A stretch of 64,000 bases of DNA from assembly GCF_020295405.1 (NCBI RefSeq), contig NZ_JADEYP010000008.1, forward strand, positions 62,001 to 126,000, given 5' to 3'. The position numbers were made by a program, and so were the translations under genes. Positions 1 to 64,000 of this stretch are shown here, in pieces. Numbering within the stretch: position 1 is the first letter of the stretch; every line of letters starts with the position of its first letter. The notes below the pieces were generated by a model, which made no database searches, was not told the DNA's origin, and saw only the letters and a list, made by a program, of their open reading frames with translations. Origin of the DNA: Sphingobacterium bovistauri. GTDB taxonomy: Bacteria; Bacteroidota; Bacteroidia; Sphingobacteriales; Sphingobacteriaceae.

Positions 1-117
1 ATGTTGCCTGTTCATGTATATGAAGCAGGAGTGATACGTATGAAAATTGAGAATAGTGAATTACATATTATATTAAAGCCTGGAAGTTATTTTTGGAGTA
101 ATGATCAGGTTGTTTAA
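1..117 (+). CDS. C-terminal tail of an unidentified protein (partial)
   Basis: An open frame runs from the first base to a TAA and encodes about 38 residues ending in LKPGSYFWSNDQVV. It is open at the left edge, so it is most likely the end of a gene starting outside the window; the ATG at the first base need not be its start. No family can be named from so short a tail. It lies 19 bases before the symporter gene on the same strand, which suggests it belongs to the same operon. Confidence 0.45.
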   Translation: MLPVHVYEAGVIRMKIENSELHIILKPGSYFWSNDQVV

Positions 118-136
118 TATATAATTATGCAACTAA

Positions 137-1693
137 ATGGATAAACCTATTTTAAGTATTCTAGATTACGGAATTATATTATTCGTACTCTTAATTACAC
201 TTTATTTTGGACTTCGGTACGCGAAAAATCAAAATTCTACTGAGGATTATTTTTCTGCAAAGGGACGCGTTCCGTCTTGGGCTATTGGAATGTCGTTGTT
301 AGCTACTTTAATTAGTAGTGTGACATTTTTAGGCTACCCAGCAGAGGGCTTTTCAAATAATTGGATATTGCTAGTTCAGGGTCTTATGGTGCCAATTGTT
401 CTTCTTGGAACGGTTTGGTTTATTGTCCCACTCTACAGAAAAGTTATTGGTCTAAGTACGTACGAATATTTTGAGAAGAGATTTGGCAGCTTTGCGAGAT
501 ATTATAGCTCGATAGCCTTTGTCCTAAGACAATTTTCAGGCATGGGCACTGTACTTTATTTACTCGCAATTGCACTGCAGAGTATGACTGGAATTAATAC
601 ATATGTCATTATTTTAATAGTTGGGAGTATAATTGTTGTAGTTAATTTACTTGGTGGTATTGAGGCTGTTATATGGCTTGATGTGTTCCAAGGCTTCATG
701 CTTTTTGCAAGTGGAATCATCTGTTTATTGGTTATAATATTCTCAATAGAAGGTGGATTTTCAGAGTTGTGGGATGTCGCATCAAAGAATGGAAGAACGG
801 GATTCGGTCCTTATGATGTAGATTTCAAACGATTAACATTTGTCGTGATGGCTATAAATGGAGCGTTCTATGCGATACAAAAGTATGGTACAGATCAAAC
901 TGTAATACAGAGATACCTAACTGCAAAATCCGATAAATCGGCGATACGTGCCTCACTATTAGGTATTTTATTGACAGTTCCTGTTTGGTCTCTATTTATG
1001 CTTATCGGAACAGCTTTGTTTGTGTACTATACACAAAGACCATTGCCAGAAAATGTAGGTGCTAATAGTGTATTTCCCTACTTTATTATGACAGAGTTAC
1101 CCATGGGAGTAGTTGGATTTATTTTGGCAGCTATGATATCAGCAGCTATTTGTAGTTTGAGTGCAGATCTTAATTCACTTGCCGCAGTGGGAATAGAAGA
1201 CTATTATAAAAAGGCAAAACCTAATCTTTCAGATAAAAAATATTTATTAGCTAGCCGATGGGTGGTAGGTGTGGCAGGTATTATTTCAATTTTAATTGGG
1301 TTCATTTATGTAGAATTAGGAAGTGAAAGTATTTTGGGTGTTATATTTACTTTATACGCCATTTTCTCGGGTGGTATTGTGGGGGTATTTTTATTAGGAA
1401 TCCTCTCATCTAGAGCAAATAATCAAGGTGTAAACATTGCTATCGTTGTTTGTATATTATTTACTGCCTATGCATTTTTGACTAGTACGGAAATTACTTT
1501 TGCTAGTAAGACCTTTAAAATTTTGGATTTAGGTCAGTTTAATTTTACTCACAACAAGTTAATGTTAGGTGTTTATAGTCATTTGATAGTTATAATTGTT
1601 GGCTACATCGCGAGTTTATTTTATCCTAAAGCTGAGTTAGATCCTAATTTAACCTTTAAAGGCTGGAGAAATTCAATAAATAAAAATAAATAG
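137..1693 (+). CDS. Sodium/solute symporter (SSS family)
   Basis: This 518-residue inner-membrane protein is hydrophobic throughout, with about 13-14 predicted membrane segments, the normal size for the SSS (SGLT-like) family. Family marks include the N-terminal EDYFSAKGRVPSWAIGMSL stretch, followed by the SSVTFLGYPAEGF loop, and a central GTDQTVIQRYLTAKS segment typical of the Na+-coupled core. It should import a small sugar, sugar acid or other monomer with Na+; the substrate cannot be read from sequence. The stop codon TAG touches the next gene, so the two are probably co-transcribed. Its place among pectin-type hydrolases suggests that it takes up a released monosaccharide or uronate, which is inference. 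A second SSS gene lies at 15506-17077. Confidence 0.9.
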   Translation: MDKPILSILDYGIILFVLLITLYFGLRYAKNQNSTEDYFSAKGRVPSWAIGMSLLATLISSVTFLGYPAEGFSNNWILLVQGLMVPIVLLGTVWFIVPLYRKVIGLSTYEYFEKRFGSFARYYSSIAFVLRQFSGMGTVLYLLAIALQSMTGINTYVIILIVGSIIVVVNLLGGIEAVIWLDVFQGFMLFASGIICLLVIIFSIEGGFSELWDVASKNGRTGFGPYDVDFKRLTFVVMAINGAFYAIQKYGTDQTVIQRYLTAKSDKSAIRASLLGILLTVPVWSLFMLIGTALFVYYTQRPLPENVGANSVFPYFIMTELPMGVVGFILAAMISAAICSLSADLNSLAAVGIEDYYKKAKPNLSDKKYLLASRWVVGVAGIISILIGFIYVELGSESILGVIFTLYAIFSGGIVGVFLLGILSSRANNQGVNIAIVVCILFTAYAFLTSTEITFASKTFKILDLGQFNFTHNKLMLGVYSHLIVIIVGYIASLFYPKAELDPNLTFKGWRNSINKNK

Positions 1694-1704
1694 TGTTAAA
1701 GAGA

Positions 1705-3102
1705 ATGAATAGGTTTGTTGCTTTAATTGTTTTATTATTAGGTTTTTATTTTTTTAACATAAGCTGTGTTAAACTTATGGGGCAGAGCTTTGAAACCAAA
1801 TACAGTTTGCCTTTGAGGGATGTATTATCCTTGATTGAGAAGAGATATAATGTAGTCATAAAATATAATGAAGATCAAATTAAGGATAAAAATGTTGATT
1901 ATGGATTATGGCGTTTCAGAGCTAACGTAGATGAGACGCTTACGCAAGTTTTGTCAGCGTTAGATCTAAAAGTGAATAAGGAAGGTGAGGGTAAATACAA
2001 ATTAAAGGAATTCGAATACTTTCGTTGGAAAGAAGAGGATGGGTGGCAGTATTTACAATATTTAGGAGGGAAGTACAATGACAAAACTAGTTGGGAAAAA
2101 CGTAAAGATTCATTGCGTACAGATCTTTTTGAAGCATTGAAATTATCGCCAATACCAACAATACCTAATAGCAAACCCATTTTAACAAAGGCTAGAAAAT
2201 TTCATAGATACACGGTTCAGAATTTCGCTTTGGAAATTATGCCGGGATTATTCGTAAACGGTTCTATATATCGTCCTATTGGTGGAAATAATAAAAAGGC
2301 CGCTATATTATCACCAGACGGTCATTGGGGAGGGCATAGGTATAGAAACGATGCTCAAATAAGATGTGCCATGATAGCTCAATTAGGTGCAGTTGCTATT
2401 AGCTATGATTTATTTGCATGGGGAGAATCGTTGCTCCAATTTAGATCTCAAGATCACCGAAGAAGTCTTGCTTTAACTGTTCAAACTCTTTCAGCTTTAC
2501 GTATTCTAGATTTTTTAGAAGCTGATAAATCTATAGATTCCAGTAGAATTGGTATATGCGGTGGATCTGGTGGTGGCAATCATAGCGCCCTAGTTGCAGC
2601 ATTAGATGACCGAATAAAGTTAAGTATACCTGTTGCTTCTTTATCATCTTATCATTTTGGTGGTTGTCCTTGCGAGAGTGGGTTACCTATTCATTTTAGT
2701 GGTTCCGGAACAAATAATGTAGAAATTGCTGCCATGACAGCTCCACGACCACAACTTATAATTTCTAATGGCAAAGATTGGACAGCGCATGCACCTTTAC
2801 ATGATGTTCCATACCTAAAAAACATTTACAGTTTCTATAACAAATCGGACTTAGTTGAAAATGTGCATTTTGCAGATGGGGCTCATGACTTCTCGTATCC
2901 AAAGCGCAAAGCTGTATACGATTTTATAACAAAGCATTTCAAGTTAGATAATCAGCATGTCCTAAAATCAAACGGTGATTATGACGAAAGCAAATGTACT
3001 ATAGAAGACCAGAAGGCACTATATGCATTTGGAGAAAATGGTGAATTAATACCTTCACATGCTATTTATGGATACGAAAATCTTGAAAAACTCTTCAAGT
3101 AA
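1705..3102 (+). CDS. Secreted alpha/beta hydrolase (esterase-like) with N-terminal STN-like domain
   Basis: The protein has about 465 residues. A hydrophobic N-terminus ending in FFNISC suggests export, possibly as a lipoprotein. Residues about 35-105 resemble the STN (secretin/TonB N-terminus short) domain: LRDVLSLIEKRYNVVIKY, then LTQVLSALDLKV and a short KYKL strand. The remainder is an alpha/beta hydrolase of the Bacteroidota acetyl-xylan-esterase-like type. The nucleophile elbow is GICGGSGGGNH, whose serine codon is at 2566-2568, and a late His lies in GAHDFSY (codon 2884-2886). It probably removes ester groups from polysaccharide or a glycoside. A GTG at 1693, overlapping the upstream stop by one base, would add MLKR; I prefer the ATG at 1705, but either start gives a signal sequence. 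The STN-hydrolase arrangement is unusual. The substrate is unknown. Confidence 0.75.
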   Translation: MNRFVALIVLLLGFYFFNISCVKLMGQSFETKYSLPLRDVLSLIEKRYNVVIKYNEDQIKDKNVDYGLWRFRANVDETLTQVLSALDLKVNKEGEGKYKLKEFEYFRWKEEDGWQYLQYLGGKYNDKTSWEKRKDSLRTDLFEALKLSPIPTIPNSKPILTKARKFHRYTVQNFALEIMPGLFVNGSIYRPIGGNNKKAAILSPDGHWGGHRYRNDAQIRCAMIAQLGAVAISYDLFAWGESLLQFRSQDHRRSLALTVQTLSALRILDFLEADKSIDSSRIGICGGSGGGNHSALVAALDDRIKLSIPVASLSSYHFGGCPCESGLPIHFSGSGTNNVEIAAMTAPRPQLIISNGKDWTAHAPLHDVPYLKNIYSFYNKSDLVENVHFADGAHDFSYPKRKAVYDFITKHFKLDNQHVLKSNGDYDESKCTIEDQKALYAFGENGELIPSHAIYGYENLEKLFK

Positions 3103-3247
3103 GATGCTATAATTATTGGCTAAAAACGTATTGTTCTCGTTTCAGTTTTCTATCTATTTTTAGATTATTCTTGAATTATAAAATTCATAGAATATTAACT
3201 TTCTTACTTTTTAGTGAGTGGATCGCCAATATAAACTATCAAATAAA

Positions 3248-4150
3248 ATGGAATCAATAGATCGAAAAGTTTTTATGAAGCAATGTTTTCTATTTGGGAT
3301 AGCTTTAGCTAGTCCATTAGGATCAATTGCGTCAGTAAAGAAGTCCAGGTATCGTGTTGCTGTAATTGATCTGATGATTCTTAAACGCCAAAAGCTTAGT
3401 GCAGTACAGTTAGCCAGTGAAATCGGTGCGGATGGATTAGAGGTAGATATGGGTGGCTTGGGCAATCGAGATACATTCGATAACAAATTCTTTGAGACTG
3501 AATTCCGTGAAAATTATATTAATCATCTCAAAAAACACAAAATAGACATCTGTTCTGTCGCTATGACGGGATTCTACGCACAATCATTGGCGACTAGACC
3601 GACCTATAAGAAAATGATATCAGATTGTTTAAAGACATGTCAGCTTCTTGGTGTTAAAAATGCATTCTTGCCACTGGGTGTTCAGTGTGATCTTGTTAAA
3701 AACCCTGAATTACGACCAGTGCTTGTAGAACGATTACGTGAAATTGGTAAGATGGCAAAAGGTGCAGGTGTAGTTGTTGGCATTGAAACTTCTCTTGATG
3801 CAAAGGGTGAATTGAATCTGCTAAAAGAAATTGGATCGAAGAATATTAAAATTTACTTCAATTTTTCAAATCCATTGAAAAATGGAATCCCTCTCATTCA
3901 AGAATTGAAAACTCTTGGAGCAAAGAACATAAGTATGATTCATTGTACAGATGAAGATGGGGTTTGGCTTGAGCATAATTCACGTTTAAATTTAAATTCT
4001 GTAAAGGAAACTTTAGATCAGATGAAATGGAGTGGATGGTTGGTTATTGAACGATCAAGAGACGCTAAGTTATCTTCTCGTATGGTTTTGGAAAATTATG
4101 GAGCAAATACAAGGTACGTTAAAAGTATTTTTCAAGAAAATGGTAATTAA
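3248..4150 (+). CDS. Sugar phosphate isomerase/epimerase-like TIM-barrel protein
   Basis: This protein of about 300 residues belongs to the xylose-isomerase-like / AP endonuclease 2 TIM-barrel superfamily. Visible marks are ASEIGADGLEVDMGG near the first strands, GVKNAFLPLG in the middle, VVVGIETSLD with its conserved Glu, and ISMIHCTDEDG. The N-terminus MESIDRKVFMKQCFLFGIALASPLGSIAS resembles the Tat-like or Sec signals common on Bacteroidota members of this family, so it may act in the periplasm. A GTG at 3218 would lengthen it by ten residues of poor signal quality, so ATG 3248 is preferred. Its 3' end overlaps the following lipoprotein GH28 gene by 11 bases, indicating translational coupling. 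The family includes isomerases and 3-keto-sugar lyases; the actual reaction is not determinable. Confidence 0.75.
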   Translation: MESIDRKVFMKQCFLFGIALASPLGSIASVKKSRYRVAVIDLMILKRQKLSAVQLASEIGADGLEVDMGGLGNRDTFDNKFFETEFRENYINHLKKHKIDICSVAMTGFYAQSLATRPTYKKMISDCLKTCQLLGVKNAFLPLGVQCDLVKNPELRPVLVERLREIGKMAKGAGVVVGIETSLDAKGELNLLKEIGSKNIKIYFNFSNPLKNGIPLIQELKTLGAKNISMIHCTDEDGVWLEHNSRLNLNSVKETLDQMKWSGWLVIERSRDAKLSSRMVLENYGANTRYVKSIFQENGN

Positions 4151-5597
4151 AAACGCATTCCTATTTATTGTCGTTTTTTTGTTTGTCAATTGTAAATCTG
4201 AAAGGCATAAGCGTTTGGATTCTATGTTGTTGACATCTGCTGACGTACTTGAAAGTAAAGGTGATTCTATATTCGGGGACACACATAGCCCATATACTAA
4301 TCATCGATTTTATAAACCCATATTTCCGAATAGATTTATAAACATTAGTTCAGGGGAAAATATTCAATCTGCTATTGATTCAATGGCCCAAATGGGAGGC
4401 GGATATGTCGTATTGGAAGCTGGAGTACATATTTCTAAGCGAATAATATTAAAGTCTAATATTAATTTACAGATAGGACAGGGTGCAGAATTAGTTTTTA
4501 AAAGTGAAATAGAGGATTTTCTGCCAGTTGTATTCACACGAAACGAAGGTATAGAGTTATACTCTTTAGGGGCGTGTATCTATGCAAATAATGTAGAAAA
4601 CATTGCAATTACTGGAAAAGGAAAAATCATTGGTCCTGGAGAAGGAAGTGTAAGAAGGAAGACAATGACTCATGAAGTTATTGAAAAAATAGTAGACTAT
4701 ACGAAAGCTGTTGAGGATAGAATATATGATGGAAGAACAGAAGATTTTATTTTTCCACCAGCTTTAATAGCTCCTATAAATTGTAAAAATGTATTAATAG
4801 AGGGTGTTTCTTTAGAACGCTCTGCATTTTGGAATGTAGTTCCAACTTATTGTGAAAATGTAATCATTAGAGGATTAACAATTAATTCTGTTGGAATTCA
4901 ACGTGGGGATGGTATTGATATCGAGTCTTCAATAGATGTGCTTATTGAATATTGTGTATTTAATACGGGAGATGATTGTATAGCACTGAAAGCAGGAAGA
5001 GGATATGATGGATTACGTGTAAATAGACCTACTGAAAATGTAATTGTACGTCATTGTTTAGCCAAACAGGGGCATGGCGGATTGACGATTGGTAGTGAGA
5101 CTGCGGGGATGGTTCGTAATGTATATGTTCATGATTGTGTATTTGATGGAGTTGATGTAGGAATTCGTTTTAAAACGAGACGTCCTAGAGGTGGTGGTGG
5201 TGAGAATATGCTCTTTGAAAATATCCGTATGCGAGTTAATCATTCGGCGATAAGATGGGATATGCTAGGACAAGCTATGCATGTTGGAAAATTAGCCGAT
5301 CGTAATTATAAAGTTATTCCTGATAGGTTAACACCAAAGTTTCAGAATATAAGAATCAAAAATGTAGTAATAGAAAATGCAGAAGATTGTATTAAAATTC
5401 AAGCTTTACCTGAGTCACCGTTAATGAATGTAATAATTCAAGATGTAATAGCTAAAGGGAAGAATTGGTTGAGTGCAAGCGACGTTGTAGGTTTAGAATT
5501 GTCAAATGTTGAGTTGTCGGTTGAAAATAATGCTATTGATACGGTAAATGTCAGCGGATTAAAATTAAGTAACATCAGTCAGCATAATAATCTGTAG
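4140..5597 (+). CDS. GH28 polygalacturonase-family lipoprotein
   Basis: About 485 residues. The N-terminus MVIKNAFLFIVVFLFVNCKS is a lipoprotein signal with the acylated Cys at residue 18. The rest is a right-handed beta-helix of GH28. The catalytic set is recognisable: GDGID with Asp257, GDDC with Asp278/Asp279, GHGG with His312, and RFKT with Arg343/Lys345 for galacturonate binding. The family hydrolyses alpha-1,4 (or alpha-1,2) galacturonosyl linkages in homogalacturonan, rhamnogalacturonan or xylogalacturonan; many Bacteroidota members are exo-acting. The reading frame stays open 108 bases further upstream, but that part overlaps the isomerase gene and encodes no signal, so ATG 4140 is the start. 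It probably acts on oligogalacturonides at the cell surface or in the periplasm. Confidence 0.88.
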   Translation: MVIKNAFLFIVVFLFVNCKSERHKRLDSMLLTSADVLESKGDSIFGDTHSPYTNHRFYKPIFPNRFINISSGENIQSAIDSMAQMGGGYVVLEAGVHISKRIILKSNINLQIGQGAELVFKSEIEDFLPVVFTRNEGIELYSLGACIYANNVENIAITGKGKIIGPGEGSVRRKTMTHEVIEKIVDYTKAVEDRIYDGRTEDFIFPPALIAPINCKNVLIEGVSLERSAFWNVVPTYCENVIIRGLTINSVGIQRGDGIDIESSIDVLIEYCVFNTGDDCIALKAGRGYDGLRVNRPTENVIVRHCLAKQGHGGLTIGSETAGMVRNVYVHDCVFDGVDVGIRFKTRRPRGGGGENMLFENIRMRVNHSAIRWDMLGQAMHVGKLADRNYKVIPDRLTPKFQNIRIKNVVIENAEDCIKIQALPESPLMNVIIQDVIAKGKNWLSASDVVGLELSNVELSVENNAIDTVNVSGLKLSNISQHNNL

Positions 5598-5635
5598 AAT
5601 AATAATATATCCAATTGTAGTTATCCAATTTTAAA

Positions 5636-8353
5636 ATGACTTATTTAAGAGAGATTATACTAATATTTTTTTTAGGTGTTATCAGTACACTTAATGCCCA
5701 AGTAAAAATAAAAGATGTCCGCGTAGAAGGTAGAGAGAATCCTCTTGGTATAAATAGCCTAAACCCTGTATTCTCGTGGAAATTAATTGCCGAAAAAAAT
5801 GGATTAAGACAGGTCGCATATAGAATTGTTGTTTACTCAAAGGATGACTTATCTAGTAGCTCGTTGATGTGGGATTCCAAATGGAAAAAATCAAGTAATT
5901 CGTTATTTGTCAAGTATTCAGGTTCAGTTTTGTCGTCTTCAAAGAAGTATTTTGTGAAAATTCAAGTCAAGGATAATGAAGGTAAATCTGCAGAGAGTGA
6001 TGTTTATAATTTTCAAATAGGTTTGTTGTCTAGCGAAGATTGGTCAAATGCAAAGTGGATAACACTTGAAAAATTACCCGATTCATTAATCAATCCATTA
6101 CCATTAAGCTCAAGTAGATTACAAATTAGAGAACCGTATGATTTGCCTGTATTTCGTAAATCAGTAAATACAAAATCAAATATAAAATCAAGCTATGCTT
6201 TTGTATCTGGTTTGGGGCATTTCGTACTTTTATTAAACGGACAAAAAGTAGAAAATAATTTTTTAGAACCAGGATGGACTAAATATGATAAAGAGGCCTA
6301 TTATGTAGTATATGACTTGACTGATAAACTCAATCAAGGGAAAAATACATTTTCCGTACTCTTAGGAAATGGTTTTTATTATATACCACCAATTAGAGGT
6401 CGTTTTCAAAAGCATAAAGTAGCTTTTGGTCTCCCAAAAGTTAAAATGAAAGTTATAACAGAATATCAAGACGGTACGATTGATGTTCTTAACTCAGATG
6501 AATCATGGAAAGTGCATAAATCTCCAATCACATTTTCAAGTATGTACGGTGGTGAAGATTTTGATGGCAATATTTTACCTAACATTTGGACAAGCAATTC
6601 ATATGACGATTCAAATTGGAAAAATGCTATTATCGTGGATGGTCCAGCTTTGAAAGCTCAAGAAATAGAGCCAACACGAATCATGGAATCATTCAAACCC
6701 AAAAATCAAAAAACACTTTCCCACCGTAAGAGTATAGTTTATGATTTTGGACAGAATGCATCAGGGATAGTAACCCTAAAAATGTCTGGAAATAAGGGGG
6801 ATACTATTCGCGTGTATCCAGCAGAACTACTTAATAATGATGGTTCTGCTAATCAGAAACATTCAGGAAGCCCACATTATTATCAATATATTTTTGGTGA
6901 CCAGAAGCAAGTTATTTGGTCTCCAAAGTTTACGTATTACGGATTACGTTATGCAGAGGTTTTTAAGAAACCATTAGCAGGTAGTAAAATAGAAATTCAG
7001 GAAATTCAATTGGATCATATACGTAATAGTACTGTAGAATCAGGTACTTTTTCCAGCTCGGATACTCTTTTTAACCAAATTCATAACCTTATAAAATGGG
7101 GTATTAAAAGTAATATGGTTTCTGTATTTACAGACTGCCCACATCGTGAAAAGTTAGGATGGTTAGAGCAATTACATTTAATGGGGCCATCTGTTCAGTA
7201 TAATTTTAATTCTTCGGCTCTATTTGCAAAAGCATTGTATGATATGCGCCAATCTCAAACTGTTGATGGATTGGTTCCCGAAATAGCCCCTGAATATGTG
7301 CAGTTCGATTGGGGAGGAGATATGTTTAGAGATTCACCAGAATGGGGTAGCAGTTCTATTTTACTAGCATGGTATGCTTACAAATGGTATGGTGATGAAA
7401 CTTTGCTAACAGAAAACTACCCAATGATGAAAAGGTACGTTCATTACCTTAAATCCAAAGCTAAAAACAATATACTATATCAAGGCTTAAGTGATTGGTA
7501 TGATATCGGTAAAGAGCGACCAGGTGTTTCTCAATTAACACCTCATGGGGTGACAGGTACTTCAATATATCACTATGACCTTACTGTAATGTCCAAAATA
7601 GCTGAAAAACTTGGTTATAAATCGGATCGACAATATTTTGATTCGTTAGCAGTTGAGGTTAAGAAGGCGTTTAATAATGAATTTTTCAATAGTCAAAATG
7701 GAATTTATGCTACAGGTAGTCAAACTGCACAGGCTATGCCTATTTATATGAATATTTTTGAACCTCAATATAAGACTGCCGTTTTTGAAAATTTATTGAA
7801 GGATATTTTTATTAAGGATACCACATTTACATCTGGAGATGTAGGACACCGTTATTTGATTCAAGCATTGACTGAACATGATCGAGATGATGTAATATAT
7901 GCGATGCATAAGGATGATACACGACCTGGCTATGGTTACCAAATTCGCAAAGGTGCTACTGCATTAACAGAATCTTGGGCGGCACTGCCCACAGTGTCAA
8001 ATAATCATTTTATGCTTGGCCATTTGATGGAATGGTTTCATGCAAATTTAGGGGGCATTAAGCAAGCTGACAACTCAGTAGCTTATAATCATGTATGGAT
8101 TGAACCTAAACTCATTGATGTGGTAAAATCTGTTAAAGTAAGTTATCATAGTCCTTATGGCGAAATTATTCTAGATCGTAAGGGTGATAACTACTATAGT
8201 GTGCACATTCCAATAGGTTCGAAAGCAACAGTCTCGCTACCTGCCTATGGACATTACAAGGTAAATGGTAAGAATGTGAAAACTAAATTATCTAAAGATA
8301 AAGCAAGAGTTGAAATAGAATTGACAGCTGGAAAGTTTTTAATAACCAAATAA
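5636..8353 (+). CDS. GH78 alpha-L-rhamnosidase
   Basis: 905 residues with a Sec signal ending near STLNAQ. The order of domains matches full-length GH78: an Fn3-like N-terminal module (NPLGINSLNPVFSWKL, residues about 35-130), a carbohydrate-binding-like domain with RKSVNTK and LNGQKVENN (about 165-340), a beta-sandwich, an (alpha/alpha)6 barrel (about 455-800) and a C-terminal beta-sandwich. The hallmark DCPHREKLGW begins at Asp500 and contains Glu505; the family's acidic catalytic residues lie in this barrel. The enzyme releases terminal alpha-L-rhamnose. It lies between a GH28 gene and a beta-propeller glycosidase, with only 4 bases to the next gene, and is one of three putative rhamnosidases in the window. 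Confidence 0.92.
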   Translation: MTYLREIILIFFLGVISTLNAQVKIKDVRVEGRENPLGINSLNPVFSWKLIAEKNGLRQVAYRIVVYSKDDLSSSSLMWDSKWKKSSNSLFVKYSGSVLSSSKKYFVKIQVKDNEGKSAESDVYNFQIGLLSSEDWSNAKWITLEKLPDSLINPLPLSSSRLQIREPYDLPVFRKSVNTKSNIKSSYAFVSGLGHFVLLLNGQKVENNFLEPGWTKYDKEAYYVVYDLTDKLNQGKNTFSVLLGNGFYYIPPIRGRFQKHKVAFGLPKVKMKVITEYQDGTIDVLNSDESWKVHKSPITFSSMYGGEDFDGNILPNIWTSNSYDDSNWKNAIIVDGPALKAQEIEPTRIMESFKPKNQKTLSHRKSIVYDFGQNASGIVTLKMSGNKGDTIRVYPAELLNNDGSANQKHSGSPHYYQYIFGDQKQVIWSPKFTYYGLRYAEVFKKPLAGSKIEIQEIQLDHIRNSTVESGTFSSSDTLFNQIHNLIKWGIKSNMVSVFTDCPHREKLGWLEQLHLMGPSVQYNFNSSALFAKALYDMRQSQTVDGLVPEIAPEYVQFDWGGDMFRDSPEWGSSSILLAWYAYKWYGDETLLTENYPMMKRYVHYLKSKAKNNILYQGLSDWYDIGKERPGVSQLTPHGVTGTSIYHYDLTVMSKIAEKLGYKSDRQYFDSLAVEVKKAFNNEFFNSQNGIYATGSQTAQAMPIYMNIFEPQYKTAVFENLLKDIFIKDTTFTSGDVGHRYLIQALTEHDRDDVIYAMHKDDTRPGYGYQIRKGATALTESWAALPTVSNNHFMLGHLMEWFHANLGGIKQADNSVAYNHVWIEPKLIDVVKSVKVSYHSPYGEIILDRKGDNYYSVHIPIGSKATVSLPAYGHYKVNGKNVKTKLSKDKARVEIELTAGKFLITK

Positions 8354-8357
8354 TTAA

Positions 8358-9464
8358 ATGAGAGTTTTATTTATAACAGTATTACTTATATATATATTAC
8401 CTGCTATGTCGCAGGTAAAACAATCAACGATTTCTGTGGTAGAAATGCAGAAGCTATACGACGAGGTTAAAACACCACATAAGTATGGACTTGTGGTTGT
8501 CCCTTCAGAAAAGAAAGATTTAATTGATTGTCCCTCAGTTTATAAAGTAGGAAAAAAATGGTTTATGACCTACATCATTTTCGATGGTATTGGTTATGAA
8601 ACACATTTGGCTGAGAGTAATGATCTACTAAATTGGAAATATTTAGGTAAACAACTATCGACTTCGTCAAATGATAATTCGTGGGATTCTAAACAAAAAG
8701 CTGGTTACAATGCCCTTATCAATACAAAATGGGGTGGTAAGTATGATTTGAAAAAATATAAGGGTAAATATTGGATGTCTTATTTTGGGGGTAATACAGC
8801 AGGATATGAACCTGAGCCCTTGTCTATTGGCGTTGCCTCGACAACCAATATTCCAGATAGGGCATTTGAGTGGAATAGATATACGACACCAGTGCTAAGT
8901 AGTACAGACAAAGATATTAGGTGGTGGGAAAATAGGCACAAGCTTTTCAAAAGTTATGTGATAGAAGATAAAAAGAAGAATACAGGACACCAATTTATTA
9001 TGTACTATAATGCAGTAGGGGATTCGTTAGTAAATAATAAGAAAACTAGGTGGTATGAAAGAATCGGAATGGCTGTCTCTGACGATATGGTCACATGGAA
9101 AAGGTATTTGAATGATCCAGTTGTACATCATCCTGTAGGTATCACTGGTGACCCAATGATTCAGCGTATTAATAATACATGGGTAATGTTTTATTTTGGC
9201 GCATTTTGGGAAAATAAAACTGGAGGATTTAATCGTTTTGCGGCATCTAAGGATTTGATCAATTGGACGGATTGGACAGGTGATGATTTAATCAACTCCA
9301 CGGAAGAGTATGATGTCAAATACGCTCACAAATCATTCGTCATAAAACACAAAGGTATAGTATATCATTTTTACTGCGCTGTCGATAAAGACGATAATAG
9401 AGGTATTGCCGTTGCTACCTCAAAAGATATTGGAAAAAGTAAATTGAAATTTATTAAAGAATAA
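8358..9464 (+). CDS. Secreted five-bladed beta-propeller glycosidase (GH43/GH130-like)
   Basis: 368 residues with a signal peptide (MRVLFITVLLIYILPAMSQ). The body shows the repeated blade pattern of five-bladed propeller glycosidases: DCPSVYKVGKKWFMTY, then KYKGKYWMSYFGG, HQFIMYYNAVG, GDPMIQRINNTWVMFYFG and KHKGIVYHFYCAV, each with an acidic residue or turn before aromatic strands. This fold covers GH43, GH32/68, GH117 and GH130-type enzymes; I cannot assign one of them with confidence. The context suggests it removes an arabinose- or galactose-type side residue from pectin, which is inference. It lies in a run of nearly gapless genes between GH78 and GH2. It is compact, with no extra sugar-binding module. 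Confidence 0.65.
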   Translation: MRVLFITVLLIYILPAMSQVKQSTISVVEMQKLYDEVKTPHKYGLVVVPSEKKDLIDCPSVYKVGKKWFMTYIIFDGIGYETHLAESNDLLNWKYLGKQLSTSSNDNSWDSKQKAGYNALINTKWGGKYDLKKYKGKYWMSYFGGNTAGYEPEPLSIGVASTTNIPDRAFEWNRYTTPVLSSTDKDIRWWENRHKLFKSYVIEDKKKNTGHQFIMYYNAVGDSLVNNKKTRWYERIGMAVSDDMVTWKRYLNDPVVHHPVGITGDPMIQRINNTWVMFYFGAFWENKTGGFNRFAASKDLINWTDWTGDDLINSTEEYDVKYAHKSFVIKHKGIVYHFYCAVDKDDNRGIAVATSKDIGKSKLKFIKE

Positions 9465-9470
9465 TTGTTT

Positions 9471-11849
9471 ATGCTAAAGAAGTATTTATTGAGCATTTTG
9501 TTTGTCGTAGTTCAACAAATGACATATGGACAAAGTAGAGAAATTGTAAATTTTAATCAAGGCTGGCAATTTATTTTAGAAGATGATTTATCATTTAGAA
9601 ATTACGCATACAACGATAAAAATTGGAAATCAATAGCTCTTCCGCATGATTGGAGTATTGGTTTTGATTTTGATGAAAAATATCCTGCTGGTAATGCGGG
9701 AGGTGCTTTGCCAGGTGGCATTGGATGGTATAGAAAAACCTTTGATTTGCCTACCTTGGATAGTAATAAGCAATTTTTTATTCAATTTGGTGGTATATAT
9801 AGATATTCTGAACTATGGATTAATGGTATTTATTTAGGGAAAAATATAAATGGATATCTGTCATTCGAAAAGGAACTTACAAAGCACCTGAATTTTGGGA
9901 CTAAAACCAATGTAATAGCTGTACGCGTAGATAATAGCCTTCAACCTAATTCAAGATGGTATTCCGGTTCAGGAATATACCGTGATGTCAAGCTTGAAAA
10001 ACGCAGTACATCATATTTATTAAAAAACGAAACTGTTATTACTACGCCTCAAGTAAATACTAAAGAAAGTATTGTAAATATTAGTGCGAAAACAGCAGGC
10101 AAGGATTTATTAGCTAAAGTGGAAATATTAGATGTTAAAGGTAAGGTCTTAGCTACTAAAGAAAAAAACGTTGTTAATAATTCAATACAAACTTCTATTA
10201 AACTTAGTGATATTAATTTATGGAGTCCTAATAATCCGTATTTATATAAATTGAAAATATCTCTCTTCAATAACAAAAAGGTAATAGTAGATGAGTTAAA
10301 CTATAATGTTGGATTACGCGAATTTGAATTCGATGATAAGTTTGGATTTACTTTGAATGGTATTTCCACAAAGATTTTGGGGGTTTGTCTACATCACGAT
10401 TTGGGAGCTTTAGGTGCAGCCTTTAATAAATCGGCAGCAAAGAGACAGCTTATTATTATGAAAGAAATGGGGGTTAATGCAATCAGAACTGCACATAACC
10501 CACCTGCAGAAGAATTATTAGACTTATGTGATGAATTGGGACTGCTAGTGTATAATGAGGCTTATGATATGTGGAAGAAACGTAAGAACAAATTCGATTA
10601 TAATATTGATTTTGACGAGCACCATATTAGTGATCTGGAGAATTTTATCAAACGGGATAGAAATAAAACTTCAGTTTTCATGTGGAGTATAGGCAATGAG
10701 ATTCGCGAACAATTTGATTCAACAGGTATCAAGCTTACTCAGAATATGAGTAGAACGGTGAAAGCACTGGACCCAACAAGACCTGTTACTTCGGCATTGA
10801 CTGAAACCGAATATGTTAAAAATTTTATTGCTCAAGCAGAAGCGTTAGATGTGTTAGGATTTAACTATAAATATTTTGATTATGATAAACTGAAAACTCA
10901 GTTCAAAAATACACCATTATTAGCTGCAGAGACGACGTCTGCTTTACAAACTAGAGGCGTTTACCAAACTCCGCACGATACCATACAATATTGGCCAGCA
11001 TCGAGTAAAGATAAATATGTGGTTAATGGTAATTCAGACTATACCGTAACAGCCTATGATAATGTTTCAGCCTATTGGGGAACAAGCCATGAAAGAGCGT
11101 GGATAGAAGTGAAAAAACGTGATTTTTTATCTGGAATTTTTGTCTGGTCAGGAATTGATTTTCTAGGTGAACCTGTTCCATATGCTTATCCAGCTCGTAG
11201 CTCCTATTATGGGATTGTTGATCTAGCAGGTTTACCTAAAGATGTCTATTATATGTACCAATCCGAATGGACTAATAAAGAAGTTTTACACGTGTTACCG
11301 CATTGGAATTGGAAAAAAGGTGATACAATCGATGTGTGGTGTTATTACAATAATGCAGACTACGTTGAATTGTTCCTTAATGGTAAAAGTCTAGGTAAAT
11401 CTACCAAAACAGCAGATGTGCTACATGCTTCATGGAAAATACCTTTTGAATCTGGAGAAATAAAAGTTGTTAAATATAGAAATGGTAAAGAGATTCAGCA
11501 AGTTGTACGTAAGACTGCAGGTTCACTTAGCGATATTCAAGTAGAGGTTGAGCATGAGAAATATGCTACGGGTGATGCTACTGACTTATATTTTGTAACA
11601 GTTTCATTAAAAGATGACAAAGGGAATCTAGTTACTGAAGATGACATAAAATTAGAATTTCATGCAGATGAAAACTGTGACGTAATTGGAACTGATAACG
11701 GTTATCAAGCCGATTTAAATAGTTTGAGTAAATCGAAAAGAAAAACCTTTAAAGGGTATGCTGTAGGGTATGTTATGAAAAAGGATATAAATAAAGTCGG
11801 TAACCTTATCATAAAAACTAAACTCGGAACGAAAGAAATAAGGTTATAA
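9471..11849 (+). CDS. GH2 family glycosidase (beta-galactosidase-like, DUF4982-type)
   Basis: About 792 residues with signal MLKKYLLSILFVVVQQMTYGQ. The N-terminal jelly-roll carries the GH2 mark ALPHDWSIGFDFD; next come an immunoglobulin-like domain, a TIM barrel, and C-terminal beta domains that include the sugar-binding-like DVWCYYNNADYVELFLNGKSLG segment seen in DUF4982-type GH2 proteins. The likely acid/base is Glu410 in WSIGNEIRE and the nucleophile Glu487 in LLAAETTS. Members hydrolyse beta-galactosides or related beta-glycosides; the exact sugar is uncertain. An in-frame TTG at 9465 adds only two residues; the ATG at 9471 is used because it directly begins the signal. Likely periplasmic. 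Confidence 0.87.
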   Translation: MLKKYLLSILFVVVQQMTYGQSREIVNFNQGWQFILEDDLSFRNYAYNDKNWKSIALPHDWSIGFDFDEKYPAGNAGGALPGGIGWYRKTFDLPTLDSNKQFFIQFGGIYRYSELWINGIYLGKNINGYLSFEKELTKHLNFGTKTNVIAVRVDNSLQPNSRWYSGSGIYRDVKLEKRSTSYLLKNETVITTPQVNTKESIVNISAKTAGKDLLAKVEILDVKGKVLATKEKNVVNNSIQTSIKLSDINLWSPNNPYLYKLKISLFNNKKVIVDELNYNVGLREFEFDDKFGFTLNGISTKILGVCLHHDLGALGAAFNKSAAKRQLIIMKEMGVNAIRTAHNPPAEELLDLCDELGLLVYNEAYDMWKKRKNKFDYNIDFDEHHISDLENFIKRDRNKTSVFMWSIGNEIREQFDSTGIKLTQNMSRTVKALDPTRPVTSALTETEYVKNFIAQAEALDVLGFNYKYFDYDKLKTQFKNTPLLAAETTSALQTRGVYQTPHDTIQYWPASSKDKYVVNGNSDYTVTAYDNVSAYWGTSHERAWIEVKKRDFLSGIFVWSGIDFLGEPVPYAYPARSSYYGIVDLAGLPKDVYYMYQSEWTNKEVLHVLPHWNWKKGDTIDVWCYYNNADYVELFLNGKSLGKSTKTADVLHASWKIPFESGEIKVVKYRNGKEIQQVVRKTAGSLSDIQVEVEHEKYATGDATDLYFVTVSLKDDKGNLVTEDDIKLEFHADENCDVIGTDNGYQADLNSLSKSKRKTFKGYAVGYVMKKDINKVGNLIIKTKLGTKEIRL

Positions 11850-11897
11850 TCTACCCATTCAATTGACATTAAATAGAACTTAAAGATTACTTATTTT

Positions 11898-14414
11898 ATG
11901 AGAGTTGTTAAACATATTATTCTGAGTTCAATAGCTATATTGATTCTCCTATCCAAAGCTTTTTCAACAGAAATTTATGTGGGTATACATAGTGAAAAGC
12001 TTGATAGAGACGGTAGTATGTCTTCTCCATATGCTAATTTGGAGGATGCATTGCGACAAGTTAGAGAATGGCGTCGCCTTGGTGATCCAAAAATAAAATC
12101 TGCTGTTTATATTCTGGTTAAAGACGGGGTATATCGGCCTAGTCAACCTATTCTAATTCGGCCTGAAGACTCAGGAACTTTACAAAGTCCGACTTCCATT
12201 AGAGGTTTGGGGGATAAAGCTGTGTTTTCTGGAGGTATTACTGTCAAAGGTTGGAGGAGAGTTGGGAAAAATAATCTTTTTGGTGAAAAGCATTTCAAGA
12301 ATATTTATGTCGCTGATGCACCTAAAGTAGGAGGTAGATATTTTCCTTTTCGTCAGATGTGGGTTGGCGATACTAAAGCTATTCGTGCCGAGAGTCATTC
12401 CGATTACGAATTGCCTAGAATTCTTAATTGGAATTTTAAGGAACAAACAGCTACCATTCCAAATGTATTTAAGAATATCGAGTTTAAAGATGGAATGGAG
12501 TTTTTTATTCATCAATGGTGGGCTATAGCTCAGCTTAGAATAAAAGAAGCCATTGTTAAAAAAGATAGTATAGTTTTATCCTTTCATGATCCTGAAAGCA
12601 AAATTCAAAGTGAACATCCTTGGCCTAGTCCTTGGTTATCTAAAGAAACAGGAAATTCCGCATTTAGGTTGGTGAATTCAATCCAGTTTTTAGATACTCC
12701 GGGAGAATGGTTTCTTGATGAGCAGGATCATAAGATCTATTATTATAAGCGAGATAAAGAAGATTTAGAAACTTCGGAAATAGTAGTTCCTTATTTAGAA
12801 ACGATTTTAGAGTTGAGGGGGACATTAGAAAACCCTGTATCACACATTCATATTGAAGGATTAAATTTTAAGCATAGTTCTTGGATTAGACCTCATTACT
12901 TCGGGCACGTTGCCTTGCAGGCAGGAATGTATTTTATAGACGCTTATAAATTAGAAACACCTGGTACTCCTGATAAAAAGGGGTTAGAAAATCAGGCTTG
13001 GGTAGGAAGACCGAAATCAGCAATAGTTTTATCACACACAAAACAGAACGAAATTTCAAATTGTAAATTCACACATTTAGCCTCTACAGCGGTTGACTTT
13101 GAAGAAGCAAATTATAAAGATTCTTTTACAGGAAATCTAATTAAGGATGTGGGTGGAAATGGTGTTTTGGTCGGTAAATTTTCGGACGAACAATTTGAAG
13201 CACATCTACCATATCATCCGAAAGATGAACGTATTGTCTCTGATGGGGTTTCGATTGAGAATAATCTTATACATAACGTGTGTAATGAAGATTGGGGTGC
13301 TGTTGGGATAGGTGTTGGATTTGCACGAAATATCAATATTCTAAATAATGACATTAGTGATCTTGCTTATACAGGAATTAGTGTAGGATGGGGCTGGACA
13401 CCAACTATCAATATTAGTAAGAATAATATCGTTAAGGAAAATAGAATTACTAGGTATGGAAAATTTATGTATGATGTAGCTGGAATATATACTTTGTCAG
13501 CACAACCTGGTACAATCATTCAAAATAATCTTATCGATAGCATTTATTTATCTCCATATGCACATATTCCAGATCATTGGTTTTATCTCTACACTGATGA
13601 AGGATCTGCTTATATGAATATTTCGGACAATTGGTATCCAGAAAATAAAATCTTAAAAAATGCTAATGGACCTTCAGTAGAATGGAAAGAAAATGGACCA
13701 CAAGTAGACTTGGCTAAAGTGGCAAATGCTGGATTATCTTCAACATATAGATCCCTTCTGAAATATCAAAACAAGGTAGAAGATAGATCAAAATTTAATA
13801 AACATATTCCTTTTGACAAACCCGTTTATGTCCAAATTAGTGACCCTGACGGGTCAATTTCAGCGAAATCTTTAGAAAGTTTTATCCAAAGGCAAGGTGC
13901 AGAAATTAAACAAATTTATCGTTGGAAAGGCTATACATTGCTCAAGACCACAGACGATATCGCTCAAAAAATATCGAGTGCTTGGAAAGCTGATTTTCCC
14001 GCTGTAAAGTGTAAAGTATTTAAAGAGATTTTCTATTCATTTGAATCGAAACAGCACTGTCCAACAAATTCTGAATCAGACGAAGAAGATTTTGTAATAC
14101 TTACAGCTCAGTTAGTTGATGACCCAAATAAACGTGACCAATATTATCAATATCATAAGGATCAGTTTGAACAATGGCCAGAAATTTCCAAAGGATTTTG
14201 TAATGCTGGATTTAATGATGTGACGATGTACAGAAATGATCATCAACTCTTATTATATATTTCATATCCTAAGGGTAAAAGTTTTGATGAAATAAACGCT
14301 TTGACAACTAAGGATAATCCTAAAGTAGAAGAGTGGAACAAACTTATGAGTACTTTTCAACGAGGTATACAGGGAACAGCAGCAAATGAATCATGGATAT
14401 TTTATAAAAAATAA
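11898..14414 (+). CDS. Beta-helix (GH141-like) protein fused to L-rhamnose mutarotase-like domain
   Basis: 838 residues with a signal peptide ending near KAFST. Residues about 25-610 form a right-handed beta-helix protein resembling GH141-type enzymes: SLxDALxQVRxWR-like start, VYILVKDGVYRPSQPILIRPEDSGT, and later N-rich coils such as ISNCKFTHLASTAVDF. After about residue 640 come two ferredoxin-like units. The second matches L-rhamnose mutarotase (RhaM): YYQYHKDQFEQWPE with His753 and Trp760, and NPKVEEWNKLM with Trp813. RhaM interconverts L-rhamnose anomers. The first unit (VQISDPDGSISAKSLESF) may be a degenerate copy of the same fold. The fusion suggests that the helix part releases, and the C-terminus equilibrates, a 6-deoxy-L-sugar such as rhamnose or fucose. 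Catalytic activity of the helix part is unproven. Confidence 0.72.
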   Translation: MRVVKHIILSSIAILILLSKAFSTEIYVGIHSEKLDRDGSMSSPYANLEDALRQVREWRRLGDPKIKSAVYILVKDGVYRPSQPILIRPEDSGTLQSPTSIRGLGDKAVFSGGITVKGWRRVGKNNLFGEKHFKNIYVADAPKVGGRYFPFRQMWVGDTKAIRAESHSDYELPRILNWNFKEQTATIPNVFKNIEFKDGMEFFIHQWWAIAQLRIKEAIVKKDSIVLSFHDPESKIQSEHPWPSPWLSKETGNSAFRLVNSIQFLDTPGEWFLDEQDHKIYYYKRDKEDLETSEIVVPYLETILELRGTLENPVSHIHIEGLNFKHSSWIRPHYFGHVALQAGMYFIDAYKLETPGTPDKKGLENQAWVGRPKSAIVLSHTKQNEISNCKFTHLASTAVDFEEANYKDSFTGNLIKDVGGNGVLVGKFSDEQFEAHLPYHPKDERIVSDGVSIENNLIHNVCNEDWGAVGIGVGFARNINILNNDISDLAYTGISVGWGWTPTINISKNNIVKENRITRYGKFMYDVAGIYTLSAQPGTIIQNNLIDSIYLSPYAHIPDHWFYLYTDEGSAYMNISDNWYPENKILKNANGPSVEWKENGPQVDLAKVANAGLSSTYRSLLKYQNKVEDRSKFNKHIPFDKPVYVQISDPDGSISAKSLESFIQRQGAEIKQIYRWKGYTLLKTTDDIAQKISSAWKADFPAVKCKVFKEIFYSFESKQHCPTNSESDEEDFVILTAQLVDDPNKRDQYYQYHKDQFEQWPEISKGFCNAGFNDVTMYRNDHQLLLYISYPKGKSFDEINALTTKDNPKVEEWNKLMSTFQRGIQGTAANESWIFYKK

Positions 14415-14423
14415 TTATATAAA

Positions 14424-15509
14424 GTGGAAAAATTAAGATTAGGAATTTTAGGACTTGGAGAAGGTCGTAGTACAATGTCGGCGGCACTAAATAGTGAAAA
14501 GATAGAGCTCGTTCAAGTTTGTGATCTCAATGAAATAATGTGTAGACAACGTGCTAAAGAGTTCGATTTTCATAATTACACAACCAATTATTATGAACTT
14601 TTGGAAAATCCAAATATTGATGCAATAGCTATTTATACACCAGATCATTTACATGCAGAGCACATTAAGTTAGCTTTACAACATGGTAAACATGTTGTTT
14701 GTACAAAACCGTTCATTGATGATTTAAGCGATGCAAATGATTTATTGGCTCTTTCAAAAAAAATGAATAGGCATGTATTTGTGGGGCAGAGTTCACGATT
14801 TTTTGAACCAATGAAAAAACAGCGTCAGGATTTTGAAGAGGGCCTAATAGGTGAATTAATAACAGTAGAAAGTTATTACCATGCTGATCACAGATGGTTT
14901 CTAAATAAACCATGGTCATTGAATGAGAAATTTAAATGGTTGTATGGCGGGTTAAGTCATCCGGTTGATTTTATTAGATGGTACCTCCCTAATATTGATG
15001 AAGTTTTTGGCTATGGTATGCTCAGTCAAAATGGATCTATAAATGGATTGAAAAATCAAGATACCATGCACTTTGTATTTAAAACGGATGATGACAAAGT
15101 AGCTAGAGTTAGCGGAGCATATACAGGGCCGGTTCAACCAGCAACACGTGACAGTGAAATGAGCTGTATTCTTAGGGGGACTGAGGGGGCGAGTCAGGCG
15201 GACTATATGGATCTAAGATACGCTGTTACGGATAAAACTGGAGAGGAACGGATTTTGACTTGGGAGCACAAGCTGAAACACTATTTTAGATTTGAAGGAA
15301 AGAGTCATCATGCAGGAGAATATCAAAATTATCTTGAGTATTTTGCTGAGTCCATATTTTCAGATAAGCCTGCTTTCCCAGATATTAAAGAAGGTATTGG
15401 AACTATTGCATTATTACAGGCAATGGATGAAACATTATCTTCTGGCAAACCAGTGCGTCCTAACGATATTTTAGCTAGCTATAATATCAAACTTAGTGAT
15501 TTGAAATGA
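14424..15509 (+). CDS. Gfo/Idh/MocA family oxidoreductase
   Basis: 361 residues without a signal peptide, hence cytosolic. It opens with the NAD(P)-binding Rossmann motif GILGLGEGRSTMSA, followed by VCDLNE, where the acidic residue favours NAD(H). The substrate-side Lys lies in CTKPF, where the usual Glu of the EKP motif is Cys. GGLSHPVDFIRWYLP carries the conserved His and Asp of the C-terminal domain. It should oxidise or reduce a sugar, sugar acid or inositol-like compound. The start is a GTG 10 bases after the beta-helix gene; the next in-frame ATG would remove the nucleotide-binding loop. Its stop overlaps the following symporter in an ATGA, so import and oxidation of one substrate are probably linked. 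Confidence 0.85.
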   Translation: MEKLRLGILGLGEGRSTMSAALNSEKIELVQVCDLNEIMCRQRAKEFDFHNYTTNYYELLENPNIDAIAIYTPDHLHAEHIKLALQHGKHVVCTKPFIDDLSDANDLLALSKKMNRHVFVGQSSRFFEPMKKQRQDFEEGLIGELITVESYYHADHRWFLNKPWSLNEKFKWLYGGLSHPVDFIRWYLPNIDEVFGYGMLSQNGSINGLKNQDTMHFVFKTDDDKVARVSGAYTGPVQPATRDSEMSCILRGTEGASQADYMDLRYAVTDKTGEERILTWEHKLKHYFRFEGKSHHAGEYQNYLEYFAESIFSDKPAFPDIKEGIGTIALLQAMDETLSSGKPVRPNDILASYNIKLSDLK

Positions 15510-17077
15510 ATACCATATTACAAAAATTAACTTTTTTAGACTACTTAATTGTAGTAGTCTATTTATTTATACTACTTCTGATAGGATTATTTTCATCAAA
15601 AAAGAAAGATAGTGGTCTGGAGCATTTTTTGGCGGATAAATCTTTAAGTTGGTATAGTATAGGCTTCAATATGTGGGCTACAAATGTTGGTCCATCATTA
15701 TTGCTTGCTTTCGCAACGGTTGGTTATACGACGGGAATTGTTGCGGTAAATTTTGATTGGTACGCCTTTGTTTTCTTGTTTCTTTTAGCAGTGGTATTTG
15801 CGCCGAGATATTTGTCTCTAGGTGTTAAAACACTACCCGAATTTATGGGTATACATTTTGGCTCAAGGACGCAAACTATACTTGCTTGGTATTCCTTAGT
15901 AAAAATGCTTATATCTTGGCTATCCCTTGGGTTGTTTGCAGGTGGTTTTTTAGTAAGACAAATTTTGGGTATCCCCATGTCTTTATCCATCATTGTTTTG
16001 GTTAGTTTAGCTGGATTATTTGCGTACACAGGTGGATTGAAGACAATTGCTAAAATCAATATTTTTCAAATGATTTTATTGATTTTAGTTTCAGCACTTT
16101 TGACTTTTCTTGGTATACAAAAAATTGGAGGCATAGATGCTTTATTCACATCTACCCCCGAAAGCTACTGGTCATTAATTCGCCCTTCATCAGATGTAGA
16201 TTATCCTTGGTATGCGATTTTGCTCGGATACCCAGTAGCAGCTATCGCATTTTTCTGTACGGATCAAGCAATGGTTCAGTCGGTATTAGGAGCAAAAAGT
16301 TTAAAACAAGGACAATTGGGTATAAATTTTATCGCTTGGTTGAAAATTTTATCCTTACCATTATTCATTTTGACGGGTGTAATCTGTTATATTTTATTTC
16401 CCAATTTGGAAGATCCATCATTGGCCTACATGACTATGGTAACAAATTTATTCCCTACGGGTATGAATGGATTGGTAATCGTAGTCTTAATCGCGGTATT
16501 AGTTGGTACTATTGGCTCATCACTCAATTCACTAAGCACGGTGTTTACAATGGATTTGTATTTGAAGCACATAAATCCAACTGCGACTACGAAAGAAATT
16601 ATTCAAACAGGTCGATGGACTGTTATTGTCGGGTGCATTATAGCTGTACTGATGGCTTTAGCAATTGATGAAATAAGGGGTCTTAATTTATTCGATATTT
16701 TTCAGTCAATTCTTGGGTTTATAGCACCTCCATTAGCTGCCGTATTTCTTCTAGCAGTCCTTTGGAAAAGCACAAGCCGATTGGCAGTTAATACATTACT
16801 AACTTTTGGAGCTTTTTTATCTCTGGGAGTCGGGATAGCGTATCTATGGGTTTTTCCCTCCAAAGAATTTGATTTTTGGCCTCATTATTTGATGATATCT
16901 TTTTATATTTTTGTCTTACTAATGGTCATCGGAGTAGTTATTTCTTTGCTATATCCCTCAACTATTCAGTCAAATAATACCACTGAAGTTAAACTCGAAA
17001 AAACGAGTACTATTGTTAACATCGCATGGCTATTATTGCTTGTTACTATGATCGTATTATATGTGGTTTTTTGGTAA
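15506..17077 (+). CDS. Sodium/solute symporter (SSS/SGLT-like)
   Basis: 523 residues, about 14 membrane segments. SSS marks include the GLEHFLADKSLSWYSIGFN stretch and CTDQAMVQSVLGAKSLKQG in the Na+-coupled core; the IGSSLNSLSTVFTMDLY segment fits the SGLT-like branch. It should carry a sugar or sugar derivative across the inner membrane with Na+. The ATGA overlap with the preceding oxidoreductase gene argues for coupled translation and a shared substrate. It differs clearly from the symporter at 137-1693, so the two probably import different products. No substrate can be named. Confidence 0.9.
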   Translation: MNTILQKLTFLDYLIVVVYLFILLLIGLFSSKKKDSGLEHFLADKSLSWYSIGFNMWATNVGPSLLLAFATVGYTTGIVAVNFDWYAFVFLFLLAVVFAPRYLSLGVKTLPEFMGIHFGSRTQTILAWYSLVKMLISWLSLGLFAGGFLVRQILGIPMSLSIIVLVSLAGLFAYTGGLKTIAKINIFQMILLILVSALLTFLGIQKIGGIDALFTSTPESYWSLIRPSSDVDYPWYAILLGYPVAAIAFFCTDQAMVQSVLGAKSLKQGQLGINFIAWLKILSLPLFILTGVICYILFPNLEDPSLAYMTMVTNLFPTGMNGLVIVVLIAVLVGTIGSSLNSLSTVFTMDLYLKHINPTATTKEIIQTGRWTVIVGCIIAVLMALAIDEIRGLNLFDIFQSILGFIAPPLAAVFLLAVLWKSTSRLAVNTLLTFGAFLSLGVGIAYLWVFPSKEFDFWPHYLMISFYIFVLLMVIGVVISLLYPSTIQSNNTTEVKLEKTSTIVNIAWLLLLVTMIVLYVVFW

Positions 17078-17122
17078 ATAACAATCTAAAACCACAAATT
17101 ATCTTTAATTAATTAAAAATCT

Positions 17123-18475
17123 ATGAAAAATATTTTGTACATACTTTTAATTTCAATATTTATATTTTCATGTGCTTCTCCTAAAAAAGAAAGTGCTGTT
17201 TTATGGTCTCAGAAGATGGTGGAATCCCATGGGCTGAGAGATTTTTATTGTAATAGACATTTTCAAGGAAAACTTGATACTACGGGATGGGATTATGTAT
17301 CGGGGTTGGTTGCTTTATCAGTTTTAAAAGCTTGGGAGCAGTATCCTGAAAAAATGGAATATTACCAATCGGTGAAACAATTTGCTGATAATTGTATTAA
17401 TGAAGACGGTACTTCAATAATTTCAAAAAATGGAAAATCGGCTCTGAGACCAAGTAATATTGATGACCTCCCAGCAGGTCGTGTATTTTTCACTTTATAT
17501 AAGCACGAGATTTCAAAGGGAAATAAGAAGGATGCTGCACGTTATAAAAATGCTTTAGATCTTATCAGAAATACATTGAAATTCAATCATAGTAGAATAG
17601 GAGACAGCTTACCTGGTGCAGGAGGATTTTTCCACAAAGCAATATATCCTAATCAAATGTGGTTAGACGGCTTGTATATGGGCTCACCAGTGTATGCTGA
17701 ATGGGAAAGTACATTTGGCAAAGATGATAAATTAGAATATTTGTCTAGTTGGGATGATATTGTCTTACAATTCAAAACGATACATCAAAAAACATATAAT
17801 AAAGATGTCCAATTAAATTATCATGCTTGGTCAGCATTACCGACTGATTCCAATTCATTTTGGTCTAATTTGCAAGAACCATATTTGGGCTGTAGTAAAG
17901 AGTTTTGGGCGAGAGGAATGGGCTGGTATTTCGCGGCCTTAGTTGATGTTTTGGAGTATATGCCGAATGATCATAAAGATTATGATTACATGAAAGAAAT
18001 AACTAATCAAGTAGCTGCAGGACTTAAACGTTGGCAAGATAATGAAACAGGTCTTTGGTATCAATTATTACAGTACGATTCGAGTGTGCATGCTGATGGT
18101 GTAGGGGATATAATCAATGGTGTGGCACATAATGTTGGTGATGCTTCTAATTATTTAGAGTCTTCTGCTTCATCTATATTTACCTATGCATTTTTTAAAG
18201 GTGTGCGTCTAGGTGTTTTGAATCAAAGTGAATATTTACCAGTTGCTAAAAAAGCTTATCAAGGTTTATTAGATAATTTTATTGTAGCGAAAGATGATAA
18301 AATTGACATCATTCAAAGTTGCGCTTCTGCAGGATTAGGCCCAGCTAAAGATCTATCTAGAACAGGAACTATTAATTATTACCTAGCAGGAAAGGATGTT
18401 GGGCTTGCAGAAAACGAAGGTAAGTCGATTGGAACTTTTATATTAGCCTCTCTTGAATATGAAAAATTGAATTAA
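17123..18475 (+). CDS. GH105 unsaturated rhamnogalacturonyl hydrolase-like lipoprotein
   Basis: 450 residues. The signal MKNILYILLISIFIFSCAS has a lipobox with Cys17. The rest is the (alpha/alpha)6 barrel of GH105 (YteR/YesR type): the catalytic-type Asp is Asp182 in NQMWLDGLYMGSP, and the family mark WARGMGW starts at Trp262; NYLESSASSIFTYAF follows near the C-terminus. GH105 enzymes remove the 4,5-unsaturated galacturonate left at the non-reducing end by pectate or rhamnogalacturonan lyases. Its presence implies that a polysaccharide lyase works upstream in the pathway, although none is encoded in the window. It is the last gene of its run and is followed within about 25 bases by a strong terminator. 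Confidence 0.87.
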   Translation: MKNILYILLISIFIFSCASPKKESAVLWSQKMVESHGLRDFYCNRHFQGKLDTTGWDYVSGLVALSVLKAWEQYPEKMEYYQSVKQFADNCINEDGTSIISKNGKSALRPSNIDDLPAGRVFFTLYKHEISKGNKKDAARYKNALDLIRNTLKFNHSRIGDSLPGAGGFFHKAIYPNQMWLDGLYMGSPVYAEWESTFGKDDKLEYLSSWDDIVLQFKTIHQKTYNKDVQLNYHAWSALPTDSNSFWSNLQEPYLGCSKEFWARGMGWYFAALVDVLEYMPNDHKDYDYMKEITNQVAAGLKRWQDNETGLWYQLLQYDSSVHADGVGDIINGVAHNVGDASNYLESSASSIFTYAFFKGVRLGVLNQSEYLPVAKKAYQGLLDNFIVAKDDKIDIIQSCASAGLGPAKDLSRTGTINYYLAGKDVGLAENEGKSIGTFILASLEYEKLN

Positions 18476-18497
18476 ACTTCCTTAAATTTAGTAAACA

Positions 18498-18556
18498 GAC
18501 ATAGAAGGTAAGGATCTATATTAATACAATCCTAAATTACCTTCTATGTCTTTTTT
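18498..18556 (+). terminator. Intrinsic terminator after the GH105 gene, overlapping the iclR 3' end
   Basis: A perfect 14-base inverted repeat (18498-18511 gacatagaaggtaa against 18537-18550) is followed by six T on the plus strand. An inner AGGAT/ATCCT pair (18511-18515 and 18529-18533) can partly extend the stem. The right arm and T-run lie inside the last codons of the minus-strand iclR gene, so the two convergent genes share this DNA. Confidence 0.85.
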
Positions 18557-19288
18557 ACAAGCTAAAAGTGTAGCTATTATTTCATCATTTTGCAACTGTT
18601 CGTTATTCTTAATAGTCAGTAGTTTAGATATAGTCAGGCAAGCCATTATTCCTGAAGAACTATTCCCAATTGGAACTGAAAAATCAATTACGCCTTGCGC
18701 ATATGTACTTGACATTTCTATATAGCCTTGATTTTTAATGATATCTAGGTTTGTTTGAAATTTTTCCTTTTCACTTACAGAAAGGTTTAAATAGCTTTCA
18801 TCTTTGTCAAGTATTTGATTGCGCGTTTCTTTATCCAAAGAACTTAAGAGTATTTTACCAGATGCTGTATTAAAGATGTCATACAAATTTCCCTCTTCAA
18901 TCATTACTGAAATCGGAAAAGGACTTTTACTATAGGCTATAACCAATACTTTATCATTGAATAATACACCTAAATGACAGGGCTCTTTTACAATTAATGA
19001 AGTTTGCTTCATCGGTTGTAGTGCTGCTGAACGAAGCTTTTCAATAAATGATTGATGGTGAGATAAATAGTACAATTTTAGAGTTAGTGAATACTTAGAC
19101 GATATGCCATCTCGGTGTACATAACCTCTAGATTCAAGTGCAGATAACATCCTGTAGATTTCATTAGGACTTTTATTCAAACCTATAGCTATCTCACTTT
19201 GAGATTGAGCAGCAGGCTGTTTTGCAAGAAATTCAATAATATCTAGCCCTTTTTCTAATGCAGGAGCCTTGTACTTATTGTTATCCAT
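18521..19288 (-). CDS. IclR family transcriptional regulator
   Basis: 255 residues, cytosolic. An N-terminal winged helix-turn-helix (PALEKGLDIIEFLAK, QSQSEIAIGLNKSPNEIYRMLSALESRGYVHRD, residues about 8-60) is followed by the IclR effector-binding domain, with ITLKEPCHLG-like and TYAQGVIDFSVPIGNSSSGIMA segments. Members bind palindromic operators and respond to small metabolites, often aromatic or organic acids and sugar acids. The gene is divergent from the susC at 19597, across 308 bases rich in inverted repeats, so it probably controls that susCD-CoA-transferase operon and perhaps itself. It is the only transcription regulator recognised in the window. The ATG is supported by the HTH beginning directly after it. 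Confidence 0.92.
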   Translation of the reverse strand: MDNNKYKAPALEKGLDIIEFLAKQPAAQSQSEIAIGLNKSPNEIYRMLSALESRGYVHRDGISSKYSLTLKLYYLSHHQSFIEKLRSAALQPMKQTSLIVKEPCHLGVLFNDKVLVIAYSKSPFPISVMIEEGNLYDIFNTASGKILLSSLDKETRNQILDKDESYLNLSVSEKEKFQTNLDIIKNQGYIEMSSTYAQGVIDFSVPIGNSSSGIMACLTISKLLTIKNNEQLQNDEIIATLLACKKDIEGNLGLY

Positions 19289-19482
19289 AAATAAAAATTA
19301 CAAAGATTTTCTGTTAATAATTTTATAGCTCTATACTTAATAGACTATAGTTGTATTCTAGTGCAACGACTAAAAATATATAATATTAGTTCGAAAGTAC
19401 TCTAAATATGAATACAAAATATAAAATATTATCCATTTTCCGATTCATTTGTCGTTTGTAGCCTTTGGCAAGGCATTATAAA

Positions 19483-19520
19483 AATATGAATAAAATATTT
19501 ACCATAATTTTATTCATATT
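19483..19520. repeat. 14-base inverted repeat, candidate operator
   Basis: AATATGAATAAAAT at 19483-19496 is perfectly inverted at 19507-19520, with a 10-base spacer. Its right arm overlaps the left arm of the next inverted repeat, so the two dyads form one composite element. It lies upstream of the susC -7 box. A regulatory role is inferred. Confidence 0.6.
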
Positions 19521-19546
19521 CAAATATAATATTTATATTTGAATAT
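19516..19546. repeat. Inverted repeat overlapping the susC promoter box
   Basis: Fourteen bases at 19516-19529 are perfectly inverted at 19533-19546, with a 3-base centre. The right arm contains the TATATTTG box, so a protein bound here would cover the promoter. It is the best candidate for an IclR-type repressor site; it could instead act as a hairpin only if transcribed. Confidence 0.6.
19534..19541 (+). promoter_or_regulatory. Bacteroidota -7 promoter element (TATATTTG) for susC
   Basis: TATATTTG matches the Bacteroidota sigma-70 -7 consensus TAnnTTTG and lies about 56 bases before the susC ATG, leaving a leader of about 45-50 bases. No clear TTG-type -33 box is seen at the usual distance, which is common for regulated promoters. 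Confidence 0.5.
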
Positions 19547-19596
19547 ACATCAGTGCTCACACTTACTAGTATACATAACCAAGTATAAATAAATCT

Positions 19597-22500
19597 ATGT
19601 TAAAGCAAAGTTTACATTTCTATGTGTCAATGTTAGTATTGGTACCTAGTATTTCAAATTTAAAAGCAACAACTGTAGCTTACGAGAAATCCTTATTTCA
19701 ACAAACTCCTATTACATACAAAGGAAAAGTAGTTAATAACACTAACGAACCAATTAATGATGTATCGGTTAAATATGCTGGAAAGACTGTTAAAACAGAC
19801 AACAATGGTAATTTTTCTATTGTATTAGAAAATGCAACAGAAGTGCAGTTTTCTGCAATTGGTTTCCAAACAAATACTGTTTTCATTTCCAAAAATGAAG
19901 AATCAACTATTGTATTACAATCAAAAGATGAGGAATTAGAAGAAGTCGTAGTTGTTGGTTATTCTACACAAAAGAAAGCTAATGTTTCAGGATCAGTTGC
20001 AAGTGTTGATGGAAAGACTCTTAATCAACGACCAGCTCCTAATGCAGGAAATTTATTGCAGGGAAGAATACCCGGCTTGCAAGTAACACAAGGATCAGGA
20101 GAACCGGGAAGAGATTCTCCTGGATTATTGATTCGTGGTAGAGGGAGTTTTGGAAGCAGCGTTTCACCACTGGTTTTGATAGATGGTGTAGTTGGTTCTT
20201 TGCAATCGATATTACCTGCAGATATAGAAAATGTTACAGTATTAAAAGATGCGGCTTCAGCTGCAATATATGGGTCTAGAGCAGCAAATGGTGTTGTTTT
20301 AGTAACAACTAAATCTGGTAAGAAGGGTTCAAGCTCTATAAATTATTCTGTGAATTACGGGAGACATCTTCCAACTGCAGTTCCAGATTTAATTACCAAT
20401 TCGGCTGAATATATGGAAATGTATAATATTGCAGCTCAAAGGTCAGGTATATCCTTTCGTTTTCCAGCTCAAGATATTGAAAAATATAGAAATAGCACCG
20501 ATGATGCTTATCCCAATTTTGATAATATTGATTATTATATAAATAGTGCAAATGTGGTGAACCACAATATATCCCTTTCTGGAGGAGCAGAAAAAAGTAC
20601 ATACAATCTTTCTTTAGGTTATCTTGATCAAGATGGTATGATTGAGGGATATAAATTTAAAAGATGGAATGCTTTATTGAACTATAAAAATGATATCAGT
20701 AAGTACGTCAAAGTAGGAACAATAATTAATGCGACATATAGAGATCGTAAAGAACCACCATTCACCGGTGAAAACATGGCTTTAGCTATTTATGCAGCAG
20801 GTCCACTGTATGGTCCTTTTTTACCAGATGGTAGTGGAAGAGTTGTTTCAAGAGCATACCAAGATGAAGGGCGTAATAGAAATCCTCAAGAATATTATGC
20901 GATGGGTAATCAAAATACAAAAGATTATAATTTAAATGCCCAAGCTTTCATTGAAATTAATCCGTTTAAAGGTTTAACTTGGACAAATAAAGTTGCCATA
21001 AATTATGAAGATAATGTTTATAAAATGCATCAAAAACCATATGACGCATATTTATTGCAGGGACGTGATGCTTCTACTGGTGATTATATAAAATCTTCAT
21101 TTGGACCTGATATTTTAGGTGTTACTGACCAATATTCTAAATCACTAACGCCTACAATTTATTCTGTTTTAAATTATAATACAAGTGTCGGAAATGGTCA
21201 TAATATATCTGCTTTAGCAGGCTATGAGCAAGTGTCCTATAAAATACAAAGTTTAAGAGGACGTCGTACAGCAACGGCCTATCCTAATTTAGATGAATTG
21301 CAGGGATATTTACCTTCAGGAGAGACCCTTTATTTTACGCATCCAAGGCTTCCATCATTAATTACTCCTTCGGAATGGGCACTTCAATCGTTTTTTGCGC
21401 GTTTAGCATATAATTTTCAAGATAGATATATTTTAGAATCCAATTTAAGATATGATGGAACCTCTAAAGTATCTCCTGATTATCGATGGGGGATGTTCCC
21501 TTCAATTTCAGGAGCATGGGTCGCATCAAAAGAAGAGTTCTTTAATAATGCCTTTCCTTGGCTATCGGAATTTAAATTGCGCTCTTCTTATGGAGTATTA
21601 GGTAATCAAGATATTTCAACTTATGCATATCAGAATGTGCTTGATATAAATGGGATATATTATTCTTATGATAATAGCCAATTATCACAGGGAGCAGTTG
21701 TAAATAGGTTTATGGATCAAAGCTTGAAATGGGAATCTACAAGTATATTTAATTTGGGAATCGATGCTACGCTTAAAAATAGAGTATTAGGATTTACGTT
21801 TGATTGGTTTAACAAAACTAGTTTTGATATTCTAGCACAACAACCTATTCCAGCCAGTTTGGGTTTAAGTAGTCCAACGGTTAATGATGGTAAATTACGT
21901 AATAAAGGGATAGAATTAAATCTATTCCATCAATATAAAATTGGTGAAGTTAATTATGGATTGAATGCTATGATTTCAACTGCATACAATGAGCTGTTAC
22001 ATATCCGAGTTCCAAATTATGGGAATAGAATACGTGAGATTGGCCAACCTTTTGATGCGCACTATTTATATGTATGGGATGGTGTTTTTCAGGAAGAAGA
22101 TATCAATAACCCCAATGTTCCTGAGCATCAGTTAAATCCTAATCCTCGTGCAGGAGATTTAAAAATGAAGGATATAAATGGTGATGGTAAGGTTGATGTT
22201 AATGATAGACAGGTAGTGGCGGGAGCTTATCCTGATTTTACCTATTCGTTTGGACTAAATCTGGGGTATAAAGGATTTTCATTAAATGCTTTTTTTCAAG
22301 GTATTGAAGGTGTGAAAAATAGAGTGGAGAATTGGGGGGTTGATCCATTCATGCAGGGCACAGCACCAACTACTGAATGGCGTAATGCGTGGACTGCCGA
22401 AAATAGAAGCAATGAAATTCCTGCTTTATACGTTGCCGGTTATCAGGGCGTTGCTAACTATAAAGCATCTACTTATTATTTGCGTGATGCATCTTATTTG

Positions 22501-22713
22501 CGATTGAAAAACTTAATGTTATCATATGATGTACCTGTAAGTTTTATGAATAAATTAAAAGCAAAGAATGCACAAATTTATTTTTCTGCAGACAATCTAT
22601 TTACTATAACAGAATACAAAGGAGCAGATCCTGAAAGGGCAAGTACTTCGGGGAATTTTGCCCAGTATCCGCAAGCCAAAATATTTAGTTTGGGCGCATC
22701 TTTAACATTCTAA
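19597..22713 (+). CDS. SusC-family TonB-dependent outer-membrane transporter
   Basis: 1038 residues. After a signal region there is a carboxypeptidase-regulatory-like beta domain (ITYKGKVVNNTNEPINDVSVKYAG, residues about 38-110), a TonB-box-like EELEEVVVVGYST, the plug domain (GRIPGLQVTQGSGEPG, IENVTVLKDAASAAIYGSRA) and a 22-strand barrel ending in ...FSLGASLTF with the terminal Phe typical of outer-membrane barrels. It forms a lidded importer with the downstream SusD and takes up an oligosaccharide or other ligand, energised by TonB. It lacks the N-terminal STN signalling domain, so it is not an ECF-sigma transducer. It begins the IclR-linked operon that continues into CoA-transferase genes. 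Confidence 0.93.
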   Translation: MLKQSLHFYVSMLVLVPSISNLKATTVAYEKSLFQQTPITYKGKVVNNTNEPINDVSVKYAGKTVKTDNNGNFSIVLENATEVQFSAIGFQTNTVFISKNEESTIVLQSKDEELEEVVVVGYSTQKKANVSGSVASVDGKTLNQRPAPNAGNLLQGRIPGLQVTQGSGEPGRDSPGLLIRGRGSFGSSVSPLVLIDGVVGSLQSILPADIENVTVLKDAASAAIYGSRAANGVVLVTTKSGKKGSSSINYSVNYGRHLPTAVPDLITNSAEYMEMYNIAAQRSGISFRFPAQDIEKYRNSTDDAYPNFDNIDYYINSANVVNHNISLSGGAEKSTYNLSLGYLDQDGMIEGYKFKRWNALLNYKNDISKYVKVGTIINATYRDRKEPPFTGENMALAIYAAGPLYGPFLPDGSGRVVSRAYQDEGRNRNPQEYYAMGNQNTKDYNLNAQAFIEINPFKGLTWTNKVAINYEDNVYKMHQKPYDAYLLQGRDASTGDYIKSSFGPDILGVTDQYSKSLTPTIYSVLNYNTSVGNGHNISALAGYEQVSYKIQSLRGRRTATAYPNLDELQGYLPSGETLYFTHPRLPSLITPSEWALQSFFARLAYNFQDRYILESNLRYDGTSKVSPDYRWGMFPSISGAWVASKEEFFNNAFPWLSEFKLRSSYGVLGNQDISTYAYQNVLDINGIYYSYDNSQLSQGAVVNRFMDQSLKWESTSIFNLGIDATLKNRVLGFTFDWFNKTSFDILAQQPIPASLGLSSPTVNDGKLRNKGIELNLFHQYKIGEVNYGLNAMISTAYNELLHIRVPNYGNRIREIGQPFDAHYLYVWDGVFQEEDINNPNVPEHQLNPNPRAGDLKMKDINGDGKVDVNDRQVVAGAYPDFTYSFGLNLGYKGFSLNAFFQGIEGVKNRVENWGVDPFMQGTAPTTEWRNAWTAENRSNEIPALYVAGYQGVANYKASTYYLRDASYLRLKNLMLSYDVPVSFMNKLKAKNAQIYFSADNLFTITEYKGADPERASTSGNFAQYPQAKIFSLGASLTF

Positions 22714-22738
22714 TTTCGCTTTCTAAAAATTATAAAAA

Positions 22739-24286
22739 ATGAGAAAAATTAATCTAAATATATTGATGGGCGTTGCATTTCTATCTCTTTGCAATGTTTC
22801 ATGTGATGGTTTTCTTGATAAAAACCCCTTAATAAGTGTTTCTGATGATATTTTTTGGAATAATGAAGAGGATGTAAAAATTGCTCTAGCAGGAGTATAC
22901 TCAAGGCTTCAAGAAAATTTCATGGGGTATGAAAGAGTATACTATGATGCACTGAGCGACAATGCATTCCCTGATCCTGGAAATAGTAATCAGGCTAATA
23001 TTGGTAGTTTAACAATTGGTGGCATTTCTCCAGGGTTAGGTGGCGCGATGGTAAATATGTACAGTACTCCCTATAAATTAGTGTCATCTGTAAATTATTT
23101 TCTAGACAACATTGATAAAGCAAACTTGGGTGAGAGTAGGGGCAACAATTATAAAGCAGAAGCACGTTTTTTACGTGCATTGGCTTATTTTGAATTAGTT
23201 CAGCAATTTGGAGGTGTAGTAATTTATAGAAATTTCGTAAGTGAGCTTCAAGATGTGAGAATTCCAAAATCGTCAATTGAAGAGGTATATGAATTTATAT
23301 ATGAAGATTTAGATTTCGCAATACAACATCTTTCGAACGAAAAATATAATGGCCATGCTGTAAAGGCTAGTGCACAAGGAATCAAAGCTCGAGCTCTCAT
23401 GGTGCAAAATAAATGGACGGAGGCTATTCCATTGTTACGTGAGATTATTAACGACAATAAACATGGTTTAGCTGATGATTATGCATCAATTTTCACTACG
23501 AATGGACAGGCTAAAGATAATATTAATAAGGAAATATTGTTTTCCACATGTTATCTAGCGCCGAATAATGTACATCGATTAAGGCCTGGTGCTGGAGGTC
23601 TTGACATTGAACTAGGCTGGTATGCATTAATGCAGCCTTATCAAAATCTTGTGAATGCCTATGGAATGAAGGATGGCAAAAGCATTAGTGAATCAAGTTT
23701 ATATGATTCCGAAAAGCCATATGAAAACAGAGATCCCCGTCTATATGCCACTGTAAAACTCCCAACTGATGTTTGGAGAAATCCAAATACTAATGCAGTT
23801 GTGCCTATTTATAATACATATACAGGATTTCATACAAAGAAATATGTTGATCTAAACAGATTACCTTTTACAAATGCAACAGCTGCAATGTCTGATCAGG
23901 ATTATATCCATCTTCGTTATGCCGATATATTGCTAATGCTTGCTGAAGCATTAAATGAGTCAGCAGGACCTTCTATTGAAGCCTACGATTTAGTAGATCA
24001 AATTAGAGGACGAAAATCTGTAAACCTACCAGCTATAGACAAGACAAAATATAGTACACAGAGTGCTTTACGTGAGCAAATTAGAAATGAAAGAAGGGTT
24101 GAGTTTGCTTTAGAGGGACATAGGTATCATGATCTTAAAAGATGGAAAATTGCACATGAAGTTTTACCTAAACTATCTAGTCCTTCTGGTATTCCTTATG
24201 TCTTTGAACAACACAATTATTATTTGCCATTTACGATTACAGAATTAGATAATAATCCTAATCTTATACAGAATGAAGGATATTAA
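22739..24286 (+). CDS. SusD-family surface lipoprotein
   Basis: 515 residues with lipoprotein signal MRKINLNILMGVAFLSLCNVSC followed by DGFLDKNPL. Family marks are the TPR-like helices (NNYKAEARFLRALAYFELVQQFGGV), the RAYNE-type C-terminal region DYIHLRYADILLMLAEALNE, IRNERRVEFALEGHRYHDLKRW, and the final aromatic region. It caps the SusC pore and binds the ligand at the cell surface. It follows susC by 25 bases and precedes the first solute-binding homologue by 36 bases, with no terminator between them, so the metabolic genes downstream are likely on the same transcript. Confidence 0.93.
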   Translation: MRKINLNILMGVAFLSLCNVSCDGFLDKNPLISVSDDIFWNNEEDVKIALAGVYSRLQENFMGYERVYYDALSDNAFPDPGNSNQANIGSLTIGGISPGLGGAMVNMYSTPYKLVSSVNYFLDNIDKANLGESRGNNYKAEARFLRALAYFELVQQFGGVVIYRNFVSELQDVRIPKSSIEEVYEFIYEDLDFAIQHLSNEKYNGHAVKASAQGIKARALMVQNKWTEAIPLLREIINDNKHGLADDYASIFTTNGQAKDNINKEILFSTCYLAPNNVHRLRPGAGGLDIELGWYALMQPYQNLVNAYGMKDGKSISESSLYDSEKPYENRDPRLYATVKLPTDVWRNPNTNAVVPIYNTYTGFHTKKYVDLNRLPFTNATAAMSDQDYIHLRYADILLMLAEALNESAGPSIEAYDLVDQIRGRKSVNLPAIDKTKYSTQSALREQIRNERRVEFALEGHRYHDLKRWKIAHEVLPKLSSPSGIPYVFEQHNYYLPFTITELDNNPNLIQNEGY

Positions 24287-24322
24287 ATAATTTTCAATGA
24301 CCAAACCACTTACACAATTATA

Positions 24323-25474
24323 ATGAATAGTAAAATACAATTAAAAGGAATAACATGGGGGCATAGTAGAGGATACGTACCAATGGTAGCATCTGCTCAA
24401 CGCTTTGAAGAATTAAATCTAGGTGTTGAAATTATATGGAAGAAACGTACGCTTCAAGAATTTGCAGATAAATCAATTATGGAACTAGCTCATGAATATG
24501 ATTTATTGGTTATTGATCATCCATGGACAGGGCATGCCTCTAAAGAAAATATGTTAGTTCCTTTTGATGATTATCTTTCAGCAGAATATATGCAAGATCA
24601 AAAAAGTAATTCTGTGGGAAAATCATATGAAAGCTATAATTTTCAAAATAAACAATGGGCGCTAGCAATAGATGCAGCTACGCCAGTAGCCGCATCTAGA
24701 GCTGATTTGCTCGAAGAAATGGGGTTGAAAATTCCGGAAAGTTTTGATGAACTTATAGATCTTGCAAAATTGGGTAAAGTAGGATTTTCATTAATACCTG
24801 TAGATGTATTGATGAGTTTTTATATGTTTTGCTGCTCGTTAGGCGAAGAGCCCTGTCAGTCTAAGGACTATGTAATCAGTACAGAAGTTGGAGTAAAAGC
24901 ATTAAAGTTATTTAAGGCATTATCTGACCTAGTTGATGAACGTTTTTATTCTAAAAATCCATTTATGGTTTATGAAGACATGGTCAATAATGATGATATC
25001 GTTTATTGTCCCTTTGCTTATGGTTATTCAAACTATTCAAGACATGGTTATGCAAAAAAGACGTTAACATTTCATGATTTGGTTACTTTAACTGCTGGAA
25101 AACCTATGATTAGTACTTTAGGAGGTGCTGGATTAGCTGTGTCTTCAAAGTCAAAAAATATAGAGCTAGCTGTTAAATACGCTGAATTTGTAGCTTCACC
25201 TATTGTTCAATCTACGATTTATGTTGAAAATGGCGGTCAGCCTGGTCATTTAGCTGCATGGCAGAATGATGTAGTAAATGCAAATAGTAAAAACTATTTC
25301 AAAAATACACTACCAACTCTTCAAAATGCTTATCTACGTCCGCGCTATTATGGACATTTATATTTCCAAGATAATGCCGGTGATATAGTTGTCGACTATT
25401 TGAGATATAGTAAGGATGAAAAAAATGTTCTAGAATCTTTAAATAAATTATATAAAGAATCCCAAGATAAGTAA
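24323..25474 (+). CDS. Solute-binding-protein homologue lacking a signal peptide (copy 1)
   Basis: 383 residues resembling family 1 extracellular solute-binding proteins of ABC sugar importers: LKGITWGHSRGYVPMVASAQRFEEL at the N-terminus, YDLLVIDHPWTGHAS in the first lobe, WALAIDAATPVAASRADLLEEMGL at the hinge, and PMISTLGGAGLAVSSKSKN followed by AVKYAEFVASP in the second lobe. The protein starts where mature binding proteins normally begin; there is no hydrophobic signal or lipobox, and no upstream in-frame extension provides one. No ABC permease or ATPase is nearby. It is therefore probably cytoplasmic, where it may bind or hand over the substrate of the neighbouring enzymes; that role is inference. 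Its stop overlaps the following CoA-transferase start by one base. Confidence 0.8.
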   Translation: MNSKIQLKGITWGHSRGYVPMVASAQRFEELNLGVEIIWKKRTLQEFADKSIMELAHEYDLLVIDHPWTGHASKENMLVPFDDYLSAEYMQDQKSNSVGKSYESYNFQNKQWALAIDAATPVAASRADLLEEMGLKIPESFDELIDLAKLGKVGFSLIPVDVLMSFYMFCCSLGEEPCQSKDYVISTEVGVKALKLFKALSDLVDERFYSKNPFMVYEDMVNNDDIVYCPFAYGYSNYSRHGYAKKTLTFHDLVTLTAGKPMISTLGGAGLAVSSKSKNIELAVKYAEFVASPIVQSTIYVENGGQPGHLAAWQNDVVNANSKNYFKNTLPTLQNAYLRPRYYGHLYFQDNAGDIVVDYLRYSKDEKNVLESLNKLYKESQDK

Positions 25475-26622
25475 TGAAAAAGCCATTAGAAGGATTAGTT
25501 GTATTAGAGTTTTCTCAGTTTTTGGCTGGACCGACTGCTGGTTTACGCTTAGCAGACATGGGGGCTCGTGTTATTAAAATTGAGAGGCCCAATGGAGGTG
25601 ACGCTGGGCGTCAAATTGCTATTAAAAATTTATTTGTAGAGGATAGTAGCCTTGTATTTCATACTATTAACCGGAATAAAGAATCATTTGCTGCCGATTT
25701 GAAAGATCCAGAGGATTTGGCATTAGTTAAGAAATTAATTGAAAAAGCAGATGTGATCACACATAATTTTAGACCTGGTATCATGGAAAAACTTGGGCTA
25801 GATTATGAAAATGTGAAGCTTTTAAATGATAAAATAATATATGCAGTAGTAACTGGGTATGGGACGAAAGGACCTTGGTCAACTAAACCTGGACAGGATT
25901 TATTAGTTCAATCGGTTTCCGGATTAACATGGTTGACAGGAAATAAGCAAGATGGTCCTATTCCTTTTGGTCTATCTGTAGTTGATATGTATTGCGCAAC
26001 GCATCTTACACAAGGCATATTAGCAGCATTAATAAGACGTGCTAAAACAAATAAAAGTGCTTTAGTAGAAGTTAGCTTATTGGAATCTGCTTTAGATATG
26101 CAATTTGAAGTGTTGACATCATTTTTAAATGATGGAAATAAAAATCCAAATAGAAGTGAAATAAGGGGGGCAGGTCATGCTTACCTAAGTGCGCCTTATG
26201 GAATTTATAAAACAACTGATAGTTATATCGCTATTGCAATGGGGGATATTAACAAACTTTTAAATGTACTATCAATTGATGGAAAGGAATACTCAGATTC
26301 AGCAACATGGTTTAGAGATCGTGATACAATATTAAAAATATTAGGAGAGAATATTCTTTCTTGGAATGCTAAAGAATTGGAACTATTGCTTGAAGAAAAT
26401 GGCTTTTGGAGTGCAGAAATAAAAAATTATACGGATTTTCTAAATAGTGATGGATTTTTACAATCTAAGATGTTACATTATGTCAAATTACATTCAGGTA
26501 ATACATTAACTACAACGCGAAGTGTCTATCAAATTGATGGAAAATACTTTTTGAGCGATAAACCTGCCCCTAAAATTGGAGAACATAATGCCGTTATTTT
26601 TAATGATTATTTGAACGATTGA
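25474..26622 (+). CDS. CaiB/BaiF family (class III) CoA-transferase, copy 1
   Basis: 382 residues, cytosolic. The N-terminal signature LEFSQFLAGPTAGLRLADMGARVIKIERP and NRNKESFAADLKDPED lead to ITHNFRPGIMEKLGLDY. The likely catalytic Asp is Asp142 in KPGQDLLVQSVSGLTW. The small domain follows with SAPYGIYKTTDSYIAIAMG. Class III enzymes move CoA between carboxylic acids, forming an acyl-CoA through a mixed anhydride on the Asp. The gene overlaps the solute-binding homologue before it and lies 2 bases before a paralogous CoA-transferase. This suggests activation of an imported organic acid, with the substrate unknown. It could pair with its neighbour as a hetero-oligomer. Confidence 0.92.
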   Translation: MKKPLEGLVVLEFSQFLAGPTAGLRLADMGARVIKIERPNGGDAGRQIAIKNLFVEDSSLVFHTINRNKESFAADLKDPEDLALVKKLIEKADVITHNFRPGIMEKLGLDYENVKLLNDKIIYAVVTGYGTKGPWSTKPGQDLLVQSVSGLTWLTGNKQDGPIPFGLSVVDMYCATHLTQGILAALIRRAKTNKSALVEVSLLESALDMQFEVLTSFLNDGNKNPNRSEIRGAGHAYLSAPYGIYKTTDSYIAIAMGDINKLLNVLSIDGKEYSDSATWFRDRDTILKILGENILSWNAKELELLLEENGFWSAEIKNYTDFLNSDGFLQSKMLHYVKLHSGNTLTTTRSVYQIDGKYFLSDKPAPKIGEHNAVIFNDYLND

Positions 26623-26624
26623 TT

Positions 26625-27767
26625 ATGCTACCTTTAGAAAACTACTTAGTTATTGACTTTAGCCAATTTTTGGCGGGACCATTAGCAAGTTTAAGACTTG
26701 CTGATCTTGGTGCTCGTGTAATCAAGATTGAAAAACCATTAACAGGAGATATTTGCAGACATTTATATACTTCTGATACTATTTTAAATGGTACATCCAC
26801 AGTATTTCATGCGATCAATAGAAATAAAGAAAGTGTTGCTCTTGATATTAAAAATGAAGTAGATAAAGCTGTAATAACAGACTTGATTAAAAAAGCAGAT
26901 GTCGTAATCCATAATTTCCGACCAGGTGTAATGGAAAGATTAGGCTTTGATCAATCAAGTGTAAGAAAGATAAATACGAATGTTATCTATGCAGAAATAT
27001 CAGGCTACGGAGTGGATAACCCTTGGTCAAGTAAACCTGGTCAAGATTTACTGTTACAGTCTATGACAGGTATGACTTGGTTAAGTGGGAATGCTAGTCA
27101 TGGACCCGTACCAATGGGCTTATCTATTGTAGATATGTTCGCTGGATCTAATCTGAGTTCTGCAATACTGGCATGTCTATATCGAAAGGTGATTCATAAT
27201 ATTGGGGCGTATGTACATATATCTATGTTAGATACAGCGGCTGATATTCAATTTGAAGTAATAACGACATATTATCAAGATGGTGGGCAATTGCCTAATC
27301 GTACAGAGACAAGTAATGCTAATGCATATTTAGGTGCGCCATACGGAATATATAAAACTAAAGATGGCTTTCTCACGCTAGCTATGGGTTCTATTCCTCA
27401 ATTGGGGCAGCTATTAGGTTGTGCCCAATTGGGAGAGTTTATGCAGGCATCAGAAGCGTTTGAAAGACGCGATGAAATTAAAAATATTTTAACTAAACAT
27501 CTTCAAAATCAAGATACTGCATATTGGCTAAATATTTTAGAAGCAGCTGATATTTGGTGCGCTGATGTATTATCTTGGAATCATCTGTTTGAGCACGATG
27601 GGTTCAAAGCAGTTGAAATGATCCAAACAGTAAATATGGGTGATGGATTTCAATATGGTACAACACGTTGTCCAATTCGTATTGATGGTAAGCCTATCTT
27701 TTCAGAGCAAGGATCACCGAACTTAGGTGAGCATAATGAACAAATATTAAAAGAGCTTTATGGATAA
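26625..27767 (+). CDS. CaiB/BaiF family (class III) CoA-transferase, copy 2
   Basis: About 380 residues, clearly paralogous to the preceding gene: IDFSQFLAGPLASLRLADLG, VVIHNFRPGVMERLGFD, and Asp141 in KPGQDLLLQSMTGMTW as the likely catalytic residue; the C-terminal part again has GAPYGIYKTKDGFLTLAMG. The start is ATG 26625; an upstream in-frame TTG adds two residues and overlaps the previous stop. Its own 3' end overlaps the next binding-protein homologue by 8 bases. Two adjacent copies may form an interlocked heterodimer or use two different acids; sequence alone cannot decide. Both keep the Asp, so neither looks inactive. Confidence 0.92.
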   Translation: MLPLENYLVIDFSQFLAGPLASLRLADLGARVIKIEKPLTGDICRHLYTSDTILNGTSTVFHAINRNKESVALDIKNEVDKAVITDLIKKADVVIHNFRPGVMERLGFDQSSVRKINTNVIYAEISGYGVDNPWSSKPGQDLLLQSMTGMTWLSGNASHGPVPMGLSIVDMFAGSNLSSAILACLYRKVIHNIGAYVHISMLDTAADIQFEVITTYYQDGGQLPNRTETSNANAYLGAPYGIYKTKDGFLTLAMGSIPQLGQLLGCAQLGEFMQASEAFERRDEIKNILTKHLQNQDTAYWLNILEAADIWCADVLSWNHLFEHDGFKAVEMIQTVNMGDGFQYGTTRCPIRIDGKPIFSEQGSPNLGEHNEQILKELYG

Positions 27768-28983
27768 ATTACGATTTGCGGTCAGAAAATTCGGGCCTTT
27801 TGAGGATGTATTAGAATCATTGTTGAATTCATACAATGAGCTCAACAAAAGCGCAATAGATATTGAATTTGTACCAATGGATTTAGAAGAATTATATTCT
27901 GAATTGATTATAAAGGAAGGTCTTAAATCTGGAATTTGGGATTTGGTACATATTAATACGGACTGGATCTCGAAAGCCCATTCTCAAAATAGTTTACATA
28001 TTCTAAACAATTTTTTAGAAAAAAATCCGGTAGAAGATTACAAAAATGCATGGAGTAAGAGCCTTTTATATTTTCAAAATTTTGATAATGATATTCTAGC
28101 TTTACCTTTTCATGATGGTCCTGAATGTTTAGTTTATAGAAAAGATTTATTCCAAGATCCAAAGGAGAAGGAAAATTTTCAAAAGCAATTCAAGCGTCCA
28201 TTAAAAGTTCCTAAAACATGGGATGAATTTTTGCAAGTAGCATCATTTTTTAATAGACCAGAACAAAATTTATTCGGTACCATTTTCGCAGGTTATCCAG
28301 ATGGGCATAATGCGGTATTTGATTTTTGTATTCAGATTTGGTCGCGGGGGGGAGAGCTTCTAAATAATGACGGGAAAGTAGTTGTTAATAGTCAGATTGC
28401 TGTTCAGGCATTAGATTTCTACAGGCAATTATTTAATAATGAAAACTGTTTGCATTCCCATTCAAAATCTTACGATTCCGTAAAAGCAGGAAATGCTTTT
28501 GCTCAAGGTGAGGTGGCAATGATGGTGAATTGGTTTGGCTTTGCTTCTTGGGCTCAAATTGATAAAGACTCAGCAGTGAAAGGAAACGTTGATATAGCTT
28601 CAATTCCGACAATGCCAGGGATAAAGCCTATTTCCCTTAATGTATATTGGCTTACAGCAGTAGCTACAGGAAGTAGAAATAAGGACCTTGCCTATGATTT
28701 TTTAAAATATTCCATAGGAAAAGAGCAAGATAAATTATTGACGTTAACAGGCGGAGTAGGTTGTAGATTTTCTACTTGGTATGATGAAGAAATCAATTCC
28801 AAAATACCATTTTATAATAAATTAGGTGAATTGCATGAAATCGCAAAAACATTGCCTAAGATAACCAATTGGCCAGAAATAGCTCATATTATAGATAATG
28901 TCGTGACTGAATCTATAACTCAAAATGAGGATAGTTATCTATTATTGTCTATGGCTCAACAAAAAATAAATAGATTAACATGA
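27760..28983 (+). CDS. Solute-binding-protein homologue lacking a signal peptide (copy 2)
   Basis: 407 residues, related to ABC sugar-binding proteins but quite distinct from copy 1. Marks are LYSELIIKEGLKSGIWDLVHINTDWI, ILALPFHDGPECLVYRKDLFQD, VPKTWDEFLQVASFFNRP, and FAQGEVAMMVNWFGFASWAQ, with a C-terminal LAYDFLKYSIGKEQ helix. Residue 1 is directly followed by the first beta-strand (DKLRFAVRKFG), so there is no export signal. It overlaps the upstream CoA-transferase by 8 bases and the downstream oxidoreductase in an ATGA, so synthesis of all three is coupled. No transporter subunits are present. A cytosolic ligand-binding role is inferred; a missed signal sequence is unlikely because the upstream frame lies within the CoA-transferase gene. 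Confidence 0.8.
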   Translation: MDKLRFAVRKFGPFEDVLESLLNSYNELNKSAIDIEFVPMDLEELYSELIIKEGLKSGIWDLVHINTDWISKAHSQNSLHILNNFLEKNPVEDYKNAWSKSLLYFQNFDNDILALPFHDGPECLVYRKDLFQDPKEKENFQKQFKRPLKVPKTWDEFLQVASFFNRPEQNLFGTIFAGYPDGHNAVFDFCIQIWSRGGELLNNDGKVVVNSQIAVQALDFYRQLFNNENCLHSHSKSYDSVKAGNAFAQGEVAMMVNWFGFASWAQIDKDSAVKGNVDIASIPTMPGIKPISLNVYWLTAVATGSRNKDLAYDFLKYSIGKEQDKLLTLTGGVGCRFSTWYDEEINSKIPFYNKLGELHEIAKTLPKITNWPEIAHIIDNVVTESITQNEDSYLLLSMAQQKINRLT

Positions 28984-30053
28984 TACCTATTGAATATAAA
29001 GTAACACTTCCAAAGGTAAATTTACCAATTGTTATAATTGGAGCTGGAGGGATAGTTAGAGATGCGCATTTACCAGCTTATCAAAAAGCAGGTTTCAATG
29101 TATTTGGTATAATCAATAGAACACGTGCCAAAGCCGAGGTATTAGCCCAAGAATTTGAAATACCTCATGTATTTGACACCATAGAGGAGGCTGTGAATAA
29201 TTCTCCAGAAAACACGGTCTATGATATTACGATTATGCCTACTCAGTTTATTGAAACTTTAGAAGCATTACCTGATGGAGCTGCTGTATTGATTCAAAAG
29301 CCTATGGGGGATTATTTCGTTGATTCAAAAGCTATTCTTGAAGTATGTAGGCGTAAAAAACTAGTAGCCGCAATTAATTGTCAGCTTCGTCAAAGTCCAT
29401 TTGTGAATGCAGCAAGATGGCTGGTGGATAATAATTATTTAGGTGAGATTTATGATATGGAAGTTCGGGTTAGCATTCATACACCTTGGGAATTATTCCC
29501 ACACGTAATGATTCACCCAAGACTTGAGATACTATATCATAGTGTTCACTATATTGATTTAATACGTTCTTTTCTAGGTAATCCAATTAGTATCTATGCG
29601 AAAACATTTAAGCACCCAGCAAAAGAGCTCTCCTCGAGTAGGTCTACTATGATATTTGATTTTGGTGATACACTTCGTGCTGTAATTAATACAAATCATG
29701 ATCATGAGTTTGGCGATAAGCATCAAGAAAGTTTTATTAAATGGGAGGGAACAAAGGGTGCTATCAAAGCGAAAATGGGTTTATTGATGAATTATCCGCA
29801 CGGTGTGCCTGATAAATTTGAATATTGTATTAAAGGTGATTCCGAAAATTTGGATTGGGTGGAAGTTCCGTTAGAAGGCACATGGTTTCCAGATGCTTTC
29901 ATCGGGAGTATGGGTAGTTTAATTCGCTTCAAATTGGGTGAAATTGATGTTTTAACTGCCAGTGTGGAAGATGTAATTCACACCATGGCGGTCGTGGAAA
30001 CAGCCTATAAGAGTAGCGAGAATGGGGGGGAATTCATTAATTATTTATTATAA
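28980..30053 (+). CDS. Gfo/Idh/MocA family oxidoreductase
   Basis: 357 residues, cytosolic. The Rossmann motif is VIIGAGGIVRDAHLPAYQKAGF with GIINRTRAKAEVLAQEF after it; the substrate-binding Lys is in LIQKPMGDYF, a variant of EKP; HSVHYIDLIRSFLG holds the conserved His/Asp pair of the second domain. It should be an NAD(P)-dependent dehydrogenase or related hydro-lyase acting on a hydroxylated compound. It is translationally coupled to the second binding-protein homologue and lies 47 bases before the MaoC gene. In a CoA-linked pathway it might oxidise the free acid before activation or a product after it; the order is unknown. It is distinct from the oxidoreductase at 14424. Confidence 0.85.
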   Translation: MIPIEYKVTLPKVNLPIVIIGAGGIVRDAHLPAYQKAGFNVFGIINRTRAKAEVLAQEFEIPHVFDTIEEAVNNSPENTVYDITIMPTQFIETLEALPDGAAVLIQKPMGDYFVDSKAILEVCRRKKLVAAINCQLRQSPFVNAARWLVDNNYLGEIYDMEVRVSIHTPWELFPHVMIHPRLEILYHSVHYIDLIRSFLGNPISIYAKTFKHPAKELSSSRSTMIFDFGDTLRAVINTNHDHEFGDKHQESFIKWEGTKGAIKAKMGLLMNYPHGVPDKFEYCIKGDSENLDWVEVPLEGTWFPDAFIGSMGSLIRFKLGEIDVLTASVEDVIHTMAVVETAYKSSENGGEFINYLL

Positions 30054-30100
30054 ATAATTTGAAATAGACCAATTAAACAGTTATAACTAAATTATAAATT

Positions 30101-30544
30101 ATGCATTTTGAATCGTTATTTTTTGAAGATTATACTCTACAGGATAAAAGGGTGACATTAGGGCGAACAATTACTGAAACTGACTTTGTCGTTCATGCAG
30201 GTCATACAGGTGATTATTTTCCACATCACATGGATGCAGAGTGGTGTAAGACACAGCCATTCGGTCAACGAATCGCGCACGGTACTATGATATTTTCTAT
30301 TGGTATTGGACTTACAGCGTCAGTTATAAATCCTGAAGCTTTTTCAAAAGGATATGATCGTTTACGTTTTGTTAAGCCTGTATTTATTGGCGATACAATT
30401 CATGTCGAAGTGATTATTTCTGAAAAATCTGAAGCTAAAAATCCAGAATATGGAACTGTCATAGAACATGTCAAAGTGATAAATCAACATGGAGATGTGG
30501 TACTGGTCGCTGACCATATATTATTAGCCAAACGTAAAAGTTAA
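30101..30544 (+). CDS. MaoC-like hot-dog fold hydratase
   Basis: 147 residues, the usual length of a single hot-dog MaoC protein. The active-site signature is complete: Asp38 and His43 in [12 protein letters not shown], then [28 protein letters not shown] is the second half of the fold. Family members hydrate trans-enoyl-CoA (R-specific) or run the reverse dehydration, as in mesaconyl-CoA hydratase-type reactions. Its location after two CoA-transferases makes an acyl-CoA substrate likely. No thiolase, CoA-ligase or acyl-CoA dehydrogenase is encoded nearby, so the pathway must be finished by enzymes elsewhere. Cytosolic. Confidence 0.9.
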
Positions 30545-30611
30545 GAAAAGGTATAAGATTTAATAATCATTTATACTGTATGATAAACCAAAATTAAATA
30601 TCAATCTACCA

Positions 30612-31919
30612 ATGCATATCAACACGAGTAATTCAGCAAAAGGAAATGAGTCTTCATCAAAAAAATATCTTTTACCATTTATATTAATTGTAAGTCTATT
30701 TTTTTTATGGGGAATGGCTCACAATTTAAATGGGGTTTTGATTCCTCATTTAAAAAAGGCATGTCAGTTAAATAATAGTCAATCTGCTTTAATCGATACT
30801 TCTGTTTTTCTAGCCTATTTTGTTATGGCTCTTCCGGCAGGATATCTATTGCGAAAAATTGGTTACAAGACATCGATTATTATAGGGCTCTTTGCCTTTT
30901 CAATTGGAGCATTTTTATTTATACCTGCTGCTAATATGCGTATGTATGAAATGTTTTTGGTAGCCTTATTTATTATTGGATGTGGATTAGCAATTTTAGA
31001 AACAGCAGCAAATCCTTACACCACATTATTAGGACCAGCAGAGACTGCTACAAGTAGAATTAATTTAGCGGCTTCCTTCAATGGTTTAGCAGCAATGCTA
31101 GCTCCAATATTGGGGACAATTTTCATTCTTTCAGGAAAAAATTATACTGAGCAAGAATTAAATGTGATGTCAGAACCAGATCGCTTGACATACTTGATGT
31201 CTGAAGCATCATCTGTAAAATTACCTTATTTTATATTAGGATCAGTATTACTAATCGTAGCTATTCTTTTTATTTTTATCAAGCTACCAGAAATCAAGAA
31301 TACAGACTCCCCATCTGATAATGAAAATAGTAATAAAAGTATTTTTTCAGTTTTAGCAAATAGAAATTTAGCATTCGCAGTTATAGCACAGTTTTTTTAT
31401 GTTGGAGCACAAGTCTGTGTTACCAGTTTTTTTATTATGGTAGCGCAACAGGGAGCTGGAGTGGATGAAAAAGTAGCAGGTTATGCATTAGGTATTTATG
31501 GATTGTTATTCATGGTGGGACGTTTTATAGGTACCTTCTTTTTAAAATATATTTCAGCAAAACGTATGCTAGCCATATGTGCCAGTGCGACGATATTACT
31601 TTCGTTGATTGCTATTTTGGGTTCAGGTATGGTTGTATTATATGCCCTAGGTGGTCTTGGATTATTTATGTCAATTATGTTTCCAACTATCTTTTCTTTA
31701 GGGATAATGGGGTTAGGTGAGCAAACGAAATCAGGCTCATCATGGTTGATAATGTCTATAGTTGGAGGTGCTGTTTTTCCATTTTTCATGGGTGAGATTG
31801 TAGATCGTTGTGGAAACATGCAATTTGGATATCTAGTTCCTTTCGTCTGTTACTTAATTATCTTATGGTATGCAACAATTGGTTATAAGAATCCTTTAGT
31901 TGAACCAAAATTAAAATAG
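30612..31919 (+). CDS. FucP-like MFS permease
   Basis: 435 residues with 12 predicted membrane segments. It resembles the FHS/FucP branch of the major facilitator superfamily (L-fucose, glucose/galactose:H+ symporters): FLWGMAHNLNGVLIPHLKKAC in the first helix region, SVFLAYFVMALPAGYLLRKIGYKTSI, and GLAILETAANPYTTLLGP, the family's strongest signature. It should import a hexose or 6-deoxyhexose, though relatives also carry other sugars. It is the last gene of the IclR-linked operon; 280 bases without a clear hairpin separate it from the second susC. In this operon it is the only inner-membrane transporter, so it is the likely route for the SusCD cargo or its breakdown product. Confidence 0.9.
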   Translation: MHINTSNSAKGNESSSKKYLLPFILIVSLFFLWGMAHNLNGVLIPHLKKACQLNNSQSALIDTSVFLAYFVMALPAGYLLRKIGYKTSIIIGLFAFSIGAFLFIPAANMRMYEMFLVALFIIGCGLAILETAANPYTTLLGPAETATSRINLAASFNGLAAMLAPILGTIFILSGKNYTEQELNVMSEPDRLTYLMSEASSVKLPYFILGSVLLIVAILFIFIKLPEIKNTDSPSDNENSNKSIFSVLANRNLAFAVIAQFFYVGAQVCVTSFFIMVAQQGAGVDEKVAGYALGIYGLLFMVGRFIGTFFLKYISAKRMLAICASATILLSLIAILGSGMVVLYALGGLGLFMSIMFPTIFSLGIMGLGEQTKSGSSWLIMSIVGGAVFPFFMGEIVDRCGNMQFGYLVPFVCYLIILWYATIGYKNPLVEPKLK

Positions 31920-32117
31920 AATTCAAACGAAAAATAGCAGATTAATAAATAGCTTCCTAATTAGACTAGGTTATTAGATATTGTTTCAAGCCAATCTTTA
32001 ATCCCTCTAATTTATAATACTTAACTGTCTGAATAATTAGACAAAATCTTTAATATTATGATAAAATTGTATAATAAAATGGTAATTAAGGGAAATATAA
32101 TTGGTGTAATCTATTTA

Positions 32118-32125
32118 TATATTTG
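32118..32125 (+). promoter_or_regulatory. Bacteroidota -7 promoter element (TATATTTG) for the second susC
   Basis: TATATTTG fits the TAnnTTTG consensus and lies about 75 bases upstream of the ATG. The box and its following bases (TATATTTGAGAATA) resemble those at the first susC promoter (TATATTTGAATA). No -33 box is obvious. Confidence 0.45.
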
Positions 32126-32146
32126 AGAATAATAAAGCCAAAATTG

Positions 32147-32164
32147 ATATACTACCCAGTATAT
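32147..32164. repeat. Palindrome in the leader of the second susC
   Basis: ATATACT and AGTATAT are perfect inverted copies around the centre ACCC, 36 bases before the ATG. If the promoter box upstream is right it lies in the untranslated leader, so it could be a regulator site or a small hairpin. Seven-base arms can arise by chance in A/T-rich DNA. Confidence 0.35.
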
Positions 32165-32199
32165 TTTTGATAACCATTGTAGAAGTATAAACTATATCT

Positions 32200-35100
32200 A
32201 TGTTAAACAAATTTAGAAGAACTTGGCCTTTAGCATTTTTAGCTATAGGTTCTACCCAGTTCAATATTTCATTGACTCATGCAAATGAAGTCATTGAATT
32301 AAGGCAGCAGACTTATAAGGTCTCAGGGAAGGTAAGTAATGTGCAGGGGCAACCGTTATCTGATGTAACTATTAGTGCATTTGGTAAGAGTGTGCGTTCA
32401 AATACCAGTGGAGAATATTCGATTGAACTTGAAAAAACAGGAGAAGTTACCTTTAGTTCAGTAGGATACGCTCGGCAGTCATTTAAAGTTTCCTCAAATC
32501 AAGTATTAAATGTTGTACTAAATGCTCAAAATGAAGAGTTAGAGCAAGTAGTCGTAATCGGGTACGGTAGTGTAAAAAGGAAAGATTTGACAGGTGCAGT
32601 CTCTTCAGTAAAAGCTGAGGATATTGCTATGGCTCCAGTAGCTAACCCTATTGAAGCAATTCAAGGTAGAGTTGCAGGTCTAGATATTGCAAGATCTTCA
32701 GGTCGCGCTTCATCTGGTTCGGAGATATTATTACGTGGTAATAGATCTTTAACAGCAGGCAATAGTCCACTCTACATTGTGGATGGAATACCTGGTAGCA
32801 TAACTAATTTAAATCCAAATGATATAGAAAGTATTGAAGTGTTAAAAGATGCGTCTTCAACTGCTATTTATGGTTCTTCTGGAGCTAATGGTGTAATTAT
32901 TATTACGACCAAGAAGGCTAAAGAGGGTAGAGTATCAATTAATTTGGATGCTTATGCTGGTATTAATTCAAATGGTAGATACCCGTCAGCACTTTCAGGC
33001 GATAAATGGTTGCAATATTTGGAAGATAGTTTTGAGGCTACAAATGGTCGAAAATCAAACGATAGAACAGAATTATTAACGGCTTGGAGTTTGAATCCTG
33101 AGCAGATTGGAAAATATTTAGATAATAACCAATGGATAAATTGGACTGATGAGACATTACAAGATGGGGTTCAACAAAACTATTCATTATCTATTAATGG
33201 TGGAACTGAGAAGACTCAAGGCTTTTTTTCGTTAGGCTACAATTCTACTAAGGGGATATATCGCAGTGACCAATCAAACCTGTATACTGCAAGAACAGGT
33301 GCAAATACTAAAATTACCAACTGGCTAAAAGGAGGTATAGTATCGGGTGTTACTTGGCGAGATAATGAGACACGTCCAAGTCGACTTAATAAAACATTTG
33401 ATTTAGCTCCTTTGGGTGAAGTTTATGATAGTGAGGGTAATATAAATGTTTACCCAATTGAAGGCATGACGGCTCCTAGTTTGTTAGCGGATGATATTCC
33501 CAATACATTGCGTAATAATTCTAAGGATTTAGCATTAACGATTAATCCACACATCGATATCGATATAGCTAAAGGTTTAACATTTAGGTCAATTTTAGGC
33601 GCTTCATTAAGTAATCAACGAAGTGGAGCTTTTAATAGTGATCGTACATATATGATGTTGGCAGGTAGCTCAGCGCAAGTGCGCAATGCAAGCGTTACAT
33701 CAAATCTTAATTATGGATATGTTTGGGAAAATATAGCAAATTATAATACCACTATAGCAGAAGATCATAGCCTGTCTGCAACTGTCGTTTCATCTTGGGC
33801 ACATAATCAATCTGAGAATTCGATGGCTTACAATGAAGGCTTTTTGTATGATGAATATTTATGGTATAGTTTGCAAGGGGGTACAGTACCCAATGTGAGC
33901 TCAGGATATAATATGAGTAAAAGAATGTCAGTTGCCTCTCGCTTAAACTATGGTTACAAAGGACGTTATTTATTGACATTGACGCAACGTACAGATGGTG
34001 TTTCGCAATTGGCACGACGCTGGGACACTTTCTTGGCAGCAGCGGGAGCTTGGAGAATTAGTGATGAGAAGTTTATGCAAAACATAAGCCAAACGGTTAA
34101 TAATCTAAAGTTAAGAGTGTCATATGGTGTTTCAGGAAACTCTGGAATTAGTCCTTACTCAACGATGACTGAAGTAACTAGTTCAGGTCTTGATGCTATT
34201 AATTTAGGTGGTGGTGTTCTACCGGTGAGTGTACTTACGCGTACCGTTGGTAATCCTCAGTTAGGGTGGGAGAAATCATACAATTTTAATATTGGTTTAG
34301 ACTTAGGATTATTCAACGATAGAGTTCAGGCGGTAGTCGAATTATATGATACAGACACTAGAGATGTATTATATGCTAGAAGTTTGCCCTTTTCAAGTGG
34401 AGGATTTACTCCTAAGCTTCCATATCAAATTACAGGAAACTTAGCAAAAATGAATAACAAAGGTGTTGAGGTAACCTTAACAACTAAAAACATTAATACG
34501 GAGTCATTCAAATGGAATTCTACACTTACATATGCTTACAATAAGGAAAGAGTTCGTTCGATTGACTTAGGAAGTGGAACATCTGTAGATGACTTAGTTT
34601 CTTTAGGATTATTCATGGATGAACCTAGTAAAGTACTATATGGATATAAGAAATTGGGGGTATGGCAAACGAATGAGGCTGCTGATGCAGCAGTATTTGG
34701 ATTGTTACCTGGAGATGTAAAGACACAATCAAAGCTTACAAGATTAAGTGAAGGTGTATGGGTAGATAATACTGCTGAAATTCCTATTGAATATTCGGCC
34801 ACAAATCAATATTCTATTGCAGCGGGAGATAGAACAATCATAGGTCAAGGTAGTCCAAACTGGACAGCAGGATGGCAGAATACATTTCTTTTCAAAGGTT
34901 TTGACTTAAATATTTTCACAGTAGCGCGTTGGGGACATCATATAGATGCTAATTTATTGGGATATTTTAAATATAAATCTCTAAATATGCCTTCAATATA
35001 TGATTATTGGACACCAGATAATCCGACGAATGATTACCCAAGGCCATATTTGAATAGAACAACGAATAAAACAAATCCAGTATTAGGGCTCAATGTTGTG

Positions 35101-35325
35101 GATGGTTCATTTGTTAAAATTAAGAACATTACATTGGGTTATACCTTATCTGAAAAAGTAGGAAATCGCCTAGGATTCTCGAAATTAAGAGTTTATTCTA
35201 CAATGTATAACCCTATCATTTTCGCGAAAAGTCATTTGCTAAAAGATATGGATCCTGAATCGGGGGCATCAGATGAGTTTCCTCTATATAGACAAATGGT
35301 TTTTGGCCTTAATTTGTCTTTCTAA
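32200..35325 (+). CDS. SusC-family TonB-dependent outer-membrane transporter (second)
   Basis: 1041 residues with a signal peptide ending near THANE. It contains a carboxypeptidase-regulatory-like domain (KVSGKVSNVQGQPLSDVTISAFG), a TonB-box-like EELEQVVVIGYGS, the plug (GRVAGLDIARSSGRASSGSE, IESIEVLKDASSTAIYGSSG) and the outer-membrane barrel ending in MVFGLNLSF. No STN domain is present. It differs in sequence from the first SusC throughout the barrel, so a different ligand is likely. It is paired with the SusD downstream and has its own promoter box, so it forms a separate transcription unit ending in the hairpin at 37261. Confidence 0.93.
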   Translation: MLNKFRRTWPLAFLAIGSTQFNISLTHANEVIELRQQTYKVSGKVSNVQGQPLSDVTISAFGKSVRSNTSGEYSIELEKTGEVTFSSVGYARQSFKVSSNQVLNVVLNAQNEELEQVVVIGYGSVKRKDLTGAVSSVKAEDIAMAPVANPIEAIQGRVAGLDIARSSGRASSGSEILLRGNRSLTAGNSPLYIVDGIPGSITNLNPNDIESIEVLKDASSTAIYGSSGANGVIIITTKKAKEGRVSINLDAYAGINSNGRYPSALSGDKWLQYLEDSFEATNGRKSNDRTELLTAWSLNPEQIGKYLDNNQWINWTDETLQDGVQQNYSLSINGGTEKTQGFFSLGYNSTKGIYRSDQSNLYTARTGANTKITNWLKGGIVSGVTWRDNETRPSRLNKTFDLAPLGEVYDSEGNINVYPIEGMTAPSLLADDIPNTLRNNSKDLALTINPHIDIDIAKGLTFRSILGASLSNQRSGAFNSDRTYMMLAGSSAQVRNASVTSNLNYGYVWENIANYNTTIAEDHSLSATVVSSWAHNQSENSMAYNEGFLYDEYLWYSLQGGTVPNVSSGYNMSKRMSVASRLNYGYKGRYLLTLTQRTDGVSQLARRWDTFLAAAGAWRISDEKFMQNISQTVNNLKLRVSYGVSGNSGISPYSTMTEVTSSGLDAINLGGGVLPVSVLTRTVGNPQLGWEKSYNFNIGLDLGLFNDRVQAVVELYDTDTRDVLYARSLPFSSGGFTPKLPYQITGNLAKMNNKGVEVTLTTKNINTESFKWNSTLTYAYNKERVRSIDLGSGTSVDDLVSLGLFMDEPSKVLYGYKKLGVWQTNEAADAAVFGLLPGDVKTQSKLTRLSEGVWVDNTAEIPIEYSATNQYSIAAGDRTIIGQGSPNWTAGWQNTFLFKGFDLNIFTVARWGHHIDANLLGYFKYKSLNMPSIYDYWTPDNPTNDYPRPYLNRTTNKTNPVLGLNVVDGSFVKIKNITLGYTLSEKVGNRLGFSKLRVYSTMYNPIIFAKSHLLKDMDPESGASDEFPLYRQMVFGLNLSF

Positions 35326-35356
35326 TTGTATGATGAAAAACGAAAAAACTAAAATT

Positions 35357-37246
35357 ATGTCAATTAAAAAACTAACATATAAACTTTCTTTCGCATTAAT
35401 ACTTGCAGGGGGTATGAATTCATGTTCTTTGGAAGAATGGAATCCTTCGACGGTGGATGTTGAAACAGCTTATAAATATAAATCGGGCTATGAAAGTTTA
35501 ATCAATTATTGCTACGATGGTCTTTACTATTTTTATGGTAAAGTAGATGGTATTGGCGCTATGGAAATGGGAACTGATTTGTGGACTAATGTTGGCAATA
35601 CGGAATCAGGATTTATTTTATATAATAGTAATATGAATGCCCAACTGGGGACATTAAATACTATTTGGAATGGTATGTATTCTACAGTTAACTATTGTAA
35701 TACTGCAATTCATTATGCTAACGTCGTAGAAGGTTATACACCAGAAGAACGAAATAAAAAGGTGGCTGAAGCATATTTTCTTAGAGGGTGGGCTAATTGG
35801 CACTTAGTCGAACAATTCGGGGGGATATCTTTAACTACGATTCCTTCTACAGTCTCGGGAGCAGTTAGTAGCCCTAAGCGTAGTACGGAAAAGGAATTTT
35901 ATGATTTAATAATTGAAGATCTGAAATTTGCTGCGGCAAATCTTCCAGATAAAGTAGCTGGAGAACGTGGTCGTGTGACAAAGAAGGCTGCTTATGCGAT
36001 GCTTGCCAAGGCATATTTACAGCGTATCCGTTTAGGTGAAAATGTCCAAGAATATGCTAAACTGGCATTGGAGGCTTCAGAAGAGTTAATCAATAATGGT
36101 GCTAAATATGGTGTAGCATTGTATCAAAGTGATGCAAATACTTCTGGATATTCTAAACTTTGGGCTGGACCGAATAATAAAAATAATACGGAGTTTTTAT
36201 TTCTTGAGGCTGTTGACCACGTTGAAGGTCGTAATCCTGAAGGATGGAATAGAGGGCGTACACGTCAATATTATTTGATGGATGCCCGCACTGTTGGTGC
36301 ACCATGGGGGACACAAGAAAATGATGCTATCTTAGGTCGTGCAAATAGCAGGATTTTTAAACCTACTAAGTATTTGTTAACCGAAGTATTCCAGCCGGTG
36401 CGTAATCCTGCAGATACTCGTTTTAGTGAAACATTTTTCCATGAATATTATAATGCTACATGGGCTGATAAAACGATAACTGCATCAATGGTCTCACAAT
36501 ATCGCAAGAATCCAAATCTAGTAGGTCGTGTGATCAAAAATACTGCTGCTACGGGTAGTAGTTTGGTACAGGGCAATCGCGCAATAAATCATTATGGATT
36601 AGTTAATATGGTCGATAATAACAATGATGGGTATTTAGATGGTTTATCTATTTTAACACCTAATTATGTTATGTCTACTCAAGAAAAGTCAGATTTACCA
36701 TTTTGGGTTGCCGATCCATCAGATTGGTTTGATGCTGAAGGTAAATGGATTAATGCGCAAACAAATACGAGGACTACAGCTGAATATGAAATATTTCCTT
36801 CATTAAAGAAATTTTCAAGTAAAGAATATGTCTATGATAGACAATACTGGATGGGTGATATCCCAATTATAAGATTGGGAGAGGTATATTTAATTGCCGC
36901 TGAGGCCGCACTTTTACAGAATAATGATGTTAATAAAGCGCTACAATATATCAACACACTTCGAAAAAGAGCTGCTAAGTCATCTAGAGAAAGTGAAATG
37001 CTAGTAGCTGCGGGGGAAGTTAATCTAGATTTTATATTAGCTGAGAGAGCAAGAGAATTAGCAGGTGAACAAACAAGATGGTATGATTTGAAAAGATTGG
37101 GCAAGTTGACTTCAGCATATTTGAAAGATACGAATCCAGAAATATTATCTTTCGATCCATCTAAACATGTGAAAAGACCTATTCCGCAAACATTCTTGGA
37201 TGCAATAGCAAATCCGGTAGAATTTGGACAAAATGATGGCTACTAA
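35357..37246 (+). CDS. SusD-family surface lipoprotein (second)
   Basis: About 629 residues, longer than the first SusD (515). The start at ATG 35357 gives MSIKKLTYKLSFALILAGGMNSC, a proper lipoprotein signal with Cys23; ATGs at 35330 and 35333 add 8-9 polar residues, and an upstream extension would run back into susC. SusD features are YFLRGWANWHLVEQFGGISL, RGRVTKKAAYAMLAKAYLQRIRLG, IPIIRLGEVYLIAAEAALLQN and LAERARELAGEQTRWYDLKRLG. The extra length lies in long central loops that could shape a larger surface binding site. It works with the SusC upstream. A strong terminator follows 14 bases after the stop. Confidence 0.9.
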   Translation: MSIKKLTYKLSFALILAGGMNSCSLEEWNPSTVDVETAYKYKSGYESLINYCYDGLYYFYGKVDGIGAMEMGTDLWTNVGNTESGFILYNSNMNAQLGTLNTIWNGMYSTVNYCNTAIHYANVVEGYTPEERNKKVAEAYFLRGWANWHLVEQFGGISLTTIPSTVSGAVSSPKRSTEKEFYDLIIEDLKFAAANLPDKVAGERGRVTKKAAYAMLAKAYLQRIRLGENVQEYAKLALEASEELINNGAKYGVALYQSDANTSGYSKLWAGPNNKNNTEFLFLEAVDHVEGRNPEGWNRGRTRQYYLMDARTVGAPWGTQENDAILGRANSRIFKPTKYLLTEVFQPVRNPADTRFSETFFHEYYNATWADKTITASMVSQYRKNPNLVGRVIKNTAATGSSLVQGNRAINHYGLVNMVDNNNDGYLDGLSILTPNYVMSTQEKSDLPFWVADPSDWFDAEGKWINAQTNTRTTAEYEIFPSLKKFSSKEYVYDRQYWMGDIPIIRLGEVYLIAAEAALLQNNDVNKALQYINTLRKRAAKSSRESEMLVAAGEVNLDFILAERARELAGEQTRWYDLKRLGKLTSAYLKDTNPEILSFDPSKHVKRPIPQTFLDAIANPVEFGQNDGY

Positions 37247-37260
37247 TTAAAACAGTTAGT

Positions 37261-37305
37261 ATAATACAAGAAGCTGATATGGTAAATATCAGCTTCTTGT
37301 ATTAT
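37261..37305 (+). terminator. Strong hairpin terminator after the second susCD
   Basis: A perfect 20-base inverted repeat (37261-37280 and 37286-37305) encloses the 5-base loop ggtaa, followed by CATTTTATG. The T-run is short, but the stem is the longest perfect hairpin seen in the window. It separates the susCD unit from the next glycosidase run. Confidence 0.85.
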
Positions 37306-37370
37306 CATTTTATGCTAATTATATATAATAGCTGGGAAATATCTTACAGTCAAAAAAATAGCATTTCAAT

Positions 37371-37378
37371 TAAGTTTG
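37371..37378 (+). promoter_or_regulatory. Bacteroidota -7 element (TAAGTTTG) for the glycosidase operon
   Basis: TAAGTTTG fits the TAnnTTTG consensus and lies about 78 bases before the ATG of the GH78 gene, just after the preceding terminator. This supports a separate transcript for the six-gene glycosidase run. No clear -33 box is seen. Confidence 0.45.
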
Positions 37379-37455
37379 TAGTTAATACTCTAGAGCAAAA
37401 CTATCACCCCAAATTTTAATAGGTATACAATTTTATTTAAATAACCATTATAATC

Positions 37456-39618
37456 ATGAAAAGAATATTCCTTGTTCTTTATCTTTCAATTTTAACATCA
37501 TTATCGTTTGGACAACAAGGTCCCACTTGGATTTGGTATCCAGGAGATTTTGAAGTTTGGTTGAGTAACGATATGCAAAATAGACGTACCGAAAGAGGAA
37601 CATATTTCCCTCCTTTCTGGAAAATGGATAGTCACTATGTATTAGTAGAATTTAATAAAGAATTTGATTTACCCAATGAGGAGCAAATTCAAATAAAGGC
37701 CGAAGGTATCTATAATGTAAAAGTGAATGGTAAAATGGTTTCGGGAATGCCCGATAAATTGATTTTGAAGAAGGGAAAACAAAAGGTAAATATTAAAGTA
37801 TATAATCAATCTACACCACCAGCACTATTTGTGTCAGGAAAAAATGTAAATACCGACAAAGATTGGTTTGTTACATATGAAGATAAAGAGTGGATAGATG
37901 AGACTGGAAAAGCATCAGACGCCTCTGGTACTACATATTCCAAAGTTGGGTATTGGAATTTTAATAGAATGGATCAAATTCCTTCACAATTTAAACTTCC
38001 AACACAATTGCAGAAAGCAGTTTATCAATCAAAATTAAATGATGGTGTACTAGTAGATTTTGGAAAAAATACTTTTGGTTTTTTGACACTGCATAATTTA
38101 ATTGGCAAAGGAAACATAAGTATCTATTATGGAGAGTCTAAAGAAGAAGCTTTAGATACAGCGAAGTGTGAAACATTAGATTATTTGAATATCATTCAGT
38201 CCAATAAAGTAGATAGCACGTTATTAAATTCTAAAGGTTTTCGTTATGCATTTATCAAGAATTCAGAGAATGTAAATTTCTCAGACGTTAGTATGCAGTA
38301 CGAGTATCTACCTGTTGAAGATAGAGGTACGTTCCGTAGTTCGGATGATGAACTGAACAAAATATGGGAAGTTTCAAAATATACTATGGAGCTCACTTCT
38401 AGAGAGTTTTATATAGATGGTATCAAACGAGATAGATGGATTTGGAGTGGTGATGCTTATCAATCCTATGCCATGAATTACTATTTAGGATTCGACTCTA
38501 ATACTGTTAAGCGTACTATTTTGGCTTTGCGTGGCAAAGAACCAACAGTAAGCCATATCAATACAATTATGGATTATACTTTCTATTGGTTTCTGAGTAT
38601 TTATGATTATTACCTATATACGGGAGATGATGAATTTATAGAGAATATTTATCCGCGAATGAAGTCTATGATGGAATTCTGTCTTAACCGAAGAAATCAT
38701 AATGGTTTTATGGAGGGATTAGCAGGGGATTGGGTTTTTATAGATTGGGCTGAAGGGTTGAGTAAAAAAGGTGAGGTGAGTTTTGAACAATTATTGTTTT
38801 GTAGAAGTTTAGAAACAATGGCATTGTGTGCAGAAATCTTGAATAAACCTGATGATAAATTATTGTATTCAAATATTTCAACTGACCTGAAAGACAAATT
38901 TTTTAAATCTTATTGGAATTCAGAGAAAAATGCCTTTGTACATAGCTTAGTAGATGGTAAACAAACAGATAATGTAACTAAGTATACAAACATGTTTGCC
39001 ATATTTTTTGATTATTTAAATGCTAATCAAAAAGATGGTATAAGGGATCATGTATTGCTAAACGATAAGGTTCAAAAGATTATGACTCCATATATGCGCT
39101 ATTATGAATTGGAAGCGCTATGTGTTGTTGGTGAGAAAGATTTTGTGATGAAAGAAATGAAGAATTATTGGGGAGCAATGTTAAAGCAAGGTGCTACGAC
39201 TTTTTGGGAAGAGTATAATCCTAGTAAATCCGGAAAAGACCATCTATCCATGTATGGAAGAGATTATGGCAAAAGCCTTTGTCACTCTTGGGGTGCTGGT
39301 CCTATATATCTTTTAGGGAAATATTTTCTTGGTGCTAAACCTACTTCAGCAGGCTATAAAACCTATGATATTGAGCCTTACCTTGCTAGTCAAGAGTGGA
39401 TGGAAGGGAAGATTCCTACTCCAAAGGGGGAGATTGATTTATTTGTTTCTAAAAACAAAATTAAAGTACAATCACCTATAGGATTGGGAACTTTACGCAT
39501 CAAAAGTAAAACTTTACCAAAGAGTAATCATGGGGCTTTTGTAAAGCAAGATGACCATACGTATTCACTAGAGTTAAAATCAGGAATTTCATATCAGATT
39601 GATTACAAATCATTATAA
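37456..39618 (+). CDS. GH78 alpha-L-rhamnosidase (short form)
   Basis: 720 residues with signal MKRIFLVLYLSILTSLSFGQ. An N-terminal beta region (WIWYPGDFEVWLSNDMQNRR, then a sugar-binding-like fold) leads to the GH78 concanavalin-like and (alpha/alpha)6 domains. The key motif is IDGIKRDRWIWSGDA beginning at Ile320, with Asp326 and Asp333 in the catalytic neighbourhood. The C-terminal SHSWGAGPIYLLGKYFLG is also typical. It is shorter than the GH78 at 5636 because it lacks the extra Fn3-like module, so the two may cleave different rhamnosyl linkages. It is the first gene of the run to 52141 and is probably co-transcribed with the LacZ-like GH2, 15 bases downstream. Confidence 0.85.
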   Translation: MKRIFLVLYLSILTSLSFGQQGPTWIWYPGDFEVWLSNDMQNRRTERGTYFPPFWKMDSHYVLVEFNKEFDLPNEEQIQIKAEGIYNVKVNGKMVSGMPDKLILKKGKQKVNIKVYNQSTPPALFVSGKNVNTDKDWFVTYEDKEWIDETGKASDASGTTYSKVGYWNFNRMDQIPSQFKLPTQLQKAVYQSKLNDGVLVDFGKNTFGFLTLHNLIGKGNISIYYGESKEEALDTAKCETLDYLNIIQSNKVDSTLLNSKGFRYAFIKNSENVNFSDVSMQYEYLPVEDRGTFRSSDDELNKIWEVSKYTMELTSREFYIDGIKRDRWIWSGDAYQSYAMNYYLGFDSNTVKRTILALRGKEPTVSHINTIMDYTFYWFLSIYDYYLYTGDDEFIENIYPRMKSMMEFCLNRRNHNGFMEGLAGDWVFIDWAEGLSKKGEVSFEQLLFCRSLETMALCAEILNKPDDKLLYSNISTDLKDKFFKSYWNSEKNAFVHSLVDGKQTDNVTKYTNMFAIFFDYLNANQKDGIRDHVLLNDKVQKIMTPYMRYYELEALCVVGEKDFVMKEMKNYWGAMLKQGATTFWEEYNPSKSGKDHLSMYGRDYGKSLCHSWGAGPIYLLGKYFLGAKPTSAGYKTYDIEPYLASQEWMEGKIPTPKGEIDLFVSKNKIKVQSPIGLGTLRIKSKTLPKSNHGAFVKQDDHTYSLELKSGISYQIDYKSL

Positions 39619-42912
<3,294 letters not shown>

Positions 42913-42937
42913 TATTAAATAGCAGATACTTTAGGAT

Positions 42938-45900
42938 ATGATAAATAGACTATATATTTTGGTTTGCATGCTATGTATATTAACTTCTGTCAATATACAA
43001 GCGCAGATAAGGAGTATTCCGAAATCAATTGTACCACTTTCCTCTGATTCCTATCAGAATGCTAAGCCATGGGTTGTATGGTATTTTATGCACGCAAGCT
43101 ATTCAAAAGAGGGGATTAAAGCTGATTTGGAGGCAATGGCTGCTAATAATATTGCTGGAGCATACTTTACTCCAATTAAAGATAAAACGGATCCTTTATT
43201 ATTTAGTCCTGCAACAAAAACGCTTACTCCGGAATGGTGGGATATGTTTCGATATATGGTTGAAGAAGCTAAAAAATTAAACATCCAAATTGCTATGTTT
43301 CCAAATGACGGTTTTGCAACAGCTGGTGGACCATGGATTAAACCAGAGCAATCTATGCAAAAAATTGTTTGGACTGATACGGTAATTTCATCAACAGATA
43401 AAGCAATAACACTAGAAATTCCACAAGCCAAAATAATTGAAAACTACTACAAAGATTTAAAAGTTGTCGCAATTCCATTAAAACGTGAATATCGACTGAG
43501 TACTACTGAAAAAGTAAAAGTAACATCTTCTTATAATCAAGATTTATCAAGAATTGCTGTAAAAGGCAATGAAACTATTTTTGCTTCATCAGAGCCAGGA
43601 TGGATTCAATACGAGTTTACTGAGATTTTCCCTTGTAATTCGTTAAAAATAGACTGGAAAGCATCTAATTACCAGGTTAATCGCTTTAAAATATTAGCGA
43701 GTAATGATGGGATTAATTTTGATGAAGTAGTCCAGTTAAAAGCACCGAGAACAGGATGGCTAGATTGGGACAATGGGGTGACTCACACTATTCCATTTAC
43801 TAAAGCTAAATTTTTCCGCTTTGTATATGATTCAGAGGGATCTGAGCCTGGAGCTGAAGATTTGGATGTCGCAAAATGGAAACCTTCAATAAAATTTACA
43901 GGAATTACATTATTCGAAGAGCCAAAAATTACAAATATTGAGGGTAAGAATGGCGAGATATGGAGGGTTTCTCCATATACTACACCAGATTATGTTGAAA
44001 AATCAAACATTATTAATAGCAACTTGGTCATTGACCTTACAGCATCATTAGATAATGATGGAATTTTGACGACCCAATTACCATTGGGTAATTGGAAAAT
44101 ATTGAGAATTGGACATACATCTACTGGGCATAAAAATGAAACAGCAGGTGCGGGTAAAGGGCTTGAAGCGGATAAATTGGACAGTCAAACAATGGCATAC
44201 CAATTTGAACAGTGGTATGGTCGTGCGAAAAAATCTGTACCTGATGACCTATCAAAGGATGTTCTCACGGTATACCATATCGATTCCTGGGAATGTGGAA
44301 GTCAGAATTGGACACGGTTGATGGAAGAGGAATTCAAGAAAAGAAGAAAGTATGATATTGATAAATATTGGCCAGTTTTAGCTGGATTAATAGTGAATAG
44401 TGTTGATGAATCTGAAGCTTTTTTATCAGACTATAGATTAACACTAGCTGAGTTATTGGATGAAAAATGTTTTGGAACGCTGAAGAAAAAGGCTGATGAA
44501 TATGCTGTAAAATTTACTGCAGAAACTACTGCACCAGTAATGGCTAGTGATGGATTGAGTCATTTTTCTTGGACGGATAATACAATGGGTGAGTTTTGGT
44601 ATCGAAGCCCATCCCATGATAAGCCAAATGATATTTTAGATGCTATTTCTGCCGGTCATATCTACGGAAAGAATATTCTAATGTCTGAAGCATTTACTCA
44701 AATTCGCATGCAGTGGGATGAACATCCTAGATTGTTAAAAACTCTTCAGGATAGAAATTATGCTATCGGAGTAAATAGTTTAGTTTATCATGTTTACACG
44801 CACAATCCTTGGTTGGACCGTAAACCAGGTATGACTTTAGATGGTGTAGGGATATTTTTTCAGAGAGACCAAACTTGGTGGAATCAAGGTAAAGAATGGG
44901 TTAATTATGCAATTCGTAATCAACAGTTATTACAACACGGAAAGCCAGTAAGGGATATAGCCGTTTTTATTGGAGAAGAAATTCCACGTCGATCAATTTT
45001 ACCTAATCGTCTTGTAAATGTAATACCGGGTTTATTAGGAGGGCATCGGGTTGCATTAGCCAATCGTATGTTAGCAAATAAGGGCATCCCAATGCAAAAG
45101 TTTGCTAATGTTAGCACCACAAAAAACATGTATAATCCTGAAGAATGGGTAGATCCACTTCAAGGATACGCATATGACTCTTTTAATCCTGATGTGCTTA
45201 TAAATAATACAAAAGTCGTCGATGGCAACATTGTTATGAGTGATCATATTACATACAAATTATTGGTTGTTCCATCGAATCATACACTTAACCATAGAGG
45301 AAATCATTATACTTTATCTACACTGAGAAAATTAGTCGATCTTATAGAGAATGGTGGTAATGTTTTATTTGAAGAACTTCCAAAAAATCCTCGAGGTATT
45401 TTATCAGCAAGAGATTCAGTAGAGTTTTTAGCTATTATCATTAAGTTGTCTTCTAATTTACAAACAAGGGTTGATGGTTCGAAAAGTTTACTTAGTAAAC
45501 AGTTAGGTAAAGGGAAGTTATTCGTAGGAACTGTGGATACAAAGGATCTATCATTTATAAATTTACATGAAGACGTTATTATTAATCATAAAAATAATAC
45601 CCAAATTTCATGGAATCATAGAACTTTCGAATCAGGTGAAATATATTTCCTAGCTAGTCAAGATAGTGTGAAGCATAATACAACGGTATCATTTCGTGAG
45701 TACAGGAGTAATGCATATATATACGATCCGCTTTCCGACGATTTATCAAGAGCTAAAGGAGAGATCTTAAACGGCCGATTTGTTCTTGATGTAGAATTTG
45801 ATGTTCACGGGTCATTTTATATCATCTTTAGTGATGAAGATATTAATGTGCCAAAATGGAAGACTCTTAAGGTAGAAAAAATAAAATCTAATTGGGAAAT

Positions 45901-46348
45901 GCAGATTCTTGGGATATCACATGCTGCTGTCAAAATGAAAACGCCTACTTTTTGGACCAATAGCAGTAATACAGAAATAAAATACCATTCGGGAGAAGGT
46001 ATATATACGGCAGACTTTCAGATAAATAAACCTAAGCATGATGAACGTGTACTGTTGCAGTTGAGTGAAGTAGAAAGTATGGCAGAAGTTTCAGTAAATG
46101 GTAATTATGCGGGTGTAATATGGGCCAATCCATTTCAATTGGATATTAGTAAACTACTTAACTCTGGAAAAAATAAGCTGGAGATCAAGGTCGTGAATAC
46201 ATGGGGAAATAGATTTTTGTATGAATCGGAGAACCCCAATGTAGAAAATAAAAAAATCAAGACTACAGCTCCGAATAAATTTTTAAAAGGATTACTCCCT
46301 TCGGGTCTAAATGGAGAGGTAAAATTAATATGGCAAACTAATAATTAA
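42938..46348 (+). CDS. GH106 alpha-L-rhamnosidase
   Basis: 1136 residues, signal ending near NIQAQ. The N-terminal part has the GH106 pattern: ARPWWYW-like KPWVVWYFMHASYSKEGIKADLEAMAANNIAGAYF (given here only as a pattern of WVVWYF and GAYFTPI), then IAMFPNDGFATAGGPW. Candidate catalytic acids are Glu452 in HIDSWECGSQNW and Glu584 in LMSEAFTQIR. A C-terminal GH2-like sugar-binding sandwich (VSVNGNYAGVIWANPFQLDIS) is usual for this family. GH106 members remove rhamnose from rhamnogalacturonan II or other rhamnosides. It has only 4 bases to the GH127 gene downstream. Confidence 0.9.
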   Translation: MINRLYILVCMLCILTSVNIQAQIRSIPKSIVPLSSDSYQNAKPWVVWYFMHASYSKEGIKADLEAMAANNIAGAYFTPIKDKTDPLLFSPATKTLTPEWWDMFRYMVEEAKKLNIQIAMFPNDGFATAGGPWIKPEQSMQKIVWTDTVISSTDKAITLEIPQAKIIENYYKDLKVVAIPLKREYRLSTTEKVKVTSSYNQDLSRIAVKGNETIFASSEPGWIQYEFTEIFPCNSLKIDWKASNYQVNRFKILASNDGINFDEVVQLKAPRTGWLDWDNGVTHTIPFTKAKFFRFVYDSEGSEPGAEDLDVAKWKPSIKFTGITLFEEPKITNIEGKNGEIWRVSPYTTPDYVEKSNIINSNLVIDLTASLDNDGILTTQLPLGNWKILRIGHTSTGHKNETAGAGKGLEADKLDSQTMAYQFEQWYGRAKKSVPDDLSKDVLTVYHIDSWECGSQNWTRLMEEEFKKRRKYDIDKYWPVLAGLIVNSVDESEAFLSDYRLTLAELLDEKCFGTLKKKADEYAVKFTAETTAPVMASDGLSHFSWTDNTMGEFWYRSPSHDKPNDILDAISAGHIYGKNILMSEAFTQIRMQWDEHPRLLKTLQDRNYAIGVNSLVYHVYTHNPWLDRKPGMTLDGVGIFFQRDQTWWNQGKEWVNYAIRNQQLLQHGKPVRDIAVFIGEEIPRRSILPNRLVNVIPGLLGGHRVALANRMLANKGIPMQKFANVSTTKNMYNPEEWVDPLQGYAYDSFNPDVLINNTKVVDGNIVMSDHITYKLLVVPSNHTLNHRGNHYTLSTLRKLVDLIENGGNVLFEELPKNPRGILSARDSVEFLAIIIKLSSNLQTRVDGSKSLLSKQLGKGKLFVGTVDTKDLSFINLHEDVIINHKNNTQISWNHRTFESGEIYFLASQDSVKHNTTVSFREYRSNAYIYDPLSDDLSRAKGEILNGRFVLDVEFDVHGSFYIIFSDEDINVPKWKTLKVEKIKSNWEMQILGISHAAVKMKTPTFWTNSSNTEIKYHSGEGIYTADFQINKPKHDERVLLQLSEVESMAEVSVNGNYAGVIWANPFQLDISKLLNSGKNKLEIKVVNTWGNRFLYESENPNVENKKIKTTAPNKFLKGLLPSGLNGEVKLIWQTNN

Positions 46349-46352
46349 TTAG

Positions 46353-48371
46353 ATGAAATCTTTAAAATATATATGTATTGGACTTTTCGTAAACTGTATA
46401 GCAACGGTTAATGCGCAAGAAAAGGCAATCACAAATACTTCTAACAGTCCATACGCAGTAAAAAGAGCTATTAATATAGGAGATGTGAAATGGACTAAAG
46501 GTTTTTGGGCAGATCGTACTAAAGTTTGTGTTGATCGTATGGTTCCAAGTCTTTGGGAAGTGTATACAAATGCAGAAATAAGTCATGCTTATCGCAATTT
46601 TGAAATCGCAGCCGGACATTTTGAAGGTGAACATAAAGGTCCATCATTTCATGATGGAGATTTTTATAAAACAATAGAAGCTGTAGTTTCTATTTATGCA
46701 CAAACAAAAGATCCTAAATTGTCCAAAATGCTTGATGAGGTCATTGCTGTAATTGCTAAATCACAACGCGCAGATGGTTATATTTATACAAAAGCAACGA
46801 TTGATCAAAAGAATGCAGGTCATAATATAGAATTTCAAGATAGATTAAGTTTTGAAGCTTACAATATAGGTCATTTAATGACAGCAGCTTGTATTCATTA
46901 CAGGATTACTGGTAAGCGAAATCTTTTAGATATTGCTATAAAAGCTGCTGATTACCTACACGGATTCTATAAAAAATCTAATCCTACACTTGCAAGAAAT
47001 GCAATTTGTCCATCTCACTATATGGGTGTCATTGAGCTGTATCGAACTGTAGAGGATAAGAAATACCTAGAGTTAGCAAAACATCTAATTGATATAAAGG
47101 GTGAAATTGAAGATGGAACAGATGATAACCAAGATCGAGTACCATTCCGTCAACAAAATAAAGCTATCGGTCATGCTGTTAGAGCTACGTATCTATATGC
47201 TGGGGTCGCGGACTTAAGTGCTGAAATACAGGATACTACTTTAACGAATAGATTGTACAATATCTGGGACGATATGACGGAAACAAAGATGTACATTACG
47301 GGGGGAGTCGGATCATTGTATGATGGGACATCTCCTGATGGAACATCTTATGATCCTAAGGATGTCCAAAAAATACATCAAGCCTTCGGAAGAGATTATC
47401 AATTACCAAACTTGACAGCTCATAATGAAACTTGTGCGAATATAGGTAATGTACTGTGGAATTGGCGAATGGCAAATCTAACTGGTGACGGTAAGTATAT
47501 TGATGTATTAGAATTGGCCCTATATAATAGTGTATTGTCTGGTGTGAGCCTTGATGGGGATAAGTATTTATATACTAATCCATTAAGTTATTCTACAGAT
47601 TTGCCTTTTCAACAAAGATGGTCAAAAAAACGTGTCCCGTATATCTCTTTATCCAACTGTTGTCCACCGAATACAGTACGTACAGTTGCCGAAATAAGTA
47701 ATTATTCATACAGCATTTCTGACAATCATATTTGGGTGAATTTATATGGAGGGAATGAATTGAATACCAAAGTAAATAATGAGGCAATCATAATTAAACA
47801 AACTACACAATACCCTTGGAATGGTAATATTGCATTTAAAGTTCAAGAGATTCCTTCATCATACAAATTGAAATTACGAATTCCAGGTTGGGCCGAAAAT
47901 ATAACGTTAAAAAAGAACGGTAAAAATATCGCGTACAAGGTAGACAGAGGATATGTGACATTAACTGAAGATTTGAAAAGGAATGACTTAATCGAAATGG
48001 AAATTCCTATGGAAGTGGCTTACATGGAATCTAATCCTCTAGTTGAGGAAACACGCAATCAAATCGCATTGAAACGTGGTCCTGTTATTTATTGTCTAGA
48101 AAATCAAGATATTGATAAGGATGTGAATTTATTTGATCTTAAATTTAAGATTTTGGACACATTTTCACCTGAAAAAGGAGAAATTATGGGACAGGAAATT
48201 ACCTTCTTAAAAGGTAAAGCTTATGTAGAACCCTCATTGTCTAAATGGACTTCTTTATACAGAAAAATATCCAATACGGATAAAGAAGAGGTCAATGTTC
48301 GTTTAGTTCCTTATTTTGCTTGGGGCAACCGCGAATTTGGAGATATGTCGGTTTGGTTACCATCTTTTTAA
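46353..48371 (+). CDS. GH127 beta-L-arabinofuranosidase-like enzyme
   Basis: 672 residues with a signal ending near TVNAQ. The (alpha/alpha)6 barrel has FHDGDFYKTIEAVVSIY and KSQRADGYIYT, followed by beta-sandwich domains. The zinc/catalytic set of GH127 is complete: Glu359 and Cys361 in HNETCAN, and Cys436-Cys437 in SNCCPPNT, where Cys436 corresponds to the thiolate nucleophile. The family hydrolyses beta-L-arabinofuranosides such as those of hydroxyproline-linked chains and rhamnogalacturonan II; some members act on 3-C-carboxy-lyxofuranose-like sugars. Here it fits removal of a beta-L-arabinose from a pectin side chain. It is co-directional and nearly gapless with GH106 and the acetylesterase. 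Confidence 0.92.
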   Translation: MKSLKYICIGLFVNCIATVNAQEKAITNTSNSPYAVKRAINIGDVKWTKGFWADRTKVCVDRMVPSLWEVYTNAEISHAYRNFEIAAGHFEGEHKGPSFHDGDFYKTIEAVVSIYAQTKDPKLSKMLDEVIAVIAKSQRADGYIYTKATIDQKNAGHNIEFQDRLSFEAYNIGHLMTAACIHYRITGKRNLLDIAIKAADYLHGFYKKSNPTLARNAICPSHYMGVIELYRTVEDKKYLELAKHLIDIKGEIEDGTDDNQDRVPFRQQNKAIGHAVRATYLYAGVADLSAEIQDTTLTNRLYNIWDDMTETKMYITGGVGSLYDGTSPDGTSYDPKDVQKIHQAFGRDYQLPNLTAHNETCANIGNVLWNWRMANLTGDGKYIDVLELALYNSVLSGVSLDGDKYLYTNPLSYSTDLPFQQRWSKKRVPYISLSNCCPPNTVRTVAEISNYSYSISDNHIWVNLYGGNELNTKVNNEAIIIKQTTQYPWNGNIAFKVQEIPSSYKLKLRIPGWAENITLKKNGKNIAYKVDRGYVTLTEDLKRNDLIEMEIPMEVAYMESNPLVEETRNQIALKRGPVIYCLENQDIDKDVNLFDLKFKILDTFSPEKGEIMGQEITFLKGKAYVEPSLSKWTSLYRKISNTDKEEVNVRLVPYFAWGNREFGDMSVWLPSF

Positions 48372-48382
48372 ATTAGATTGAT

Positions 48383-49804
48383 ATGGTAAGAATAGTATTC
48401 ACTTTCATTTTTCTACTAACAACTCAAATGCTATTTGCAAAACTGTCATTATCATCTCTATTTACGGATAATATGGTTTTGCAACAGCAAAAACAAGTTC
48501 CAATCTGGGGCTGGGCAAATAAAGGAGAAAAGGTGACAATTAAAACTTCGTGGGATAAAAAAACATATCGGACCAATGCTAGTACTTCTGGAAATTGGAA
48601 GATAGAACTCATTACACCCAAAGCAGGAGGACCTTATGCCATAGAAATATTAGCTGGTGACAAAATAGTTCTACAAAATGTATTAATAGGAGAGGTTTGG
48701 TTATGTAGTGGGCAGTCAAATATGGAAATGCCATTGAAAGGTTATCCTGGCCAACCTATTGAAGAAAGTACAGATGCTATTATAGAGTCAAAAAATAAAA
48801 ATATTCGTTTTTATACAGTTCCGAGAAATCCATCTTTGAAGCTGCAAGAAAACTCCAAGCCATCGGATTGGAAAATTTCAAATCCTGAAAATTCAGCAAA
48901 TTTTAGTGCTACAGCTTATTTTTTTGCAAAACGATTACATCAAATATTAGAGGTGCCAGTAGGTGTAATTTTATGTGCTTACGGAGGATCAAATATAGAG
49001 ACATGGATGCATCAAGAATGGCTAAAGGAAGTTTCTAATCTTGAAATACCATCTGAAGAGAATGGATTAAAGAACAAAAATAGAATTCCAACTATGCTAT
49101 TTAATGGTATGGTAAATCCAATTGTCGGTTTTGGATTAAAGGGGATATTGTGGTATCAAGGTGAATCTAACTATGAAATTGCAGAATCGTATGAAAGGCT
49201 CTTTACAGGTATGGTCCAATCCTATAGAAAACTGTGGAATGATGATCAACTTCCTTTCTATTACGCACAGATTGCTCCTTTTGATTATGCATCTCTACCT
49301 CCATATCATAAAGAAGATAAATTTAATTCTGCATTTATTCGCGATGCGCAGCGCAAATCTTTGGACACGTTGATGCATTCAGGTATGGTTGTCACATTAG
49401 ACATTGGTGAAGAAGAATGTATACATCCTTCAAAAAAAAGTGAAGTTGGAGACCGATTTGCAATGTTAGCCTTACAAAATTCATATTTTCTTAAGGGGAT
49501 TAATGGACAAAGCCCTATTTATGATAAATACGAAATACATGAAGCCCAAGCTATAGTTCATTTTAGAGAATGTCCATTAGGATTAACAAGTCACGGAAAA
49601 GAATTAAAGAATTTTGAAATTGCAGGTGAGGATAAATTGTTTTATCCAGCCAATGCAATTATTAAAGGAAAAGCTATTGTAGTGAGTTCTCCAAAGGTTA
49701 GTAAGCCTGCTGCGGTTCGTTATGGATTCAAAGATTTTGTAATCGGGGATCTATTTGGTGTAAATGGATTACCAGTTTCATCATTCAGAACAGATGATTG
49801 GTAA
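48383..49804 (+). CDS. SGNH-type sialate/carbohydrate O-acetylesterase
   Basis: 473 residues, signal ending near LFAK. It carries the SASA family blocks: CSGQSNMEMPL with the nucleophile Ser112, WYQGESNYE (Trp257 to Glu264) as the Gln/Gly/Asn block, and IHPSKKSEVGDR with His348. The N-terminal LFTDNMVLQQQKQVPIWGWA domain and C-terminal beta strands are usual. It probably removes acetyl groups from rhamnogalacturonan or another acetylated glycan. It is the short form of the family: the beta-sandwich domain often inserted into SASA proteins is absent here, while a domain of that type occurs inside the GH95 protein at 59432. Confidence 0.9.
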   Translation: MVRIVFTFIFLLTTQMLFAKLSLSSLFTDNMVLQQQKQVPIWGWANKGEKVTIKTSWDKKTYRTNASTSGNWKIELITPKAGGPYAIEILAGDKIVLQNVLIGEVWLCSGQSNMEMPLKGYPGQPIEESTDAIIESKNKNIRFYTVPRNPSLKLQENSKPSDWKISNPENSANFSATAYFFAKRLHQILEVPVGVILCAYGGSNIETWMHQEWLKEVSNLEIPSEENGLKNKNRIPTMLFNGMVNPIVGFGLKGILWYQGESNYEIAESYERLFTGMVQSYRKLWNDDQLPFYYAQIAPFDYASLPPYHKEDKFNSAFIRDAQRKSLDTLMHSGMVVTLDIGEEECIHPSKKSEVGDRFAMLALQNSYFLKGINGQSPIYDKYEIHEAQAIVHFRECPLGLTSHGKELKNFEIAGEDKLFYPANAIIKGKAIVVSSPKVSKPAAVRYGFKDFVIGDLFGVNGLPVSSFRTDDW

Positions 49805-49825
49805 TATAAAACAGATTTAAAAAGT

Positions 49826-52141
49826 ATGATTCTAAAATTCTATATTTTCTTTTCCTTGTTAATTTTTGCTGTTTACGACACGTCAATAGCGCAGTCAATC
49901 CAAGATTATAATGTGAAATGGACTTCTCAAAGCAATAATTCTTCTGAATCAATGCCTGTTGGGGGAGGAGATATCGGTGTTAACCTTTGGGTAGAAAAGG
50001 GTCAAGTTTATCTTTATCTTGGTAAAACAGGAGCTTTCGATGAGAATAATACCTTACTTAAGTTGGGACGTATTAAATTGGATTTGTTACCAAATCCATT
50101 TGCTGGAAAGTCCTTTTCTCAAGAGCTTGTATTGCATAAAGGGCATGCTACAATATCAGCGGAACACAATGGCAATAAAGTGGATATATTGGTTTTTGTA
50201 GATGTGTTTCGTCCGAATATCCATATTGAAGTTAAATCACTAAAAAATATCCATTTAAAAGCAGCCTACGAATCATGGAGATATAAAGATCTTTTCCCTG
50301 AAAAAAGAGAGAATAACATGAATTCTTGGAAATGGGCACCTCCACACAAGGTCATCACACATAAGGACAGCATCAGAGTCGTTAACAACGAGATTCACTT
50401 TTACCATCAAAATAAAAGTCACACAGTGTTTGACATTGTGGTAAAACAGCAGAAAATGGATAGTGTAAAAGACTCATTATATAATCCATTACAAAATCTT
50501 ATTTCGGGAGGTATTTTAAAAGGTAGTAATTTAGAATTTGTATCTACCACAAATGGTAAATATATGGATACAGATTATAAGTCTTGGGTTTTATCTAGTA
50601 AGAAGGAAGCAAAGAGACATAATTTACTAGTTGTTCTGTTTGTAGATAAATCAAAAGATATTTCTTCTTGGTTTTCAAAACTAGCTGAAAGAGCAGCCTA
50701 TAAAACATCGATTGTTGAAGTAAAAAAGCAGAACGAACAGTGGTGGCACAATTTCTGGCAGCGTAGCCACATTATAATACGACCTAAGGAAAAATCAGCG
50801 TATTCTGAAGCTTGGCAGGTCGGTAGAAATTATCAATTGTTTAGGTACATGCTGGCATGTAATGCATATGGAGATTACCCGACAAAGTTTAATGGCGGTT
50901 TATTCACTTATGATCCTTCATCTATCAATAATGACTTTAAATTCACCCCTGATTTTAGGAATTGGGGAGGAGGTACGCATACAGCACAAAACCAACGATT
51001 AGTGTATTGGCCTATGTTAAAGAGTGGTGATTTTGATATGATGCCCTCACAATTTAAGTTTTATCAACGAATTCAAAAAAATGCTGAATTACGTTCAAAG
51101 GTATATTGGGGACACTTGGGAGCTAGTTTTACAGAACAAATTGAAAATTTTGGCTTACCAAATCCAGCTGAATATAATTGGAAAAGACCCGAAAGCTTCG
51201 ATCCTGGTATAGAATATAATGCATGGTTAGAACATCAATGGGATACTGTTTTAGAATTTTGTATGATGATGCTCGAATTAGAATCATATAATAATGAAGA
51301 CGTTTCAGCGTATATTCCTTTTGTAATGAGTAGTATTCAATTTTTTGATGAACATTATCAGTTTAGAGCTAGACAATTGGGAAATAAGGCTTTGAATGAG
51401 AAGGGGCATTTAATTTTTTATCCTGGATCTTCAGCCGAGACATACAAAATGGCATATAATGCTTCAACAACTATAGCTGCATTGCAAGGGGTCACTCAAA
51501 AGTTAGTTTCATTAGATACTTCAGTACTTAAAAATAGCGATCGTGCGTATTTACAAAACTTCTTGAAAAAAATACCTCCTTTACCAAAGCGCATATTAGA
51601 TGGGAAAGAAATGCTAGCTCCAGCAGAAATTTGGGCTAGAGTAAATAATACCGAAGCGCCGCAGCTATATGGGGTATATCCTTGGGGATTTTATGGTGTC
51701 GGTAAGCCAGATATTGATATAGCTATCAATACCTATAAATATGATACAGATCTATTGAAATTTCGCAGTCATGTTGGTTGGAAACAAGATAATATTTTCG
51801 CGGCGCGACTTGGTCTTACGGATGAAGCAAAGAAATATACTACACTAAAATTAAAGGATTCAGAAAGAAGATTTCCTACGTTTTGGGGGCCAGGTTTTGA
51901 CTGGGTTCCAGATCATAATTGGGGGGGATCAGGAATGATTGGTCTGCAGGAGATGTTATTACAAACTAATGATGATAAGATATTATTATTTCCAGCTTGG
52001 CCAAAGGATTGGGATGTTGACTTCAAACTTCATGCATCACAAAATGCAACTGTCTCTGGTAGACTTATAGATGGTGTTGTAAAAGATTTAGTCGTATTAC
52101 CTAAAGAAAGATTAAAAGACGTTCAAATTTGTCTTAACTAA
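49826..52141 (+). CDS. DUF5703-type, GH95-like (alpha/alpha)6 protein
   Basis: 771 residues with a signal ending near SIAQ. The N-terminal beta domain has SESMPVGGGDIGVNLWVEKG, reminiscent of the LPIGNGRLG start of GH95 and matching DUF5703-type proteins. The middle and C-terminal parts are an (alpha/alpha)6 barrel with WQVGRNYQLFRYMLACNAYGDYP, KFNGGLFTYDP, YPGSSAETYKMAYNAS and WGPGFDWVPDHNWGGSG. No characterised activity is known to me for this family; the acidic residues in SSAETY and in the FDWVPDH stretch are possible catalytic candidates. It ends the glycosidase run, 22 bases after the acetylesterase. A glycoside hydrolase role is inferred from fold and neighbours. Confidence 0.6.
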   Translation: MILKFYIFFSLLIFAVYDTSIAQSIQDYNVKWTSQSNNSSESMPVGGGDIGVNLWVEKGQVYLYLGKTGAFDENNTLLKLGRIKLDLLPNPFAGKSFSQELVLHKGHATISAEHNGNKVDILVFVDVFRPNIHIEVKSLKNIHLKAAYESWRYKDLFPEKRENNMNSWKWAPPHKVITHKDSIRVVNNEIHFYHQNKSHTVFDIVVKQQKMDSVKDSLYNPLQNLISGGILKGSNLEFVSTTNGKYMDTDYKSWVLSSKKEAKRHNLLVVLFVDKSKDISSWFSKLAERAAYKTSIVEVKKQNEQWWHNFWQRSHIIIRPKEKSAYSEAWQVGRNYQLFRYMLACNAYGDYPTKFNGGLFTYDPSSINNDFKFTPDFRNWGGGTHTAQNQRLVYWPMLKSGDFDMMPSQFKFYQRIQKNAELRSKVYWGHLGASFTEQIENFGLPNPAEYNWKRPESFDPGIEYNAWLEHQWDTVLEFCMMMLELESYNNEDVSAYIPFVMSSIQFFDEHYQFRARQLGNKALNEKGHLIFYPGSSAETYKMAYNASTTIAALQGVTQKLVSLDTSVLKNSDRAYLQNFLKKIPPLPKRILDGKEMLAPAEIWARVNNTEAPQLYGVYPWGFYGVGKPDIDIAINTYKYDTDLLKFRSHVGWKQDNIFAARLGLTDEAKKYTTLKLKDSERRFPTFWGPGFDWVPDHNWGGSGMIGLQEMLLQTNDDKILLFPAWPKDWDVDFKLHASQNATVSGRLIDGVVKDLVVLPKERLKDVQICLN

Positions 52142-52210
52142 AGTAGATTTACTACGAAGACAATTAAAATTTGATTGGAAATAAGTTTTGCAATTTATTT
52201 TGCATAGCAC

Positions 52211-52262
52211 AAAAAAATACCCCATTAGAATAGTTTTAATTGATAAACTACTTAATGGGGTA
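52211..52262 (-). terminator. Intrinsic terminator of the minus-strand dehydrogenase gene
   Basis: TACCCCATTA at 52218-52227 is inverted at 52253-52262, and the plus strand has seven A at 52211-52217, giving a T-run after the hairpin for minus-strand transcription. The stem begins 11 bases beyond the dehydrogenase stop. It may also slow plus-strand transcripts from the preceding run. Confidence 0.75.
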
Positions 52263-52273
52263 ATTGATAATTA

Positions 52274-53284
52274 TTAAAACTCAATAACAGTCTTTATTCC
52301 AGATTTTAGTACTTCAGGACTTTCGCTTAGATATTCACGAGCATCTTTAAATTTCACTCTTTTGGTAATAAAATCATCAGGCTTTAACAACTTATTTTGA
52401 AATTTGAATATAATATCGTTGAAGTCGTCTTTAACAGCATTCCTGCTACTCATTAATGTACCTTCACGCTTGTGGAATTCGGGATGACTAAAGACGATAT
52501 CTTGATTTTGAATACCTACTAACACGTATCTGCCTCCGTGAGCCATATAATTAAAAGCCTTATTAATTATCTGTACATTCCCACTAGCATCAAAAATTAA
52601 TGTAGGCATATCGCCTTTGGTAATATTTGTCAAATTAGCATCTATATCATCACCCAATGGATTAAGCGTATAATCTGCACCTAATCGTTTGGCATGTGCT
52701 AATCGAGAGGAATCAACATCCATTGCGATTATTTTTGCACCACTTAATTTTGCTAACTTAATAATACCTAATCCAATAGTCCCAGCGCCTATTACAAAAA
52801 CAAACTCTCCAGGTATGATTTGAGCTCTCCTAATAGCATGTGCACCAATAGCCAAAGGCTCTACCAAAACCAACTGATCATACGACATGCCTTTTGTGGT
52901 AATTAAAGCTGCAGTCGGCACAACAATATACTCACACATCGCGCCATCTATATGTACACCCAATACTTTCATATCTGTAGCACAATTTGGTTTTCCCATT
53001 TTTGATGCGATATCAATGCCTTGTGTCAAATAAGGAATTACTGTTACCTTATCACCTGGTGATAAATTTGCAGCATCCCCCTCGACGTATTCAGCAGCGA
53101 TTTCGTGTCCCAAGACCCTTGGATATGTAAAATATGGTTGTTTGCCCGCAATGGCATGGATATCCGTTCCACATACACCTATTCTTTTGATTTTGAGTAA
53201 TGATTCTCCTTTTTTAGGTGTAGGAATTACTTGTTCGGTAAAGTTTAGTTTATTTGGCGTTTCACACACTAGGACTTTCATCAT
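52274..53284 (-). CDS. Zinc-type (MDR) alcohol/polyol dehydrogenase
   Basis: 336 residues, cytosolic. It resembles RspB/L-galactonate-5-dehydrogenase-type MDR enzymes: IGVCGTDIHAIAGKQPYFTYP and VLGHEIAAE give the catalytic-zinc Cys, His and Glu, VLVEPLAIGAHAI follows, and FVIGAGTIGLGIIKLAKLSG is the NAD-binding motif, with an acidic MDVDSS after it. It should oxidise a sugar alcohol, aldonate or similar secondary alcohol. The structural-zinc lobe is unusual: in PYLTQGIDIASKMGKPNC only the last of the four usual Cys remains. It is transcribed against all its neighbours and has its own terminator. A role in catabolism of a deoxy-sugar or aldonate is inference. Confidence 0.88.
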   Translation of the reverse strand: MMKVLVCETPNKLNFTEQVIPTPKKGESLLKIKRIGVCGTDIHAIAGKQPYFTYPRVLGHEIAAEYVEGDAANLSPGDKVTVIPYLTQGIDIASKMGKPNCATDMKVLGVHIDGAMCEYIVVPTAALITTKGMSYDQLVLVEPLAIGAHAIRRAQIIPGEFVFVIGAGTIGLGIIKLAKLSGAKIIAMDVDSSRLAHAKRLGADYTLNPLGDDIDANLTNITKGDMPTLIFDASGNVQIINKAFNYMAHGGRYVLVGIQNQDIVFSHPEFHKREGTLMSSRNAVKDDFNDIIFKFQNKLLKPDDFITKRVKFKDAREYLSESPEVLKSGIKTVIEF

Positions 53285-53598
53285 ACTATTCTAAAAATTT
53301 TATCCATAATAAGTATACATTAATTGCAAACCCAAATCTCCTTAAAAAAAATGCAATTATTAAACTTAAAACACGAAATCGTTGCCAAAATATTATAGTC
53401 AAAGTCTCATTTCTATACTCCATCTGAATGTGTTTTAAGTTGATTATTGATCGCTAAAAGACCAAAGCATGATTAAGGATAATATTGTATAAAGATCCGC
53501 TAATTACCAATACTGTATGAAGCATGATTTTCACTTTATTTGAAAAAGTGATAACCAATAAAAAATAGTAACAAACATTATTTTTTAAAAGATATTTT
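53285..53598. promoter_or_regulatory. Divergent intergenic region between dehydrogenase and hydrolase genes
   Basis: This 314-base A/T-rich stretch holds no gene. It has an inverted repeat TAATTGCA/TGCAATTA (53321-53328 and 53352-53359) near the dehydrogenase start, a direct repeat AAGCATGATT (53465-53474 and 53520-53529), and a dyad TCACTTT/AAAGTGA (53531-53537 and 53545-53551) around an imperfect -7 box TTTATTTG at 53535-53542. These could be operator and promoter sites, but none is a strong match. Confidence 0.4.
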
Positions 53599-56334
53599 AT
53601 GAAAGGCTTATTTGTGATATTAGCGTTCTTAAACTTAATGCCAATAAGTTTATTGTCTGCTAATTATGATATATATTATTCCAAAATAGGAATAAGGAAT
53701 TCGGATCGTTTTGATTATGCAATTAGTAAGTTTAATAATGCAACAGGATTTAGAAGTGCAAAAGAATATACATCCAATATTAAGTTATCTAAAAATAATA
53801 TTTATATAGGATTAGCATCATCTATACAATCCTCAAAATTTCCTGCTATATCTTCAAAACTAGCCTTGTTAGATAAACCAGAGTCATTTGTGTTGTTTAG
53901 ATCTAGTGTAAAAGAGCCATTATTCATTCTTGCTAAAGATGAATCTGGTGTATTATATGCTATCAATAAATTAATCACCGAAAAACTTTATTTAGAACAA
54001 ACTATTGATGTATTTGAGTCACCGGAGATGGTGCTTCGCGGTACAAGTATTGGTTTACAAAAGACGGAATATCTGCCTGGGCGTGATGTATATGAATATC
54101 CTTTTACCGAAGAATCTTTTCCGTGGTTCTATGATGAAAATCATTGGAAAAAATATCTTGACATGATGGAAGCTAATAAATACAATTCATTGTATTTATG
54201 GAATGGTCATCCATTTTCTTCTCTCGTCAAGCTAAAAGATTACCCCTATGCACTGGAAGTAGATGAAGCTACATTTGTTAAAAATGAGCAGATGTATAAT
54301 TTTATCGCAGAAGAGGCAAATAAAAGAGGTATATGGCTAATTCAAATGTTTTATAATATATTATTACCAAAGCCTTTTGCAGAAAAACATAACTTAAAAA
54401 CACAAGACCGTAATCGAGTAATAACACCTTTAATTGAAGATTATACACGTAAATCTATTGCTGCTTTTGTAGAAAAATACCCTAATGTTGGTTTATTGGT
54501 AACATTAGGTGAAGCTATGGAAGGTGTTGGTAATGATGATATATTATGGTTTACAAAAACAATAATACCGGGAGTAAAGGATGGTCTCAAAGCTAACAAT
54601 ATATCTATAGAACCACCAATAATACTACGAGCACACGATACCGATGCTGTAGCGGTAATGAATGCGTCTAAACCCATTTATAGTAATTTGTATACAATGG
54701 CAAAATATAATGGGGAAGCTCTGACGACGTATACACCAAGAGGTAAATGGGCAGAATTACATCAAAATCTTAGTAATATTGGTACCACTCACGTTCAAAA
54801 TGTTCATATTCTGGCTAATCTAGAACCTTTTAGATATGGATCGCCTGATTTTATTCAAAAATCTGTATATGCAATGCACGATATTTATAAATCAAAAGCT
54901 ATACATATTTATCCACAAGCTTCGTACTGGGACTGGCCATATACGGCAGACAAAATTGATGAAAGAATGCTGCAAGTTGATAGAGATTGGATGTGGTATA
55001 AAGCTTGGGCGAGATATAGCTGGAACCGTACCTATACTAAATCACAAGAAGAAGTCTTTTGGAGCAAAGCCATAGCAGAGCATTATGATATTTCTATAGA
55101 TGAAGGTAAGGCTTTATTAAAGGCTATTGAGGAAATTGGTGAAATTTCTCCCAAGATATTAAGACGTTTCGGTATTACCGATGGCAATAGGCAAACTTCT
55201 TCATTAGGAATGTTAATGACTCAATTGATTAATCCTTATCGATATGGTCTATTCACTTTATTGTACGAATCAGAAGCTCCTGAAGGAGAAATGGTAATTG
55301 AATATGCCGAAAAGCAGGCCAAAGGATCTCCTCATATAGGAGAAACTCCACTTCAGGTCGCTAAAGAGATAGTTACCCACGCTGAGAAGGCTGTAGAGTA
55401 CATTTCTATACTTAAAAAAGCGAATAGGAATCAGGAAGATTTTAAAAGATGGATTAATGACATACATATTCATCATACACTCGCAAAACATTATAGTTAT
55501 AAAGTGAATGCAGCTTTGACAATATTAAAATACAAGTATGATAAGGACATTAACATACTTAGAAGTTCACTACCTGATCTTAAGAAGAGTGTGGATGCAT
55601 ATAAGGAATTAGTTAATCTAACTAGTGATAACTATTTATATGCTAATAGTATGCAAACAAAGCAACGTAAGATTCCCATGCGCGGTATCGATGGGGAATT
55701 TAAACATTGGAAGGATTTATTACCAGTTTTTGAAAAGGAATATTTTAATTTCAAAACAAGTATAGATTCATTAGCAAAACTAAGTACTATAAGTGTCGTT
55801 AGTAAGGAAAAATACAATTCAGTAGATATTGATTTTGATACTAACGTTGAGTATGTTGAATTAAAAAAAGGAGCTAAAATTTTCAGTAATCAAGAGCTTG
55901 TAATTACACATTTACCTGAAGAACTTGTAGGTATAAAAGCTATTAGAACAAATTCTGAATTACAAAAAACAGAAGGTACTCACTTTACCTTTAATAATAC
56001 TAAGCCTATAAAGATTTTGGTAGGATTTTTTAAGAGTGAGGATAAAGTTTTTGCTCCAAAACCTGTATTGGAGATAGATGCTTCAGCAAATAACTATGGG
56101 CAAGCAGAAACAAAAATTAGAAATGCACTCAGAGTTCAATATATGCCAATGGTAGATATTCACACCTATAGTTTTTCCGTTGGAAAGAATGAATTGAAAA
56201 TTCCAAAAGGAGAATGTATTATTGTAGGAATTATTGATGATAACTACCTAAAAAACTCCTACAATGCTGATATAGATAATCAAGGTGATGAACTTGATGA
56301 TTTATTTGGTTATTTTAACGACACTAAACTATGA
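53599..56334 (+). CDS. Putative TIM-barrel glycoside hydrolase, family unassigned (GH67/GH20-like N-terminus)
   Basis: 911 residues with a signal ending near LLSAN. Residues about 25-140 look like the alpha/beta domain in front of GH20 and GH67 enzymes, ending in ESGVLYAINKLI. A TIM-barrel region follows: MVLRGTSIGLQ, WKKYLDMMEANKYNSLYLWNGHP, EEANKRGIWLIQMFYN, VGLLVTLGEAMEGVGNDD, ILRAHDTDAVAV and IHIYPQASYWDWPY. Then comes a long helical domain and a C-terminal beta domain. The acidic residues in LGEAMEG and AHDTD are candidate catalytic positions. It does not show GH115 or GH20 signatures, so no activity is claimed; alpha-glucuronidase-like action would fit the fold. It overlaps the next gene in an ATGA. 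Confidence 0.6.
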   Translation: MKGLFVILAFLNLMPISLLSANYDIYYSKIGIRNSDRFDYAISKFNNATGFRSAKEYTSNIKLSKNNIYIGLASSIQSSKFPAISSKLALLDKPESFVLFRSSVKEPLFILAKDESGVLYAINKLITEKLYLEQTIDVFESPEMVLRGTSIGLQKTEYLPGRDVYEYPFTEESFPWFYDENHWKKYLDMMEANKYNSLYLWNGHPFSSLVKLKDYPYALEVDEATFVKNEQMYNFIAEEANKRGIWLIQMFYNILLPKPFAEKHNLKTQDRNRVITPLIEDYTRKSIAAFVEKYPNVGLLVTLGEAMEGVGNDDILWFTKTIIPGVKDGLKANNISIEPPIILRAHDTDAVAVMNASKPIYSNLYTMAKYNGEALTTYTPRGKWAELHQNLSNIGTTHVQNVHILANLEPFRYGSPDFIQKSVYAMHDIYKSKAIHIYPQASYWDWPYTADKIDERMLQVDRDWMWYKAWARYSWNRTYTKSQEEVFWSKAIAEHYDISIDEGKALLKAIEEIGEISPKILRRFGITDGNRQTSSLGMLMTQLINPYRYGLFTLLYESEAPEGEMVIEYAEKQAKGSPHIGETPLQVAKEIVTHAEKAVEYISILKKANRNQEDFKRWINDIHIHHTLAKHYSYKVNAALTILKYKYDKDINILRSSLPDLKKSVDAYKELVNLTSDNYLYANSMQTKQRKIPMRGIDGEFKHWKDLLPVFEKEYFNFKTSIDSLAKLSTISVVSKEKYNSVDIDFDTNVEYVELKKGAKIFSNQELVITHLPEELVGIKAIRTNSELQKTEGTHFTFNNTKPIKILVGFFKSEDKVFAPKPVLEIDASANNYGQAETKIRNALRVQYMPMVDIHTYSFSVGKNELKIPKGECIIVGIIDDNYLKNSYNADIDNQGDELDDLFGYFNDTKL

Positions 56335-57869
56335 TAAAGAAACTTTTTATATTGTCAATTTGTTATTTGGCACCATGTTATGCCTTTTCACAGACAAATC
56401 TTACTGAAAAAATCGATAATTACGTCAGCAAATTTAATAGTCAAGATAATGAAGCTGTTGTAAATATGGTGCCTAATTCTAGGAGTGCTGAATGGCTTAA
56501 GCTCAATATTCCACTAGTAGATATACCTGATTCAGCTATCGAACAGACTTATTATTTTAGATGGTGGTCCTATAGAAAACACCTCAAGCAGACTCCTGAA
56601 GGAATCATCGTCACTGAATTTATTGAGCCAGTAAAACACGCTGGTAAATTCAATTCTATTAGCTGTGCCCTGGGGCACCATGTATACGAGGGGAGATGGC
56701 TGCGTAACAATGATTTTTTGAAAGAGTATATTGATTTTTGGTTTTACCATGCTGACCAAGGCCAATCCAGACCACGATTTCATCAGTTTAGTTCATGGAT
56801 AGCTGATGCTATGTTGCAATATTATAAAGTTGACAACGATAAGCATTATGTATTGAGTCGTCTTGATGATTTAGACCGTGACTTGGATACTTGGGAGAAG
56901 GAAAGGCTATTAGATAATGGACTTTTCTGGCAACATGATGTGAAAGATGGTATGGAAGAGTCTGTTTCTGGAGGGCGAAATGTCAAAAATATGAGACCTA
57001 CTATAAACAGTTATATGTATGCTAACGCTGCAGCTATGATAGAATTAGCTAAGCTGGCAGGGAGAACTGACCTCATTCAAAAATATGAAGCTAAATCTAA
57101 AACTTTCAAAAGTAATGTAATAGATTCTTTGTGGGATAATTCCGATAAGTTCTTTAAGACAAAACTAGAGAAGGGTCAATTGCATCATGCAAGAGAAGCT
57201 ATCGGCTTTATTCCATGGTATTTTAACATCGTACCTGATGCCCCAGAATATGCGCAAGCTTGGAAGCAAGTAAATGATCCAGATGGTTTCAATGGACAAT
57301 GGGGGCTAACAACTGCAGAACGTAGAGAGCCTACTTTCCAAACAAGAGGGACCGGGAGAAGTTGTGAATGGGATGGACCGATTTGGCCTTTTGCTAGTTC
57401 ACAAACCTTGAAAGGAATGTCAAACTTCTTAGTCAATTATAAAAATAACGCCGGTATTACGAAAGCTGATTTCTACAATCAAGTTGCTAAATATGCGAAA
57501 TCCCATGTGATGAATGGTAAATCCTATGTAGGCGAATATCAAGACGACAAATCGGGCTATTGGCTAAAAGGTGATGATCCTAGAAGTAAATTTTATAATC
57601 ACTCGACCTATGCTGATGTGATAATAAATGATTTATTAGGGTTTAAACCTTCATTAGACAATTCGTTTTCGTTAAATCCATTAATACCTGAAGGTACTTG
57701 GGACTACTTCGCTTTAGAAAACCTAAGATACAAAGGAAGGGACATCAATATTTATTGGGACAAAGCAGGCCTACGTTACCAAAAAGGAAAGGGGCTTAAA
57801 ATATTCGTGGATGGCGAATTAATATCTTCTTCATCATCACTAAAAGACATTAAAATTAAACTTAAATAA
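56331..57869 (+). CDS. MGH1-like (GH63-related) (alpha/alpha)6 glycosidase
   Basis: 512 residues with a signal ending near AFSQ. The fold is an (alpha/alpha)6 barrel of the mannosylglycerate-hydrolase-like/GH63-related kind: FYHADQGQSRPRFHQFSSWIADAMLQYY, NGLFWQHDVKDGMEESVSGG, RPTINSYMYANAAAMIELAKLAGR, and CEWDGPIWPFASSQTLKGM. Candidate catalytic acids are in DVKDGMEES and in the WDGPIWPF region. A C-terminal beta extension (GRDINIYWDKAGLRYQKG) follows. The substrate is unknown. The four-base ATGA overlap with the TIM-barrel gene suggests the two act on the same glycan. It is followed 2 bases later by GH28. Confidence 0.72.
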   Translation: MIKKLFILSICYLAPCYAFSQTNLTEKIDNYVSKFNSQDNEAVVNMVPNSRSAEWLKLNIPLVDIPDSAIEQTYYFRWWSYRKHLKQTPEGIIVTEFIEPVKHAGKFNSISCALGHHVYEGRWLRNNDFLKEYIDFWFYHADQGQSRPRFHQFSSWIADAMLQYYKVDNDKHYVLSRLDDLDRDLDTWEKERLLDNGLFWQHDVKDGMEESVSGGRNVKNMRPTINSYMYANAAAMIELAKLAGRTDLIQKYEAKSKTFKSNVIDSLWDNSDKFFKTKLEKGQLHHAREAIGFIPWYFNIVPDAPEYAQAWKQVNDPDGFNGQWGLTTAERREPTFQTRGTGRSCEWDGPIWPFASSQTLKGMSNFLVNYKNNAGITKADFYNQVAKYAKSHVMNGKSYVGEYQDDKSGYWLKGDDPRSKFYNHSTYADVIINDLLGFKPSLDNSFSLNPLIPEGTWDYFALENLRYKGRDINIYWDKAGLRYQKGKGLKIFVDGELISSSSSLKDIKIKLK

Positions 57870-57871
57870 GA

Positions 57872-59431
57872 ATGAAATTTTACTATTTAAATTTGTTACT
57901 GCTTAGTTTGCTATTCAGTAATATCACATTAGCTCAACATACAATAAATGTTCTTGATTTGGGTGCTAAGAACGATAGCACAGGCCTGAATACAGACGTG
58001 ATTCGTAAAGCGATTTTGCAGGCTTCATCCAAAGGTGGTGGTACTGTATATTTCCCTGCTGGTAAATATATTACAGGACCTATTCACATGAAGAGTAATA
58101 TAACATTATTCATTGATGCGGGGGCCGAATTGCACTTTAGTGATAATTTCGATCATTATCTACCCATGGTAGAGTCGCGTTGGGAAGGTACAGAAGTAAC
58201 TAACTTTTCTCCATTTATCTATGGTACAGATCTTGAGAATATTGCTATTGTAGGTAGGGGCAAAATCGATGGACATGGCAAGAATTGGTGGAAGTTTTCT
58301 GAAGTAGATGTTAGAAATGGACTGCAGAATAGCAAGTGGCAATTAGAGTTCAAACGCCTAAATAAAGATGTTTTAGCACCAGATTTGCCAGGCTGGGTTG
58401 AACGAGGATTTTTACGTCCACCATTTATTCAATTTTTAAGATGTAATAATCTTCAAATTAAAGATATAACAATTGTTAATTCACCTTTTTGGACCATCAA
58501 TCCTCAATATTGTGAAAATGTATTGATTGACGGTATCACTATTAATAATCCACCGTCGCCTAATTCGGATGGAATAAATCCTGAATCTTGTCGTAATGTT
58601 CGTATTGCCAACTCATTTATTTCAGTAGGTGATGATTGTATCACGATCAAATCTGGTAAAGACCGCTCAGGAAGAAAAGTTAATATCCCAGCGGAAAATT
58701 ACACGATTACCAATTGTACGATGATGAGAGGTCATGGTGGTGTTGTAATTGGTAGCGAGATGTCTGGTGGTGTTAAAAATATAGTTATTTCAAATTGTAT
58801 ATTTGATGGTACAGATAGAGGTATCCGTATGAAGACTGCGCGTGGTCGTGGTGGTGTAGTAGAAAATGTACGTGTAAGTAATATAGTAATGCGTAATATT
58901 CGTGATCAAGCCATCGTATTAGATATGCGATATGCTAAAGGTGATCAAGAGCCAGTTTCCGAACGTACACCTAAGTTCAAAGATATATTTATCAGTAATG
59001 TTGCGGGGAGTACCAATCGTGTAGCACGTATTTCAGGGTTAGAAGAGATGCCAATTGAAAATATAAGCTTGAGTAATATTAATATGCAAGCAACATCTGG
59101 TATATTAGTAGAGTATGCTCGCAAAATTTCACTTTACGATATACAAATTGACGTGCACAATACGCCAACCATTCAAGCTTCTAATGCTGAATTTTTAGAT
59201 ATTCAAAAGATTCAAAACTATAATGTGAACAACCAAAAATCTCATATACAGTTAGAAAACGTAAGTCAAGTTAATATTTCAAACAATTTCCCTTTCAAAT
59301 CATCTACGTTCTTAGAATTGCTTGGTAGTGAGAATAAACAAATAACTGTTCACAACAACAATTTAAAAAATACAACTAAAGTTACTCAAGGAAATACACA
59401 ACAAGTTACACTGAGCAACAACATTCAATAA
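57872..59431 (+). CDS. GH28 polygalacturonase-family enzyme (second)
   Basis: 519 residues with a Sec signal (ending near ITLAQ) and no lipobox, so periplasmic or secreted, unlike the lipoprotein GH28 at 4140. It starts with the pectate-type INVLDLGAKNDSTGLNTDVIRKAI and keeps all catalytic motifs: Asp233 in NSDGIN, Asp254/Asp255 in GDDC, His288 in GHGG, and Arg319/Lys321 in RGIRMKTARGRGG. It probably removes galacturonate from oligogalacturonides or rhamnogalacturonan. It has an N-rich C-terminal tail of extra coils (VSQVNISNNFPF and repeats of NN) that may extend the helix. The following GH95 gene begins directly after its stop. Confidence 0.92.
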   Translation: MKFYYLNLLLLSLLFSNITLAQHTINVLDLGAKNDSTGLNTDVIRKAILQASSKGGGTVYFPAGKYITGPIHMKSNITLFIDAGAELHFSDNFDHYLPMVESRWEGTEVTNFSPFIYGTDLENIAIVGRGKIDGHGKNWWKFSEVDVRNGLQNSKWQLEFKRLNKDVLAPDLPGWVERGFLRPPFIQFLRCNNLQIKDITIVNSPFWTINPQYCENVLIDGITINNPPSPNSDGINPESCRNVRIANSFISVGDDCITIKSGKDRSGRKVNIPAENYTITNCTMMRGHGGVVIGSEMSGGVKNIVISNCIFDGTDRGIRMKTARGRGGVVENVRVSNIVMRNIRDQAIVLDMRYAKGDQEPVSERTPKFKDIFISNVAGSTNRVARISGLEEMPIENISLSNINMQATSGILVEYARKISLYDIQIDVHNTPTIQASNAEFLDIQKIQNYNVNNQKSHIQLENVSQVNISNNFPFKSSTFLELLGSENKQITVHNNNLKNTTKVTQGNTQQVTLSNNIQ

Positions 59432-62227
59432 ATGGCACTACGATTTAAGTTTATGTCTCTTTTAGGAATTCTGTGTTTGCATGCTTTGGCGTTGCAGGCA
59501 CAGGATGACCTGATATTACGTTATGATAAGCCAGCTCGTATTTGGGAAGAAGCTTTACCAATTGGTAACGGTAGAATTGGCGCAATGGTGTTTGGAGGTG
59601 TTGAACAAGAACACATACAGTTCAACGAAGAAACGCTTTGGACGCATGGGCCTAGAAATTACAATAAACGAGGTGCTTATGCATATTTGGATAGTATTCG
59701 ATCCATGCTTATTAACGATGAACAGTCTAAGGCAGAGAAGCTAGCTATGGAAAAGTTCATGGGAGAGAAAAGCGCACAAGAAGATAGTAAGGAGTGGTTA
59801 GATAGGATCAAAAAAACAAGAGAACAGGGTAATAATCCTTCTACTTATAAGTACGATGACAAGGGATGGAAAACGTTGCAAGTTCCAAGCTACGAAGGAT
59901 GGGAGACAGTAGGTTTAGAAGGTGTTGATGGTGCTGTCTGGTTTCGTAAAGAGATTTTTCTTACCAAACAACAAATACAAAATGATTGGACTTTAGATCT
60001 GAACAAGGTCCGTGATATGGATTTTACCTATATAAATGGGCAATTAGTGGGGGCAGAAGATCATTTTGACAAAGTAAGAAATTATAAAATCCCTAAAGGA
60101 TTACTACGTGAGGGTAAAAACATAATTGCTGTTCAAGTACTAAATTTTATAGGCAAAGGTGGAATAGCGGGGTACAAAGATACTTCGATCAAAATAGGAC
60201 TAAAAAACAAAAAAGACACCGTCGTCCTTGACGGAGATTGGAAATATTTTATTCAAGATACCAACGCGCCTTTGGCAGGGAGATTCCAAGCAACTTACCA
60301 GCCTTTTGGTGATATTAAAGTACATTTCCCTCACAAAGATGTATCCCAATATAGGCGTACTTTGGATATTGCAAATGCAGAAGCACAAGTTATTTATACA
60401 AGTAATGGAACAACATATAATAGGACTTATTTCGCAAGTTTTCCGGACAATGCTTTAGTTATTAAGTATGAATCAAGCAAGCCACAACAGCTATCTTTTG
60501 AAGTCGAATTAGCAAGTAAACACCTTCAACATGAAATCAAATTGTTGGATAAACAAACCATAAATTTGAAAGTACAAGTAAAAAATGGTGTGTTAAAAGG
60601 TGATGCACTACTACATGTAAAATTAGTGGGGGGGAATATATCTTCCAAAGGAAATAAGCTACTTATCAGAGGAGCTAATGCAGCAACCTTATATCTTACT
60701 GCAGCGACTAACTTTGTAAATTACAATACCGTTTCAGCCAATTCGATTGAAAGGGCTGAAAGTACAATGCATAATATAAAAGGGACTACATTTGAAGAAT
60801 TAAGAAAAATCCATCAAAAGGATTACAAATCACTTTTCGATAGCTTCTCTATTAAATTAGGCCCTCAAAATACCAAAGAAACAGATCAACGATTAAAAGA
60901 ATTTTCGTCACAAGTGGATCCTGCATTTGCGGCATTATACGTGCAATATGGTAGATATTTATTAATTGCTAGTTCTAGAGAAGGGACACAGGCAGCTAAT
61001 TTACAAGGAGTCTGGAATCACCTGTTGGAGCCATCATGGGATAGTAAATATACCACCAATATTAATTTGCAAATGAACTATTGGCCAGCCGAAGTTCTTA
61101 ATTTAAGCAGACTTCACCAGCCATTGTTTAAACTTATTCGTGAAGTAAGTGAGAAAGGGAAGGAGACTGCAAAATCATATTATAATGCTAGAGGATGGGT
61201 TTTGCATCATAATACAGATTTATGGAGAGGTACTGCGCCAATAAATAACTCAAATCATGGTATCTGGCCTACTGGCGGAGCTTGGTTGGTACATCATATT
61301 TGGGAAAGTTATTTGTATAATCAAGATTTAAATCTTTTGAAGGAGAATTATGATATCATCAAAGGAGCTACATTGTTTTTTAAAGACTTCTTGGTTCCTC
61401 ATCACAAAACAGGTGAACTGGTTACGAGTCCATCAAACTCACCCGAACATGGAGGTTTAGTAATAGGTCCTGCAATGGATAGTCAACTCGTGCGAAATTT
61501 ATTTCGAACTTATATTGATGCCTCAAAACTATTGGATGTAGATGCCGCGCTAAGAGATTCAATACAAGTGATGTTGCCAAAAGTTGCTAAAGATAAAATT
61601 GGAAAGTATGGACAATTGCAAGAATGGATAGAAGATGTGGATAATGTCAATAACAAACATCGTCATATTTCGCACTTATGGGCATTGCATCCAGGTAATG
61701 AAATCAATTGGCTAGAGACTCCAGATTTATGGAATGCGGCAAAACAATCTTTAATTTATCGTGGAGATGAAGGTACAGGTTGGAGTTTAGCTTGGAAAAT
61801 AAATTTTTGGGCTAGACTGTTGGATGAAGACAAAAGCCGTGATTTAGTAAAAATGCTTCTACGTCCTGCTGACAAAAATGGAGGATCATATCCTAATTTA
61901 TTTGATGCACACCCACCATTTCAGATAGATGGTAACTTTGGTGGTGCAGCAGGGATTATCGAAATGATAATCCAAAGTCATACACAATATATCCATCTAC
62001 TTCCTGCTTTATCCAAAGACTTTTCATTTGGCGAGATTAAAGGCGTTAAAGTTCGAGGAGGTTTTGTCGTAGATATGTCGTGGAAAGATAATAGGGTTAC
62101 TGAATTGAAAATTAAGTCATTATCCGGTGGTTTACTCCAGTTGAAACAGGGTTCAATTCATAAAAAGTATACTACAGAAAAAGGAAAAACATATATATTC
62201 GACGCAAACCTTACACTTATTAAGTAG
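59432..62227 (+). CDS. GH95 family glycosidase with inserted beta-sandwich domain
   Basis: 931 residues with a signal ending near LALQAQ. GH95 marks are RIWEEALPIGNGRIGAMVFGG at the start, Asn545 and Asn549 in NLQMNYWPAEV, Glu672 in SNSPEHG, and Asp833 in FQIDGNFGGAAG, all as expected for the catalytic barrel. The family contains alpha-L-fucosidases and alpha-L-galactosidases. Between MGEKSAQ (about residue 112) and ATYQPFGDIKVHF (about residue 287) there is an insertion of about 170 residues: GWKTLQVPSYEGWETVG, GAVWFRKEIFL, FTYINGQLVGA, LLREGKNIIAVQVL. It resembles the sugar-binding-like domain inserted in SASA acetylesterases and explains the extra length. It probably changes substrate access. 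Confidence 0.88.
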   Translation: MALRFKFMSLLGILCLHALALQAQDDLILRYDKPARIWEEALPIGNGRIGAMVFGGVEQEHIQFNEETLWTHGPRNYNKRGAYAYLDSIRSMLINDEQSKAEKLAMEKFMGEKSAQEDSKEWLDRIKKTREQGNNPSTYKYDDKGWKTLQVPSYEGWETVGLEGVDGAVWFRKEIFLTKQQIQNDWTLDLNKVRDMDFTYINGQLVGAEDHFDKVRNYKIPKGLLREGKNIIAVQVLNFIGKGGIAGYKDTSIKIGLKNKKDTVVLDGDWKYFIQDTNAPLAGRFQATYQPFGDIKVHFPHKDVSQYRRTLDIANAEAQVIYTSNGTTYNRTYFASFPDNALVIKYESSKPQQLSFEVELASKHLQHEIKLLDKQTINLKVQVKNGVLKGDALLHVKLVGGNISSKGNKLLIRGANAATLYLTAATNFVNYNTVSANSIERAESTMHNIKGTTFEELRKIHQKDYKSLFDSFSIKLGPQNTKETDQRLKEFSSQVDPAFAALYVQYGRYLLIASSREGTQAANLQGVWNHLLEPSWDSKYTTNINLQMNYWPAEVLNLSRLHQPLFKLIREVSEKGKETAKSYYNARGWVLHHNTDLWRGTAPINNSNHGIWPTGGAWLVHHIWESYLYNQDLNLLKENYDIIKGATLFFKDFLVPHHKTGELVTSPSNSPEHGGLVIGPAMDSQLVRNLFRTYIDASKLLDVDAALRDSIQVMLPKVAKDKIGKYGQLQEWIEDVDNVNNKHRHISHLWALHPGNEINWLETPDLWNAAKQSLIYRGDEGTGWSLAWKINFWARLLDEDKSRDLVKMLLRPADKNGGSYPNLFDAHPPFQIDGNFGGAAGIIEMIIQSHTQYIHLLPALSKDFSFGEIKGVKVRGGFVVDMSWKDNRVTELKIKSLSGGLLQLKQGSIHKKYTTEKGKTYIFDANLTLIK

Positions 62228-62233
62228 AATTTA

Positions 62234-64000
62234 ATGTATTTGAAGATATTGATAAGCACAGCATTTCTTGTGATGAGTAACTTATGCTCTTTTGGACAAG
62301 AAGTGCGAATTACAACGTTGTTAAATGATGATTGGATAACTAGATTGGATACGAATAATTCCCTTGACCCTAATAGTATTTCTTTATTAAAACCTTCTTT
62401 GGATAAGGATTGGAAATCTGTATCTGTACCACATAATTGGGATGATTATTATGGATACAGGAGATTATTTCATGGTAACTTACATACTACAGCATGGTAT
62501 AAAAAGACCTTTGAAACTCCAAATGTATCTTCCAATAAAAGATTTTATCTGTTTTTTGAGGGCGTAGGTTCCTATGCTACTGTATGGCTGAATGGTACTA
62601 AAGTAGGTAGCCATGCTGGGGGTAGGACAACTTTTACACTAGATATTTCCAAAGCAATTCATAAAGACAACAAAAAGAATACACTAATTGTCAAAGCAGA
62701 ACATCCTTTAAATATAAGAGATTTACCATGGGTAGATGGGGGATCATCGACGGAAAGAGGATTCTCTGAAGGTTCTCAACCTTTAGGAATATTTAGACCA
62801 GTATCATTAGTTATAAAAAATGATGTAAATATAGTGCCATTCGGAACACATTATTGGAATGATACATCGATATCAGCCAAGCAGGCTGAGATACAGCAAA
62901 CTGTTGAACTAACAAATACTTCGAATAGCTCACGTAAATTGATTATAAGAACCAGGGTACTGGATCCGCAAAATAAACCAATTTATAGTACCAATGATCG
63001 AGTAAGTATTGAATCAAAGGCAACTAAAGTGTTTTCTTTATCAAATTTACAGGTTCTTAATCCAAAACTTTGGTCTATCGAACAGCCACACCTCTATAGT
63101 ATGGAAACTTCAGTTCTACAGAATGGAAAAATCATAGATCAGCAGATTACTAAATATGGTATCCGAAAATTCTCATGGACTAAAAACACCGAAGGCGAGG
63201 GATACAGCAGATTGTATTTGAATGATAAGCCTGTGTTTATAAATGGTATTGCAGAGTATGAGCATAAGTTTGGTAATTCTCATGCCTTCACTGATGCCGA
63301 AGTCTATGCTCGTGCGAGTGAAATGAAATCTTTGGGGTTCAATTCCTTTAGGGATGCACACCAGCCTCACAACCTAAGGTATCAGGAATATTGGGACAGG
63401 TCGGGTGTATTATTATGGACACAGATGTCTGCGCACATATGGTTTGACAACACTGCTTTCAAAGAGAACTTCAAAACTTTATTGGCCCAATGGGTAAAAG
63501 AACGACGTAACAGCCCTTCTGTTTTCTTGTGGGGTATTCAGAATGAAAGCAAGCTACCAGAATATTTTGCACAGGAATGTACAGAGATCATTCGTCAATT
63601 GGATCCTACAGCCTCTAAACAACGTCTAGTGACCACATGTAATGGGGGAAAAGGAACAGACTGGGATGTGCCACAAAACTGGACAGGAACTTATGGTGGT
63701 CACCACAACACATATGGTGAAGATTTGAAAAGACAAAAGCTAGTAGGTGAATTTGGCGCTTGGCGCACTTTAGAACTTCATGTCGAACAGCCTTATCTAC
63801 CTAATGATAATGTATATTCTGAAGGACGGTTTACCGAAATATTGGAAACAAAAATCAGACTAGCGGATTCTGTAAAAGATGAAATAGTAGGTCATTACCA
63901 TTGGCTATGGACATCACATGATAACCCGGGAAGGGTACAAGGTGGTGAGGGCTATAGAGATATTGATAAGATTGGTCCTGTAAACTATAAAGGACTATTG
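62234..64000 (+). CDS. GH2 family glycosidase (partial, right edge)
   Basis: The frame starts at ATG 62234, 6 bases after the GH95 stop, and stays open to the last base, giving 589 codons without a stop. The signal MYLKILISTAFLVMSNLCSFGQ precedes a GH2 jelly-roll (VPHNWDDYYGYRRLFHGN, TAWYKKTFE, SYATVWLNGTKVG), an immunoglobulin-like domain, and a TIM barrel. The acid/base is Glu438 in LWGIQNES and the nucleophile Glu506 in LVGEFGAW. The C-terminus lies beyond the window. It is probably a beta-galactosidase- or beta-glucuronidase-type enzyme; the sugar is not determined. Confidence 0.88.
   Translation, partial: MYLKILISTAFLVMSNLCSFGQEVRITTLLNDDWITRLDTNNSLDPNSISLLKPSLDKDWKSVSVPHNWDDYYGYRRLFHGNLHTTAWYKKTFETPNVSSNKRFYLFFEGVGSYATVWLNGTKVGSHAGGRTTFTLDISKAIHKDNKKNTLIVKAEHPLNIRDLPWVDGGSSTERGFSEGSQPLGIFRPVSLVIKNDVNIVPFGTHYWNDTSISAKQAEIQQTVELTNTSNSSRKLIIRTRVLDPQNKPIYSTNDRVSIESKATKVFSLSNLQVLNPKLWSIEQPHLYSMETSVLQNGKIIDQQITKYGIRKFSWTKNTEGEGYSRLYLNDKPVFINGIAEYEHKFGNSHAFTDAEVYARASEMKSLGFNSFRDAHQPHNLRYQEYWDRSGVLLWTQMSAHIWFDNTAFKENFKTLLAQWVKERRNSPSVFLWGIQNESKLPEYFAQECTEIIRQLDPTASKQRLVTTCNGGKGTDWDVPQNWTGTYGGHHNTYGEDLKRQKLVGEFGAWRTLELHVEQPYLPNDNVYSEGRFTEILETKIRLADSVKDEIVGHYHWLWTSHDNPGRVQGGEGYRDIDKIGPVNYKGLL

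Follow-up and report, generated by a model that had tools for sequence, protein, structure and literature searches.

A conserved gene module linking signal-less solute-binding proteins to class III CoA-transferases, with a possible role in 6-deoxyhexose catabolism

The window, by which we mean the whole 64,000-nucleotide stretch of Sphingobacterium bovistauri DNA that was analyzed, contains a compact run of seven forward-strand genes positioned directly downstream of a SusC/SusD pair:

18521 to 19288, reverse strand: IclR-family regulator, PcaR/KdgR/BhcR-like although below those cutoffs, divergent from SusC
19597 to 22713, forward strand: SusC-like TonB receptor (label read from sequence), upstream of the module
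22739 to 24286, forward strand: SusD-like lipoprotein (label read from sequence), ending 36 bases upstream of SBP1
24323 to 25474, forward strand: SBP1, signal-less SBP_bac_1 protein of 383 amino acids (aa), the core of the module (PF01547, 54.6 bits)
25474 to 26622, forward strand: CAT1, class III (CaiB/BaiF) CoA-transferase (PF02515, 300 bits), catalytic Asp171 kept
26625 to 27767, forward strand: CAT2, class III CoA-transferase (PF02515, 311 bits), catalytic Asp kept
27760 to 28983, forward strand: SBP2, second signal-less SBP_bac_1 protein, 407 aa (PF01547, 91.1 bits)
28980 to 30053, forward strand: Gfo/Idh/MocA oxidoreductase, candidate sugar dehydrogenase
30101 to 30544, forward strand: MaoC-type hydratase/dehydratase, PaaZ C-terminal-like, Asp38/His43 kept
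30612 to 31919, forward strand: FucP-family MFS sugar/H+ symporter (TIGR00885 fucP, above cutoff)

Open reading frames and family profiles confirm the order and overlaps of the seven genes given in the original prediction: SBP1 and CAT1 overlap by 1 base (TAATG), CAT1 and CAT2 are separated by 2 bases with the ATG start at 26625 (or overlap by 4 bases with a TTG start at 26619), CAT2 and SBP2 overlap by 8 bases, and SBP2 and the Gfo/Idh gene overlap by 4. CAT1 and CAT2 are 46% identical. The permease scores above the TIGR00885 cutoff (348 versus 280 bits) and below that of a second model, PRK10133 (329 versus 427 bits). Promoter-like matches in the window are at chance level (65 versus 71.8), and terminator-like sites, which number 16 versus 7.1 in shuffles, yet all lie inside genes, are not informative. 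Also in the PUL of the window are genes for a SASA esterase and for a GCE_fung-like protein.

Solute-binding proteins (SBPs) form a very large family, known for nutrient capture outside the membrane. Both binding proteins of the module have the SBP_bac_1 family assignment and fold, and, by the sequence tests made, both appear to stay in the cytosol. As originally claimed, neither carries a signal peptide, and the open frame upstream is too short for one, adding at most 12 codons to SBP1 (395 versus 383 aa) and 3 to SBP2 (410 versus 407 aa). The best 10-residue mean hydrophobicity within the first 35 residues is 0.63 for SBP1 and 0.55 for SBP2, compared with 2.04 to 2.64 in exported controls (SusC, SusD, and three ABC SBPs), a measure that is weak on its own because the cytosolic Gfo scores 2.7. 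Across 125 SBP1 genes, each read from the start nearest the conserved N terminus, the mean is 0.91 and the maximum 2.28 (L189, with a doubtful extra start); fewer than 15 open codons lie upstream in 60 of these genes, the upstream extensions of the other 65 falling outside the signal test. Nor was an ABC partner of this type found in the organism's own genome: SBP_bac_1 occurs there in two copies only, SBP1 and SBP2 themselves, and the two BPD_transp_1 copies (ribose-type permeases being outside this search) lie on another contig, where gene order leads us to read both as phosphate pst genes.

The AlphaFold model of SBP1 (pLDDT, 93) has sugar-binding proteins as its closest structures among the matches listed (VIA Z of about 37). 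All of the best 50 Foldseek and best 50 VIA matches are transporter-type binding proteins, and the lack of a cytosolic enzyme in that set proves nothing. In family, fold, and some pocket positions, the module proteins resemble the SBPs of ABC sugar transporters, such as the trehalose/maltose-binding protein 1eu8, SmoF (7ofy), and MalE3 (6dtq). Forty-seven SBP1 positions are at least 90% conserved in each of three groups, representing three phyla; D65, D117, Y235, Y238, and R339 are invariant in 126 of 126 sequences, and R42 is kept in 123. Profile alignment pairs R339 with R356, and D65 with D70, of the alpha-glycoside-binding protein 6jai, and titles of that protein's entries name R356 as a mutated residue.

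CAT1 and CAT2 both contain a CoA_transf_3 domain and match class III CoA-transferases (succinate-hydroxymethylglutarate, 9br6; formyl-CoA, 10uh) over their full length, including the catalytic Asp, which is kept in 221 of 222 CoA-transferases, both window copies among them. Neither reaches an NCBIfam equivalog cutoff (SUGCT, oxalate, formyl, mesaconate, or carnitine; best, 211 versus 750 bits), and scores so far below these cutoffs mean that the substrate is not readable from the family. A natural CAT1-CAT2 fusion in 10 Hymenobacteraceae loci is suggestive of a heterodimer, and the CAT genes, whether separate or fused, are reminiscent of enzymes with two subunits, such as benzylsuccinate CoA-transferase (9fn0); unlike known class III CoA-transferases, however, the CATs here are linked to binding proteins. 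The Asp/His pair of the MaoC protein, the catalytic pair of (R)-specific MaoC hydratases/dehydratases, is kept in 108 of 108 cases and is common to the MaoC/PaaZ C-terminal hydratases, from which the module differs in its setting of sugar catabolism. The full-length match of MaoC to the structure 4ffu is strong (E, 1.1e-61), and that to PaaZ weaker; 4ffu, presumably from S. meliloti, was deposited as an "oxidase," and its listing names no reaction.

Relatives of SBP1, located by tblastn, occur in Bacteroidota, Bacillota, and Proteobacteria. Of the 125 loci counted, 80 come from a set of 91 relatives, 15 from 164 plasmid records, and 22 and 8 from two further searches with 33 and 19 strong places, respectively; L124 (an SBP followed by permeases) and short search loci were excluded before counting. 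Flavobacteriaceae (39) and Hymenobacteraceae (16) account for 55 loci, two are the same Sinorhizobium meliloti locus, and the Bacillota group is termed Paenibacillus-like from L080, L081, and the family given for the genome of L080. Because loci were chosen by SBP1 similarity, these counts measure what accompanies SBP1 and not the reverse.

In 122 of the 125 loci, SBP1 has a class III CoA-transferase gene no more than 6 kb away (86/87 in Bacteroidota, 23/24 in Paenibacillus-like Bacillota, and 13/14 in Proteobacteria), and in 97 the two genes share a strand and are spaced between a 60-base overlap and a 30-base gap, in both gene orders. The three without one are L208, L200, and the Microvirga locus L119, where SBP1 sits beside two genes annotated as mannonate dehydratase and the stretch holds no CoA-transferase. 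MaoC or a crotonase is found within 6 kb of SBP1 in 116 loci; of the nine with neither in this range, L031 and L069 are cut off by a contig edge, the MaoC of L046 lies more than 6 kb away behind an insertion, and those of L115 and L116 lie farther along the cluster. Within Bacteroidota, the linkage is conserved, contrary to one of the outcomes that would have refuted the original prediction: the first four genes occur in order in 78 of 78 loci and, ignoring other intervening genes, all seven in 75, the exceptions being two loci that end at a contig edge and one with a split SBP2. Conservation to this degree indicates that the order of the module is not due to chance. The module is also present in Flavobacterium johnsoniae (L045) and in S. 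meliloti, two species amenable to laboratory work.

No permease occurs within 6 kb in the 87 Bacteroidota loci, another departure, besides the missing signal peptides, from ABC sugar-transporter SBPs. Permeases are found close to SBP1 in 10 of the 24 Bacillota loci and in 5 of the 14 from Proteobacteria, and a separate SBP accompanies them in the annotated proteobacterial and several Bacillota loci (none was identified in L185, L199, and L203); the clusters of Martelella, Roseibium, Nitratireductor, and Shinella, for example, contain their own SBP, permeases, and ATPase alongside the module. Cytosolic re-use of the binding proteins, as proposed in the original prediction, therefore stands, since the sequence tests point to the cytosol, no ABC partner was found in the genome, and the tie between SBP1 and CoA-transferases extends beyond it. 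The attachment to a SusCD operon, in contrast, is only local: Flavobacterium, Bacillota, and most of the proteobacterial loci read carry the module without SusCD. Taken as a whole, the earlier interpretation is partly supported.

Judged from its neighbors (mutarotase, lactonase, RhaT/FucP, 2,4-diketo-acid hydrolase, and rhamnose genes), the recurring context of the module is 6-deoxyhexose catabolism. These neighbors resemble the non-phosphorylative (oxidative) L-fucose/L-rhamnose pathway, which proceeds by a dehydrogenase, lactonase, dehydratase, 4-dehydrogenase, and 2,4-didehydro-3-deoxy-acid hydrolase; such genes, recognized mainly from similarity or annotation, are found around the module in Flavobacterium, the Sphingobacteriaceae locus L210, and several Alphaproteobacteria; within the window, the Gfo/Idh candidate is the sole such gene next to it. 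To our knowledge, this pathway includes no CoA-transferase, MaoC, or cytosolic binding protein. In L210, a single strand carries mutarotase-like, MaoC, SBP1, CAT1, CAT2, lactonase-like, RhaT, Gfo, second MaoC, SDR, and diketo-acid-hydrolase-like genes, a set that includes no classical dehydratase. The idea that L210 has no dehydratase nearby at all is weakened by a galactonate-dehydratase-like MR_MLE gene (306.8 bits versus a cutoff of 311) about 4 kb beyond the hydrolase, which sits on the same strand in an apparent second oxidative set that also comprises a further SDR gene and FAH-like, SMP30-like, and aldehyde dehydrogenase-like genes. In Flavobacterium L041, a set divergent to the module includes an L-fucose dehydrogenase (above cutoff) and fuconolactonase-, SDR-, and 2,4-didehydro-3-deoxy-L-rhamnonate-hydrolase-like genes; in that genome, we read the two MR_MLE genes above cutoff as menC and a dipeptide epimerase and the only UxaA as a member of a galacturonate cluster, and there is one ILVD gene. 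Seated as it is among rhamnose- and fucose-like sugar genes, the module may mark an undescribed route of sugar breakdown.

Our main reading, to which we assign a probability of roughly 0.4, is that the module provides 6-deoxyhexose (rhamnose- or fucose-type) catabolism with a cytosolic branch that depends on CoA and whose substrate and chemistry we infer. A sugar imported by FucP or RhaT would be converted by the Gfo/Idh enzyme and a lactonase to an aldonic acid, which SBP1 (and SBP2) would bind and hold or present to a CAT1/CAT2 heterodimer. The CoA-transferases would then place CoA on the acid from a donor such as succinyl-CoA, MaoC (a crotonase in a variant) would eliminate water from the 3-hydroxyacyl-CoA, and the product would feed into the known diketo-acid route, yielding pyruvate and lactate. 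The acid so handled would be one beyond the reach of the usual dehydratases in these operons. We know of no aldonyl-CoA and of no sugar pathway that degrades sugar acids as CoA esters; the literature searched yielded no paper for aldonyl-CoA compound names, and the literature matches listed, from a search that mostly excluded subscription literature, contain no description of the module.

Classical dehydratases bear directly on this reading. Matches within 6 kb are few (1/87 in Bacteroidota, 2/24 in Bacillota, and 2/14 in Proteobacteria), with several just beyond, and an aldonate dehydratase is missing from the gene sets of L210 and L041 but present in four alphaproteobacterial clusters and in the fucose cluster of the S. 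bovistauri genome. In Martelella, Roseibium, Nitratireductor, and Shinella, the module is accompanied by an annotated L-fuconate dehydratase and an SDR, and in the first three by an FAH-family hydrolase, so a CoA step is unneeded there for fuconate itself. A dehydratase-type MR/MLE gene adjoins the importer in Bacillota loci such as L080, L186 to L188, L194, and L213, and in S. bovistauri an L-fucose cluster separate from the module, judged complete by similarity, includes a UxaA-type dehydratase. Also weighing against our main reading are the three loci that lack a CoA-transferase near SBP1 and the nine that lack a nearby MaoC or crotonase; the genes annotated as mannonate dehydratase beside SBP1 in L119 count in its favor. 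We consequently rejected, as a general rule, the proposal that the module replaces a missing dehydratase. That idea had come from L210, L041, and the crotonase variant and survives only in the form of a second branch acting on a different acid. Also rejected was a rhamnose pathway used for lack of the classical one, since a RhaD-type rhamnulose-phosphate aldolase scores above cutoff in 26 of 28 genomes, S. bovistauri included (isomerase and kinase lay outside this search).

More broadly, it is possible, if doubtful, that transporter-type binding proteins serve as substrate-binding subunits of a cytosolic CoA-transferase and, with MaoC or crotonase, constitute a CoA-thioester route for sugar acids in at least three phyla, an alternative to metal-dependent aldonate dehydratases. 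Were this true, sugar acids could be degraded as CoA esters, and a large family of nutrient-capture proteins would have a second role inside the cell. Whatever the mechanism, the name "extracellular solute-binding protein" or "ABC transporter substrate-binding protein" is probably wrong for many genes, in location as well as in role, and misleads the prediction of transporters. Being compact and having few candidate ligands, the module is easily tested.

The binding proteins might instead be cytosolic buffers or sensors of a 6-deoxysugar or its acid, for instance informing IclR, and share the operon because they serve the same pathway, not as parts of a CoA-transferase. We consider this rather unlikely. 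IclR genes recur beside SBP1, with one upstream in the window, and in L208 an IclR gene diverges from SBP1. Next in that locus come a gene for a hydrophobic protein, taken to be a permease (without an NCBIfam match), RhaD (above cutoff), and a RhaI-type isomerase and rhamnulokinase-like gene (both below cutoff), but no CoA-transferase, which L119 and L200 also lack. Against such a role, the CoA-transferase is nearly constant near SBP1, usually adjoining it in either gene order, and several loci, such as L209 to L212, have no IclR in the stretch.

An enzymatic role for SBP1 itself, with a sugar acid or its CoA ester as substrate, has precedents in thiaminase I and MqnA, which are enzymes on the binding-protein fold. 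The strong conservation of His, Arg, Asp, and Tyr over three phyla and the replacement of W287 of the sugar binder 6jai by Thr, Ala, or Val at SBP1 position 269 fit this possibility, which we nonetheless find improbable: such conservation is equally compatible with a binder, and the counterpart of R339 in an ordinary binding protein is mutated in entries showing sugar complexes. We give similarly little credence to cleavage of the CoA ester within its carbon chain in place of dehydration, whereby a crotonase/MaoC step would be followed by release of an aldehyde (e.g., lactaldehyde) and a short acyl-CoA. Crotonase and aldehyde dehydrogenase genes do belong to the module in L204, L205, and L207 and occur on the other strand in L206 and L120; for the aldehyde dehydrogenases of L207 and L204, the top-scoring model is PRK10090 (463 and 497 bits; cutoff, 500), which we take to be the lactaldehyde enzyme AldA, and that of L205 was assigned by similarity. 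The loci concerned, however, are few.

Least probable, and in our view very unlikely, is the version in the original prediction, in which the CoA-transferases activate an acyl or organic acid freed from a polysaccharide that it decorates, and not the sugar skeleton: the esterase and GCE_fung-like protein of the window would suit it, but the genes annotated around the module in Martelella, Roseibium, Nitratireductor, Shinella, and Thalassospira encode importers, mutarotase, lactonase (except in the Shinella stretch), and sugar-acid enzymes rather than polysaccharide enzymes. A sugar acid made in the cell is preferred because Gfo/Idh, an L-fuconolactonase-like lactonase, mutarotase, and RhaT/FucP recur around the module. 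In Croceibacterium, the neighbors do include glycosidases.

Lack of export of the two binding proteins, and their conserved linkage to CoA-transferases, are close to certain. The genes concerned are arranged as follows.

24323-31919, forward strand: two SBP_bac_1 binding proteins (SBP1, SBP2) with two class III CoA-transferases (CAT1, CAT2; CAT for either) between them, then Gfo/Idh, MaoC and a FucP-family MFS permease

This gene content is that of the original prediction, made from sequence alone, and its figures for the gene junctions (overlaps of 1, 8 and 4 bases, one 2-base gap) are correct, provided that CAT2 starts at ATG 26625. SusD lies upstream and ends 36 bases before SBP1, and the module is embedded in a pectin-type polysaccharide locus (GH28, GH78, GH106, GH127, GH141-like, GH2, GH95 and GH88 genes) of a 4.05-Mb genome (G000:C70), whose nearest relatives by SBP1 similarity search are Sphingobacterium loci (L003-L017). 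Two further features of the window are noted here.

11898-14414, forward strand: GH141-like/beta-helix protein whose C-terminal part is an L-rhamnose mutarotase domain (PF05336, residues 738-833), an unusual union of a sugar-flipping domain with a glycan-cleaving one
3218-4150 and 4032-5597, forward strand: two long ORFs whose listed coordinates share 119 bases; the true start of the GH28-type gene is probably farther downstream

A signal peptide, predicted to be absent from both binding proteins, is indeed excluded in the window, since only 12 open codons precede SBP1 and 3 precede SBP2, a frame too short to hold one. When each of the 125 SBP1 genes sampled in three phyla is translated from whichever start lies closest to its conserved region, the protein opens almost at once with the first strand and a TWxHxRG motif (positions 11-17); in 60 of these genes the open frame extends by fewer than 15 codons before the match, and the other 65 are read without their upstream extensions. 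Hydrophobicity over the first 35 residues averages 0.91 in this set and is 0.63 for SBP1 and 0.55 for SBP2 of the window, versus 2.04 to 2.64 for SusC, SusD and three exported-type binding proteins; on its own the measure is weak, because the cytosolic CAT1 (1.76) and Gfo (2.7) also score high. Among the 125, L189 alone offers a hydrophobic alternative start (2.28), and that start is doubtful. Bacteroidota SBP2 proteins have a short N-terminus ahead of R(F/I)AVRKF (the longest ORF starts farther upstream in L026, L029, L031 and L077), and the printed stretches of six Bacillota loci and one Croceibacterium locus hold no signal-like SBP2 N-terminus. A search of the window's own genome returned no SBP_bac_1 genes besides SBP1 and SBP2; its two BPD_transp_1 permeases belong to a separate gene set that looks like a phosphate pst operon.

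Co-occurrence of the four leading genes across Bacteroidota, the check proposed for the prediction, was also borne out: from 91 SBP1 relatives, 80 loci were kept, and all 78 of the Bacteroidota loci among them have the order SBP1-CAT1-CAT2-SBP2, with the full seven-gene order in 75 of the 78 (other genes in between ignored). A wider set of loci, likewise chosen by SBP1 and not mutually independent, comprises 87 Bacteroidota, 24 Bacillota and 14 Proteobacteria.

Genes within 6 kb of SBP1 in the 125 loci (Bacteroidota; Bacillota; Proteobacteria)
Class III CoA-transferase: 86/87; 23/24; 13/14
MaoC or crotonase: 83/87; 24/24; 9/14
Gfo/Idh: 83/87; 13/24; 4/14
SBP2: 80/87; 6/24; 1/14
Lactonase: 38/87; 7/24; 4/14
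ABC permease: 0/87; 10/24; 5/14
Classical dehydratase: 1/87; 2/24; 2/14

In 97 of the 125 loci, SBP1 and a CAT gene abut, from a 60-base overlap up to a gap of 30 bases, with SBP1 first in 84 and CAT first in 13; L120 has its CoA-transferase inside the 6-kb limit but on the opposite strand. It is plausible that SBP1 partners CAT directly. L206 and L120 encode crotonase and aldehyde dehydrogenase on the other strand from SBP1, and L206 also has a complete MaoC-type module. A longer second MaoC-type protein (~173 to 188 aa) sits beside the short one in L080, L113, L186-L188, L190, L193, L194, L210, L213 and L214; in the four sequences printed, its Asp/His pattern is unlike that of the short MaoC.

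The CoA-transferases share 46% identity, and both are far from NCBIfam subfamily cut-offs. The residues that we take to be catalytic, by alignment to known enzymes, are kept: the aspartate at CAT1 D171 in 221 of 222 CoA-transferase sequences, both window copies included (the exception is Glu in L204), and MaoC Asp38 and His43 in 108/108. That CAT1 and CAT2 are both retained, adjacent and sometimes fused suggests that they form a heterodimer.

Fused CAT1-CAT2, single frame of ~790 to 815 codons, 10 Hymenobacteraceae loci: L025, L026, L029, L030, L031, L036, L038, L046, L062, L077

AlphaFold models of SBP1 (pLDDT 93.1, pTM 0.90) and SBP2 (pLDDT 93.5, pTM 0.89) were compared with solved structures. 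Among the matches listed, those nearest to SBP1 are sugar-binding proteins, in effect tied: 1eu8 (VIA Z 37.5, rmsd 2.8 over 374), SmoF 7ofy (37.4) and 6dtq (37.3); for SBP2 they are 6dtq, 5iai and 1eu8. Within each of three groups, 47 SBP1 positions are at least 90% conserved, and D65, D117, Y235, Y238 and R339 are invariant in 126/126 sequences (R42 in 123; H66 and R341 in 125). In a profile alignment with the disaccharide binder 6jai, D65 and R339 correspond to the identical D70 and R356, whereas A269 (Thr, Ala or Val in the family) stands at W287 and A119 at D118; the importance of R356, W287 and D118 for sugar binding is taken from the titles of mutant entries. The SBP1 pocket region is thus under strong constraint and unlike that of 6jai, and its Arg and His residues would fit an acid ligand.

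The setting is recognisable as an oxidative sugar pathway. Divergent genes in the Flavobacterium locus L041 match L-fucose dehydrogenase (350 bits, cut-off 300), L-fuconolactonase (244, cut-off 400) and 2,4-didehydro-3-deoxy-L-rhamnonate hydrolase (376, cut-off 500) and include an SDR and a Zn-alcohol dehydrogenase. The Sphingobacteriaceae locus L210 has a RhaT match (316 bits, cut-off 468) and a rhamnose-mutarotase-like gene together with its second MaoC, and Rufibacter has an annotated RhaT in place of the FucP found in others. In Martelella, Roseibium, Nitratireductor and Shinella, the module is clustered with a separate binding protein, permeases and ATPase, as well as rhamnose mutarotase, an MR/MLE enzyme, an annotated L-fuconate dehydratase and an SDR, plus a FAH-family hydrolase in the first three. 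Variovorax, Pseudosulfitobacter and S. medicae share a crotonase variant that has aldose-epimerase, SDR, CoA-transferase, SBP1 and crotonase genes; Variovorax and Pseudosulfitobacter also have a FAH-family gene. The common theme of these neighborhoods is 6-deoxyhexoses or similar sugars oxidised to acids, and the module quite probably belongs to 6-deoxyhexose catabolism. The window's own genome, however, also has a rhamnulose-phosphate aldolase gene and a separate L-fucose cluster.

G000:C11, about 33.5-41.3 kb (L273): L-fucose cluster, complete by similarity (dehydrogenase, lactonase, hydrolase, SDR, UxaA-type dehydratase, mutarotase-like gene and its own FucP-like permease)

We propose that a cytosolic sugar acid would be bound by SBP1 (and SBP2), that the CAT pair would transfer CoA onto it, that MaoC or crotonase would perform an elimination (a step offered as a proposal), and that the product would enter a diketo-acid route. 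To this mechanism as a whole we assign a probability of roughly 0.4. It is most seriously challenged by the loci that carry dehydratases and by the three (3/125) in which SBP1 lacks a CoA-transferase. One of these, on a Microvirga ossetica plasmid (L119), has two annotated mannonate dehydratases, a lactonase and an SDR as neighbors; the SBP1 frame shares 4 bases with an annotated mannonate-dehydratase gene, and the annotation of the 19-kb stretch lists no CoA-transferase. L200 has crotonase and ABC genes. L208 runs from IclR through SBP1 and a putative permease (so labeled from its sequence; no NCBIfam match) to rhamnose-type genes: rhamnulose-phosphate aldolase (951 bits, cut-off 568), L-rhamnose isomerase (503, below the cut-off of 647) and rhamnulokinase (55, far below cut-off). 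Of the natural contexts, this gene set, with SBP1 first, gives the best hint of what SBP1 binds.

Every component belongs to a known family; to our knowledge, the combination fits no known system, and no published description of it was found in the literature searched. In the main text of a study of rhamnose regulons, Bacteroidetes included (PMC3870299), the terms CoA and IclR are absent, and PMC9007349 has one occurrence of "CoA-transferase," for citramalate. Were the CoA chemistry and a subunit role shown, the system would count as categorically new.

SBP1 matches occur in 22 of 395 genomes of a Bacteroidota phylum sample (19 strong, E < 1e-100; 3 weak, near 1e-4), and the spread is patchy, since two sampled genomes of the window's own genus are without a match. 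Of 104 genomes from the family that includes the Gordonibacillus genome, 66 match at E 0.001, 28 of them strongly (1e-61 or better); the next matches begin at 5e-11, except for broken or short same-clan pieces in two genomes (G488, G463). On S. meliloti pSymB (NC_003078.1, 732462-733577; L105), CoA-transferase and SBP1 overlap by 4 bases, yet the PLSDB table gives no gene there. Laboratory strains with genes of the module include S. meliloti 1021 and Flavobacterium johnsoniae. Plasmid records yielded 164 SBP1 matches, which, judged from 60 listed evenly down the ranking, split into full-length matches of ~31 to 53% identity versus a tail in which 72% of the query aligns at 22.6% identity; in the single record of that tail that was examined, ABC permeases and ATPases follow the binding protein.
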